From: Eutreptiella sp. 'Long Island Sound 2002'
Lineage: Eukaryota; Euglenozoa; Euglenophyceae; Eutreptiales; Eutreptiaceae
Direction: 5' to 3'
Length of the DNA: 64,000 bases
Assembly (NCBI GenBank): GCA_964036045.1
Contig: OZ038383.1
Span: 93,070,086 to 93,134,085, forward strand
Shown here: positions 1 through 64,000 of the stretch, one piece after another
Position numbering within the stretch: position 1 is the stretch's first letter
Layout of the letters: every line of letters begins with the position of its first letter
Made by a program: the position numbers and the translations under genes
Notes under the pieces: model-generated
The model's database searches: none
What the model was told of the DNA's origin: nothing
The model's input: the letters and a program-made list of their open reading frames with translations, nothing else

Positions 1-2
1 CC

Positions 3-1973
3 AGCACTATCCCTCCTGTTGATCCCAGCTGTGATGACCCAAAACACAGTGCCTTCCTAGCCCAGCTGTTGCTAGAGGAGGTAGATCTAGAGTCAACCTC
101 TGAGCCCGCTTCCCCTGTTGGGAAGCCAGTGCTACACATGCAGCCTACGCACACAGGTGAACCCGTGGCCCGGAGTGCTGATGCTCTGGCGCGGCCTGCT
201 GCTAGTAACATGCCATTGTTTGGGCATGACACTCAGGAAGTCCGGCGGCTGTTGTACCCGAAGGCCGAAGGTATTGAGCGCCAAGAGCGGCTGCAATACC
301 TCAGACAGACCTGGAAATCCTCCATCTGGTCTGAGGAGGACGATGATTCCTATACGCTGCCTGATCCTGAGATACCGCTAGTGTATTCTCTGCACTATGG
401 GCAGCAATGTCCCCCTGAGTGGGACGATGGTTCTGTGCCTGCCGAAACTGCTGATCGGCAGAAAAAGAAAGAACATGGAAAGAGCAACCTCCATGCTGAG
501 GAGTATTTCCTTCAGAAACTCAAGAGTCTTCACCTTGACCCCCGCCTGAAGAAACTGCTGATAACCTATGACGAGGTGTTTGGCGCCTTGCCGCCTCGCC
601 TCTCTTGTAAAAAAACTGGTCCAATGGACTTGAAACTGAAACCTGAATTTGAAAAGATGCGAGTGGGGCGTCGTCCCTATCCCGCTCCTCAGGAACAGGT
701 TGAAGAAATCGAGCGCCAGATCCAGGAATGTATTGATGCTGGCCTCGTTGAAGAATATAAGAAGGGGGACTACCCCCATCACTGCAGTCCCTGTTTCCTG
801 GTTGCCAAACCAGGGTCGACTGCCCTACGACTGGTTGTAGACTATGGTGAGGTCAACAAGAAACTCCAGAACCAATCAGGGAGTATTCCTAACATGGAAA
901 ATACCCTGGAGCGTATTGCCAAATGCAGGTACAAGACCAAAATGGACAAACGCTCTGGTTTCTGGCAGGTGGACCTAACCGCCGCAGCTCAGGAGCTGCT
1001 GGCTTTTATTACCCCTAAGGGCCGTGTCTTTAAGTCGAAGGTTATGTCTTTCAGGGTGGCTAATGCCCCAGCGCTCTTCCAGGAGCTTATGAACAAAATT
1101 TTGTACATACTGAGGCGCAGGCCTCTAGTACAGGAGTTGATTTCTTGGGGTGCAGAAATGGAGGCTCACATCAACGACGTGAGTTTGGGTACTAACACCA
1201 AAGAGGACCATGTCCTTCTCCTCTGTGATTTTTTCATTGTCTGTCAAGAAAACCATCTCCGAATCAAACTCGAAAAATGTGAGTTTATGAAAGAGGAGAT
1301 GGAATATTTGGGTTTCGACGTGGGGTATGGTTGGTGGAAACCAGCCGCGTCTAGGATGCAGCCCCTACAGGACATGCAGATTCGCGATGACCTCAAGAAG
1401 GGTCTACACGACGTGAGGAGTTTTGGGGGCGCCTGTAATTTCTATCGGCGTCACATCCACAATGTTACTTACTCCTCTGCCCCCCTCACTGACCTAATCA
1501 AGAAAACTACTCCCTGGAGGTGGACCTCCAGAGAGGAAGAGTGTTTCCAGGAGTTGAAGAAGAAGATTGCCTCCTCCAACTGCCTGGGAGTACCCCGCCC
1601 TGAGGGCAAGATAGTCCTGATCACTGATGCCAGTGATGTAGGGGGGGGTGGTATAATCTACCAATGGCAGGAGCTTAACCCCGCTGAACTAACCCACTGC
1701 CATTATCGTACTAGTGGACTGAACCGTGATGGTTCGTTGAAACATGACTATCCTACCAGTGAGTGGCGACTGGTGCCACTGGGACACTGGAATTGGAAAT
1801 GGAACCAAGCGCGTTCCAATTACAGCATCTATGACCAGGAACTCCTGGCCGGTATGTTGGTGCTTTCGTCACAATCCCCACTCCTGGGATCTAACCCTAT
1901 TGTCTGGCTGTGTGACCAGGAGCCTGTGAAGTCTCCTTTCAGAAGGGCCCACCACCAGAGAAAGCAAAGCTAA
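3..1973 (+). pseudogene. pol: gypsy pol fragment: reverse transcriptase and RNase H
   Basis: The frame is already open at the left edge, so no true start is visible. Reverse transcriptase motifs run from about 830 (LVVDYGEVN) through KMDKRSGFWQVDL to the active-site region at 1,167-1,180. RNase H follows at about 1,620-1,900 (TDASDVGGGG and YSIYDQELLAG). The catalytic YxDD box reads HINDV: the codon at 1,173-1,175 is AAC (Asn) where the family has the first catalytic Asp, which should kill polymerase activity. The reading frame is lost near 1,940 in a C-rich stretch, after which the homologous sequence continues one frame over. Confidence 0.85.
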
Positions 1974-1974
1974 A

Positions 1975-3148
1975 GCGGTGGTGGACTTACCTGAGCAAGT
2001 TCAGGCTGACAGTGCATCATATCCCCGGGATAAAGAATGAACTGTCTGACTATATATCGCGCAACAACTTCGATGCGCTTATAGGTGAGAGCTCTTAGGC
2101 GCTCGCCAGAGAGGCTTCCCAGCGTATGGATGTCCAGCTTGACCTGTCCATGCGCACTGCTGGAATCCTGGAGGGTTGGAGTCTAACCACCTATCAGTCA
2201 GAGTACAAAGAAATTCTCCAAAGCCTCAGCACTGGTCTCGAACCCCGTGTCATTGACGGGCACCAGTGGTAGAAAAACAATCAGTACCTCTTCTACGAGG
2301 ACCAAATTGTGGTGCCTGAGGCACGACTGGATGGGTGCTTACAGTGGTCTCATCTCAGTTCGGGTCACACTGGCGCTAATCGCTCAGTGGACTTCTTCCG
2401 TGAGTGTTTCTACTCTAGTCTAACCCTGACTGAACTGAGGTCGCGTATGCAGACCATTGTGGATGCTTGTGGCTGTCATGCCAGCAAGCAGAGCGACAGT
2501 AGGGATAGGGGCCTGATCTCCAGCTTACCCATACCCTATTGTGCTAACTCTCTTCTCTACGTGGATTTCATCCATGGCCTACCACGCAACTATGATAGTT
2601 GCCTAGTGGTCACCTGTGGCCTTTCTCGCTTCACCCGTGTGTTCCCTTGCAATAAGAAAATCACAGGTGAACAGACTGTGAAACTGTTGGTCGAACAATG
2701 GTTCGAACCCTATGGGGCACCTAGACAGGTGCACTCAGATGAGGATGTACGCATTCGCAGTGACACTGGGTGGTACAAACGAGTGCTAAATGCCCTCAAC
2801 GTGGCGGTAACCACAGGTGTGCCCTATACCCACACGTCTAATCCTCTCTGTGAGAGACAGAACCGTGTGGTGGAGCAAAACTTAAGAATCCTGATGAAAC
2901 AAGAGCGTACCAAGGACTGGGTACGCCTAGTGCCCTGGGCAGTGCTGACCATGAACTCACAGCGGAGCTCTTCTACGGGTTTCACCCCCCATGAACTGTT
3001 CCATGGAGGGCGACCTGCTTGGTTCTTCAAAGCTTGCTTTCCTGAGAACTTCCAGAGCCCTGTGGAAGATTGGCTGGAACACAAGCAGTCTCTGGCTAAC
3101 CATACTGGGACTAACCTGAGACACATTCGTGACCGTGAACTGAGCTGA
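1975..3148 (+). pseudogene. pol: gypsy pol fragment: RNase H end, zinc finger and integrase
   Basis: In frame 2 the sequence continues through the RNase H/connection region (WWTYLSKFRLTVHHIPGIKN, about 1,978-2,037). Stops at 2,096 (TAG) and 2,270 (TAG, probably TGG originally) follow, then the longest open part begins at 2,309. The integrase shows an HHCC finger (SGHTG ... ACGCH, about 2,350-2,480) and the catalytic core with Asp in YVDFIHG (about 2,560), Asp in HSDEDVRI (about 2,737) and Glu in CERQNR (about 2,850). The last stop, TGA at 3,146-3,148, sits in an otherwise continuous Arg-rich stretch, so it is a point mutation and not the protein end. Confidence 0.85.
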
Positions 3149-3730
3149 CGGAACCGCCTACGGCGACCTGCCAGCTTCAAAGTTGGTGACCTTGTTTTGG
3201 TACACCATTCACGCCCACCCTCCTGGCCACGTAACTGCCTACAGGACTCTTATTTTGGACCCTATCGTATCATCAGGATAGATCGTTCCAGGATCCATGT
3301 CAGGTGCAGTCCACGTCTAGGTGGTCAACTGTCGTGTGCACCTAAACAGTTGAGGCACTATCACTCCCCTGACGATTTGTCTTGGGATGAGTGGCGCCTC
3401 AGCGACAGTGAGGTCAAGCGTATAGACCTAGAGAACGCTGCCAGTCCAGAGGAGGCAGAGGAACTCAAAGAGATGACTGCCGATGAGATGGCAGTCGATG
3501 GTTACAACGTGGTCGCAGGTATTGCTCGCCACGAGTATAAACAGGGCTGGAAATTCCTAACCCTATGGGATGGCTATGGGTTATATGAGGCGACCTGGGA
3601 ATCTATGTCAGCCTTCATACCACCCGATGGGAGTATCAACCCAATCTTCCGCACCTACCTCGTTGAGAACAACGAGGGGCAGCTCCTAACCCGTGCTAAG
3701 ACTATGTCCCAGCGTAAAAAGCGAAACTAA
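3149..3730 (+). pseudogene. pol: gypsy pol C-terminus with chromodomain
   Basis: This is the same frame as the integrase, downstream of the TGA at 3,146. It begins with the GPY/F-like module (FKVGDLVLVHHS, then YFGPYRIIRIDRSRIHV) and an LRHYHSPDDLSW linker. A chromodomain follows at about 3,500-3,660: YNVVAGIARHE, WKFLTLWDGYG, EATWESMSAF. In chromoviruses this module reads histone marks or chromatin proteins and steers integration. The frame ends at a natural-looking TAA (3,728-3,730). Little else is odd here; this is the best preserved part of the copy. Confidence 0.85.
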
Positions 3731-3949
3731 TTTCCCTGTGTCAATCTACTGACAGGTGCAGTGAGCACTCCTCTGACCCTGTCTGTGCCCTGCAGACCCA
3801 TGCCTATGGTTTCCAGCATGGGCGAGGTGGCCGCTTATCAGGATTGCAGCCAGCCAGCGAGTGTATGCCTTGTTGACCATGTGTTGCATGGGGACTGCCC
3901 TGATGTAATGACCTTGGGGAGCCAGCGAAGAACGGTGGCTTATTACACC

Positions 3950-5582
3950 AGGGGGGAATGACAAGCAAGGTGTTATGAGGCAAGGTGTGTCTTCCCTCCT
4001 TGGGGACAAGCGAGCCCACAGTTAGGACCCCTGACTGGTCCAGACCCATGGGGTTCTACCCTTCCTTAACGGGTTTACCATACCCCTATGTGTGCTACGT
4101 ATGTCTGTGTGTGTCTCACTTCTCTCCCCGGCGTGGCTCCCGGAGACCGGGCTTCGCTGACGTCGGACCAAAGGTCCTAATCAGGTACTATTACCACTCC
4201 TATGGCGCCCAATTTCTGTGCTGGCGCCTATCCTTGGGGGAAGACGGCAAAAGCCCTACCTACTAGAAGGGAGGGGTGGCCAAGTGTGCTAAGGGCGTAC
4301 AAAACGCCCATTTTTGCTAGGGGCCAAAAGCTAACGCACTCCCCTGCCCACGAGGAAAAGCACGCGGGACAGGAGAAACCACTACACTACACTCACTAAC
4401 GCCAGCACCCGCCTTCGAAGGCAGGGTGAGCACTCAACACCTGAACTCAACTCCTGACAGGCCTGCTGACCCTAACCCCTACACACGCTACTGGGTGTTG
4501 CTGTCAAAGATCTCTCGGGTCCTAATGACCATCCTGTGAAGAAGACAAGAGAACACAGCGCTGCTAAGCAACTGTGGCCTAACAGGGACGTAACAACACG
4601 TTTCCCTGCTAGGGCTTGGAGGGAAGGGGTGCTATTGTTGCCTGCACAGCGCGGATGTCGATGGAGTCGAACTGCCCACGCCACTCCTGGCTGAGGCGCA
4701 GTCAATTGATTGTGTGATCAGCGCCCCTGTTTGGCTGGGGCAGAAAATGGGATAGCCGCCGAAGGCAGCTGCTACGTGCACCAATCACCCTGAACCTCTC
4801 CCACCTGTACAACAGAGGCCAATGAAGGGGTGTTTACGGCTGAGGAACAAAGCCACACTCCACGTATTATACGCTTCTCAGTGTGACCTATAATACACTG
4901 TCCTCAAACAGCCCCTGTGAAGCAAGCAAGCGTTAAGAAACTCCTCAGGTTCTCTTAAAGAACGTACCGAGGAGCCCCTGGGTAACCTAAACAAGGTTTA
5001 GCGTACGCATTTCGCGTTGCCCACCCTTTAATGCATCATGTGCACGCATGCAGGGAAGGGAGGCGGAACCATAACCACTGACTCAACCAGGAGGTGAGCT
5101 CCTCCTGGGCCGAGCAACCTTACTCACCATGCATTGTGTGAATGCCGAAGTGAAGCGAACGCAAAACAACCCTATTGCGAGTTTTAAACAAGCCTAAGTG
5201 TTTTAAGCAACCCTACTTTAACGCTACGGCTACACACGAGCAAACACCTTCTTTTCTCACCTGTGATAAGAGAACAAGGATGAATTGGGGTACAGGAAAA
5301 GCATCACAGTGTGTGAATGCCTCAATCAGGCACATACATCACGAGCACAGCGCATATTCTAACCCTAGGTGCGCGCTGCGAGCTCCATTCGCATCGCATA
5401 CCTTTCATTCCTGTTTTAACCTGTGCAGAGCAAGGGAGATGAACGCCCGGACCCCCAACGAACATAGCGTTGACAACCCTAACGTTTACAGAAGCAAGCA
5501 ACACAAACGCAATGCATGCGTGTGAGATGACACTGGCATACCTGAGAGGTGGGTTGTTCACCTGCTCTGTGGTGTGGGTTCA
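3950..5582 (+). repeat. putative polypurine tract and 3' LTR of the first gypsy element
   Basis: A purine run (CCAGGGGGGAA) directly before TG at 3,959 has the arrangement of a polypurine tract and LTR start. The following 1.6 kb has no credible gene. It contains AT-rich promoter-like spots at about 4,865-4,900 (TATTATACG, TATAATACAC). The end is placed at about 5,582 (GGGTTCA) only because composition turns AT-rich there. No second LTR is available for comparison, so both edges are inference. Confidence 0.3.
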
Positions 5583-6555
5583 GTTTGAATACTTTTCCCT
5601 AAAGTTTATAAAAAATTTGATGCAACTTTGAAAAAATTTCTTTTAGAACTTTAAAAACTACGGCTCATACCTTCTTTTTCAAAAGCCGTTTACGCTTGCG
5701 CAACCTTGTCTTTGAAGTCCGCTTCCTTTGCGCATGTCTGACATCCTCAGTTACGTGTAAAAATGACGATTTCTCGCGTGATTTTGTCAATTTTTAGCGA
5801 TTTGACTTGCCAAATCGCTACCCCTTTCGCTAAACCGCACGAATCACTCCCTGTTGGTTACATTTTCTATTTTTTTCAGCTCCTGGAGGTTTGTGTCCTC
5901 CATTGGGAATAGTGCTCGACCCTGGCCCTTGGTCACGACGTTCACTAAAACGCCCTTTATACAGCGATCGCTGTCCGCATTCGGCGGTCGACTGTACCCT
6001 AGTGGGCAAGCACATGTGCTCTAGGGAGGGAGTCCTGGGTTCAAACCCCACTACCCCGAAATTTTTACCAAAAGTTTTCGTCGCACGCCGGCGACTTTTG
6101 AGGAATGCCCCATCGGAGGGATATCATTCACGGTACATTACACTGTTTTTATGAACTTATGAGGATGTTTTTGGTAAGTTTAATGCATTTTCTGAGGTAA
6201 TTTTGGGAATATTTGAGCCTTTTTCCTTGGTCCTACTAGCTTAGCTAACTAGTACTCCAGGGAGCAGTGGGAGAAAGTCACTGCGATGTCCTTCTTGGAG
6301 GGCTTGATGCAGGCCAAGCCCCCCTTAACACCCTTTTGTTGATGCTAAGACTAACCTAAGTATTTTTATCTCTCTTTTGAAGCCTAAAGTACACGTTCTC
6401 AAAGTAACTAGGGTTGTAACCCTAGCCCCCCCATGAAGTACACCCCTACCACTCAACTGAGCGGAGGTACCTTGCTCCATGGAGGATATACCGAAATAAA
6501 ATAGGCATTTCATGCTTTAGGCCTTGGAGGTTAAGCCTAGTGGTCTCCCACCCCA
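5583..6555. other. non-coding interval with one tRNA-like relic
   Basis: AT-rich, with no plausible gene. The only structured piece is the tRNA-like segment described separately. Short open frames here have no recognisable motifs, and one on the minus strand is merely the translation of the tRNA-like B box. Confidence 0.5.
5978..6055 (+). repeat. tRNA-like sequence, probable tRNA-derived SINE relic or tRNA pseudogene
   Basis: A textbook B-box, GGTTCAAACCC, lies at 6,038-6,048 and is followed by a C-rich acceptor-like strand (CACTACCCCG). Upstream, CCTAGTGGGCAAGC resembles an A-box at the right distance. The 5' acceptor strand that should pair with TACCCCG is not present, so a functional tRNA is unlikely. 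Either a decayed tRNA gene or the head of a tRNA-derived SINE fits. Confidence 0.4.
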
Positions 6556-7189
6556 GGGCAGATGTCGTCGTCGCACGCTCTGGGGCCCTGTCCCAGAACG
6601 AGATAAAAAGATAGGTCAAACACGACGGAAAAAGTTTTCTGAATAGCTGAAAACAAAGCTAATTAGCATAAAAAACGGTTAGGCCAAAAAGCGCGCTGCA
6701 AAACGCATAAAAACGCGACGAAAGGTTTTTTGACCTATAAAAAGGTGAATAGTTAGCGCCGTAAACACCGAAACGCTTGTAGGACCCTAACACTGTCCCT
6801 CACGACGTCTAACTAGCCGTAGGCGCAAACAAAAACGCGTCGCGAGCAGCACGTAAATTTCGAAAAAAAAAGTTTCTAAGCAGCCGCGTCCCTTCGCCCT
6901 GCTTCCCTTCCTTTTCTTTCCTTCTCCATGCACCCACCCCCCTTCTCTCGTGCCCCCCCTCACTCCTTTCTGTCAGCTTAGGCGACCGGCCCTGGGGGAA
7001 AAGCGGTCAACCCCTTGCAAGCAACACCACCATCTTCGCGGCCGCGTGGCAACACGTAAGTCAGAAATTTCACCTTGGTATTGCTACTTGCCTGCGTGCG
7101 TGAGCTGCGTGGAGTTTGATTTTCTAAGGAGAAACGTTTCAATTTTTGGTTTTCAGAAAGTTTTCAAAGGCACGGAAAGACAGCAGGGG

Positions 7190-7785
7190 TATTTAGCAAA
7201 GGACAAGAGGACAAAAGGAAAAACAAACACCAGCAGCGCCGACAACCGCACAGCACAGCCCACCAGCACAACACCGCAAGGCAGCACAGCACCGCAGGAC
7301 ACGGCACAGGGTGCGAGACACCACAGGACAACGCACAGCACAGCAAGACACGACGACACACCAGAGCGGCACCACCACACCGCAGAGACCCCAGGGAGAC
7401 ACCACAACACACAGGTACACGCCACAGCACGAGGCACCAACAACAGCGCAGACGCAACCGGAACCGAACAACATGACGAGCAGCGCAACACAGCACCGCA
7501 CTAACAGGGAAGGGACACAAACAAGCACCACCAACAAAGCAAAACAGACAGCAGGGCGCCACAGCACGAGACGAGCAGACAACCACGGGCCACCAGACCC
7601 AGCACCGCACCACAGCACACCAAAGGAAACAGCACAACGCACAGCAGCCCACCACAGCACCGGGCGCCAGCAACAGCACGCACGACACGAACAGCACAGC
7701 GCAGGCGAACCAGCACAACGAAGCACAGCACCGCACAGAGCGAAGAGGACAGGGAACGCACAGAACAGCACCCAAGGACACACAC
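7190..7785 (+). repeat. A/C-rich, T-poor low-complexity tract
   Basis: About 600 bases are composed almost only of A, C and G on the plus strand, with recurring ACAGCAC/CACAGCA words. T is nearly absent, a strong strand asymmetry. Long open frames on both strands here are a consequence of composition. It runs directly into the 116-bp minisatellite and is probably the 5' part of the same retroposon. Confidence 0.6.
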
Positions 7786-8028
7786 AGCCAGAAGTGGCTG
7801 GGTGCAAGCGGAGCACACACACAGCCCAACACCCCAGCCACGAGTGGCGGGGCGCAGCCGAGACCCGAGCCCAAACACACACACCCACACCGCGCACCCG
7901 TCGCCAGGAGTGGCTGGGAGCAAGCGGAGCACACACACAGCCCAACACCCCAGCCAGCAGTGGCAGGGCGCAGCCGAAACCCGAGCCTAAACACACACAC
8001 CGACACCGCGCACCCGTGCCAAGAGTGG
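7785..8028 (+). repeat. 116-bp minisatellite, left part
   Basis: About two units of the same tandem repeat that resumes at 20,430. Each unit is a dimer of two related halves of about 58 bp, one beginning GAGTGGCTGGGTGCAAGC and the other GAGTGGCGGGGCGCAGCC. The array is cut here by the LINE insertion; its last 15 bases (8,014-8,028, CCGTGCCAAGAGTGG) are repeated at 20,430-20,444. Confidence 0.9.
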
Positions 8029-9127
8029 TTTGAGGTTTGAGGTTTGATTTTGCGGGTACTAGACGCCTTTCGGCCCCGGGGGGCCACCTGGTCGGGCCAG
8101 GTGATATCCTCCCCACCGGGTCCTAGTGGGGGGCCCTCCAAGACGCACCTCCTGCCTGGTGGCGGAGTCCCCCGGGTTCACAGAGCTCGGAGCCCCGTCC
8201 TTCCCCGGCGTCCCCGTTTCGCCACTCCCCGGTCAGTGCATCAATTCGCAGCCGTGGCCGCGGGCGCTTACCCACTGCGTCGCCCCCCTAATGCGTGGTC
8301 GCCCGGGGCACCGGCGCCGCCGGGCCCGTGCTACTGGCTTGTCGCCAGTGGGACCCCCTTGGGCTGGCGCGGTGGCTGCCTAGCCTAGGGGTTGGGGCGT
8401 GGCGCTGTGCGTCACTACTGCCTTGGCGGGTGCAGTGTCCCGTCTGTGTGTGCGCGGCGCTCGCGGCCGGTTCGGGGGGGTTCGGGCCGGTACCTGGTGT
8501 TGTGTTTCCCCTTCTTCCCCCTTCCCGCCCCGCGTATCCCGCGTTGCGTGTGGCGGGCCGTCCCGTCCGGGTGTCCCTTACCCTCGCTCGCTGGTACGCC
8601 ATTCCAGGTGGTCTGTGCGTTCCGCGCGCTCGGTCCGGTTGCCCTTCTGGTGGTCCCCGCGTGCCCTTTTCGTGTGTGTGCGCTCGCGCTCTCGCGGTGT
8701 CCGCTCCCCGCTGGGTGGTGTGGCGCGCGCATCTCGCGTGGTCCCGGCACTGGGCGCTGGTAGGGCCGTTCCATGTGGTCCGTGCCCCTCCGCGTGTCCT
8801 GCCCCGGTCCCGTGCTCCGTCTGGCGTGCTTGGGGGGGGGCGGTCCGGTCCCGGTTCCCCCCTACTTGGCTTGGGGTTGCGGGGGCGGCGGCTGGGCGTC
8901 CCCGGGGGGGTGCCCTCGTCCGCGGGAGTCTCTTACGCCGCTGAGGGGTGTCGTCGGCTATGTATCCTGCCTTGAGGGTGGGGCTGTGCGCCGTCCACGC
9001 GCAGTCCACGCGCACGGGGTCGGGACTGGGGAGGGGGCTGGGTGGGGTGCGTTGGATCGCCGACTGACGTGCACTGGGGTAAGAGGCGGGCAGTAGCACC
9101 ACCGGGTCGCCGACTGACTGTAGGGCG

Positions 9128-9928
9128 GGGGGTCGCTCTGTCTCTTTCCGTCCCTCTGCCTTCCCTGGGCAGGCAACAAAGCGGGCGTCACTGGCGTTGC
9201 GCCGTCCATGGGGGGCGTGGCCCCCCATACCACTCCGGTTCGTGTTCACCCAGCCTCTCCGGGTACGATCTGTGCGGCGTCCCTGTGCGCAGGCGTGGGC
9301 CCGTTTGTTCTTCGCGGCCCCCTTGTGGGCCGGCGGCCGGAGCGGGGGGGGCGGGTCACACTCCGGCCCCCCTCTCGGGTGGGGGGGCCCATTCCCCTTG
9401 CCTCGGGGGGGGTGTCGCGCTGCGGCCTCCCCGCTCTCGTTCCGGGCGGCGGCCTGTGGTACCCCTTTCTGGCCCTCCCCTCCGGCGCGCGCGTGCGGTC
9501 GGGGCTGACGTGCCGCCCCGGGGCGGGGGGGGGTGAGGGGCGGCCCGTGGACCGCTCCCCTGGGGGCCCCGGCTGACCTGCAAACCCCCCCTCCTTCCCC
9601 TCGGAGTGGGCTGTGGTCACGGGAGGGTCATGTGGGGCGCGGCCTCCTTCGTGCTCCGTTGTGCGCGTTGCTCCGGCACGCCGGTTTGGGTCCGTGGGGG
9701 CAGGTCCAGCCGCCGCCGCCCTTACCGTGTCGCCGTTCCTCCTGTGGGTGGGGGCGCCCCCCCGGCCCTGGGGGGGCGGAGGGCCGCGCCTGTGGCTCCC
9801 CAGCTGGGGTGGGTGCGGGGGGGGGGGGGGGGGGCCACCCCGCCTGCTCCCGGGCCTGTGTGGGAGGGGGGGGGGGGGGGAGTGGGGGGGGGTCCTCCGG
9901 TTCCCTGGCGATGCCCCCTGTCGGCCAA

Positions 9929-9960
<32 letters not shown>

Positions 9961-11000
9961 GGGGGGCGGCTTGGCGGTCCCAGCCCCGGGGGCCAGCCAT
10001 CGGCCAGGGGGGTCGCGCCCTTCCCCCGCCCCCCTCTACCGAGTGCCGGATCCTCCCGCAGTCCCTCCCTGGGGCCCCTCATTTCCCGGCCGTTGCCGCG
10101 CGGCGCTGGCCGGCCGGGGGTGGCCGTGAGGGTCAGCGGTCAGTGGTTAGCGGGTTGCGGGGCCGCCTTCCCTGGGTAGGTAACAAAGCGGGCGTCCCTT
10201 GGCGTCGTGCTGTCCATGGGGGGCGTGGCCACCCATACCATTCCGGTTCGCGCCCACCCGGCTTCTCTGGGCACGATCTGCGCGGCGTCCCGGTGCGCAG
10301 GCGCGGGCCCACTTGCTCTTCGCGGCCCCCATTGGAGCCGGCGGCTGGGGCGTCGGGGCGGGTCACACTCCGGCTCCCCTCTCGGGCGGGGGGGTCCGTC
10401 CCTTCAGCCTCGGGGGGTGGGGGCCGGGGCCCCTGCGGCCGGCGGGCCGGCGGGGGGGCGGGGGGGGGGGGGGGGTGTCGCGCCGCGGCCTCCCTGCTCT
10501 CGTTCCAGGCGGCGGCCTGTGGTACTCCTTCCCGGCTCTCTCCGTGTCGCCGGTGCTCTCCCTTCCGGCGCGCGCTTGCGGTCGGGGCTGAAGTGCCGCC
10601 CCGTGGTGGGGGGGGTGAGGGGCGGCCCGTGGACCGCCCCCCTGGGGGCCTCATCTGACTTGACACCCTCCCTCCGTCACCTCGGAGCGGGCTGTGGTTA
10701 CGGGAGGGTCATGTGGGGCGCGGCCTCCTTCCTGCTCCGTCGTGCACGTTGGGGGGGGGCGGGGGCGGCATGGCGGCCCCGGTCCCGGGGGCCAGCCCCT
10801 ACCGAGAGCTGGATGCCCGCGCAGGCCCTCGCCGGGGCCCTCTCCTCCCCGGCCGTTGCCGCGCGGCGCCGGCCGGCCGGGGGTGGCTGATGGTTAGCGG
10901 CCAGTGGTTAGCAGGTTGCGGGGCAGCCGGTTCCTCCCCGCGCTTGGCGCCCCCGCACTCCCTCCCGCGGGTGGCGGCGCATCCCCGCACGTCGTGCCGT
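9128..11000 (-). repeat. LINE 3' region with about 1.0-1.1 kb tandem duplication
   Basis: Two long GC-rich segments align with each other: GTCCATGGGGGGCGTGG at 9,204 and 10,212, and GGGAGGGTCATGTGGGGCGC near 9,620 and 10,702. The spacing is 1,008 to about 1,081 bp, so the units differ by small indels. A run of 26 A followed by about 14 G (9,927-9,966) sits in one unit only and accounts for some of the difference. Open frames in this region appear on both strands and in several frames and are composition artefacts. Confidence 0.7.
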
Positions 11001-11062
11001 ACCGTGGGGGGGGCGTGGGTCAGGGGGCCCATCCCCCCCTCCCGTGCCCGCCGTCTGGGCCT

Positions 11063-13102
11063 TCACTTGCGCCGCCGCTTGTGTGGGGGCTGGGGCTGCG
11101 GCGGCGGCGGGTTGTGCCGGCGGTAGCGCCAGTGGGCGAGGGCGCTACGCAGAGCCCGGGGGAGCCAGTTGTTGGCGTCCGCATCCGTGATGCGGAGCAC
11201 CGCCCCCCCCTCCAGGAAGGCCGGCCACGTCGGCTCCCTGTCGGGCCACGCCGCCCGGATCACTGACCTGAGGACCCTCTCGTGGTCCCCTGGTGCCGCC
11301 CACCCCCCCGGGGGTGCCTCCCGGTGTCCTCCGTCCCTCCGGAGGAGCACGGCATCGAAGGGCCGGTTCCGCGACCTCCTGGAGGTCCCCTGGTTGGCCC
11401 AGCACAACCACCCGTACACTTCCCCCACCAGAGGGAGGGTCTCCCCCCCCAGCGGGTCCGGGACTGCGCCCCAGTCCACGTTCCACGGCCGGCTCTCCTC
11501 CGCCCCCTGTGCCGGCCCCCCTCGCTGCTCCTGCACCTGCGGCGCCGATGCCACGCCCCGTCCCCCCTCCGCCGAGGCCACCCGCGCCGGCTCCGCCCTC
11601 GGCGCGGGGGGGGCTTGCTGGTGCTGGTGTCGTGGGGGTTGGGGGGGGATGAGCTCGCCGGCGTCAGGGTCGATGTTGTAGAGGTGGTGGTGGTGGTGGT
11701 GGTGGTGGTGGTAGGTGTGGTGTGCCGGCATCTGTTGGATGCCGGGGGGGATGCACCTCACCGGCTGCACTTCCGGCTGCGGGGGTGCCCCGCCCTCTGC
11801 CCCCCTCCCCCCGCCCCGCCCTCCCCCCTGGGCTCCCGTGCCCCGTCCCTCCTGTCCCTTGGGGCCCTTGCCCTTGCCCTTGCCCTTGCCCTTGGGCCCC
11901 TTTCCGGTCCCGTGCCCATGTCGCGGGTCCCGCCTCTCGTCCCCCACACCCCGGCCCGCTCGCTCTCCCATCCCCCCTTGTCCAGCCCCCTGCGCCTGGG
12001 TACCCTGCCCGCGCCCCTGAACACCCTTCCCGTGCCCTGGCCCCTCCCCGACCCCCTGCCCGCGTCGCGGGTCCCGCCTCTCGTCCACCACGCCCCGGCC
12101 CGCTCGCTCTCCCACCACCCCTCGCTCCGTCCCCTGCACCTGGGCCTCCTGCCCGCGCTCCCGCGCGCCCTTCCCGTGCCCCGACCCCTCCCCTGCCCCC
12201 TGCCTGTCACTCCGTCCGCCGCTCCCCTCCCCCTCGCCGCTGCGCCCTTCCTGGACCACTCGCCGGGCGTCCCGCTGCCTTTGCAGTTGCGGCAGCGTGA
12301 CGCCCGGCGGTGAGCGCTCGCGCTTCGGGGGGCGGTCATGCCGCTCCCGCCCCGGGGGGAAGGGCTTGGGGGGGTACGGCTTGGGGGGGCTGGTGTGGGT
12401 GTGGGCGGGGTTGGCGTGGGCGCGGTACTTCTCGCTCTCCCTGCCCACTGCCGCTGCTGCGGCGGCCGCCGGCGAGGCGTCCGCGGCCCGTGCGGGGTTC
12501 TTCCCCCGCTTGCGCGGCGTGCCCGGGGCCGCAGCCCCTCTCGCGCCCTCCGCACTCTCCTTCGCTGCCGCGGCGGCCGCCGACGAGGCGCCCGTGGCCG
12601 CGGTCGCAGACTCTCGCGCATCCTTCTCGGTCTTCGCTGCTGCCGCGGCGGCCGTCGGCGAGGCGCCCACGGCCCGTGCAGGGCCCGTCGCAACCCCTCT
12701 TGCGCCCTGCTTGCTCTCCTGCGCTGCCCCCCTTGCCGGCGGTGTGCCGGGGGCCGCGGCCGGGGCCGCGGCGTGGCTCGCCGCGGTCTCCGCCTCCTGC
12801 GCGTCAGGGCGGGGCGGGGCGGCGGGGCTGGCCGCTTGGGCGGCGGGGGCGGCCGTCTCGGCTGGCCCAGGTTCCCGGGCCGGCAGCGGCGGTCCGACCA
12901 CCGCCGCCTCCGCCAGCCTCCGCTCCTCGCGCTCCGCGAGGGTCTCCCCCGTCCACTCTGGGGAGGAGACGGGGGAGCGGGAGCGGGACCGGCGGTGGTG
13001 GCGGTCGTCCCGCCCGAGGGACCCATCGGAGTCTGCCATTACTGTCACTCTGGTAGGCATGCGTGGTGGCAGGCGCGCCCCTCCCACTACCTCCTGGTGC
13101 AT
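11063..13102 (-). CDS. LINE second ORF, low-complexity protein with conserved-looking C-terminus
   Basis: An open frame of 679 codons overlapping the 3' end of the long LINE ORF in another frame. It begins MHQEVVGG and an SR-like stretch (RRSRSRSP), continues with Ala-, Gly- and Lys/Arg-rich repeats, a histidine run near 11,690-11,715, and ends in a compact segment (WNVDWGAVPDPLGGE ... WLPRALRSALAHWRYRR) plus a basic tail (KRRRK). The low-complexity middle has nucleic-acid-binding character. It may be a separate ORF or may be reached from the upstream ORF by frameshifting at the poly-C tract near 13,140-13,160; the sequence does not decide. I do not recognise the family. Confidence 0.55.
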   Translation of the reverse strand: MHQEVVGGARLPPRMPTRVTVMADSDGSLGRDDRHHRRSRSRSPVSSPEWTGETLAEREERRLAEAAVVGPPLPAREPGPAETAAPAAQAASPAAPPRPDAQEAETAASHAAAPAAAPGTPPARGAAQESKQGARGVATGPARAVGASPTAAAAAAKTEKDARESATAATGASSAAAAAAKESAEGARGAAAPGTPRKRGKNPARAADASPAAAAAAAVGRESEKYRAHANPAHTHTSPPKPYPPKPFPPGRERHDRPPKRERSPPGVTLPQLQRQRDARRVVQEGRSGEGEGSGGRSDRQGAGEGSGHGKGARERGQEAQVQGTERGVVGERAGRGVVDERRDPRRGQGVGEGPGHGKGVQGRGQGTQAQGAGQGGMGERAGRGVGDERRDPRHGHGTGKGPKGKGKGKGKGPKGQEGRGTGAQGGGRGGGRGAEGGAPPQPEVQPVRCIPPGIQQMPAHHTYHHHHHHHHHLYNIDPDAGELIPPQPPRHQHQQAPPAPRAEPARVASAEGGRGVASAPQVQEQRGGPAQGAEESRPWNVDWGAVPDPLGGETLPLVGEVYGWLCWANQGTSRRSRNRPFDAVLLRRDGGHREAPPGGWAAPGDHERVLRSVIRAAWPDREPTWPAFLEGGAVLRITDADANNWLPRALRSALAHWRYRRHNPPPPQPQPPHKRRRK

Positions 13103-16100
13103 CAGTGCCGTGTCGTGGGCAGTGCCGTGTGGTGCTCTGCGGGGGGGGGGGGGGAGGGGGTGGGGGGCCGGCTGCGGCGTCAGCCCCGCATGGCCGGGGG
13201 TCCGCGGCCATCCACCGGCATTGGGAGGGGAGGCGGGGGAGCCACGCGGCCCACGCGTCGCGCCACAGCTCCCAGTCTGGGACGGGGCTCAGGGCCCTGG
13301 GCCCCCGGGGGTCGTCGAGCGGTGCCGGGGGCAGCCGCACCAGATGGACCCCCGTAACGGCGGTGACCTCCTGTGTGCGCAGGAAGGTGTGTACTCCGTC
13401 CCGCGCCGCGGGCGCCGGGAGGGGGGGGCGGGGTACAGGTGTGGCCCCATAGAGGTGGGTGGGGGTGATCCCCAGGATCCGCCCCGAGCCCCCGCGGGAC
13501 GCGACGACGAGGAGGAGGAGGGGGGTGCCAGGGCACTCTTGCCAGAGGACCTGCCCCCTGTGGTGGGCACCCCTGGTCCTGGAGAGGGGGGGGGACAGGT
13601 CTGGGTTAGCCCAGCCGCGGGGCGCGTGCGTCGCCGGTGGGAGGGCGGGGCACCAAGTGGGCTCCCTGGGGAACGCCTCGTAGACGACGGCGTACGGGGG
13701 GGTAGGCCCGGTGCCGTCATACACCGGGTTGGTCGGCCGGGGGCGGGCGGACGCCTCGCCCGCGCCTTCCACGAACACCGTGACCTCGCCCACCTCCAGG
13801 TCCTCGTCCGGCGGGTGTAGAAGGTGGAGCGCCGCATCCAGCTCGGACACTCCCCCCGGGTACGTGGCCCGCGCCTGGTTCAGGTACGGGGCCGCGTCCC
13901 CGGGGTAGCGCGTCCTGAGGGCGTGCAGCAGGGCTGGGGCGCTACTGCGGAGGGACATGGCAGACCCCGCTCCCGTCAGCCGGAGGGCGTCCCCCATGGA
14001 CAGGGGCCGGCCCGACCGATTGGACTCGCGCCACTCCATCCAGTGCCCGTAGAGGGCCGCTTCCGGGCTGATGAGCCCCGGCCGGACGGCGTTCACGATC
14101 CGGTGCATTGCCGGGAGCAACGTAGGGGCTCCCGCTCCGTTCAGGGCGCGGACGGCCGGGAGGGCGGTCTCGTTGAGGAAGGCCCTCGCACTGCCCTCCA
14201 GGTCGCACCGTGCGGCAGCGTGCGCTCCTTTTGCCTCCGCCACCGCGTCCGCCACCAGGCCCCGGACGGCCGCCTCCTGCGCTCTGCGGCGGGCCCTGGC
14301 GTGCCCCGGCCCATCCCCCCGTCGGCGTGGCATGGTGCTGCGGGCTCTGCAAAGGGCGGCGGCGGGTGGGGGATAGGGGGCGAACACGTGCGACAGGTGC
14401 GCAATGGATGTGGGGTCCCGCAGGTGCACGTGGATCCATAGAAGGGCAGCGCCCGCGGGGCCCGCCTGTTCGTGTGAGGGGGTGTGTGCCCCCTCGATGC
14501 GCCGGCGCAAGGCCTCCTCCTCTGTGCGCCTGCGCGGACCTGCGGGAGGTTCGGGCCAGGGGCACGCGGCTACCTGGGTGCACCGCTCGCACCTGTTGGC
14601 GCCTGTCGCTGCTGCGGAGGACACCGTGTCACACTCTCCGCAGAGTCGGCAGGTGTGCGGGAGGTGGGAGGGCGGCAACCAAGGGTCGAGATGGCGGAGC
14701 CAGAGGTCGTCCCACCTCTGTCGGAGGGGGTCCCGGATCTCCAGCAAGCGGGCGCGGACGCGGCGCCGGTAGTCCTTGCCAAGCGTCTTCCGCTGGACCT
14801 CCTGCCACGTGTCGCCGGGGAGGATCCCGTGGTCGTGGAAGGCGGCGATGAGGTCGTCCCACGACGGGCGGGGGTGCCCCTGGTGGGGGCTCGCCATGTA
14901 CACGTGGCGCCCGGTGAGGTGGGGCGTCAGCGCGTCCCATTGGCACCCGTTCGCGGTGTCCCTGTGGAGGAGGGCCAGCAGGGTGCCGTCCGCGACCGCT
15001 TCCCACCCCACTCGCAGCCCTTCGCAGCCGTCCAGCTCCTGGCGCAGCGCGGCTGCGATACCGGTGGGGAACATGAGGAGCAAGGGCCCCTGTGTGTCGC
15101 CCAGCCGGGACAGGGCGTCGTCGTATACCGGCCCCCCCGCTTTGAAGTGCGCCACGGTGAGTTGGGTGGCCCCGTCCTCTGGGGGTTGCCACCGGACGGT
15201 GGCCGCAGCGTGTCCCCACGTGCGTATCTCCGTGGCCCGGAGCACGTTGGCAGTGTGAAGGACGATGCGGGGCGGGACGGGCGTCCTGACGAGTGAGGAT
15301 ACGTCCCCAGCCCATCCCGTTTGCGGCCCTGGGGCCGCCTGCAGCCATCCCCCTGTCGCCGCGTCCCACGGGTGGTCAGGTCCCGCCCCTCGGACCATGG
15401 TGGGTCTCGGCCGGGTGTCCGGCCCCCACCCCCGGAGCGGGATGGCGGCGTATCGTTGCGCAGGGGTCTCCGGGGCGCGCGTGGCGGCGCACCACCGGCC
15501 CCACTCCCGCGCCCACTCCTCTCCCACGATGCGCGCCTCCCATGCGGTCATGGAGCCGCGCCCGATGATCCACGGTGGGAAAAGGGCGTCTTGCAGGTGC
15601 CTCGAGAACCCCCCCGGCAGGTCCTGATACGGGTGGGGGCCCTCTTGGAGTGGGCACTCCAGAGTGCCATTCACAACACGGAGGGAGGCTACGAAGTCCT
15701 TGTCAGGGCGCGGGGGAGGGGGAGGGTGGTCGCCCTCCGCCGCAGTGAGCCACCGGTGCGCCCGGGCCGCCGCGCTTAGGGGGTCGCGGAGGAGTTGCTC
15801 CAGCCGGTGGTTGCGAAGCTCCCACGCGAAGTCCCCTAGCCGGAGCATGTGGTGGAGGAAGTCGTCCACCGAGGTCCCTCCCGGCGGGTCGTATCGGGCT
15901 ATGGCGCGGAGCTGCGCCTCCGCGTCCTCGGGCACCAGTCCGGAGCAGAACACCTCTGTCCACGTGGCGCCTGCGGAGCGCCACGAGGCCACCCACAGGG
16001 CCTTGTCCCCAGGTGGGAGGTGGCGGGCCGCCTCGTGCACCGCCTGGCGGTAGTGGGGCCAGAGGAGCCGCGAGTGGGTGCAGCCCACGTGCATGTGCAC

Positions 16101-19100
16101 CGGGGTCTCTTCCGGGCCGCCGCAGAAAAGGCACGGCTGCGGGAGGATGGCGACGCCGGAGAGCCGCTCCTTCCGGACGCGGAGCCTGCGCTGCACCGGC
16201 GTGTGGCCGTCCCGGGCCCGCAGCGCCCGGCGGTTGGTGGCCGCCGCGGTGAGGTCCCGGGCGTGGACGTAGGCCGTGGCGTGGGCCGCGCCCAGAGGTG
16301 TGTGTCCCCGGTGCGTCAGCGCATGGTCCGTCTGCGCCCGTTGTGCGACCTCGCCGAGCACCCGCATCGTGGGGGGCCGTAGATCGAGATGGCCGTCACG
16401 GCCGGCGACGATGAGTTGGGCGTGGCCAGGGTCCGGGGGCGTGTTCTGCAAGACGGTGTCCTGGGACGCCGCCCAGTCCGCCTTGTGCAGTAGGGCGTCA
16501 CTGTGGTGCGAGGTGGCTCGGACGTACCAGAACGGGTGCCCGGCGTGTTGCCCCCGCGCGCACAGGCCGTCCCGGAGCCACCTCAGGGGCATCTGGTTGA
16601 CCACCTTCGCTGCGCCCGCGGGGACCCCCGTGGTTCGCTCGCGATCTGCGTGCCGTAGGAGGTGGAGGATGACCTCGGCGTCCACCGTGTGGACCCATGG
16701 TCTGTGTGCACCGTAATGTAGGGGGAGGGAGGCGGCCACCCCCTCTCCGTCAGGCACCGTGCCCGAGATGGCCACCGCCCACGTGCGGGTGAGGTCGGCG
16801 GCGAGAGCGACGCTGGTGGCGTGTTTGCAGGGTCCGCCCCCGGATGCGTCAGAGGAGGTGTGTCCCCAGGCCTCCGGGATCCAGTAGTATCCGGTGGGGC
16901 TGAGCCACCCCGCGTTGAGGTCGGTGGAGTGCCACCGGACGTCGGGGTGGCTGTGGGTCAGTTGGTCCATGCTCAGCGCCCTGGTGTCGCCTGGGCTGAT
17001 CGCCGGGTGGTCGTGCAGCCGGATCTCCGCTCCGGCGATGGTGCTTGCCCAGGACCGTAGCGCCGTCACATGTTCCTTGAGCCACGCCGGGCCTCCGCGC
17101 TGGTGTACCACCAAGTGTCCTGTGTCCCCCGGACGGTCCTCCAGCGCGTGCACCGCCATGTGTGGGTCGTGCGGCACCCCCGTAGCCACCAGTAGGGCGG
17201 TGCCACGGGGGAGTCCACGGGGTTCGGGCTGGCCTGCCCCCACTTGCACTATCACCCACTCGGCCCGGAGCTGCGCTTGTCCCGTCGCTTGGGTGCACTG
17301 GTCGTCTGTGGTCACCAGCCACAACGGCGTCGGCGCGTGGGGCCGGGGGCGTAAGGGCTCTGGCCACGCCACGTCCGCGTTGGGCTCTTGGTGCTCGCTT
17401 TCCGCGAGTACGTCGCGGAGGATGTACATGAGGGCCGCCGGCGGGTGGTACGCCGCCCCCCGCGTGGGGGGGGACAGGCCGTTCCGGCGGCGGTAGCCCC
17501 CGACGTGGAGGTGCAGGCCGTCTGGGGTCACCCGTGGGCCGGTGTGGGCGTCCTGCTTAGCCCTCGTGGGGTGGACGAGTCTCAGGCGGGGGTCCCGCGT
17601 GCCGGTGGTGTGGAAGAGGTGGGCCAGGGCATCGCGCCACCCGGGGTGGTTGGTGGGCCCTTGCTCATGGCGGCAGTAATGGAGGTGTTCATCGGCGCAT
17701 TGGTCGAGGCACTCCCGCACCGCCGTCGGCCACGGATCGTCGTTGTCGGGGAAGGGGTGGCGTGGCCCGTGGTGCCCATGCCACGGCGTTGCGTGTGGCA
17801 CCGTCAGGCGGCACGTGTCGCGGTGTCGCAGCTTGGCGGTGCGCAGCGTGACGATTTTGCCTGGCGGGGACTGTAGTTGGACATGAGCCGCCCTGGGGCA
17901 CTCGATGGGGTTGTACAGCCCCACTCCCAGGGCGGCCAGGGCCCGGGGTATGCGCTGGACCCAGTCGCCTCCCGCCAGAGTTGCGAACTCCGGGACGGGG
18001 TAGTGCACCTCAGGGCATATTCCGTGCGCGCCGGCTATCTCCCAGAACATCTTGGTGACCTTCGCGCGCACGGAGGTTGCGCGGTGGTGGACGAGTGTAC
18101 CCACGAGGGCCACCGCCGCCTGCTGGCACCGCGTGGGCACCCGTGTAAGCCCCAGGGTCCGGTCATCCTGCAGGCTGTCCCGCGAGGCGTCGAAGGCGTA
18201 CCGCGCCCTGTCCTTCGCGACCTGGACCGTGATGTGGTCCAGGTGGCGTGCAGTGTCGGAGTCGTCGGCGATGAAAGGGGCGACGTACTGCGTCACCCCT
18301 CCGAGGATCGCCAGGATGACGTCCTGCACCACTTTCGGTGGCGCGAGGGTGTTAAGGCACCAGTGGTGCACTGCCGCCAGGCGTAGCCGGTGCTTGCGCT
18401 GCAGGGAGAACTCCCCGTCCGGCTGCAGCTGGAGTCCCAGGTAGGGGACGGAGTCCGCCGCTGGTACCCAGTGCCACGGGTTTTCCAGGTGGGGGCAGAG
18501 GCGTAGCTGCAGGCCCGGGACCCCCTCCGTGGTGGCCATGGCGCACTTGCGGGGGTTGAGCTCCATGCCCATCATCCCCAGGTACGCGGCCACCGCCTCC
18601 ACGCCCTCGACAAAGTGCTGCAGCGTGTGGGCCACCACCAGCAAATCGTCGATATAGGCCTGGATGAGGCCGTGCTCGGCTCCTCCCGGCGGGCGCAGGC
18701 GGTGCCCCTGTGCCCTGAGTAGAGGCTCCAGGAGGAGCGCGTACAGCAGGGGGCTCTCGGGGTTGCCCTGCCGGACACCGCGTAGCATGTAGACGGGCTG
18801 CGTTAGCCCGTGTGCCGTGACGATGCGCAGCCTGGCGCACGTGTGGAGGAAGAGCAGGAGGTCAATGACGTCCGGCGGCACGGAGAGGTGGCGCAGGATG
18901 AGGTGGAGGGCGCCGTGTGGGGCGGTGTCGAAGGCCTTGCGGGCGTCGAAGGAGAAGACGTAGTTGGGCCTTCCCCGCTGGAGCTGCCGCTGCGCCATGA
19001 ACAGCGGGGGGCCGGTGTTGGAGCCAGGGAGGGCCCCCTGCTGCCAGTCGCTGACCACCCCGTGCCGTGTGAGCACCTCCGTGATGCGCTGGGTGAGGGG

Positions 19101-20396
19101 GCCCGTGAGCAGCTTCATGTCCAGCTGGCCCAGGGCTATGGGCCTGTAGTCGTCCAGTCTGGCAGAGCCCGGTACCTTGGGGCTGAGCCAGATGTGCGCG
19201 TCCCTCCAGTGCATCGGTGGCGGGGCGCCGCGGAGGATGGCCCGGTAGGAGTGGACCAGGAGCCACTGGACGGGTGCCGGGAGGGCCTTGATGAAGCGGG
19301 CCTCCACGTGGTTGGGGCCTGGGGCCTTGCCATCGGCCTTGTCCAGGGCGGACTTCAGGTCCTGCATGGAGTACTGCTGGACCTGTGTCCAGGCTCCCTC
19401 AGGGACCCGGGGGACGTGGCGGCCGAGGACCGCCTGGAAACCCGGGAGGTCCACCGGGCGTTTGTCATACAGTTCTCGCCAGAAGGCGCGAACTGCGAAC
19501 ATCACGTCGTGGGCCTCCGTGAGGAGCGTTTGGGTGTTGGGAACCCGCACGTTCCAGAGGCCTGACGGGCCTGGGGCCTCTACCTCTATGGCTCCCCGCA
19601 CGGCTTTCCACCGCTGGGCGATGTCGGGGGCGTGGCGGCGCCAGAATTCCTTGATGGCGCGCTTGCGGTCTGCCGCCAGGAGGGCGCGGAGCTGGCGAAT
19701 GTCCTCCTCGAGGGCGGCTGCTTGCCTCTCCAGCTCCTCCTGCAGCTGGCCCTGCGTGGTCGGGCGGAACCCGGGCGACACACTCTGCAGTTCCTCCGTG
19801 AGCCGGAGCGCCGCCTCGGACCGGACGCCATGCCTGGCCGCGTCCGCCTGGTACGCTGCCGGGGCGCGCGCTGCCAGGGTGTCATAGCGGAGGACCGCTG
19901 CCTGGAGCTGCTTTCCGCTCTCCGGGGGGTCCCCCTCCGCCGGGTCCGTTCCCGCCGGAGACGGCTGCCGGCGTCCCACCACGCGCGCCAGGGCGTCATG
20001 CGTCGCGTGGAGGTGTTCGAACACCTTGCCCACCGCAGCCGCGGGCATGGACCCGTAGTCGTGCTGCTCTGCGGGACCCAGCCAGGGCGCCAGTGAGGGT
20101 TCATCCTGCGCGGCGGTGACCGTCGCCCACAGGCAGTGTTGGACGGGCGCGGCCTCGGCGTCGTACGGGAGGAGGCGGCCTTCCGTGTGGCTGTAGGGGG
20201 TGGGCATCGCCGCGTGCCCCGCTGCGCTGAGGAGGCCCGGCAGGGCCAGGCGGACCGGGAGGTGGTCCGAGCCGACCACCTGGGGGTGTGCCATGCCGCG
20301 AGCCCAGACGCTCTCCCGCAGGGACCACGGCAGGAGGGGCTCGTTGACCAGGAAAGTGTCCACCCTGTGCTGGGACGGGTGGAGCGTGGGGGTCAT
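12804..20396 (-). CDS. LINE polyprotein: endonuclease tail, reverse transcriptase, RNase H, zinc fingers
   Basis: A single open frame of 2,530 codons. The first 52 residues are only the C-terminal end of an exonuclease/endonuclease/phosphatase (APE) domain, recognisable by GSDHLPVRLAL. The reverse transcriptase spans about residues 370-650, with the FSFDARKAFDTAP block (about 480) and an intact AYIDDLL active site (about 580; 18,641-18,660). RNase H lies at about 1,180-1,310 (SDASGGG, VDAEVILHLL, TSHHSDALLHKADW). A CxxC...H...C finger follows at about 1,425 (CLFCGG ... HMHVGC) and another Cys-rich pair at about 1,910-1,930. More than 600 further residues match nothing I know. After about 13,150, past a poly-proline (C-tract) stretch, the frame turns low-complexity and overlaps the next ORF, so the true end may be there. 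It is exceptionally long for a LINE ORF and has no internal stops, suggesting a young insertion. A TAG lies just upstream of the first ATG. Confidence 0.85.
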   Translation of the reverse strand: MTPTLHPSQHRVDTFLVNEPLLPWSLRESVWARGMAHPQVVGSDHLPVRLALPGLLSAAGHAAMPTPYSHTEGRLLPYDAEAAPVQHCLWATVTAAQDEPSLAPWLGPAEQHDYGSMPAAAVGKVFEHLHATHDALARVVGRRQPSPAGTDPAEGDPPESGKQLQAAVLRYDTLAARAPAAYQADAARHGVRSEAALRLTEELQSVSPGFRPTTQGQLQEELERQAAALEEDIRQLRALLAADRKRAIKEFWRRHAPDIAQRWKAVRGAIEVEAPGPSGLWNVRVPNTQTLLTEAHDVMFAVRAFWRELYDKRPVDLPGFQAVLGRHVPRVPEGAWTQVQQYSMQDLKSALDKADGKAPGPNHVEARFIKALPAPVQWLLVHSYRAILRGAPPPMHWRDAHIWLSPKVPGSARLDDYRPIALGQLDMKLLTGPLTQRITEVLTRHGVVSDWQQGALPGSNTGPPLFMAQRQLQRGRPNYVFSFDARKAFDTAPHGALHLILRHLSVPPDVIDLLLFLHTCARLRIVTAHGLTQPVYMLRGVRQGNPESPLLYALLLEPLLRAQGHRLRPPGGAEHGLIQAYIDDLLVVAHTLQHFVEGVEAVAAYLGMMGMELNPRKCAMATTEGVPGLQLRLCPHLENPWHWVPAADSVPYLGLQLQPDGEFSLQRKHRLRLAAVHHWCLNTLAPPKVVQDVILAILGGVTQYVAPFIADDSDTARHLDHITVQVAKDRARYAFDASRDSLQDDRTLGLTRVPTRCQQAAVALVGTLVHHRATSVRAKVTKMFWEIAGAHGICPEVHYPVPEFATLAGGDWVQRIPRALAALGVGLYNPIECPRAAHVQLQSPPGKIVTLRTAKLRHRDTCRLTVPHATPWHGHHGPRHPFPDNDDPWPTAVRECLDQCADEHLHYCRHEQGPTNHPGWRDALAHLFHTTGTRDPRLRLVHPTRAKQDAHTGPRVTPDGLHLHVGGYRRRNGLSPPTRGAAYHPPAALMYILRDVLAESEHQEPNADVAWPEPLRPRPHAPTPLWLVTTDDQCTQATGQAQLRAEWVIVQVGAGQPEPRGLPRGTALLVATGVPHDPHMAVHALEDRPGDTGHLVVHQRGGPAWLKEHVTALRSWASTIAGAEIRLHDHPAISPGDTRALSMDQLTHSHPDVRWHSTDLNAGWLSPTGYYWIPEAWGHTSSDASGGGPCKHATSVALAADLTRTWAVAISGTVPDGEGVAASLPLHYGAHRPWVHTVDAEVILHLLRHADRERTTGVPAGAAKVVNQMPLRWLRDGLCARGQHAGHPFWYVRATSHHSDALLHKADWAASQDTVLQNTPPDPGHAQLIVAGRDGHLDLRPPTMRVLGEVAQRAQTDHALTHRGHTPLGAAHATAYVHARDLTAAATNRRALRARDGHTPVQRRLRVRKERLSGVAILPQPCLFCGGPEETPVHMHVGCTHSRLLWPHYRQAVHEAARHLPPGDKALWVASWRSAGATWTEVFCSGLVPEDAEAQLRAIARYDPPGGTSVDDFLHHMLRLGDFAWELRNHRLEQLLRDPLSAAARAHRWLTAAEGDHPPPPPRPDKDFVASLRVVNGTLECPLQEGPHPYQDLPGGFSRHLQDALFPPWIIGRGSMTAWEARIVGEEWAREWGRWCAATRAPETPAQRYAAIPLRGWGPDTRPRPTMVRGAGPDHPWDAATGGWLQAAPGPQTGWAGDVSSLVRTPVPPRIVLHTANVLRATEIRTWGHAAATVRWQPPEDGATQLTVAHFKAGGPVYDDALSRLGDTQGPLLLMFPTGIAAALRQELDGCEGLRVGWEAVADGTLLALLHRDTANGCQWDALTPHLTGRHVYMASPHQGHPRPSWDDLIAAFHDHGILPGDTWQEVQRKTLGKDYRRRVRARLLEIRDPLRQRWDDLWLRHLDPWLPPSHLPHTCRLCGECDTVSSAAATGANRCERCTQVAACPWPEPPAGPRRRTEEEALRRRIEGAHTPSHEQAGPAGAALLWIHVHLRDPTSIAHLSHVFAPYPPPAAALCRARSTMPRRRGDGPGHARARRRAQEAAVRGLVADAVAEAKGAHAAARCDLEGSARAFLNETALPAVRALNGAGAPTLLPAMHRIVNAVRPGLISPEAALYGHWMEWRESNRSGRPLSMGDALRLTGAGSAMSLRSSAPALLHALRTRYPGDAAPYLNQARATYPGGVSELDAALHLLHPPDEDLEVGEVTVFVEGAGEASARPRPTNPVYDGTGPTPPYAVVYEAFPREPTWCPALPPATHAPRGWANPDLSPPLSRTRGAHHRGQVLWQECPGTPLLLLVVASRGGSGRILGITPTHLYGATPVPRPPLPAPAARDGVHTFLRTQEVTAVTGVHLVRLPPAPLDDPRGPRALSPVPDWELWRDAWAAWLPRLPSQCRWMAADPRPCGADAAAGPPPPPPPPPQSTTRHCPRHGTDAPGGSGRGAPATTHAYQSDSNGRLRWVPRAGRPPPPPVPLPLPRLLPRVDGGDPRGARGAEAGGGGGGRTAAAGPGTWASRDGRPRRPSGQPRRPAPP

Positions 20397-20429
20397 GTCC
20401 TACTCTCCGCCCGCCGCGGCTCTTGCCCG

Positions 20430-22345
20430 CCGTGCCAAGAGTGGCTGGGTGCAAGCAACGCACGCACACAGCCCAACACCCCAGCCAGGAGTGGCGGGGC
20501 GCAGCCGAAACCCGAGCCCAAACACACACACTCACACCGCGCACCCGTTGCCAGGAGTGGCCGGGTGCAAGCGGAGCACACACACAGCCCAACACCCGAG
20601 CCAGGAGTGGCGGGGCGCAGCCGAAACCCGAGCCCAAACACGCACACCCACAGCGCGCACCCGTGGCCAGGAGAGGCTGGGTGCAAGCGGAGCACGCACA
20701 CAGCCCAACACCCCAGCCAGGAGTGGCGGGGCGCAGCCGAAAGCCGAGCCCAAACACACACACCCACACCGCGCACCCGTGGCCTGGAGTGGCTGGGTGC
20801 AAGCAGAGCACACACACAGCCCGACAGCCCCGCCAGGAGTGGCGGGGCGCAGCCGAGACCCGAGCCCAAACAGACACACCCACACCGCGCACCCGTCGCC
20901 AGGAGTGGCTGGGTGCAAGCGGAGCACACACACAGCCCAACACCCCAGCCAGGAGTGGCGGGGCGCAGCCGAAACCCGAGCCCAAACACACACACCCACA
21001 CCGCGCAGCCGTGCCGAGAGTGGGTGGGTGCATGCGGAGCACGCACACAGCCCAACACCCCAGCCAGGAGTGGCGGGGCGCAGCTGAAACCCGAGACCAA
21101 ACACACACACCCACACCGCGCACCCGTGGCCAGGAGTGGCTGGGTGCAAGCGGAGCAGGCACACAGCCCTACAGCCCAACCAGGAGTGGCGGGGTGCAGC
21201 CGGGACCGGAGCCCAAACACACACAACCACGCCGCGCACCCGTGGCCAGGAGTGGCTGGGTGCAAGCGGAGCACACACACAGCCCAACACCCCAGCCAAG
21301 AGTGGTGGGGCGCAGCCGAAACCCGAGCCCAAACACGCACACCCACACCGCGCACCCGTGGCCAGGAGTGGCTGGGAGCAAGCGGAGCACGCACACAGCC
21401 CAACACCCCAGCCAGGAGTGGTGGGGCGCAGCCGAAACCCGAGCCCAAACACACACACCCTCACCGCGCACCCGTGGCCAGGAGAGGCTGGGTGCAAGCG
21501 CAGCACACACACAGCCCAACACCCCAGCCAGCAGTGGCGGGGCGCAGCCGAAAGCCGAGCCCAAACACACACACCCACACCGCGCACCCGTGGCCATGAG
21601 TGGCTGGGTGCAAGCGGAGCACACACACAGCCCAACACACCAGCCTGGAGTGGTGGGGCGCAGCCGAAACCCGAGCCCAAACACCCACACCCACACCGCG
21701 CACCCGTGCCAGGAGTGGCTGGGTGCAAGCGGAGCACGCACACAGCCCAACACCCCAGCCAGGAGTGGCGGGGCGCAGCCGAAACCCGAGCCAAAACACA
21801 CACACCCACACCGCGCACCCGTGGCAAGGAGTGGCAGGGTGCAAGCGGAGCATACACACAGCCCAACACCCCAGCCAGGAGTGGCTGGGCGCAGCCGAAA
21901 CCCGAGCCCAAACACACACACCCACAACGCGCACCCGTGCCAGGAGTGGCTGGGTGCAAGCGGAGCACGCACACAGCCCAACACCCCAGCCAGGAGTGGC
22001 GGGGCGCAGCCGAAAGCCGAGCCGAAACACACACACCCTCACAGCGCACCCGTGGCCAGGAGTGGCTGGGTGCAAGCGGAGCACACGCACAGCCCAACAC
22101 CCCAGCCAGGAGTGGCGGGGCGCAGCCGAAACCAAAGCCCAAACACGCACACCCACACCGCGCACCCGTGCCAGGAGTGGCTGGGTGCAAGCGGGGCACG
22201 CACACAGCCGAACACCCCAGCCAGGAGTGGCGGGAGGCAGCGGAAACCCGAGTCCAAACACACACACCCACACCGCGCCCCCGTGCCAGGAGTGGCTGGG
22301 TGCAAGCAGAGCACACACACAAGCACACACACACCCCAACACCCC
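20430..22345 (+). repeat. 116-bp minisatellite, right part, about 16 units
   Basis: Tandem units with 116-bp spacing (for example GTGG landmarks at 20,441, 20,557 and 20,673). Each is a dimer of two 58-bp halves (GAGTGGCTGGGTGCAAGC and GAGTGGCGGGGCGCAGCC) separated by CACACACAGCCCAACACCCC-type and CACACCGCGCACCCGTGG-type linkers. Units differ by scattered point changes. Long open frames on both strands are artefacts of a stop-free repeat. This is a contiguous array without unique spacers, so it is not a CRISPR. Confidence 0.95.
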
Positions 22346-22434
22346 AGGCAAGAGTGGCAGGGCGCAGCCGAAACCCGAACCCAACCACAACCCAGACCCA
22401 AACACAAGCGCCACGCAACAGTAGGATACCCAGT

Positions 22435-22894
22435 TTCCATAGCCGAGGCACTGAGGCAGCCCGGGCCATGCAGGTGACCCAGGCAAACGAGATCCGGAGA
22501 CCGGGGGTAAGGCTGCATCCTAAGGCCTGCGCTGCTTTGGGACTCGAGGCGGAGCGTGCGACACCAAAGCACCTCGGAACCCCAGTACCAAGAACATGCA
22601 TGCATGCCTTGGGAACGGGATACGCCAGGAAGTCCGGTGAACCCCTAGGGTTCGACCCAAAGGAGGGGACGTGCACAAGCACGGGGGCCCACCCTCCCAA
22701 GCAGTCACGCTGGCCGCGATCAGCCCTCCCGGTGTTGCCCGGGGCCGCTTTGTTTGGTGGCCACCAGTCAGGTCTAGCGGGAAGTAAGCCGCCTCCCCTC
22801 TTCACGCGGGGAACCTCTTCCTGTTAGTCACAAGGGCGACGCCAGGGGGAACCAAGGGGCGCCTCTCCACGACCGAGTGCACCTACCTACCTAC
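22435..22894 (+). repeat. 3' domain and ACCT tail of the minisatellite retroposon
   Basis: Unique-sequence 3' end, shared in reverse complement with 34,640-35,100, including the words GGCGACGCCAGGGGGAACCA and GGCGCCTCTCCACGACCGAG just before the tail. It ends in ACCTACCTACCTACCT (22,881-22,896). A short conserved 3' domain plus a simple-repeat tail is the signature of templates mobilised by a LINE that recognises the 3' end. No LINE with this tail is visible in the window. Confidence 0.75.
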
Positions 22895-22905
22895 CTCCCA
22901 CCCCA

Positions 22906-23460
22906 AGACCCCTATACTGAAATGTTTCTACCACTTATCGTGGTTCTACCTTTTAACTGTTTCTGAATTTCGTTGCTTGGCCAAGTCATGTTCCGTGTTG
23001 GCCTGACATCTATGCCCCACATTCCTAACCAGCACCATCTCACCCATAAGGGTGCACATGAAGTGCTTGATGCTATCTTGGAGACCTGAGTCAGTCCAAT
23101 TTTCATAAAACAACTTTTGTATTGTCCATTTGTGATTGAATCTATGTGTATAAACCTGCATTGTCTATCTGCAGCCCTTCTCTGTTACACTGGATTCCAA
23201 AATGATTCATTGATTCGATCCACATCCTGTTCCTGCTCTACTTGCTGCTTCGGTTTGGATTTTCAACTTCAAAACCTGCAGGATTTCATCAAAATATCTA
23301 GGGTTAATGAAGGCCTCCATCACCAGTAGTAGCAGCACCAAATTGGAGCGCGACGTTGATGGCATCCGTGACTGCTGGACTCCAGGAAAACGCGACAAAG
23401 CAGCGCCAATATGAGGTAGGCAACCTGTGAAGAGGTGCGCGGGTAACGTGCGACATCCTA
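22906..23460. other. non-coding interval
   Basis: AT-richer sequence between the retroposon and the split gene. I see no gene, repeat or RNA here. Confidence 0.5.
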
Positions 23461-23467
23461 AAAATGC

Positions 23468-23520
23468 ATCGTAGGACGAATATTTCATCGTAAGAAGAAA
23501 GCAATTCGTCGTACGATGAA
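23468..23520. repeat. palindromic cluster left of the split gene
   Basis: Contains the near-palindrome TTCGTCGTACGATGAA (23,505-23,520) and a second ATCGTAGGACGAAT ... TTTCATCGTA block. Related words recur in inverted order at 32,401-32,450, on the other side of the split gene. An AG acceptor-like site (TTTCCTCAG, about 23,554-23,562) follows, so the cluster may lie in an intron or in the end of an older mobile element. Confidence 0.45.
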
Positions 23521-23753
23521 ACGGTACGAAAAATGTCGTTCGTTCATTGCTCTTTCCTCAGGTTGAAGCTGTTGAGCGCTCAGCTGTTTGAGTTGGATTT
23601 GTGGCGGGCAAAATTGGTACTGACCTTGGAGTTCAGCATGTTCTCACTGCAGGGGGCATCGTAAATTCACTGAGACATGCACCTGCTCGAACATTGGGGA
23701 TCCTACAACCTTTGGAGACCAATGAGAACGCAGCAAGAGCAATGCAGCATGAG

Positions 23754-23782
23754 CTTAGGCGGCTCAAGTTGCATGGTCAAAA
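23754..23782 (+). repeat. left terminal inverted repeat of copy A
   Basis: Begins CTTAGGCGGCTCAAGTTGCA and is identical over 29 bp to the reverse complement of 31,447-31,475. The same motif starts copy B (55,971) and copy C (62,660). Confidence 0.9.
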
Positions 23783-25463
23783 ACGAAGGAAAAGGTAGGA
23801 AAATGACAGGTTTCCAAAGGCATCGAAAGATAGTTGTTTTGCTGGATATTTTGAAAGCGTCGCAAACAAGTATGGCGGATTAAATATTTCTGTAAGAATG
23901 ATGTGTCCCATGGGCGAGACAGGGAAAAGTATTGTTTGGTGACCATTCTTTGCGCGAGGCCTCGCGCAATGACGTTCATTTGTGTCAGATTAATGTGCTA
24001 CAGCACGACGCATTAGGCAGGTTGTCGAAAGATGTTTTGTCGAAATATTTATACACGTAACCTAGTACCATTATCAGGGTTGCGTGATAGAGATGGATCT
24101 ATTAACGGATAAACTGCAACAATGGTGTACCCAAGAATCTTGAAAAGTACAAATATTCCGGAACAAACTGCAGTTTCAAGCGCGAGGCCTCGCGCATGGA
24201 ACGGCGCATGAGAAACATTAAAGTTTCGGTGATCATTGCGCGAGGCCTCGCGCAATGGAGGTCAGAAGCGCTCATAGAAACCAAAATTGGAGAGATCCAC
24301 CAACTACACAGCATGTGCATTCCCTTGATGCGGCGCTGCTGCATGGGCGCCCATACAGGTCCCGCCGGCATCTCCCCTTTTCATACTGTGGTCACCGCTG
24401 ACTTCACTGCCCAACAGCGATAGAAGCGCGCCGCAACTTGGTACCGCAATCAGGATTAACTAGTGAAATGTGGGATCACCAGACAGTTACAGGTAACCGA
24501 AAATGGTGCATGCGACGAGCGAATCACAGAATAATTGGTCGCGCGAAAACTGAGTGACAGGTTGATGTTTGAAATCAAGAAAGTTTTTCAAACAGCGATT
24601 TTTACGCAGATACAGTTACGCAATTATTCTTCACAGCAACAATGCCCCTGCGAAAAGAGGTGGACCTTGAGAAGACAGTGGCCGCAGCATCCGGAGTTTT
24701 CCGCGATGTCTGCTCAGAGGAACCGCCGTGCCACAGGGCAGAAGAACTGTGGGAAGGACTAAAACAGGGGGACGAGGGCGCGCGATTGTTGTGTGTGTTT
24801 TTTCTGCGTCTGCGTAAAAATGAACGGACGCGTTGCAGCGTTAAAAAGGCGATTGCGGCAGAGGGCAAGAGATGGGTTGGTGTTTTGATAGAGGAGGCCT
24901 GGCGCCTTTTTTTGCTGGTGCGCCACTGCGCAGTTCCATACCAGGGAAAACCAAAGTCAGTTGTTGCGGTAGAGGGAAGTAGGGCGCATTTTAGCAAGGT
25001 CAGGTCTGGCGCGATACAGCGCACCTTCGCTGAAGGAGAAGGCCGCAGTCAGGTTACAGACTACATGGGACAAAATTTACCAACAGTGGGTTGTGTTGTG
25101 GATGGACAACTGGTACAACAAACAGTTTACAACAAATCCTGACAAGAACGACAAAAGCCTGAACGCAACAGCGTTGGTTGTGTTGCTACTCAAGGATGCA
25201 CCGCGCTACTGGCATGGTCATCCTAGCCTGGAAGACCTTGAACGGCGTGTTCCTGTTGTTGCACGCATGCTGGGAAACACCGAGGGAATGTTTGCACGTA
25301 TCCTGCACGATCTAGGATTTGCAAGCACGCGACCTGTTGTGCGAAACATTAGGGCACCGCTTGACATTATTCGCCCTGTACCTGCCAAGAGACCACATTG
25401 GCGACCCCTTTGTCTAAGCAAAGAAAAGGTAAGCGGCAACCTATCGCTTCTTAACCTACTGCA

Positions 25464-26786
25464 GGTAGGTAGGTAGGTATCTTCGGGAGCTCGGGATGCC
25501 TCCTCTGACGGTGCAGGAAGAAGGTCTTACCAAGGGGCGGTCCTGTCCCTCCCACTGCCCTATGTTAGGTGCCTCTTGAGCCGCTCCTGCATGTGCTTGG
25601 GAAGGCATTGTCGCGGCCACCCGGTCCATGTGTCCCAGGTGGGAGGGTGTCCCCACATGTGTCCATGAGTAGGGCCACATGCCCCCTCCTTCAGGCGGCA
25701 GCTCTGGGGGCTGCCCAGCCGTGTGGAGTATCTCTCACCACAAGGGGTATTGCTCCCGCTTGTCTACGGTACGACCGCCTCACCCTTGTGGCTTGAGTTG
25801 CGGGGCCGCTCCGCTTGGCAGGCGACCCCCTCCTGGACTGTGTACCGGCTCGCCTGTGACCGGTTGCATCCATGGCTCCGGGTGACGTTTGCCATGGTCC
25901 CCGATGCAGCCTGGCCGGGCTCGGACCAGTAGCCTTGGAGTACCGCTCCTGCCACTGGCCCGGTGGGTCGGCTGGGTCGCCCCATTATTGTCCCCCGGCC
26001 GCTCTACGTGTGTGCGGTGTCCTGGGCCTCCCGGCTCCTGTTCACCGTCGTGCCCACTCGGTGTGTTGTTTCGCGTGTGCGGTGTCCTGGGCCTCCCGGC
26101 TCCTGTTCACCGGTGTGCCTGCTCGGTGTGTTGCGTTGGGTGTGCGGTGTCCTGGGCCTCCCGGCTCCTGTTCACCGGTGCGCCCGCTCGGTGTTTTGTG
26201 TTGCGTGTGCGGTGTCCCGGGCCTCCCGGCTCCTGTTCACCGGTGTGCCCGCTCGGTGTGTTGTGTTGGGTGTGCGGTGTCCTGGGCCTCCCGGCTCCTG
26301 TTCACCGGTGTGCCCGCTCGGTGTGTTGTGTTGCGTGTGCGGTGTCCTGGGCCTCCCGGCTCCTGTTCACCGGTGTGCCCGCTCAGTGTGTTGTGTTGCG
26401 TGTGCGGTGTCCTGGGCCTCCCGGCTCCTGTTCACCGGTGTGCCCGCTCGGTGTGTTGTGTGGCGTGTGCGGTGTCCTGGGCCTCCCGGCTCCTGTTCAC
26501 CGGTGTGCCCGCTCGGTGGGTTGTGTGGCGTGTGCGGTGTCCTGGGCCTCCCGGCTCCTGTTCACCGTTGTGCCCGCTCGGTGTGTTGTGTTGCCTGTGC
26601 GGTGTACTGGGCCCCCCTGGCTCCTGTTCACCGGCGCGCCCGCTCGGTGTGTTGTGTTGCGTGTGCGGTGTCCTGGGCCTCCCGGCTCCTGTTCACCGGT
26701 GTGCCCGCTCGGTGTGTTGTGTTGCTGTGCGGGGCGTCGCTGCGGGGCGCTCACTCGTCCATCCGGACGGCGGCTATCGTAGCCTA
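25464..26786 (-). mobile_element. minisatellite retroposon with (TACC)n tail inside ORF1
   Basis: A 1,323-bp insertion flanked by the 15-bp duplication TCTTAACCTACTGCA (25,449-25,463 and 26,787-26,801). Copy B has the uninterrupted target at about 57,680. Read on the minus strand it has a 65-bp minisatellite (about 11 units, 26,010-26,735), a unique 3' part and a (TACC)n tail (25,464-25,480 on the plus strand as GGTAGGTAGGTAGGTA). The architecture matches the 116-bp-minisatellite retroposons in this window, but the 3' domain is different in sequence, so it is a separate family or subfamily. Insertion plus duplication is 1,338 bp, a multiple of three, but stops inside the insert still break ORF1. 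Confidence 0.85.
26010..26735 (-). repeat. 65-bp minisatellite, about 11 units
   Basis: Units spaced 65 bp, marked by CCTGGGCCTCCCGGCTCCTG at 26,021, 26,086, 26,151 and so on to about 26,672. Open frames seen in three frames through the array are artefacts of its lack of stops. Confidence 0.95.
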
Positions 26787-28192
26787 TCTTAACCTACTGC
26801 AATTTACTAGGGACTTGGCGCAGCACAGCCGACCAGTTGTCCCTGTCATATGTGATGAGAACATCCATTACCGCATTGGTGAGATGATGTACGGTGAAAC
26901 GACAACGGGTTGGAACGTCTGGCTTTTTTGGCGTTCACACCCTATATTATCTGGTTTCTGGCACGCGTACAAATTTTGCGTTACACAAACGTTTCGCTCA
27001 TTTTGGCCGATTGTGACTTTTTTCCGTAAGGGTTTGTTGCGCAGCGGTGACACAGTCCCCTGTTTTCCCAAGCTGATCACAATGGAGATAACTGTTGGTG
27101 CACTGCTGTTGGGTATGGGCCCCCACATACGGCGCCTTAACCTAAAATGTCGTTCCCTTGAGCTGGCACGTCCTGCAAATCGGCGAAGTCGCCTCCGTTA
27201 CGCTGTGTGTAAGGCCATGCAGGTTCTGTTAACACAATACTGTCCCATGTTACTGTACCTAGGACACCTCGTTAGGCAGTGCAATTGGGCTCTGGAGACG
27301 GCCAACAAGGGTGTTTTTGCTTCTGAGGGATTGCAGATTGTTATGTGTCTGTTAGACCGTTTGGACATGGGGGAAACACTTTTAAAATACGAACGCACTG
27401 TTGCAACTGCGCTATTGTGCCACACTGCATGGCACACAGCCATGCCTGGACAGGCTTTTGCCGAGGAGTTTTGTGAAAGTCTGTTTTCCAGCCTTGTGAC
27501 AAAGAAGGGCCAGAACAGAGGTGCAGTAACCATTGAAGATGTTGACGATCTGTATCAGCTCATCACTATCCGCAAAGAAGGTCACAGGGTGAACGTCTGT
27601 AAAATCCCCAATTCCTTTGTCAATTCCGTGCGTCAGCGGTTGACTGCTTACTTGAACGCAGAGCGTGTAAATGTGCCTTGGGTTAGGTGGTGTGCTGAGC
27701 CTACTTGTGCAATTCAGGCGCATTGGCCGTGCAGGGGTGTACCTAACTTTCCACCGTCTCTTCTAATTCCAAAGGGTTCTAACCACTACAAACAAGTCCT
27801 TGTGTCTGTGTTGTTGGTGCTAATGCAGCGGGGGCCACTTAAGGCTGGTTTCAAGCGAAAACTGTCGGAGCTGATCCCCCAACGCAGGGTGTTGGAGGAA
27901 CAAAGAGAGGCCGACACGCTGCGAAATGTTCGAAGGAGATCGGACAACATGCAGTGATGCGCGAGGCCTCGCGCAGAAAGCATGAAACAACAGGTTAGTA
28001 CACCCCCTCTCTTGCGCGAGGCCTCGCACAAGGTTGACAGTCAAAAACAGTGCCGAGCCCCTTCAGTTTTGCATTCTCAACCATACTGTACTCGTATTCG
28101 CTAAAAGCACCCCACATATGCATTATCGACGACGACTTTACCCATTTTTAATGTTATGTTTTCTTCAGTACAGGCTTTCTTCTTATCGCAGA

Positions 28193-30977
28193 ATGGCAAG
28201 CCCCGCCCAAAAAACAGCCCAGGAACGAGCAGATACCGACTATGACCCTGGGACCTCGGGATCGGAGGCTGGAACACCAAAGAAGGGGCCTAAGAAGGAG
28301 GAAACACCAGATCCTGGCTTAACCTTGGGTACTGACATCGAGGACCACCTGAAGCCGGGCGGGAGGCAGGTGGAGGTTGAGCTAGACAACGTGAGATTTG
28401 ACCAGGAGGAGACAAAGGGGCAGATGAGACGGAAAGATGCGAAGTTACTGCAGAAGCGTATTGAGTCACTCGAAGCAGCACCGCCAACAGGCCCATTACC
28501 CGTCGTTCTCTGGGAGGATAATAGTATGTTGCCAACCGACTTTTCGCTCTTGTCGTTGCGCGAGCCCTCGCGCAAAGACGTGTCTCATATTTGCAGATGG
28601 CGATTGTTGGTGTTTATCTGGACAGCACAGCGTGGAAGCGGTTGCAAAGATTCGGGAGAAGCGACGCACCGCGTGTCTGGATCTGCAGCAGTGGCATACT
28701 GTATGCATCGCCGATATTCTAAAGCCTACGACACCGTGGGCCTTCCGTGCAAAGCTGGCGGGACAAGCACAAGGAAGCGCACAAGACGTTGAGCCAATTC
28801 CGCTGTATGAGGCAGCAGATAACCCCATTCGATATGTTGAAGCTCAGCGGCGGCGAGGCCTACCTGACACGTACAGCAATCTCAGGATCGCCATTGTGGA
28901 TGCGGTGCAGATGAGTGCCCTGGTTCCAACCGCTGAACTGCAGCAACCTGGTCAATTCGTATGTTAATTAATCGTTGTTTCGGTGCTCTTCGTTGCGCGA
29001 GGCCTCGCGCATAACGTTGTCACTTTCAGGACAAAACGTATAAATTGTGGAAAGATTTTATGACGTTTGCCTACTATACTGGTCCGGAAGCTGTGAAAGG
29101 TCTGCAGAAGTTCGACGACAAAGGGGAGAAAGTCATGAAGAACGCGCTGAAGAAACTAGACGAGATCCTGTTGCCGGAGTTCTACAACAAAGTGGCAGAA
29201 GTGATGCAGGAAGGAAAAACAACCCTTAAATCCTTGCAGAATTCGTTTGACGACATCATCCTTGAGCAATGGGTCTCAATGCATCTGGACCACCCGCACA
29301 ACGGCCAGTACGTTCGACCTGAGAAAGGTGTGTACCATCGACGCAACGTGGGTACCATTTCTGCATCAGTGCGCCGCACTTTCTCCATTTCTGTTCTTTA
29401 GCCAAAGACATGCGGACCCGCAAAGAGGTTGCTGCACTTGGAAGGCCTGCCCTGAAGGTGACTCTTGGTACATGGGGCTATTGGCGTGAGTCTGAACGCA
29501 AAAGTCGCGGTCCATGGCCGGCATGGAAATCCATGATTCGCGCACCACTGTGGCAGGTGGCAGAGAAAGGCAAGCCCGCCTCTCTGAAAATCCTCAACGT
29601 CCAAAAACTCCTGGGTCAAGAGCCTACCAGAAGCCGTGTGGTCCCCCCACCTGCTGGCGTTACTGGTGACTTCAAGACAGTGGAACAGCAGGATCCATCA
29701 CTGTCAAGTCAAACTATCACAGTTAAGGCGACCCGAATCGCAGCGTTGAACCACCAACCCCCGAAGCGGTTCATGGAGATTGACAAGAACCTGATTATCA
29801 TCAACAGCGACATATTTGAACATCTTGCTCCTGAGACAATGTGCCGAGCCTGGCTGTATGAAGAGATGGCGCGTGCCGATACCCTTATTCGCGGCTCCAA
29901 AACAGTTGTTGACAACATGTTCAATGTGCTGGAGACGCAAACAGAGAGGCGTCTCAACGATGATTTCAACGCGCCGCGCATTGGCCACATGTTGCTTATT
30001 GCCATCTTCAGTTGGCCAGTCAAACCGAAGCCTGCAGGGAATCTTACAACGTTTGACGTTCGCTGGTTGCTGATTGCGTCACCAGATAGCTGGTTGAGGA
30101 AGGTATAATTCCCTCATTACGTCCGCTCTTTGCGCGAGGCCTCGCGCAATAACTTCTCCCTCATTGCAGATTCAGAATTATCTGACGTTTGGACCTACTC
30201 TGGTAGAGGAGATGGATCCTGTTGAATTGGGCGGTCACCTTCCGAAACCGACGGTTATGCGGTATTTCAACACTCACCTCTTTCACCTGAAGCAGGATAA
30301 GACCTTCAAGCCTGCGTGTGTTCATTGATCATCAGCCGGATCTGGTGTGCAAGATCGCGTCCGTCAAGCGGGATTCTCGCATGTACCTTCTTGGTGTTAC
30401 CTCCGACAATCTCTCCGATTGGGTCAACAGAGTGCAGACTCAGTTGAACCATGTATTGACACAAGAGTGGAAACTGCACGCGTCTGGTGATTGGGACCAG
30501 CAAGCCAACTGGGCAAACCGTGGTATTCCCCCTTGGGTTTGCGATGACAAGGTGGGTTATGAGGCGTTGTCGCTGAAGGAGGAAGAGACTGTTGAGAAAG
30601 GTCAAGCTGCAGAAGCACTGGCCCCTGCAAAGCGGAAGTCTACTGGTGGGGAACCAGCCCCCAAGAAGAAGAAGACTGCCTCCAAGCCTCAGGCAGCGAA
30701 GTCGGTTACCGGTGCGGAATCCGACGAGAGCGTTGGGGATGAAGAGGAGGAGAGCGGGGAAGAAGAGGAGGAGGAAGCGCAGGTCTCCCAGGGCAAGGCA
30801 GCGAAGAACGTGGCAGCGAAGCCAAGGTCCGAGGAAACCGGGGCCCGAGCTCCATTCAAGCAGCCAGCCTGTCAGTCCCAACCAAGAAGCGCGCCCGCAA
30901 AGCCACCTCCTAAGGGTAACACGTCCGATGCTAAGGCTATGGGTTCTAAGATGCAAACTGTTCCGAAGAAAAAGTAA
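28193..30977 (+). CDS. copy A ORF2: ParB-like-motif protein with charged tail, four introns
   Basis: Starts at ATG 28,193 (MASPAQKTAQ). Exons: 28,193-28,523, 28,597-28,958, 29,030-29,327, 29,402-30,102 and 30,170-30,977; introns of 73, 71, 74 and 67 nt, all GT...AG, each keeping the frame. Splicing intron 1 gives ...LWEDNNGDCWCLSGQHSVEA: the GQHS motif, followed by a helix-like KIREKRR stretch, resembles the DGQHR signature of ParB/DGQHR-domain proteins. The middle region (VTLGTWGYW, VTGDFKTVEQQD, FDVRWLLIASPDSWLRK) is unrecognised. The C-terminus has KKKK clusters, an acidic run (EEEESGEEEEEEA) and another basic end, typical of nuclear, DNA-associated proteins. One frameshift near 30,320 breaks copy A's last exon; copy B is in frame there. 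Introns 1, 2 and 4 each contain the palindrome. Intact length would be about 830 residues. Function is inferred only. Confidence 0.65.
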
Positions 30978-31446
30978 TTTCTTCGCTTGTTCTGATATAT
31001 TATGCGCGAGGGCTCGCGCTATGCATCCCTCTTCGACGACCTTTTTGCTGTCACCTTGTGCGGCACATTTTTCTCTGTGATGCATTTTTTTGCGCTGTTG
31101 TGTTGGTGTTTGCGCGAGGCCTCGCGCAAAGAAGGGGTGCCAAAAAATGCTTCCTGTCGTGCAGCGTGCAACATGGTTTTCGAAAACTGGTTTTCCAAAA
31201 GATTGAAAGCTCACGGTTGTTTTTACTGCAAGGCATAAATGGTATAGGAAACAAAAAGTCGTGGTCTCAAAAAAGAACTTCATTTTGGTGGAAATAAATC
31301 ATTTTCCCGGGCAGTCGGTGTTGTTGAAAATAAAGGAAAATGGACCAGTTAATTGCTTTTCACGGGATTTTTGGTTGTTGCGTTTTATGTCCCCCCCCAA
31401 AAGGACTATTTTCCCGCAGTGCCGTGGAGAGGCAGTTTTGGGCCCA

Positions 31447-31475
31447 TTTTGACCATGCAACTTGAGCCGCCTAAG
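31447..31475 (-). repeat. right terminal inverted repeat of copy A
   Basis: Ends ...TTGAGCCGCCTAAG, the exact reverse complement of the left end, and is followed by the ATGAG duplication. Confidence 0.9.
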
Positions 31476-32299
31476 ATGAGCAGAAAAAGGCTGTTCACTG
31501 GGAGCCCTGGCAGAGCCCAGTGAAAACGGGAACAACAACCGTGAAAATTGCAGACCCCATTAACCCCAATGCCGTGCGGACACTGCTTGCCCTCGAGGAA
31601 AAAGCAATAAGGACGGAAACACCAAAGAGTAATGCAAAAAGTAATGAAAAAAGCGAACCGACAAAAGCAGCACCACCAGCCACCAGAAAACGCAAGTGGG
31701 AATCTGAGTCTGAAAACGAGGAGTCGGAGGACCCTGAGAAGGATGAAGGTGAAGACGAGGAAGAGGAGAATGACAGTGATGCCAGCGATGAAGGCGTCAC
31801 CATAAAAACTCCAGCCAAAGGAATGAAGTGGTCGTATGTCCCATAGCAGGCGGAGGCCACTGACGAATGGAAGGTCGCACCAGGGATTGCTCGTCGATTT
31901 TATGAGCCTAGAGGAACGAAAGTATCTGACGAACTAGTGGCTGAAGCGGAGCGGACTAAGAGCACTATCCATTGGCTTCCTGACGATGGGACTGACAAGA
32001 GCTGGAACGTGGAAGGTCAATACCTTGCTGCTCGCATCGCGTTTCGCACTCCCAAAAGAGCCGAGCTTTACTGCAAAGGCATGACGCTGGCACTAAAGAA
32101 GCGCAAAATGAAGGAACAGCAGCAGAAGGAGCGCAAAACCCGCAAGGCACGCAAGGCAGAAGCTGCTGCAGAACCAGCTGCACCACCAGCACCAGCTGCA
32201 GATCAAGAAAAGCCCGAGGAACAAGAAGACAAGGTGTCAGAAGGTGCGGGTGCGAATGGTGCAGCGCCTGATGGTGCAGAGCCCAACTGAACGTATCTA

Positions 32300-34618
32300 T
32301 TTTCATTGCCATTGACTGTTGGAAGCGACTGTTACGACTTCCACTGTTACTGTGTCAGATTTTGGTGCGGATTTTTGCATGTGGCTTCTGTCGCGCTAAA
32401 TTCATCGTAACCTTCCATCCTACGATGAAATATTTTCTTCGTACGACGAATTTTCTGTGAAAAAAATTTCCTTGCAAAAAGTTACGGCGACAGGCAGAAA
32501 CAGCGGCACACACGCGCACGGCATCTGCAGCAGCACAGATTTGGAATCAATGTGACCGAAAAAATGAAGGCATGATGAATAAGATTTAATTTCAAGATTT
32601 TCATCTTAATCATTTTAAGATGAATATTTAAGATGAAACCAGGGACCAAGTGGGCGCGCGGGGTATTCTTGGTTCAGCTCCTTTGCAGAAAAGTGCGTCA
32701 TGGGGGTGAAAGGGGTAAAGGGAGCAGCCCTGCACTTTGCATCCGCCGCTCGGCTCTGCCCTGACTGTGAGAAACAGCATCCATTGAAATCAACTTCATA
32801 CGTGGCTTTCTGCGACGCATTCGGACCTTACCTCTTGCAACTAGCTGATTCCTAGGGGGCCAGCTCTCTCCCACAATGTCCACACCTGGTTAATTGGCAA
32901 CAGAACAGCAGGTGCACTCCGCAATGTTGCTCGCACCCTGGTGCCAGTGTCTCTATACTCAGCTATGGCGCCTGACAAAGCCTCAGAGGGCGCGGTTTCC
33001 TGGGCCCTTCCTGCTCGCTGGAAACTCCTCGGCTATGTCTGTAAGCAAGCCTGCTCCCATCGCGAGAAATTCCCTCTGCCTGGCCCCCTGCCCCACTCCC
33101 TCACAGGTAAAACCCTCTTTGACTCCCATGGGTCTTACAGCACTTCTGACAGACCCCTTCCCAGCCGACAACACGTTTACATTTCCCCCTCTGTGTCCCT
33201 CTGCAGGTTCAACTTGCTGCAGCCCGAAAGACAGCGATCAAACCTAAGGACGCCACGTCTGAAACCAGACAGTCAAAGGAACCCTGTCACAAGCCACCTC
33301 GAGGTCTCTCCCTTCCCGAGCAACGTAGACAAACGTGCATCCAAGAAATTTAAGGTCCCGTCTCTGTCATCCCTCGCGCACCTGACTAATTAAGACTCTA
33401 CCTACGAATCCACTCCAAGCGGGGAGCATCATCTGCATCTTGGTTTCACTTTTCATGTTTAGCTTCAGTCCGCCTTCATCGAACTGTTTCACAGAGACCC
33501 TCCGGTTGCTTCACCTCCACTACCAGACTTACACTTTACACCAAGCGCCTGCAGAGCATGTTCGCTCTCCGCGCTCATCAGTATCTTGTTCTACCCCCCC
33601 CACTCCGCCTGCCAGAGGCAGGATCGGACCTTACTTTCCGCCTTGCCCCCTCTGCTGAGCAAAATGCACTTGCCGCATCTCTCAGGATAATTGCACATCA
33701 ACAGAAAGCGCAGCACAATGAACAGCTAAGGTTTAGGCCGTTAATCGACATCCATGGGAGCCGTCACCATCAACTGCGACGCTTTTGGGTTTGTGTTCAT
33801 ACCGCTTAAGTGATGAAGACAGCACACCCTTTGGATTTCTCAGCGGCCGAACTTCACAGTGATTTTCCCTGCTTTTGCCTGCTCTCGCTTGCGCCGTCTC
33901 AGGGTCATTCACAACCCCATCCCCTTGCCACCATCTTCGCCAGCCCCCCAGACGGTGCTTGCGCTCTTGCAGAGCAGCAATTACCCGTTCCAGCTCTCAC
34001 CTCCTCTCCCCACAGCAGTTCAATGGGACAAGTCCTGCCACCCCCCCCCCCACCATCCTCAAATCCTTCCTCGCCAGCCGCCGGCTGCGCCGGCGTTGCC
34101 AGTGTTTCAACCAGTATTAGTTTTTCCTGCTGGCAGTGAACCCTCAGTTTACTGTTTGTCCTGCACATCCTTTCCAGCGACACAGTGCATCCAGCCTGTG
34201 TGGGATGACAGCACGGCCGCTTTCACAGTTGCCGGTCTGTACATACTGTGACCCTGTTGTTCGGCAGTAAGCAAAGCCACAAGTACACGAGCTGGGTGCG
34301 CCAACGGCCACACTCGGATCACATGGACCCATTGGGGACCATATGCTACCAGGTGCAATCACATACACCCCCTGTACATACCATTGTGTGTGTAGCTGAA
34401 CCCAAATGGACCCGCAGTGATGTTGACATGTTTGAAAAGTGGGTCCGTCTAACTGTGGGCTATGTCCTACTAAGGATCATGGTACATATTCTGTATGCCT
34501 GAGCATATTGCCCTGAATGAATATTGATTCTCTTGTACATGTTTTCCACGCATGTTAGGCAATCTGATGTTTCAGCTTTGTTTGACTGAGAGCAAGAGAG
34601 TATGAGTAACAGATTGGT
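32300..34618. other. non-coding interval with palindromic cluster at its left
   Basis: At 32,401-32,450 lie TTCATCGTA...TACGATGAA (9-bp arms) and CTTCGTACGACGAA, related to the cluster at 23,468-23,520 in inverted order. The remaining 2 kb is C/T-rich and has short open frames without recognisable motifs. I could not support a gene. Confidence 0.4.
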
Positions 34619-34632
34619 AATGAACACCTACA

Positions 34633-35582
34633 GTAGGTAGATAGGTGCACTCGGTCGTGGAGAGGCGCCCCATGGTTCCCCCTGGCGTCGCCCCTGTGAT
34701 GAACAGAAAGAGGCTGCGCGCATGAAGAGGGGAGGCGGCTTACATCCCGCTAGACGTGACTGGTGGCCCCCAACAAAGCGGCCCCGGGGAACACCGGGAG
34801 GGCTGATCGCCGCCAGCGTGACATGCTTGTCTCGCCAGGAGGGTGTGCCCCCGTGCTTGCGCACGTCCCCTCCTTTGGGCGGAACCCTAGAGGTTCACCG
34901 GACTTCCTGGCGCATCCCGTTCCCAAGGCATACATGCATGTTCCTGGTACTGGGGTTCCGGAGCGCTTGGGTGTCGCACGCTCGACCTCGAGTCCCAAAG
35001 CAGCGCTGGCCTTAGGATGCAGCCTTACCCCCGGTCTCCAGATCTCGTTTGGCCGGGTCACCTGCATGGCACGGGCTGCCTCAGTGCCCGGGCTATGGAC
35101 ACAGGATTTCCTACTGTTGTGTGGCGCTTGTGTTTGGGTCTGGGTTGTGGTTGGGCTCCGGTTTTGGCTGCGCCCTGCCACTGCTGGCTGGGGTGTTGGG
35201 GTGTGTGTGTGTTTGCGTGCGCGCTCTGCCTGCACCCAGCCACTCCTGGCCGGCGTGTGCGGTGTGGGTGTGTGTGCTTGGGCTCGGGTTTCGGCTGCGA
35301 CCTGCCACCCCTGGCTGGGGTGTTGGGGCCTGTGTGTGTTTGTGTGCGCACCTCGCTTGTACCCCGCCACTCCTGGCTGGCGTGTGCGGTGTGGGTGGGT
35401 GTGTTTGGGCTCCGGTTTGGGCTGCGCCCTGCCACTCCTGGCTGGGGTGTTGGGGCCTGTGTGTGCTTTTGTGGGCGCTCTGCTTGTACCCCGCCACTCC
35501 TGGCTGGGGTGTGCCGTGCGGGTGTGTGTGCTTGGGCTCGGGTTTTGACTGCGCCCCGCCACTCCTGGCTTGATGGATTGTC
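34633..35582 (-). mobile_element. minisatellite retroposon, 5'-truncated, minus strand
   Basis: A 950-bp insertion flanked by the 14-bp duplication AATGAACACCTACA (34,619-34,632 and 35,583-35,596). On the minus strand it has about four diverged minisatellite units (35,130-35,575), then the same 3' domain as 22,435-22,880, then a short CTATCTACCTAC tail. It demonstrates that the 3' domain plus part of the array moves as a unit with retroposition hallmarks. No protein is supported. Confidence 0.88.
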
Positions 35583-35596
35583 AATGAACACCTACA

Positions 35597-36091
35597 TCTT
35601 TCAACGCTTTTTTGGTAGAAGTATTAGTACGAATACCCATACTTCCAAACACATCAAGGATAAGAAAGAGCAGATGCGGCTCGGATGACGTTTGCTCATT
35701 GCGACCCCCCCCCTCTTTTATGAGAGCCCGCTAAACTAATCAACAGTTAGTCATTACCGCTGCTGCATCGCTTTTTCTGTCTATGTCATGCAGGCCAAGA
35801 AGCCAATTGCATCAAATAGGTGCCACAATGGGTCCATTGCATTAGGCTGGTGCCAGGTGTCCATTGAGCAAGGTGGTATATCCTCTCTTTGGATGGTCTA
35901 AATAAGTCATGTCAATAGACAGCTTGCGCAGAGCTTCATTTTCTAGTTTAACAAAATATGTAGCATTTTATTCTCAAGTGTTATCGACTTTCCGTATAGG
36001 TGATTGTATTTCATACGTCCACATCCAAGTGCATTACACTCAACCTCATTTCTTGCATGAAGAGCTGGGTTATCATTGTTGATACTCTGTA
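35597..36091. other. non-coding interval
   Basis: AT-rich sequence. No gene or repeat that I can support. Confidence 0.4.
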
Positions 36092-37300
36092 TGTTAGCTT
36101 TTCGCTTATTGTTTATCACATTCCAATTTTGCCCCCTACCATACGTAGTTAAGTCTTAAGAACTTTACGCTCTCAGGTGAACATGTATCTCGACGTCTAG
36201 GAAGGGGGACGAAGACACTACATCAGACATTGAGAATCTTCAATATGAGTGTTGCTATCCCCATACCCTCCTTATGTTAGAATATCAACTTGTCATACTG
36301 TCATAAACATTCATAACCAATGTGGATGAAGCTTAGGGAAGGTGTGTAACAATTTGGGGCATTTGAGCCTCACAGAAGCTTGCTGGGGGATCTCTAACAG
36401 ACCTCTCAGATGTTTGAGATGCTATAACAGTAGGATACGTGCTGGCATTTGGCTCATGGTTCAAAAGTATAGCTTGCTGCTAGACTCTCTTGCTGCACTT
36501 GCTCTTGTGTACACCACAGAGAGCAGGAGTCTAGGTTAGATTAGTGACCATGAATAATCACATTCCACATGCTTTAAATTATGATTTCAAAATTTATTCT
36601 GACATATTAGAAGGTTCTAAGGCATTAGAAGCTATTTGGGAGCTATTTAGAAGCTTGAAAAGGCCTGTTGCGATTGTCGGCTTCTGTTGGCGCCTGTCTG
36701 TTAGCTTTTCGCTTATTGTTTATCACATTCCAATTTGGCCCCCTTAAGAACTTTACGCTCTTAGGTGGACATGTATCCCGACGTCTTGGAATGGGGACGA
36801 AGACACTACATCAGACATTGAGAATTCTCAATATGAATGTTCCTATTCCCATACCCTCCTTATGTTAGAATATCAACTTGTCATACTGTCATAAACATTC
36901 ATAACCAATGTGCATGAAGCTTAGGGAAGGTGTTTAAGAATTTGGGGCATTTGAGCCTCACAGAAGCTTGCTGGGGGATCTCTAACAGACCTCTCAGATG
37001 TTTGAGATGCTATAAAAGTAGGATACCTGCTGGCATTTGGCTCATGGTTCCAAAGTATAGCTTGCTGCTAGACTCTCATGCTGCATTTGCTCTTGTGTAC
37101 ACCACAGAGAGCAGGAGTCTAGGTTAGATTAGTGACCATGCATGAATAATCACATTCCACATGCTTTAAATTATGATTTCGAAAATTCTTCTGACATATT
37201 AGAAGGTTCTAACGCATTAGAAGCTATTTGGGAGCTATTTAGAAGCTTGAAAAGGCCTGTCGCGATTGTCGGCTTCTGTTGGCGCCTGTCGCATTTACGG
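36092..37300 (+). repeat. tandem duplication of about 0.6 kb, two units
   Basis: TGTTAGCTTTTCGCTTATTG begins units at 36,092 and 36,699. Internal landmarks (TTAGGGAAGG at 36,333 and 36,921) are 588 bp apart, because unit 2 lacks about 19 bp near its start. Each ends with GGCTTCTGTTGGCGCCTGTC. No coding capacity is apparent. The units are highly similar, so the duplication is fairly recent. Confidence 0.85.
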
Positions 37301-37467
37301 CATCATGACAAAGCCCATGTTAAAAGAAATTCAGGACGTTTCACCAATAATATTGCCTTTTTGATAAGATATTTTTGCTACATCAATTTGTACATCAATC
37401 TCCTGTTGTTTAGGCATGTGAGCCCCTATTTTGGACCCGCTGGTTGGCCTAGTTCCAGTGCCGAGAT

Positions 37468-40400
37468 TGAAGCGCCACCCAGAACCTATGGCCCATGGCC
37501 CGGGGGCCTGTGAGCCGTCACGGCTGTGCGGAAGCCGTTGACACCGGCCGTCAGCGGGATATCCCTGTTCTCTAATCCGGGAAATCTGGAATCTGATTTC
37601 TAACCATGAAATAGATGTAGAATTACCATAATTTTATTGTCTTGGTCGATTTATGGTCAGAAATCGGTGAAATTGTGAAATCGTGAAATCCCCGCCTGTT
37701 GTCGCCTGTTCGCGCGCTTTCGGCGCTTCTCCGTGGCGAGTTTTGTGAGGGATTTTTCTCGGGTACGACTGAGGTTCTAAGAGAACTTAAGTGCCCGATC
37801 TAGGGGATTTTTCCAGTACTTTCATCTGGTGTGTTCACCAGAACTTTCTGCCGTTGCGTCTGATAGAAAATCAGCGCGCAAGCTTTTCCAGCGATCGCTC
37901 GAACTCATGGTTCACAAGGACCATGAGTTCGGAGGGAACCTTACACCCCCCCCCCTATGTCTTTCATTCATGCCCCTTTCATGTGGGCATATCACTTTGC
38001 ATGGGGAAGAGGGCAATGGGGATGTTTGAGGCAGCCTATGGGTTTCGCAAACCCAAGTTGGTTACGTGCGCAAACGCTAACTTTGTGGCCTTGTGAGCAT
38101 GAACGTCAAAAGCCGGACACAATGCCCACAAAATCTAAGACCCTGGGCCATTTTCGTTCTTTGAGCCAACTCAACGATGGCTTCACGCAATTCAATGCGT
38201 ACCAAAACTCATTTTTTGAAAAAGGGCAAATTTTGGTCGAAAGTTAGGCCAAAATGGCCATGCCCCCCATGCTCGTGCTCGAACCTTATGGGGAGTTGAG
38301 CCTTGAACAAAAGCAATATGTAACGTACAGACCAAAAAGATCATCGTGGACGGCTTGGCTGACTTTTACAACCTTGTCTTCCATCTTTTATAATGTCGCC
38401 TTGTGAGCACGGGTGCCATACTGCCTCTTTGCACACGCGCTCATATGCCAGCACTAATGACATGAGTGGGCGGAGACAATCTGACCATAATGTGAATATT
38501 TTAGGGCACCTACTATGGGCCTACTCCAAAGATGTTTACTCATATTTTTGCTCCTCAATGACCCAAAGATATGTACATGCCAATATCGCCGATATATGCA
38601 CTTTTTCCCATAAATAGTGTGCTTCAAGGATTGAGGTGTTAAAAATGTTTCCATTAGGCTTTGAACCTCAACCCCTGTTGCAAAAGGGAGGCAAAGCTTT
38701 GGTTTGCATCCATGCAAAAGCCCGAGGCTTCTTTCTCTTGTGATACGGAGATACAATTTTTCGAGGGACCACTTTTGGGTGAATTTCGGCCGTTTTGCCC
38801 AGAATGGCCACAAACCCCTTGTCCCCCTGATTTTATCCCCGAGGTTGCGTGCGCCACTTGACCAAGGGTAAGGGCAATTCGGAGAGGGCACATGAACCGG
38901 TATCGAATGGGGTGTTTCCCCATGTGGCCTCTCCTCTCGAAGGGAGAGTTGTGAGTCACCCAATTTGGGGTATGTTGCCATTCTGCCCCATTTGTGTGTC
39001 ATTTTCCCTCGAATGGGGAAAATGGCTAGCGGCGACCATGAGGGTTGGCAAGCGGTATAAATTGGGACGCAAATCTCTTGTGTCCATAGCATCTTTGGTT
39101 GAAAGGTTCCTCGCCGTGGCCATGGAGATGTTGAATCATTGGTGCGGGCCATTTTGGCCAAATTTCGCTGTTCTTCCCATTGTATTCCATGTTGGAGCTA
39201 CCATATCTCCATGGGGCACAGGATCTAGCCAGGAAGAAGTGGCGATTATTGTAGCAAATCAACAAGGGTTGAACACCATTGAGTTTCGTACTTGCTCCTC
39301 CGGCTCATCTGGAGTCTCTCAACTTTTGGTGCGATCCATGATCTCCCCCGTTGCACCGCATGCTGCTTTCTGCCCCATCCGAGCGTTCATCCCCTCGATG
39401 AACAGAAGGCAGCCAGTGTGAGAGCAAGCCATAACCCAGGGCATGGGACCAAAGGGGATATCAAGGGTTGTGAATCAAGGCTTGGCGCGTCAACATTGCC
39501 AAGGTTTCCTACCCTGGACGGTCGACCGAGACGACCGATTTTGCCATTTTGGCAATTGTGGACGCAATTTGGATTGTCACCACGCCGAGTGGCATGGAGA
39601 TCTTTGAGAGCCAAGGGCATGGGAGTCTCTGTTGGACTGCCGGTAGATCACGTGTGGAATGGCGGATCCGATCTCCAAGCCCGATTTTGGCTCATTTTGA
39701 GCAGCCAAAATGACCCCCTTTTGGGACCCCAATTTCACTTCCCCGTGTGGTCAATTGGTGGCCCCATATCTCTATGCCCAGGGGAAGCCCGAACCCAAGT
39801 TCAGGTTGTGCTCTCAGATAAAGTTCTCAGGTCCTGCCTCCTATCCTGTGAGCCATTCGCCTTGCCCTGGCCGGGCGGGTCACGCGTGGGAATGACGCCA
39901 ATTTTGGTGACTTTGGCATCATGACCCCACTTGACGAACCCGTTGTGCCCTGATGCCGGGAGCTCAGAGGGAACCAGGTTGGGTCAGGGCTCCAGGGAGT
40001 TCTTCTCGAAGGGCATAGGGTCGGTTGCCTCGTTCCTACCTCTGGCGGGTCCTGACGAGGGGTCAAGTTTGGAGTTTTTGGAGCTAACATCAGTCTGGGC
40101 TGAAACAGCCCATTTTCAGCTACAAACTCCTAGGGGATAATGGCGGGGCCCTTCCTCCGGCTCAGATGAGAGTTGGGACCTGCCGTTAAAGAGAGAATGG
40201 GGAGCAGCTGTCAGTTTGCCCTGGGGCATCTTGGTACCCAGGAACTCGCCTGTGGCTGGGGAGACACCCTCTCCCATTGGCAGGGTTTCAGGGTCCGGAC
40301 TGAGTAGGGCATGGGTTGTGTTTGAGCCCCCGCCCCCGCCAGCCACTGAGAGGGACGGACCTGGGATTGGGATATGATTTGGGATTAAGTGTCTATTGTT

Positions 40401-40625
40401 CTGTGATGCCCTTACCCCAGTCCAGTCTCAACCCCATGTGTACATATCCTGATGTGTTGCTGTACATAGTTTCGTTTCCTTGTTTCAGAGTGGCATGGAT
40501 CCTGAAACGCTTTGTCACATGACACGAGCATGAGAATGCCTCCGTGAGCGCAGTGCTTTGCCTGAATGCTTGCTTGCGCGTGTCCGCTGCAGCGTCCTGT
40601 GGCCAGGCCCCTCACGGGAACGCGT
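37468..40625 (+). repeat. 5' LTR of the 18-kb gypsy element
   Basis: About 3.16 kb, aligned end to end with 52,181-55,392. It starts TGAAGCGCCACCCAGAACCT and ends CACGGGAACGCGT. No credible ORF is conserved between the two LTRs; the small open frames lie in matched non-coding sequence. At this length the LTR is far longer than the usual few hundred bases. Confidence 0.88.
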
Positions 40626-40935
40626 CAAAAGCGTTTCACCGCCGCGGGGTTACCCATCCCTTGCGTGCCACTAGGGGCCACCTGAACCCCGAGCACCACG
40701 GGCTTCGCAGCGCCGCCCGGCAACAGCGCCGAGTCCGTGAAGGAGGTGTAGCGACCGGAACTCCGACATCAGCGAATTCCTTCGGCCGACCAGCACCGGC
40801 CGCACTCCAGGCTACATCCCCCACCTCCACAACCACCATCGGGCGTCTTGGTCCCAGCCCTGTAGATAGAGTGGACCACAGCAACCGCCTCAATAGCCAC
40901 CCCCAAAACCGTTCAATCGAGAGGAACGAGCACCG

Positions 40936-42600
40936 ATGGTGTACTGGCAGGAGGCGGGCAAGACGTGGCCGCTGCCCCACCCACATGCGGTGCGCCTACT
41001 GCGTGGGTTGGTGTGGGGGCAGCACTACCGCCACAGCAATCCCCAGTGCGAAGGCGGCATGCCCGGGAGCTTCGAGCCCAGCGAGGACATGGGAGCCGAC
41101 CGCCTGCAGGCAGTGGAAGACTGGCTGCGGGTGGAAGGATACGCCTACCGCTTCCGCCAGAAGCGCTGGAGGGTCTGGACCCCCCCGGACAGACCCGGCG
41201 AAGGGCTGCGCCCTGACGGGACTGGTGAGGACAAGAACTGCAACGAGTACCCGTCGGGCGCCACGATCAACGTCTCCATGTGGGACATGATCAGAAAGAA
41301 GTTCCCGGAGCCGGGGAACGAGCGCACGCTGCAGGGCAGCAGCAGCAGCGCGTCTCCTGGGAAGGAGAAGCGATCTGCCGGGGACAGGAAGCGGGACAAG
41401 AGATGGCGGGAGTACCAGGAATCCCTGGCCGCCGAAGCCGCCCAAGCCGCCAAGGGCGGAACCCCGGCCCCTAGCCCCCAACGGGCCAGTGGCGGTCACC
41501 ACCCCGGCCACACCACCCTTGGCGACTTCCTCGAAGTCGCCAAGAAGGCCAAGGCCAAGCCCCGCCAGCTGTACCTGAGGAAGTCAGAACCCAGCAGCGA
41601 CGTGGAGTCGGCCCACCGTGGGAGGATGCCGGCCGACCAGGCCAGCTCCAGCAGCAGCGTCGCTCCCGACCAAAGGGACGTGGCCCGCGCCTGCGAGCAC
41701 GCCTGTGGGGTGCCCTGCAACCTTCGGGTTGCCGGGCAGCAGGCCACACGGCAGAACGCTGCTGTGGAGGGCGCTGTTGGCATTGCCCGAGAGGAGGCCA
41801 CAGATTGGGGCAGAGGCATGGCCTTCCACGCCTCGACCGTGGCGGCCACTGCGGCCGGACTCACGGCCGCAGCCGCCCAGGAGGCAGCGACTGCCCGGGT
41901 CAGGGTGAGGTGGCGGCAGCCGCCGAGGAAGCCCGCCTGGCCCAGGAGGCCATTGCCTGCAAGGAGGCCGAGGTGAAAGCGCTGGAAGAGGCACTTGCCC
42001 AAGGGAGGGCAAGGAAGGAGGCAGAGGAAAGGGCCCACGCCGAAGCAACGGCCAGGGCCCAAGCGGACGCCGCCAGGAAGGACGCCATCGAGGCCGTGCG
42101 ACGGAAGGTCGCTGAGGAGAGGGCCAAGACGGAGGCGGAGCTGGCAGGATTGGAAGCTGAGCTGCAGCGGGCTCGGGAAGCCCAGGCTGCCCGTGCCTGG
42201 GAGGAGGCTGAAAGGCGAGCTGCCGCAGCCACGGTCGCCGCAATGGAGGAGGCGGAGGCGAAGCTCCAGCGCGAGACTCCCCTGGGAGGATCCCGAGTGG
42301 AGACCCTTCGAAAGCTTTTCGAAGGGGACGCCTCCTCCAAAATGAAGCTGGACCTCGAGGAGGACGACACGGGCAGCAGTGGGGACAGTGGCCCCACCGC
42401 CTACCGACGAAGGAGGGGTAAGGGGAAGACCCCCGAGAGGGCACGGAGGCCAGCGGGCGGACATCCCGTCGACTCTGACCCCTTCTTCACCGCCAGCGAT
42501 GGGGACCGACGATACCGCCGACATCGCCGGGGAATGGCTGGCGGAGGAGGCGGAGACGTCCCCATGGAGCCAGAGGGTGAGGGTGAGGACCTCCCTGTTA
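40936..42600 (+). pseudogene. gag N-terminal region with long coiled coil
   Basis: Open in frame 1 from MVYWQEAGKTW (40,936) to about 41,905, then in frame 0 to about 42,600, implying a frameshift near 41,905. The first part has a compact segment (LRGLVWGQHYRHS, RFRQKRWRVWTPP). The second is an Ala/Glu/Lys/Arg-rich heptad stretch of about 130 residues (about 41,910-42,300), a strong coiled coil, followed by an acidic and Arg-rich tail. Its place before gag and protease suggests a gag N-terminal extension. I know of no named domain here. Confidence 0.5.
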
Positions 42601-42620
42601 GGGTTAGGGTTAGGGTTAGA
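42597..42620 (+). repeat. telomere-like (GGGTTA)n tract inside gag
   Basis: GTTA followed by three GGGTTA units and GA. It lies between coding-like segments of gag that are in different frames on either side, so it may be an insertion. It is too short to prove a telomeric origin. Confidence 0.5.
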
Positions 42621-42667
42621 GCTCAGAGTCTTTCGCGTGCGAGACCGAGACGACCAGGTGGGGCGAC

Positions 42668-44800
42668 ATGGACGAGGATGACGACATGGACTTCGGTTAC
42701 ACGGAAAAGCCCCCATCCTCGGACCCACCGAGGCGACCCGGCGGAGACCCACCGGGACCCCCTGGCGGAGGCCCGTCAGGACCCCTTGGAGGACGCCCAC
42801 CAAGTGGACCCCCCAGAGGCGGACCTCGGGGAGAGGGGGGGGGGGGGCTGGACCGGGCGGACCCGGCGGAGGCCCTCCTGGAGGACCCCCTGGGGACCCC
42901 GATTAATCACCAGGGAACGGTGACCCGGATGCCACCTGGCGCCGGATTGTCCACCTCCGCAGGAGGGTCCAGTCCCTCGAGCGCGAGGTAGACACGGGCA
43001 AGGGCGAGATGATCCGCATCACCAGGGTCGCCGCGGGCGCACAGAAGGAGCTGGACATCGCCAAGATGGAGATTGTCAAGATCTCCAAGGTCGCCACCGC
43101 TGCCCAGAGAGAGCTGGACATCACCAGGGGCGAGACCAGGCTGCTGAACAAGGTCATCAACGGCCTGCAGAAGAGGATGGTCGAGCTGGAACGCCGTGGG
43201 GGCGTCGGCAGCGACCACCCACCCCTGGAGTCCGGCTCGTCAGACGACGGCTGGGGACCTGGACCAGGTCCAGGCAGAGCCCACGCCCCTGGCAGAGCCC
43301 CCAGGAGTCGCCCCAGCGCCAGTGTCCCCTCCCTCAGCGCCCCCTCTCATCACAGCGCGGGCCGCCGTAACGAGCGCGTGCCGCCCGGCAGTGGCAGTCA
43401 GGAGTGGCGTGATGAGTGGCGCAGTGCGGAGTACCACAACCGCCGTGCTCCACCGGGGACACCGGTACGCCCCTGACGTCCCGCACGAGCCCAAGAGCCA
43501 ATCCCAATGGCTGGCGGGCGTTATGGTGGACTTAGAGGGGAGGTCCCTGGAGGGCACATGGAGTGGGATGTCGGCGGTGGCGAGGAAGACCTGGAGGAGT
43601 TCGGCATTGCCCCGCCGCGTGGTGTACGACGGGAGGCCGCTGAACGCAGCCGCCGGCGCCGTGATGAGGAGGCATACATGGAAGGAGTACGGCGTGAACA
43701 TCTAGGTTCAGCGTACATGGAGGAACCACAGCGTAGCCACATGGATACCGTGGAGGAGATGGAAGTGGCGGCCGTGGGAGTCCGTGGGGGACGCCCATGG
43801 GAACCTCGGTCGACCTTGCGTCCGGCGTTCATGGTCTCTAAGGCCGCGGATGCCGCCGTGTGGGAAGACCTGAAGGACATCAAGCCCCCCACGTACGATG
43901 GCAACCCCCTCAACCTCGACCGCTTCTTGGGGAAGCTGGATGATTGGGGGATGACCGTCACTGAAGACATGGATCCCGAAGATGCGGAGAAATATGTCTT
44001 CAAACAGTTCGGGTGGCACCTGCCGGAAGTGGTCCAAGAGCTATACTTCGTGGCGACCAAGGAGGGGGAAATCAAGACCCTCAAAGAAGCCAAGAGATGG
44101 CTCAACGAGCAGGAGCGGGTAGACGCTCCGCAGGTGGCTGCCAAGCGGTGGAAGGCCATCAAGCTTCAGCATGATGGTAGGGAGATCCGCCTACAAGATT
44201 GGCGGGACTTCCGGGGGCAATACACCCTCTTCCGCCGCAATGTGGAGGACTGGAATGAGGGTGACGAGCAGGCCCGCCTGCTCTCCATGCTGCCGGAAGC
44301 ATGGATCAAGAGAGTCACCAAGGACGAAGCCAAGAGGGCCAAGTCCAACGACACGGTCAAGATGATGCTCCCCATGAAGTATCATACGAACGTGGTGGCT
44401 TGGACAAGGAAGAACATGACCCGGGATGTCAAACGGCACTCCCTGCGGAACGCTCTCCTCATCACCGTCACGGGCGATAGCGAGAAGATCGCGATGTGGC
44501 GCCTTGATGAGTGTGACTGGGGCGGCCAGACCATCCGTCTGCAGGCCATCCCGGCGTGGATGAGTTGCGACGAGATCCTCGAGTGGGTTGGAGAGGAGGT
44601 ACTCAAGGAGTACCGGAACCTCCACCACACCCGCGGGTTGAGGCCCGGCGATCGTGACGTCAACTACGTTGGCGAGGGGTCTGGCGGGGAAGATGCCATG
44701 GACACAGCAGGAGCCGATGGCGATGAGGCTCTCGACGCCGATGAGGACGACGATGAGCCCGCCGAGGTGGCCGTTTGTGCCTTCGTGGCGAACAACCCGA
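42668..44800 (+). pseudogene. gag: gag core region
   Basis: A Pro/Gly-rich segment (42,668-42,930, frame 2) leads by frameshift into frame 1. From there a second coiled coil (42,940-43,190, VQSLEREVDTGKGE ... LQKRMVELERR) and the core run to about 44,800, interrupted by one TGA at 43,474. The core has gag-like features: a PPTYDGNPLNLDRFLGKLDDW-like capsid start (about 43,885) and helices around WRDFRGQYTLFRR and LLSMLPEAW. It ends in an acidic linker (DEALDADEDDDEPAE). The zinc knuckle expected next is on the opposite strand (see the next feature), so the 3' end is rearranged. Confidence 0.7.
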
Positions 44801-44830
44801 ACACGGGGAGCAACCGGGGAAGCTGGAAGC

Positions 44831-45149
44831 CCCTGCAGAAGGGCTTGGACAGCTCGTCCTTGGTGACCTCCACCTTGGTCTGCCGGATACCCGCGGGTGC
44901 ACGCTTCTGCGACCCATGCACCTTCTTGTAGGCCTCTGTGTCGGCCTTGTGGACGGGGCATGTCCGGTGGTCATGGTTGGACACTTTGTTCCTCCCATAA
45001 CACACGAAACAGCCTCCAGGGTGAGGTCGTATGAACTCCCCAAAGGACAGCGGACGGTCGCCAATGCGGCGGGCATCCTTCTTCTCCTTCTTCTTCCAAC
45101 TATCCCTACTACCACAACCGACGCCCCTTAGCGGAGCCCCTGCAGCCAA
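44831..45149 (-). pseudogene. gag zinc knuckle segment in inverted orientation
   Basis: The minus strand encodes SFGEFIRPHPGGCFVCYG, then NHDHRTCPVHKADTEAYKK: a Cys-x2-Cys...His...Cys knuckle at about 44,958-45,012, preceded by a basic stretch (SWKKKEKKDARR). This is what should end gag, and it lies exactly between the gag core and protease, but reads backwards. The plus-strand reading of the same bases has no such motif. A local inversion of roughly 0.3 kb is the simplest explanation; breakpoints are approximate. Confidence 0.6.
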
Positions 45150-45182
45150 GGGCCCCAGCTAGGGCGGTCACAGGATGGTGTC

Positions 45183-45953
45183 GTGGGAAGCGCCACACCA
45201 TCCCAGTCGGGAGACAATGAGCAGAAAGGGATTGCCGCAGGCGGAAGGCCCGGTCGGGCACCTAAAACAAAAGACAGTCGCAGTGGCAGGGTGAGGGCAA
45301 GTGAAGGCACCAACCCTTGCACCCGTCCATCCTTCGCGACCAAGAATGTATTTGATGTGCTTCAAGATCTATCCGAGAGTATCGGAGGATCACCCGGACC
45401 GCAGCTGGATGCTGCAGATGGGCAGCCTGAGCCCATTGTCCACGACCTGCACCAGTCGCTTATTGAGCTTCTGGAACGGCCAGAGATCCTGAGCTTGCAC
45501 GCTGTGCGCCGTCTGGGGCGTGAGCGTCAGTTGCACCTTAAGGTCCGTGCCTTATGCGGGGAACTGGAGAAGGTCTTCGATGTGTTGGTCGACACGGGAG
45601 CTCAGGTCAGCTTGGTCAAGGCTGGCTTACTTCCGCCAGAGTGCTTGGCCGGCAGTCGGAAGCCTGTCAGGCTGAAGGTGGCGAAGAGCCAGTACATGGT
45701 GGGAGGCACGAAGGAAGCGGCCATTGGGCTGCAGTTGGTGAACCACCGTGAGCTGAGCCGCCCGGACCTCAGCAAGGAAATCCTCCTGCAAGGTCGCTTC
45801 TACGAGGCCGAGATGGACTTGGACATGATCGTTGGGTACGACTTCATGATGGAGACAGACGCCGGCGTTCTCCTGGCCCAGGCCTCCATGACCCTGTACC
45901 AGGACGACCAGCTCTCGTGGCTTTCGTCACCTGAGCACCATGTGGAGTGCTAA
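45183..45953 (+). pseudogene. gypsy aspartic protease region
   Basis: Open for 256 codons. The retropepsin active site VLVDTGAQVSLV lies at about 45,583-45,618 and the second conserved block, IVGYDFMME, at about 45,829-45,855. The N-terminal 100 residues are a linker. No internal stop, but it is separated by frame breaks from gag and from pol, so it is part of a dead polyprotein. Confidence 0.8.
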
Positions 45954-46037
45954 TGGATCCACCTGGAACGCAATCAGCTCGGAGTAGCCGCGCTGGGCAC
46001 TGAGCCAACTGGGCCAGCAAACCAGGAGTACGGCGTA

Positions 46038-46913
46038 ATGCCGGAAGTGGCGAGCCCAGTGGTTGCGGACCTGGGAGCTTCGGATCTGGCCCTGGATGCG
46101 TTCTCTTCAGGAACCTCCGCCCATCTTCGGGTTTGTGAGAAGTACTGGAGCGCCCGGGACTCCGTGTGGGAGAAGCACTGGGGTCCGCATCAGGGTCTGA
46201 TGTGGATCCATTGCCCCCGATGGGACATTCCAAGGGCGGTAGCGAAGATTCGGAAGAACCGCTCCAAGGCAGTGCTGGTTGTTCCTATGGGATGCACCAA
46301 GGAGAAAAGCACCAGAGATTGGGTGGTCTCATTGACCAACATGACCTTAAACAAGGTCGTCCTACTGGCTGGAGAGAGTGTCTATCAGGACGCTAAGGGA
46401 CAGCTCATGCCAGCCCAGAGATGGCCAACGGAATTCCAATATGTTGATGGGGGCCTTGAACAGGCGGACACCACGGACTTCGTGTGTGTCAACCGCATCA
46501 TAGCAGAGCCATGGCGGCAATGCTTTGCGGTTTCCCCTGTTGACATCGGAGAATCGGAGGACCTCCTCACGGAAGAGGAGTTGGATCTGGTTCAGGGGTA
46601 TATGGATCAGCCCTTTCACGACTCGGGAAGCCAGCGTGAGGACAAGGGCCAGGACAAAGCCTGGTGGCAAGTGGACTCGATCGTCTCTTGTTCCTTTGAT
46701 GGAGATACCTTCGTTAGGAGGGTGCTGACCACATGTCCAGCCAGGACGAGCCAATCGGCGGCAACCCACCCACCTACCGCGACCTGTTCCGAGGCAAAAC
46801 CAGAGATGGCCCTCTGGGCCACCTGCGAAGACCACCTGAGCGATCTTGTGGAGGTACCCGCAAGTAAGCTCAGTGGTTCAGGTGACCGGAAAGGCCAAGG
46901 CGGAGTCCGATGA
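46038..46913 (+). pseudogene. methyltransferase-like domain between protease and reverse transcriptase
   Basis: Open for 291 codons. LALDAFSSGTSAHLRVCEKYW and later GLMWIHCPRWDIPRAVAKIRK plus AVLVVPMG resemble the Dam-type phage N6-adenine methyltransferase layout: a D-x-F/C-A motif near the start, a W-x-N-P-P-Y-like catalytic motif, then a hydrophobic strand. Here the NPPY position reads HCPR, so catalysis is doubtful. The rest (to 46,913) leads towards RT. The relationship is inference from motif order. It may be an inactive accessory domain of this element lineage. Confidence 0.45.
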
Positions 46914-46986
46914 TTACCCCAAGATCCAGGCATTGAGGGCAAGGCTGAGGTAGAAGTATGGTGAAGCCTTCTTCAGCGGAGAACCT

Positions 46987-48659
46987 GTGATTCCCCCACC
47001 AGTGCGTGGACCGTATGGTGAGGTGAGGATACGATTGAAGCCGGATCCCCGAGTGTACAGGCACCGGGAGTTTGCCCTGAGGGGCGAGAGGAAGGAGGCC
47101 ATGGAGAAGATCCTCCGTGATTTCATCGAGAGGGGCTGGCTTGAGCCATGCCATTCTGAGTGGGCCTCCCCGTGCTTCGTTGTCCCCAAGAAGGTTGCCG
47201 GGGAGTGGCGGCTCGTGGTCGACTACCGCGGCCTAAACGCCCCAACGCAGCATGACAGCTATACGCTGCCCTTCATTGAGGACATGCTGCAACAACAACA
47301 CCGGCGGAGGATCTTCACGGTGATTGACCTGAAACACGGTTATCATCAGATGCCTCCCGCCGAGGAGTCCCGTGCCTGCACAGCCATGAGCAGCCCACTT
47401 GGACCTCTTCAGTAGAAGGTGATGCTCATGGGCGTTACCAACGGCAATGCGCCTTTCAGCGGATGCTGGAGAACCTGCTTGAGCCGGTGCGTGACTGTGT
47501 GGACCCCTTTGTGGACGACGTGATCATCGCGTCCGGGGACCACAGTATGAGCTATGAGGAGCTCCTGGAGGCACATGAGAGGGACGTCACCAGAGTGCTG
47601 GAGCTTCTGGTTTGGCACAAACTGACGGGCAGCAGTGACAAGGCCACCATTGCAGTAAGCGAGGTGGTCTTCGCTGGCCACGTAGTTGGGAACGCGCAGC
47701 GGAAAGACATACCTGGCAAGGTGGCTGCGATTGAGCACTGGGAAAAGCCCAAAATGGTCTCTGAGCTACGGGCGTACTTGGGATTCTGCGAGTACTACTC
47801 GGGGTATATCAAGATGTATGCCGAGTATGCAGCCCCCATGACGACCATGCTCAAAGGCAACAGAGAGGAGACCAAGAAGGGGTCCAAGAAGGCTCTGGTC
47901 TGGAATGCTGAGTCCGACCGTGCCTTTGAGGGGATGAAGCAGGCGCTACTATCCGCACTGGGTTTGCACCTCGTGGATCCTGACCGAGGGTTCATCTTGC
48001 GCACCGACGCTTCCGACTACGCCGTTGGCGCTGTGTTGCAACAAGTGCTTGATGATGGCAGGCAGGTGCCAGTGGCCTTCTGGAGCCGAGTCCTGGCGGA
48101 AGGCCAGAGACGGACGTGGACGCCCCGAGAAAAGGAAGCATATGTCATCGTCATGGCTCTCAGGAAATAGGCTTGGTACATAGCCCTCCATCCTCTCACC
48201 GTCTGCACCGACCATCAGAGTCTGCAGTCGTGGCACAACGAGCACGTGGACACCCCCTCCGGTCCCGCCTCCCGACGGGCAAGATAGCATGAGACCTTGG
48301 CCAAGTCTGACCTCACGGTTGTGTATGTTCCTGGCAAGGACAACACCGTGGCGGACTGTCTCAGTAAGTGGGCCTATCCCGCCAGCAAGGGCATGACGGA
48401 TGTCTCCGCCCATGGCGATGAGGCTGAGACCGCTGAGGCCAGCAGGATCATAGAAATGGAGCGCCTGATGGAGGAGGAGGGTGTTAAATGCTTCGTCGTC
48501 ATGGCTGCAGATGCCCCCCCCGGAACGAGGATGGGCAGAGCGGTCAGAGTACTCGCCCCTGAGGGAGCTGAGTCCGACAAACACCTCTTCCCTGAATCTT
48601 GCCTCCAGGACGACTGGACTGACAAGTACGCTAAGTCTGAGGCCTTTGAGGCCGAGTAA
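46987..48659 (+). pseudogene. pol: gypsy reverse transcriptase and RNase H, broken
   Basis: RT starts at about 47,000 with RREFALRGERKEAMEK-like pre-domain sequence, WRLVVDYRGLN (about 47,205) and FTVIDLKHGYHQMP (about 47,315). A TAG at 47,413 and a frameshift near 47,455 separate it from the palm with an intact PFVDDVIIASG box (about 47,505). RNase H follows (RTDASDYAVGAVL, about 48,000; TDHQSLQSW, about 48,210) with TAG stops at 48,168 and about 48,286, then VYVPGKDNTVADCLS. The frame ends at TAA 48,657, just before another frameshift into the integrase. Confidence 0.88.
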
Positions 48660-48678
48660 AGGGCTGTGACCGACCCTG

Positions 48679-50146
48679 ATGACGGGCAGAAGTGGCCAAA
48701 GGGGGCTGACTGACGAGGATGGCAAGCTCTACCGGAATGGTAAGCTGCTGGTCCCAGAGTCCCAAGTGCTCGAGCTGTGTGAGGCTTGGTACCACCACAT
48801 GATGCACCCAGGGGTCAAGAAGCAAGCCCTGGACATGCAGCGCCGGTTTGGGATCGACCAGATCGGTCTCTACAACGCCATCAAGAAGGTCAGGAAGGGT
48901 TGCTCGGTCTGTCAGGCCTGCAGTCCCGATAACCGGAACGTCAAGGGGGAAGCCGAATGGACTCCGGTGCCCGACCAGCCCACGGAGAGGGTGGCCATGG
49001 TTGTCTTCTCCATGCCCGAAGTTCACATAGGCAAGGAGACCTTTGACTGTGTGGTCCTTTGTGTGGACCGCCACAGGGGCTACGTAGTAGCCGTTCCGGC
49101 ACGCAAAAGGGGGTTGCTTGCCAAGGAAGTGGCAGTCATGATGATTCGTCATTGGCTGACCGTCTTTGACATCCCCCGCACCATTTGCAGTGACCGAGGG
49201 TCCCAGTTTACTGGTGGCTGGTTCAAGGGCATGTGTTCCCTCATGAGAATACGTCATGCCAAGAGCGTCGCCTATCTCAGCCGGTCCAATGGCCGGGCTG
49301 AAGTGGCTGGAAGGCAGCTGTTCGAGAAGCTACGCAAAATTCACATCACCAATCCACGTCGGAACTGGTTTGAGGAGATGTGGCCCGCTCTGAAGGCCCA
49401 TCATGACACCCCCACTCCGGATGGATTGTCCCCTCACCAGATTTTGTTCGGCAGGGACCCCCTGGGTCGGGGACTTCCCTTGTCTGGTGATGGTATGGCC
49501 ATGGACGCCAAGGATTTCTTTGCGCGACAAGAGGCAACGGCGCAGGACATCCGCCAGCAGCTCCAGAAGCAGCATGCTGAGCGTCAGAAGTCCGCCCCGA
49601 GCTCGACAGCGCAAAGGTTCAGAATGGGAGACCCGGTGTGGGTGATCAGACCCCGCCCTATGAGCACCCGGCGCACCAAAGCGTGGTTCACACCCGGAGA
49701 GGTGGTCCGCAGGATTGGTGAGGACACCTACCGCATCATGGTGGGTCACGGACAGTTCCGGGAGCGCCACGAGAGTCAGCTCCGTGTGCGGGAACCCGAC
49801 CTCCGTGGCCAACATGTGTCCCTGGACTACGCCGCACATCAGGCTGATTCAGACGACGATTATGCTGAGCAGGACGGCTATACCGTCGAGAGAATCCTGG
49901 CCCAGCGTCCGAACGCCTCGGCACCCGGCGGTCTGGAGTTCAAGGTTCGTTAGGCGAGGCTTTGGGTCGTCCCACGACACCTGGGAACCCGTCTTCTCGT
50001 TCGTGCCGCGGATTAACACCTACTTCATGGACTACATCCGCAAGCACAAGACCAAGATCCATGTCTCGGACTTGGCAGCACGCACCCAGCGATTGCAGCC
50101 AGGGGCGCCTGATCACCAGCCTGAGCTCTCCCCTGATGCAGTTTGA
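48679..50146 (+). pseudogene. pol: gypsy integrase with chromodomain
   Basis: The HHCC finger shows as HHMMHPG ... CSVCQAC (about 48,795-48,930). In the catalytic core, conserved Asp occurs in CVDRHRGY (about 49,060) and SDRGSQF (about 49,190), and the third acidic residue in SNGRAEVAGRQ (about 49,290). The start of the core reads MVVFSMP where an Asp is expected in place of the second Val, so activity is doubtful. A basic linker and GPY/F-like segment (VGDPVWVIRPRP form, TPGEVVRRIGEDTYRI) precede a chromodomain: YTVERILAQR at about 49,880, then after a frameshift near 49,950 GFGSSHDTWEPVFSFVPRINTYF. It ends at TGA 50,144. Confidence 0.85.
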
Positions 50147-50149
50147 GCA

Positions 50150-52169
50150 CTTGTTTGGTCGACGGATCGTCCCTCACTTGCTTGCTCTCTTCCATCTTCC
50201 GGTGACCTGCGATCAGAGTGGCCATGTACCCCCCCATGCTGAATCCAGGGGAGGATGGCCCCTCCCTTCCACTCCTTTTCGTCACCCCTCGCCTGCTGTA
50301 TCCTTGGGAAACTAGGCAGGGCGACTGACCTTGACACTTCCTGAGCTCTCAGGGCCTTGAACCCCATACGACGTTGCGCAACGGATGCCGCTGTCATCAG
50401 CATTGCGATTTTTGGGTGTGTGGTCTGGTCCCATGGCACTTGCGGGATCCAGACCAGTCTACGTGTGTCTGCAGACTATATATGGCCTGAAGTCAGGCGT
50501 CTTTCTGTCCACCCTCCTGCATATTCCTTATCCTGACCGGGGCGTGGTTTGGCGCTCTATCCAGAGTGTGTTTACACGCCTATTTACCTGTTTCTTGCTC
50601 ACGTTTCCGCCCCCCAGGATATGTGCATCTGTATGTTAAGTGTTTTCAGCCCATCACCGAGACATGGACTGTTTTTTCCCCCGAAGGGACACGAATCTGA
50701 ATACGACGGCGCTCTGAGTCGCCGTGTACATGCTCTTACATAAGGTCCAGCCTGGACCAGTACCTACACCTATGATTTTAGCAGCTGTTTTTTCCCAAAA
50801 TTCAAAAAGTCAGCAAAAGGCAGATTTTCGCGTGAAAATTACCTACTTTCTTGGTTTCTACGGCCCCAAAATAGGGAGGGGGGGGTTCCTCCTACCCGGC
50901 TTTTGTCCAAAAATGTCAAGGACCCTGAAATATGGTCTATTTTGGGGTATTTTTGCCTGCTCTGGGCTGGTCCTGCAGAACAGTGCTGCACACCAGTGTA
51001 CCTGCCTATAGAGGATTTTCGACAGAAATTGCCCTTTTGTTGGGATTCTCTTGCCCCAAAATACGGATGGGGGGGTTCTTCCCACCCGAGCTTTCTCCTA
51101 AACCATCAAAAACCCTGGAACTCGGCCTATTTTGGGGTACTTTTGTCTGTTGTGGGGTGGTGCTACAGAACAGTGCTGCACACCAGCGTACCTGTATCCT
51201 ATAGTATAGGCACAAAAATACCATGAAAAGAGGTTTTGTACCCAAAAAGACCAAAGGAAACCTTTTTTCTTTTATTCTGCACGCTCAAAATAGGAGAGGG
51301 GGGTTCCTCCTACCCGATTGTTCTCCACAAATACACTGTTTTTGGCCAAAAATTGGCAATTTTTGGCCATTTTCTTCTGTTTGAGTGCCCGTGATACCGT
51401 GTGCCCTAGTGGCTGTGATGTGCTGAGATCCTGATGGCGCCAGGCGGGAAGCCCAGTTGCCTGACTACACTCCCAGCAGTCCGCCACTGTCAGTCCCAGT
51501 GTGAGCCTACGGACTCGCAGACGCACTTGCAGTCGGGTGGCGACCTCCGGTGTCCTGACCTTGGTCAGTCTGCCTGGACAACTGGTGGTTTAAGGAGTCG
51601 ACGCCTCCGCCCAGACTGCATGACTACTCCCCCATGCATGGCCTTCGTGGTAATGGGGCGAGGGGAAAGACGGCCTTCATGCTAGATCCCTTATGGGGGA
51701 GCTCGTTCGGCCTTACCACTCCGGACTCGCGTCGTGGATATGGACATGGTGCACCCAAGGAAGGACCCGTGGGGACTCTCCCCCAGACTGCGGCCTGGGG
51801 AAGCCTGGGGTAGCCTGATGGATCTTTGTGGTTGCGTTCGACCTGTGGGACCACCTCGGTCGTCTTGTATGCCACTGCCACTGTGGTAGTGACCGTCGCA
51901 GCCGGCACCCGTTGCGCCTGGTGTGGGTTAACGGGTCCTTTGGATGCCGACGGTCGCCACCAGGACCCGGGACCTGATATTTGATACTATACTTGCGGTT
52001 ACTAACAACTACAGCATCATACCTGTCTTACCGTGGGATTGTATTAGGGAACCTGACCCGCAAATGGGCCTGAGGTGAGGATGTGACACCCCCCCCCCCT
52101 TCAAGGGATGGTCCTGGGTACCCTCTGCCATGCTTGGGTGTTATTGAGCCCCCCCCCAGGGTTTGCTCT
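50150..52169 (+). other. 3' non-coding internal region of the gypsy element with 180-230 bp tandem repeats
   Basis: No gene. Between 50,820 and 51,330 there are three diverged units marked by GGGGGGTTCCTCCTACCCG-like words (about 50,878, 51,067 and 51,296) and AACAGTGCTGCACACCAG (50,990 and 51,169), spacing about 180-230 bp. The rest is C-rich, including homopolymer C runs before the purine tract. Confidence 0.65.
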
Positions 52170-52180
52170 AAGGAGGGGGG

Positions 52181-55100
52181 TGAAGCGGTACCCAGAACCT
52201 ATGGCCCATGACCCGGAGGCCTTTGAGCCGTCACACCCGTGCGGAAGCTGTTGACACCGGCTGTCAGCGGGATATCCCTGTTCTCTAATCCGCGAAATCT
52301 GGAATCCGATTTCTAACCATTAAATCGATGTAGAAATACCATAATTTTATTGTCTTGGTCGATTTTCGGTCCGAAATTGGTGAAATACCCGATTTCTACC
52401 GCGATTTCTAATTGTCGTGAAATCGCCGCCTGTTGTCGCCTGTTCGCGCGATTTCGTTGCTTCTCTGTGGCGAGTTTTGTGAGGGATTTTTTTCGAGTAC
52501 CTTTGAGGTTCTAAGGGAACTTAAGGGCTCGATCTAGAAGATTGTTCCTGTACTTACATCCGGTGTGTTCACCAAAAACCTTTCGCCGTTGCGTCTGAGA
52601 GAAAATCAAGGCGCAAGCTTTTCCGTTGATCGCTCAAACTCATTGTTCTCAAGGACCATGAGTTCGGACGGAACCTTACATCCCCCCCCTATGTCTCTTA
52701 TTCATGCCCCTCTCATGTGGGCATATCACTTTGCATGGGGAAGAGGGCAATGGGGATGTTTTAGGCAGTCTATGGGTTTCTCAAACCAAAGTCGTTTGCG
52801 TGCGCAAACGCTAACTTTGTGGCCTTGTGAGCATGAACCTTAGAAGCCGAACACAATGCTGACAAGACGAAAAACCCTTTGGCCATTCTCTTCTTTTGAG
52901 CCAACTCAACGATGGCTCCACACAATTCAATGTGTACCAAAACTCATTTTTTGAAAAAGGGCAATTTTTGGTCGAAAATTAGGCCAAAATGGCCATACCC
53001 CCGAGGCTCGTGATCGAAGCTTATGCGGAGTTGAGCCTTGAACAAAGACAATGTGTAAACCAAAGACCATGAAATATATCCTGGACGGCTTGGTTGACTT
53101 TTACAACCTTGTGTTCTATTTTATGTAATGTCGCCTTGTGAGCAGGCGTGCCATACTGCCTCTTTGCACACGCGCTCATATGCAAGCACTAATGACATGA
53201 GTGGGCGGAGACAATCTAACCATAGTGTGCATATTTGAAGGCACCTACTATGGGCCTGCTCCAAAGATGTTTACTCATATTTTTGCTCCTCAATGACCCA
53301 AAGATAAGTACATGCCAATGTCGCCGATATGTGCACTTTTTGCCATAAATAGTGTGCTTCAAGGATTGAGGTGTTACAAATGTTTTGCATTATGCTTTGA
53401 ACCTCAACCCTTGTTGCAAAAGGGAAGCAAAGCTTCGGTTTGCATCCATGCGAAAGCCCAGGGCTCCTTTCTCTTGTGATACGGAGATACAATTTTTCGA
53501 GGGACCACTTTTGGGTGAATTTTGGCCGTTTTGCCCAGAATGGCCACAAACCGCTTCTCCCCCTGATTTTACCCCTGAGGTTGCGTGCGCCACTTGACCA
53601 AGGGTAAGGGCATTTCGGAGAGGGCGCATAAACCCGTATCGAATGGGGTGTTTCCCCATGTGGCCTCTCCTCTCGAAGGGAGAGTTGTGAGTCACCCAGT
53701 TTGGGGTTTGTTACCATTCTGCCCCATTTGTGTGTCATTTTCCCTCCAATGGGGAAAATAGCTAGAGGCGACCATGAGGGTTGGCAAGCGGCATATATTG
53801 GGACCTAAGTCTGATGTATCTATAGCATCCTTGGTTGAAAGGATCCTCGCCGTGGCCATGGAGATGTGGAATCATGGGTGCGGGCCATTTTGGCCAAATT
53901 TTGCTGTTTTTCCCATTGTATGCCATGTTGGAGCTACCATATCTCCATGGGGCACAGAATCTAGCCAGGAGAAAAGTGCAATTATTGTAGCATATGCCCA
54001 AGGGTTGAACACCATCAAGTTTTGTATTTGCTCCTCCGGCTCATCCGGAGTTATTCACCTTTTGGTGGGATCCATGATCTCCCCCGTTGCACCGCATGCT
54101 ACTTTCTGCCCCATCGACGTGTTCATCCCCTCGATGAACAGCAAGCAGCCAGTGTGACAGCAAGCCATAATCCAGGGCATGGGACCAGAGGGGATATCAA
54201 GAGTTGTGAATCAAGGATTGGGGCGTCAATATCGCCAAGGTTTTCTACCCTGGACGGTCGACCGAGACGACCAATTTTGCCATTTTGGCAATTGTGGACC
54301 CAGTTTGGATTGTCACCACGCCAATTGGCATGAAGATCTTTGCAAGCCAAGTACATGAAAGTCTTAGTTGGACTGCCGGTGCATGGCGTGTGGAATGGCG
54401 GATCTGATCTCCAGGCCAGCGTGGAGATATACTTTTGAGGACACCTCCAATTTTGGCTCCTTTTGAGCAGGCAAAATCACCCCCTTTTGGGACCCCAATT
54501 TCACCCCCCGTGTGGTCAATCGGCGGCCCCATATCTCTATGCCCGTAGTAAGCCTGAACCTGATTAAAAGTTGTGCACTCAGATCAAATTCCTAGGTCCC
54601 ACCTCCTATCCTGTGGGTCATTGGCCTTGCCTTGGCCGGGCAAGTCACGCGTAGGAATGACGCCAATTTTGGTGATTTTGGCATCATGACGCCACCTGAC
54701 GAACCCGTGGTGCCCTGATACCCGGAGCTCAGAGGGAACCAGGTTGGGTGAGGGCTTCAGCGAGTTCGCACTCGAAGGACATAGGGTCAGTTGCCTCGTT
54801 CCTACCTCTGGCGGGTCCGGATGAGGGCTCAATTCAGGACTTTTTCGAGCTAACATCAGTCTGGGCTGAAACAGGTCATTTTAAGCTACCAACTCCTAGC
54901 GGATAATGGGGGGGCCTTCTCTCCGGCTCAGATGGGAGTTAGGACTTGCAGATAAGGGAGCATTGGGAACGACTGTCAGTTTGCCTTGGAGCATCTTGGT
55001 TTCCAGGAACTCGACTGTGGCTGGGCGGCACACCCTCCCTCATTGGCAGGGTTTCAGGGTCCGGACTGAGTAGGGCATGGGTTGTGTTTGAGCCCCCGCC

Positions 55101-55392
55101 CCTGCCAGCCACTGAGAGGGACGGACCTGGGATTGGGATATGAGTTGGGATTGAGTGTCTATTGTTCTGTGATGCCCTTACCCCAGTCCAGCCTTAACCC
55201 CATGTGTACATATCCTGATGTGTTGCTGTACATACTTTCGTTCCCTTGTTTCAGAGTGGCAAGGATCCTGAAACGCTTTGTCACATGACACGAGCATAAG
55301 GATGCCCCTGTGAGCGCAGTGCTTTGCCTGCCTGCTTGCTTGCGCGTGTCTGCCGCAGCGTCCCGTGGCCAGGCCCCCCACGGGAACGCGTG
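52181..55392 (+). repeat. 3' LTR of the 18-kb gypsy element
   Basis: Begins TGAAGCGGTACCCAGAACCT immediately after the purine tract AAGGAGGGGGG (52,170-52,180) and ends CACGGGAACGCGTG before GAGAT. It matches the 5' LTR throughout, with scattered substitutions and small indels. Confidence 0.88.
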
Positions 55393-55397
55393 GAGAT

Positions 55398-55970
55398 ATT
55401 CAGTTGCCTTCTTCGTGCTTACCAGTGTGCTGAATGTCGAAACGAGGTGGTCTTGAAGAGCTAGCGCCAAAGAGGTGTTGACCACAAACTTGAAGGTTCA
55501 GACAAGGATTTTCATAAATCAAAATACCGTCCCAAAGCCTTAGCACAATAGAGCAAGACCATGCAGTGATGGCGACATTTCCGAGGCACGCAGTTTAGCA
55601 AGAATGCACTACAACATGGCACTCACAAGTATTCACACCTCATGTTTGTATCGTTCCACCCCACATACACTATCCATTGAGGTCTACCTCCCGCAAGATA
55701 CCCATAATATGAGCAATAGCTGCCCTTGGTACATGCCACACCCAACGTGGGGGCTCTCTGTACCGTACGTTGCAGAGTCTTGTGGCGATGAGTTACATAG
55801 GAATCGGGTGATATTCATTGAAAGAGCAGTTATCCGCTTTGTTAGTGAGTTGAAGGCCGCTCTTTTGTTTCCAATAATTTTGTTACACGTTTGGGGGGTG
55901 GTAAGGATGTCTGGACATATGTCTTGCAAAAACGTGCAAGAGACTGGAATTTCGCCTAATCAATGGTTCC
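55398..55970. other. non-coding interval
   Basis: Sequence between the 18-kb gypsy element and transposon copy B. No gene or repeat that I can support. Confidence 0.4.
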
Positions 55971-56857
55971 CGGGCGGCTCAAGTTGCAGGGTCAAAAACA
56001 ACAGAAAAGGTAGGAAAAAGACAGTTTTCAAATTGCATCAAATGATAATTATTTTGACGGATATGTGTAGCACGTCGTAAACCATTGTAATGAAATGAAT
56101 ATTGTCGTTGAAGTGACACATCCCATCGGTTTGCTACATGAAATCATTGTTTTGTGTCCATTCTTTGCGCGAGGCCTCGCGCAAAGGGGAACATTTGTGT
56201 TAGATTAATGTACTACAACGCAATGCATTAGACAGGTTGTAGCAAAAGAGAACCTTGACGTCTGTATACACGTAACGTTGTATCATTATCAGGATGGAGT
56301 GATAGAAATGGATATGCTAATAAATAAATTTTCATTTTACTACACGTGGTAATCTTTAAATGTATAAATGTTACGGAAGAAACGGTAGTTTCATGCGCGA
56401 GGACTCGAGCATGGAATGGCGCATGAGGAACTCTAAATTTTCAGTGATGTTTATGCGACGCCTGGTGCAACGGAGGTCATGAGCGGGCATAGAAACAGGG
56501 AATGGACACATCCACCAAACAAACAGCATGTACATTCCCTTTGATGCGGCGCTGCTTCATTGCCGGCCCTACAGGTCCTGCCGGCATCTCTAGTTTTCAT
56601 ACTATGGTCACCAATGACTTCACTGCCAAACAGCGATGGTAGCACGCCGCAACTGGCTACCGCAGTCAGGATAAACCTGTTAAATGTGGGACCAGCAGAC
56701 AGTTACATTGAACCAAAAATGGCGCATGTCACCAGCGAATCATTGAATAGTGGTTTGCGCGAAGACTGTGTGACAGGTTGATGTCTCAAGCAGGACACTT
56801 TTTCGAACAGCGATATCTAGGAACACACATTTGCGCAATTTTTTTTTCACAGTAACA

Positions 56858-58834
56858 ATGCCCCTGCGCAAAGTGTCGGACCTCGAGAAAACAGTGGCGG
56901 CGGCATCTAGGTTATTCCGAGACGTCTGCTCAGAGGAACCGCCATATCACACGGCAGAAGAATTGTGGGAAGGGCTAAAGCATGGGGACCAGAGCGCGCG
57001 GTTGCTGTTGTGTTTTTTCTACGTTTGCGCAGAAGAGAAAGGAGGCGCTGCACCGTTGAAGAGGCAATCGCGGCAGAGGGCAAGAGATGGCTTGGTGTTT
57101 TGATAGAGGAGGCCTGGCGCCCTTTTTTGTTGATGCACCACCGGGCAGTTCCGTATCGGGGAAAACCAAAGTTTGTTGTTGCGATTGAGGGGAGCACGGC
57201 GCAGCGGGGCATTTAACCAAGGTCAGGTCTAGCGTGTTACACCGCACCTTCAGTGAAGGAGAGGGTAGCAGTCAAGTTACAAACTACATGGATCAAAATA
57301 CACCAGCAGTGGGTTGTGTTGTGGATGGACAACTCGTACAGCAAACAATCCACCACAAACCCTGACAAGAACGACAAGACCCTTAACGCAACAGCTCCGG
57401 CTGTCTTGCTCCTACGAGATGAACCACACTACTGGCATGGTCATCTTAGCCTCGAAGAGCTGGAACGGGCCTATTGTGGCACGCATGTTGGGGAGCACTG
57501 AGGGAACCTTGGCTCTATTTTGCGTGATCTAGGATTTGCAAGCACGCGCCCCGTTGTGCGAAACATCAGGGCACCGCTGGAAAGTATTCGCCCGGTGCCT
57601 GCCAAGAGACCGCATTGGCGGCCTCTTTGCCTAAGCAAAGAAAAGACAAGCAGCAACGTGTCGCTTTGTAACCTACTGCAGTTCACCAGGGACTTGGCGC
57701 AACATCCCGGGCCAGTTGTGCCTGTTTTATGTGATGAGAACATCCATTACCGCACTTGTAAGATGATGTATGGTGAAAGAAGAGCAGGCTGGAATGTCTG
57801 CCTATTTTTGCGGTCCCACCCTATATTATACGGCTTCTGGCACGCCTACAAATTTTGTGTTACACAAACATTTTGCTCATTGTGGCCAATAGTGACTTTT
57901 TTCTGAAAAGGTTTGTTACGCAGCGGTGAGACTGTTTCCTGTTTTCCCAAGCCGATCACGATGGAGATAACCGTAGGTGCACTACTGTTGGGTATGGGAC
58001 CCCACAGACGGCGCCTTCACAGGAAATGTCAATCCCTTGGGCTGGCGCGTCCGGCGAATGGCCAAAAGCGTCTTTTGGTACGCTGTCTGTAAAGCTATGC
58101 AGCTTCTGTTAACACAATACTGTCCTATGCTACTATATCTAGGCCACCTTGTGAGGCGGTGCAATTAGGCTGGTGAGAATGCTAACACGGGTGTTTTCGC
58201 TTCTGAGACACTGCAGATCGTCATGTGTATTTTGGACTGTTTGAACATGGGGGACACACGTTTAAAGTACAAACGCACCATTGCAACTGCCTTGTTATGC
58301 CACACTGCATGGCACTCAGCTATGCCTGGACAGTCTTTTGCTGAAGAGTTCTGTGAAAGTCTGCCTTCCAGCCTTGTAACAAGGAAAGGGCAGAACAGGG
58401 GTGCAGTGACCATTGACGACCTTGACGATCTTTACCATCGAATCTCTATCGGGAAACGAGGTCACAGGGTTAATATGTGCAAAATCCCTAAATTCTTTGT
58501 CAATTCAGTGCGTCAGCGGCTAACCGCTTACTTGAATCCAGAGCTCGTGTATGTGCCCTAGGTCAGGTGCCCAGAGCCTACTTGTGCAATCAAGGCACAT
58601 TGGCCACCCATGGATATACCCACCTTTCCACCATCCCTTCTAATTCCAAAGAGGTTCAACCATTACAAACAAGTCCTTGTGTCCGTATTGTTATTGCTGA
58701 CTCAGCAGGGGCCGCTGAAGGCCAGTTTTAAGAGAAAATTGTTGGAGCTGATTCCCCAGCGTAGTATGTTGGAGGAGCAGAGACAGGGTGACACGATCCG
58801 AAACGTGCGAAGAATATTGGAGACAATGCAGTGA
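56858..58834 (+). pseudogene. copy B ORF1: probable transposase, degenerate
   Basis: Same start (MPLRK, 56,858) and order of motifs as copy A: WVVLWMDNSYSKQ (about 57,315), VLCDENIHYRTCKMMYG (about 57,725), FAEEFCESLPSSLV (about 58,335). It is broken by frameshifts near 57,020 and 57,470 and by stops including 57,904 and 58,558. It shows the uninterrupted sequence at the retroposon target (about 57,665-57,690). It ends at TGA 58,832-58,834, again directly before a (decayed) palindrome. Confidence 0.8.
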
Positions 58835-59064
58835 TATGCAAGGCCTCGCACAAACAGCGTGCAACAACAGGTTTATACACCCCCTCTCTTCCGCGACGCC
58901 TCGCGCAAGGTTGTTAGCAAAAAAAAGTTGCGGTACCTCTCAGTTTTGCATTCCGAACAATACCGTACCCGTTTTTGCCAAAAGAGCGTCATATATTCTT
59001 TCTTGCGTTTTTCACCTTTTTTACTGCTTCGTTCCTTGCACAACAGGCCTCCCCCTTATCGCAG

Positions 59065-61807
59065 AATGGCGAGCCCCGCCAAAAAAACAGGTGGGGAACA
59101 GGAGGATACCGACTATGACCCTGAAGAAGAGGAATCGGGGACTGGATCACCGAAGAAGGGGCGGAAGAAGAAGGAAAAACCAGATCCTGGCCTGACAATG
59201 GGTGCAGACATCGAGGACTTCCTTCAGCCAGATGGAAAGCAAGTGGAGATTGAGCTGAGCAACGTGACGATCGACCAGGGGAAAACAAAAGGACAGATCA
59301 GACGAGAAGATCCAAAATTACTGCTAAAGCGTATTGAGTCACTCGAAGCAGCACCACCAACACGCCCCATACATGTCGTTCTCTGGGAAGACAACAGTAT
59401 GTTTCCAACTGACTGTTTGTCGTTCTTGTTGCGCGAGCCCTCGCGCATGGATCCCTCAACCATTCATAGATGGCAATTATTGGTGTGTATCCGGACAGCA
59501 CAGCGTTGAAGCAGTTCTGAAGATTCGGGACAAGAGACGGACAGCATGTCTGGATTTGCAGAAGTGGCATCCCACATGCACGGCCGATATTCTCAGGCCA
59601 GATACACCGTGGGCCTTCCGTGCGAACCTGGCGGGACAGGCGCAAGGAAGACCTTGAGCCGATACCACTGCTGGGGGCGGCAGATAACCTCCTTCGCTGT
59701 GTGGAATATAAGCGGCGGCGGCATATACCTGACACATATAACAATCTCAAGACAGCCATTGTGGATGCTGTGCAGATGACTGCCCTTGTTCCAACCACTG
59801 AACTGAAGCAGCTGGGTCAGTTCATATCTTCATTTAACGTCGTTCCGACTCTTCCCGTTGCTCGACGAGTCGCGCATGACCTTGTGTTTCCCAGGACAAA
59901 ACGTATAAATTGTGGAAAGATTTCATGACTTTTGCATATTACGCTCGTGTGGATGCTGTGAAAGGTTTGCAACAGTTGCATGAGAAAGGGGAAGGACCGC
60001 CAAAGAACGCACTAAAGGAACTGGAGGGTAGCATCTCTCCGGACTTCTACAAGAAAGTGTCAGCCGAGATGCAGGACGAATGAACAACCCTCCAGTCGTT
60101 GCAGAAATCAATTGACACCATCATCATCGGACAGTCGGTCATGATGCACCTGGACCACCCAGGAAACGTCCGGTAGGTCCGACCTGAGAAAGGTGTGTAT
60201 GACTGACAAGGCCTGGGTTCTGTTTCCACATGGCTGTGAAACTTGTTCTCCTTTTGTGTTTCGTAGCCAAAGACATGCGCAGCAGCTCAGAGGTTGCAGC
60301 CCTCGGGAAGGCTGCCTTGAAGGTGACTCTTGGTACATGGGGCTATTTGCGGGGAACTGAAGGCAAGAGTCGTGGTCCAGGGCCGGTCTGGAAGTCAATG
60401 TTGCGCACACTACTGCGGCAGGAGGCAGAGAAAGGTAAGCCCATTAGCCCGCAAATCCTAAATGTCCGAAGATTCTTGGGCACAGAGTTCGCCAAGAGCC
60501 GTGTGGTCCGCGCAGCTACTGGCGTTACTGGTGACTTCAACACAGTGGAACATCAAGATCCAATGCTGATAAGTCAGATTATCACAGTTAAGGCGACCCG
60601 AATTGCAGCTCTGGTGAGTGAACCCCCAACGGCGACACATTTGAACATCTTGACCCCGAGGGGATGTGCCCGACCTGGCTGTATGAAGAAATGGCGCGTG
60701 CAGACACGCTCATCTGCGGATCTCAAACTGTCGCTGGCAATATGCACGAAGTTCTGGACACGGCGACAGACAGGCGCCTCAATGATGATTTTCATGCACC
60801 GCGCATGGGCAACGTGATGCATATTTTCATCTTTAATTGGCCAACCAAAACCAAGCCAGCGGGGGATCCTACGGTGTTCAACGTTCGTTGGTTGCTGATT
60901 ACGTCGCCAGATAGCTGGCGCAGAAAGGTATGATTTCCTTGTCGCATCCTATCTTTGCGCGAGGCCTCGCGCAATAACTGTTCCCTCTTTGCAGATTCGG
61001 AATTATCTGATGGTTGGCCCCACTCAAGTACAGGAGATGGAGGACGCAGAATTGGGCAACCCCCTGCCGATAGCGCATGTCATGTGGTATTCCGATAGTC
61101 ACCTCCATCACCTGGAGCGGACAGCGGGCTTCACAGCTGCTTTTGCGTTCATCGAATCTCGACCAGACTTGGCGTGCAAGATCGCGTTCATCGAGCCTCA
61201 TTCTCGCATGTATCTTCTTGGTGTGTCAACCGACAGTGCTGCTGATTGGGTCACCAAAGTGCAGAATCAGCTGAACTACGTCTTGACACAAGGGTCAAAG
61301 CTGGACGAGTCTGGTGATTGGGACCAGCAGGACAACTGCACGAACCGTGGTAATCCCCTTTGCGTTCGGGATGAGAAGTACGGTTCGGATGCGTGTGAAC
61401 TGAAGGAGGAAGAGATCGTTCAGAAGGGTCAGGCTGCAGCCGCACAGGCTCTTGCAGCAAGGCAGACGTCAACTGGTGAGGAACCTGACCCAAAGAAGAA
61501 AAAAACTGCTTCTAAGCCCCAGGCAGCGAAGTTGGTCACTGGTGAATATACCGACGAGAGCGATTGAGATGAGGAGGAGGAGAGCGAAGAAGAAGACGAG
61601 GAGAAACCGCAAGTCTTCCAAGGCAAGACAGTAAAGAAAGCGGCAACCAGATCAGGGCCTGAGAAGAGCCCGGCCAGACTTCCATTCAATCAGCGAGCTC
61701 GTCAGCCGACACCGAGAGAGCAACCTGCAAAGCCAGCTCCAAAGGGTAAGACTTCCGTGGCTAAATCTTTGGGTGGCAAGTTGGCAACTGCTGCAAAGAA
61801 AAAGTAA
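59065..61807 (+). pseudogene. copy B ORF2: ParB-like-motif protein, degenerate
   Basis: Starts MASPAKKT at 59,065. Introns align with copy A and have identical lengths: 59,397-59,469 (73), 59,824-59,894 (71), 60,193-60,266 (74) and 60,928-60,994 (67). Intron 2 has lost its GT donor (starts AT). WCVSGQHSVEAV is conserved. Breaks: a short deletion near 59,645, a TGA near 60,081, a stop near 60,175 and a TGA at 61,565. The last exon is in frame where copy A is not. The charged tail (KKKKTASKPQAAK, acidic run) is kept. Confidence 0.8.
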
Positions 61808-62255
61808 CTTCTTCGTTTATTGTGATATATTATGCGCCAGTGCTCGCGTTAGTCATTGTTTTTCGACGAATTTTTTGCTGTTACTTTTTTTGTCACATTT
61901 CCACATGTGATGCATTTTACTGCATTGTTGTGCTGACGTTTGCGCGAGGCCTCGCGCAAAGAGGGGTGTAAAAATGCTTCTTGTAGTGCTGCCTGCAACA
62001 TGCATTTTAAAATCTGTCTTTGGAAAGAATTAAGAGTTGATCGGCATTTTCATACGAAAGTACAAATGGTAGAACAAACATAAAGTCCTGGTGCTCGAGA
62101 AAAAGCAGTGCATTCTTAGCTAGATAGATTTTTTCTTGATGCATTCGGCTCTTTGAAAAACAAACCAAAACGGTCCAAGGTATCAATTTTGGACTAGAAT
62201 CCGAGACTCTTTCTTTTTGGGCCCCCCAACCAACTATTTTCCCTAGGTGCTGCCG

Positions 62256-62659
62256 TCAAAATGCTGCACGAAGCTCATCTCCCCTGTTTCCGAATTCTTC
62301 ATCTCTTGGTAGTCCCAACAGAGCTCGAAGCCGAATATTCTGAGGAAGAAGCAGAACGGAGGAGAGATAGAAAAGGCGTCGCTACAGCTAAGATTGAAGA
62401 ACCACTACCCGTATTCACTGGGTTGAACATTGTCTTCTGGGCAAAGGATTTTGTGCGTCTTCTGAGACTCATGGGTCAGACTAAAGCTTCAGACTTGATC
62501 AAAGCGGACCTCGTGCTTACTGGATGCAAGACAGACTGGTTGCGCAAGCTACTGGAAGACCTACTCACCGAATCTGCTACCTTGGTGGAGTTCATCGCTA
62601 CGATCGAAGAGACCTTCCCTGTGTTTGAGACGGATATGCCCATTTACCAACAACTCCTA
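62256..62659 (+). pseudogene. gag-like fragment of another retrotransposon
   Basis: Open from about 62,261; reads PVFTGLNIVFWAKDFVRLLRL, then KADLVLTGCKTDWLRKLLEDLL and EETFPVFETDM. The FxG...W...F...L spacing and a helix-rich make-up are what gag capsid regions of Ty3/gypsy elements show. It is cut on the right by copy C at 62,660 and abuts copy B on the left. No start or zinc knuckle is visible. Family assignment is tentative. Confidence 0.45.
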
Positions 62660-63420
62660 TTTAGGCTGCTCAAGTTGCATGGTCAAAATCACACCAAATG
62701 CACCCAATTTGGCCCATGCAAAAAAAAAGTTTTTCACAGGCTTCGTTTTTTGAAAACAGAATATTAGTCCAAAGAAAGTATCTTTCTTACCATTTCTGCC
62801 ATTTCGTGCCTTTTTTCGGACAGCCGAAAACAAAAAAAAACTATAAAAAGAATAAAAAAATCGTATGATTTCAGTGGAAAATGATGTGTTTTTAGCGGAA
62901 ATTGGGCAAGAAATACATTTTGCGTTCCCCTTGTTATTTGGATGAACATGGTCTGCAGAAAAGATGATTGCAACATCCTTTTCTGTTCAGCATCTTCATT
63001 GCATACCCGAAAAAATGATTTATTGATCAAATTCTATGCGCGAGGCCTCGCGAATTCAAGACCAGGGATCATTAAAACAGAAGCATGGCGGATTAAATAT
63101 CAATGCAAAACATATGCAACATGTGGTTCAAGGGCTGCCCCATGCCCGAGGCCTCGCGCATAACTTACTAAACCAAAAACCTCACCCGATTCATTCTCCT
63201 TTGGAAAGACGGCTTCAGGGTCGAGTGGTCTTAGTACCCACCCCACGGTTTGATTTTTGATTTGCACTGCCTGAAAAAAGAGGTATAGGTTGTGACTTTC
63301 AAGTTCTGGGACTGCATTGCAGTCCTCATTGCCCGAGGTCCCGCGCAAAAAAAGGCCCAGAAAAAAATTCTTTGTACCATTGTGATTGGTTCTCATCTGA
63401 TACCGCTTGTGCACAACCTT
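62660..63420 (+). mobile_element. TIR DNA transposon, divergent copy C, partial
   Basis: Begins TTTAGGCTGCTCAAGTTGCA, a near match to the copy A terminus, and holds three related palindromes (63,038, 63,144 and 63,332), the last two with changed arms. Downstream sequence does not align with either end of copy A except for a short TATGGCGGATTAAATAT-like word (63,085; compare 23,871). No gene is present. Probably a non-autonomous or internally deleted relative. The right end was not found. Confidence 0.6.
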
Positions 63421-64000
63421 CACGGAAGCAACGAGTACCTAAATTGTTGTTGAGTCATTGAAATTTACCAGAAGCTTGCCCCCCCCGGAGGCGGAAAAAC
63501 TCTTTTTAGGCTTGGTCAGCCCCTGTGCTTGGCAGACTGCTTCCCCCAGGGCACCTTCTTTTGAAGCGGTACCCAGAACCCCATGACCATGGTGGGGTAT
63601 ACAACCGGTCTCCGTGTGCCCACTAACCCCATGTACGGAGGGGAAGACGCCCGGTGAAGCCAGGTGAGAGCCCGGCAGGAGCGTGTCCCTTGCCGTAAAG
63701 CCCCCGTGACGGCATTCCGGCCACTTGGGGCATGTTACCATGTACCGGCAAACTGCCATTTGCCGGTATCTTACTATTTCACGCCAATCTGCCCCGCACC
63801 GCCTTCGGCCGTCGATTCGGCAACCTAACCCTAACAACAGATGTAGGTAAGACGTGTTTGTCTGAGAGATCTGGGCATTTCAGCTATTAGCGGCCGCATC
63901 GGCAACCGATGCGTCGCCCGCTGAGATTTACACATCAGAATATCAGGAATCAACAGGGTTTTATTTTCATATTGTTTCCGTCAATTTTCACGCTTCCGTT
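63421..64000. other. non-coding right edge with LTR-like start
   Basis: TGAAGCGGTACCCAGAACC at 63,562-63,580 is identical to the first 19 bases of the 18-kb element's 3' LTR, but the following sequence differs. It may be the start of a related LTR element that continues beyond the window. No gene is supported. Confidence 0.3.

Follow-up and report, generated by a model that had tools for sequence, protein, structure and literature searches.

A DNA transposon of Eutreptiella with repeated non-coding palindromes, a candidate for a new superfamily

Closest described systems

Mutator elements make target-site duplications of 8-11 bp. Within the Mutator-like transposons of Arabidopsis, VANDAL elements carry a second, intron-bearing gene, VANC, together with a non-coding motif that is rare elsewhere in the genome (PMC5735166, PMC10398659), and VANC21 is described in the cited account as binding a short motif that lies mainly in non-coding DNA of its own element, including introns and upstream parts (PMC5735166). 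The motifs of this system are short and stand in same-orientation tandem arrays with fast turnover.

The parS site of the ParB-parS system, which partitions bacterial chromosomes and plasmids, is a 16-bp palindrome, Transib elements duplicate 5 bp of their target, and Dada elements are large eukaryotic transposons that carry additional genes. For the KDZ groups (Kyakuja, Dileera, Zisupton), too, large eukaryotic elements with further genes are described, with 8-bp duplications in Zisupton (PMC12730594). The CMCT clade (Transib, EnSpm, Plavaka) has 2-5-bp duplications, DDE-type transposases with long insertions and, as a clade feature, a CxxC motif between the second D and the E (in part from PMC12730594). 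Its termini are CA..TG in most cases.

The window described here, the whole 64-kb stretch of Eutreptiella DNA that was analysed, contains an element of 7,722 bp (23754..31475, forward strand; 6,384 bp without a nested insert). We read it, with medium confidence, as an autonomous-type cut-and-paste transposon and a candidate new superfamily in which ORF1 would be the transposase and the ORF2 product would bind a palindrome. The designation as a candidate new superfamily rests on searches of Pfam, NCBIfam, PDB sequences and PHROGs together with group descriptions, and no matching element was found in the open-licence literature that was searched. VANDAL/VANC is the nearest working analogy. Specifically, this element also has a second, intron-bearing gene and a repeated motif, 10 per element and none in coding sequence, whose sites in the window are confined to related elements. 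It differs from VANDAL in that the motif is a constant 16-18-bp palindrome shared by subfamilies that are 46% alike in ORF1, and no protein homology between the element and VANDAL/VANC was found. In contrast to the 8-bp duplications of Zisupton, the duplication is 5 bp in all readable copies, and there is no Pfam match to the KDZ groups. By duplication length the nearest groups are Transib and hAT5.

Ends, copies and mobility

The element is bounded on the left by the TIR CTTAGGCGGCTCAAGTTGCATGGTCAAAA (23754..23782, forward strand) and on the right by an inverted copy (31447..31475, reverse strand) that is identical to it at 29/29 positions, and the 5-bp duplication ATGAG flanks both ends (23749..23753 and 31476..31480). 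Both features agree with an earlier note on this DNA, which also took as proof of transposition the fact that two host frames read continuously (MQHE|QKKAVHW) once the element and one duplication are removed. The frames do join, with an in-frame stop followed by 54 open codons upstream and with 121 codons downstream before a TAG. On its own, however, this is weak proof, and mobility is instead proven by the duplications found in other copies.

A search of the same genome (2.28 Gb, 2,205 contigs) with the left 601 bp of the window element gave at least 40 scored matches among at least 1,557 candidates, with the other copies at 95-96% identity. The earlier note had called for the alignment of more copies, and 20 further copies of this family (family 1) were taken from the genome at 9 kb each. 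Both TIRs lie within the 9 kb in 12 of the 20; in the remaining 8/20 no right TIR with up to 6 mismatches was found within that distance. One of the 12, L018, was taken without its left flank, leaving 11 copies that are readable for a duplication. All 11 have a 5-bp duplication and each is different (cctaa, tagaa, tcaac, ctata, ttcaa, aatag, caaga, caagt, cgtaa, tagta and aaatg), which is therefore far beyond chance. A 5-bp duplication is likewise present at the window copy, at 3/3 copies of a second subfamily and at the 1/1 non-autonomous copy described below. With TIRs and a duplication of fixed length in independent copies, this element is a genuine DNA transposon with a 5-bp stagger. Ten of the 11 readable family-1 copies are about 6.25-6.4 kb in size, L027 being a 3.5-kb deletion form. 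Intact copies are about 6.4 kb and carry ORF1 and ORF2, and full copies are mostly 95-98% identical to each other.

The window copy was earlier called complete, which is true of its ends but not of its genes, both of which are broken. ORF1 is damaged by a frameshift before about position 25139 and by a nested insert of 1,338 bp (25464..26801, counting one copy of a 13-bp duplication), while ORF2 has a frameshift in exon 5. The insert is bracketed by the duplicated TTAACCTACTGCA (25451-25463 and 26789-26801) and contains a 65-bp minisatellite (26010-26732). It is present neither in the second window copy nor in the intact copies, and for want of such sequence in the intact copies it was rejected as a family-wide intron of ORF1. 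With the insert left aside, identity between the window copy and the intact copy L009 is 96.8-96.9%. The second window copy (55973..62114, forward strand) is decayed, being 78.7% identical to L009 and missing its right end.

A second subfamily in the same genome has an ORF1 that is 46% identical to that of family 1 and a different TIR, CTTAGCCCACGCAAACTGCACCC. Searching with its ORF1 gave at least 68 scored matches among 8,464 candidates, and 48 of the 68 scored share one score. Three copies measure 6,847-6,860 bp and are flanked by the 5-bp duplications ttttt, atacg and ataca, and between two of the three the identity is 99.84% over 6,869 bp; subfamily 2 has therefore moved recently. Taken with the 95-98% identity within family 1, these near-identical copies mark the family as recently mobile.

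A non-autonomous element of 1,709 bp (found at L055/L056) has the family-1 TIR, with 0 and 2 mismatches, the duplication CAAGT and four palindromes (three exact, one with one mismatch), and no match to ORF1 or ORF2 was found in it. Against family-1 DNA (word size 7, E 0.01) its matches are at the TIRs and palindromes, plus a marginal one of 20 bp, and against subfamily-2 DNA at the same settings it gives short matches at palindromes only. A truncated member in the window (62660..63561, forward strand), with a left TIR at 2 mismatches, palindromes and no transposase, is 93% identical to it over 902 bp. Since the non-autonomous member shares TIRs and palindromes with the full elements and little else, the palindromes and ends are the parts that are kept in cis. 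The earlier note had overlooked the palindromes as well as two further elements of the window, the decayed copy (55973-62114) and the truncated non-autonomous one (from 62660).

Two conserved genes

The earlier description of a two-gene element with four introns in one gene is borne out by the alignment of intact copies and by subfamily 2, where the introns are in corresponding places. ORF1 (24642..27957, forward strand), broken in the window, is in its intact form a single exon of 661 aa from its ATG, and it is open over 684 codons from stop to stop in 6/11 full-length copies (L009, L015, L020, L021, L022 and L025). A homology search with ORF1 found 90 proteins, most of which are 80-99% identical to it, with one group at about 46%. 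Two others, P0084 (39% identical, from a 1,935-base contig) and P0092 (35%, from a 1,434-base contig), have their source outside this genome.

Residues D158, D295 and E452 are conserved in three long or partial ORF1 relatives (E452 where sequence exists), and the spacing from the second D to the E is 157 residues in 3/3; these three are the likely catalytic residues. The fold of ORF1, which the earlier note had wanted predicted, was modelled twice with poor outcome (pLDDT 42.8 and 40.3). Both models place a strand just before each D; at this quality neither can demonstrate an RNase H fold. The conservation of ORF1, its invariant D158, D295 and E452 and the strands in these poor models together suggest that ORF1 is the probable transposase. 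Among copies, ORF1 differs by 1.6, 1.4 and 1.7% at the three codon positions, which are alike. The between-copy data thus show no selection on the protein, as is expected because copies drift after insertion. The two roles could also be the other way round, with ORF1 the accessory protein and ORF2 the enzyme.

No significant similarity to ORF1 or ORF2 turned up in Pfam, in NCBIfam or among PDB sequences. For ORF1, Pfam returned nothing at E 10 for P0001, P0084 and P0092 and only a chance-level match for P0075, and PDB sequences returned two matches (E 1.2 and 1.3), neither of which is significant. NCBIfam gave nothing significant for the element proteins (best E 0.08), and the best Pfam match on a piece of the element was DUF4746 (E 0.0015), on the acidic tail and below its cut-off. 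The earlier view that no superfamily is recognisable therefore holds within Pfam, NCBIfam, PDB sequences and PHROGs. A viral or phage origin was rejected, ORF1 having no match in phage records; pattern matches to ORF1 in viral contigs (15) and in prokaryote genomes (9) yielded 0 confirmed cases each.

A tenable alternative, rated slightly above the others, is that the element belongs to an already described superfamily, such as the CMCT clade with Transib, or hAT5, as a divergent lineage lying beyond the sensitivity of single-sequence profiles. The order of strands and helices in ORF1, its two aspartates and the long helical stretch before the glutamate resemble several DDE groups, and duplications of 2-5 bp in Transib-related groups and of 5 bp in hAT5 (PMC12730594) are compatible with those seen here. 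Against this stand the Pfam results given above and the termini, which are CTTAG..CTAAG in both subfamilies and not CA..TG. Moreover, no CxxC was found between the second D and the E (placed at E452 or the corresponding residue) in P0001, P0075 and P0084, and Pfam scans of ORF1 found no hAT profile. Without a profile match, without CxxC and with different termini, the element is therefore not to be filed under Transib or hAT5.

ORF2, as read from L009, has five exons on the forward strand (28193..28523, 28597..28958, 29030..29327, 29402..30102 and 30170..30977) coding for 833 aa, and its introns are 73, 71, 74 and 67 nt. Exons 1 and 2 hold the first and second half of a ParB-like region, with a GQH motif in exon 2, and exon 5 codes for an acidic/basic low-complexity tail. 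The introns are known from DNA alone, ORF2 of 10 copies having been spliced by pattern at GT-AG sites; the product is 833 aa in L009 and L020 and stops short at 790 in L022, and 7/10 fall outside the exact pattern and were not judged. Subfamily-2 ORF2 is 879-881 aa, about 27-43% identical to family-1 ORF2 depending on the part compared; its four introns measure 69, 73, 71 and 97 nt.

The full-length ORF2 homology search found 2 proteins, both covering the later part only, and residues 1-564 gave two PDB sequence matches (E 0.81 and 2), neither of which is significant. The ORF2 N-terminus does, however, line up with the N-terminal domain of ParB, in register as far as the GxRR/GQH motif, a modest similarity. 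With family 1 alone, hhalign gave E 0.018 against ParB (2/400 shuffles as good) and E 0.05 against 13 ParBs (13/400 as good). With both subfamilies the values were E 0.0012 and 0.01, which 0/300 shuffles equalled in each case, at probabilities of only 19.7% and 4.2%. The domain scores 20.2 in this comparison versus at most 15.4 for other ORF2 windows and 14.6 for ORF1 windows. Pfam made no ParB call on ORF2 and found no ParB helix-turn-helix in it, PHROGs listed a ParB-like match at E 0.3 as fourth of five chance-level matches, and a tblastn search of phages yielded a single match, at E 6. The N-terminus is thus weakly to moderately ParB-like, which we treat as a lead. The likeness to ParB-parS is further limited by the ParA partner, which was not found, and by the setting, here a eukaryotic transposon.

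The palindrome and its proposed role

The window element contains ten sites of the palindrome GCGCGAGGCCTCGCGC at up to one mismatch, 7 exact and 3 with one mismatch. Three lie upstream of ORF1 (23952..23967, 24180..24195 and 24238..24253), two are intergenic (27959..27974 and, with one mismatch, 28014..28029), three are in ORF2 introns 1 (28558..28573, one mismatch), 2 (28995..29010) and 4 (30132..30147), and two are downstream (31004..31019, one mismatch, and 31112..31127). Each of the three subfamily-2 copies also has 10 palindromes inside the element in the same 3-2-3-2 layout, although the introns that bear them are 2, 3 and 4. When family-1 and subfamily-2 DNA are compared, nearly all of the matches are palindromes. 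Their flanks are mostly TT..AA in family 1 versus AGT..ACT in subfamily 2, and the core TGCGCGAGGCCTCGCGCA is the same in both subfamilies, whose TIRs differ.

None of the palindromes touches coding sequence (0/10 in each subfamily), even though 70% and 68% of the element length is coding. Under independent random placement this has a chance of 5.6e-6 and 1.1e-5, which is a rough yardstick because the sites are inherited and the coding sequence is constrained. The number and the non-coding placement of the palindromes are what is new here. Within the 64-kb window no site with up to 2 mismatches was found outside of the window element, the decayed copy and the third, non-autonomous element. A genome-wide count of exact matches to the 20-mer TTGCGCGAGGCCTCGCGCAA gives 3,979, against 0 for the same sequence reversed as a control. 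Among 10/11 copies (L015 left out), variable columns number 19/1,593 in palindromes versus 309/16,820 in other non-coding DNA, and variable CpGs 10/778 versus 54/1,639, so that low variation is seen more clearly for the CpGs than for the palindrome as a whole.

The joint conservation of ORF2 and these sites suggests that the ORF2 product binds the palindrome. In the mechanism that we propose, the ORF1 transposase (DDE/RNase H-like) would cut at the CTTAG ends and link them to the target at a 5-bp stagger. The ORF2 product would be an accessory DNA-binding protein of several domains, and its ParB-like N-terminal domain would bind the palindromes throughout the non-coding DNA. Bound ORF2 might then either assemble the element for transposition or keep its chromatin active, as VANC does for VANDAL.

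A doubtful alternative is that ORF1 itself binds or assembles at the palindromes, as transposases do at subterminal repeats elsewhere, with ORF2 otherwise employed, for example in targeting or nuclear transport. This would account for the non-autonomous member, which has no ORF match and keeps TIRs and four palindromes, as would be expected if transposition requires these sites. However, the sites span the whole element, including ORF2 introns and the intergenic region, rather than lying just near the ends, and the palindrome core is the same in subfamilies whose TIRs differ. Binding by ORF2 remains the reading that we prefer. An extension of it, which we regard as unlikely, is a new superfamily with its own ParB-parS-like system, in which a ParB-fold protein at ten palindromes would package or mark the element for transposition or against silencing and non-autonomous kin would keep ends and sites only. 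That the palindromes instead serve RNA or the host, as intron or UTR hairpins or as CpG-rich regulatory sites for a host factor, is improbable. Their position in introns and untranslated DNA, their richness in CpG and the low variation of these CpGs would suit it; against it, no palindrome in the window falls outside the three related elements, and the non-autonomous member, in which no matching genes were found, carries palindromes too.

If ORF1 is confirmed as a transposase that fits no placed group, the element would represent a new, recently active superfamily of eukaryotic DNA transposons. The palindrome is the more unusual part, being a long exact site that is constant across subfamilies with differing TIRs, that occupies matching compartments in equal number and that is kept by the non-autonomous member as well. 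This opens the question of whether a protein-and-site system comparable to VANC exists outside of plants, or whether a ParB-like one was borrowed.

At L052, one of the three subfamily-2 copies, extra palindromes lie outside the element and come from a neighbouring element with the family-1 right TIR.

Additional members of the family in the window

The window carries a second copy of the element's own family (55973-62114), which is decayed, lacks its right end and shows 78.7% identity to L009, an intact copy elsewhere in the same genome. A non-autonomous family is also present at 62660-63561, and again outside the window at L055/L056, that has the TIRs and palindromes in common with the autonomous family while its remaining DNA is unrelated.

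Insertions in ORF1 and in a gene or pseudogene

Within ORF1 is a nested insert of 1,338 bp that, together with its flanking 13-bp repeats (two copies of TTAACCTACTGCA bracketing the insert), spans 25451-26801. This insert may be a mobile element in its own right, the 13-bp repeats being its duplication. It also contains a minisatellite with 11 copies of a 65-bp unit. The transposon at 23754-31475 lies between the two parts of a gene or pseudogene (23593-23753 and 31481-32290) that has an acidic, lysine-rich tail.

Neighboring repeats and open frame

Minisatellite arrays with 116-bp and 127-bp units are located on either side of the element at 20430-22389 and 35146-35570; they are related to each other, inverted in orientation and separated by ~12 kb. 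Finally, a minus strand open frame of 2,531 aa (12804-20399) looks, as judged by eye, like a LINE-type reverse transcriptase protein.
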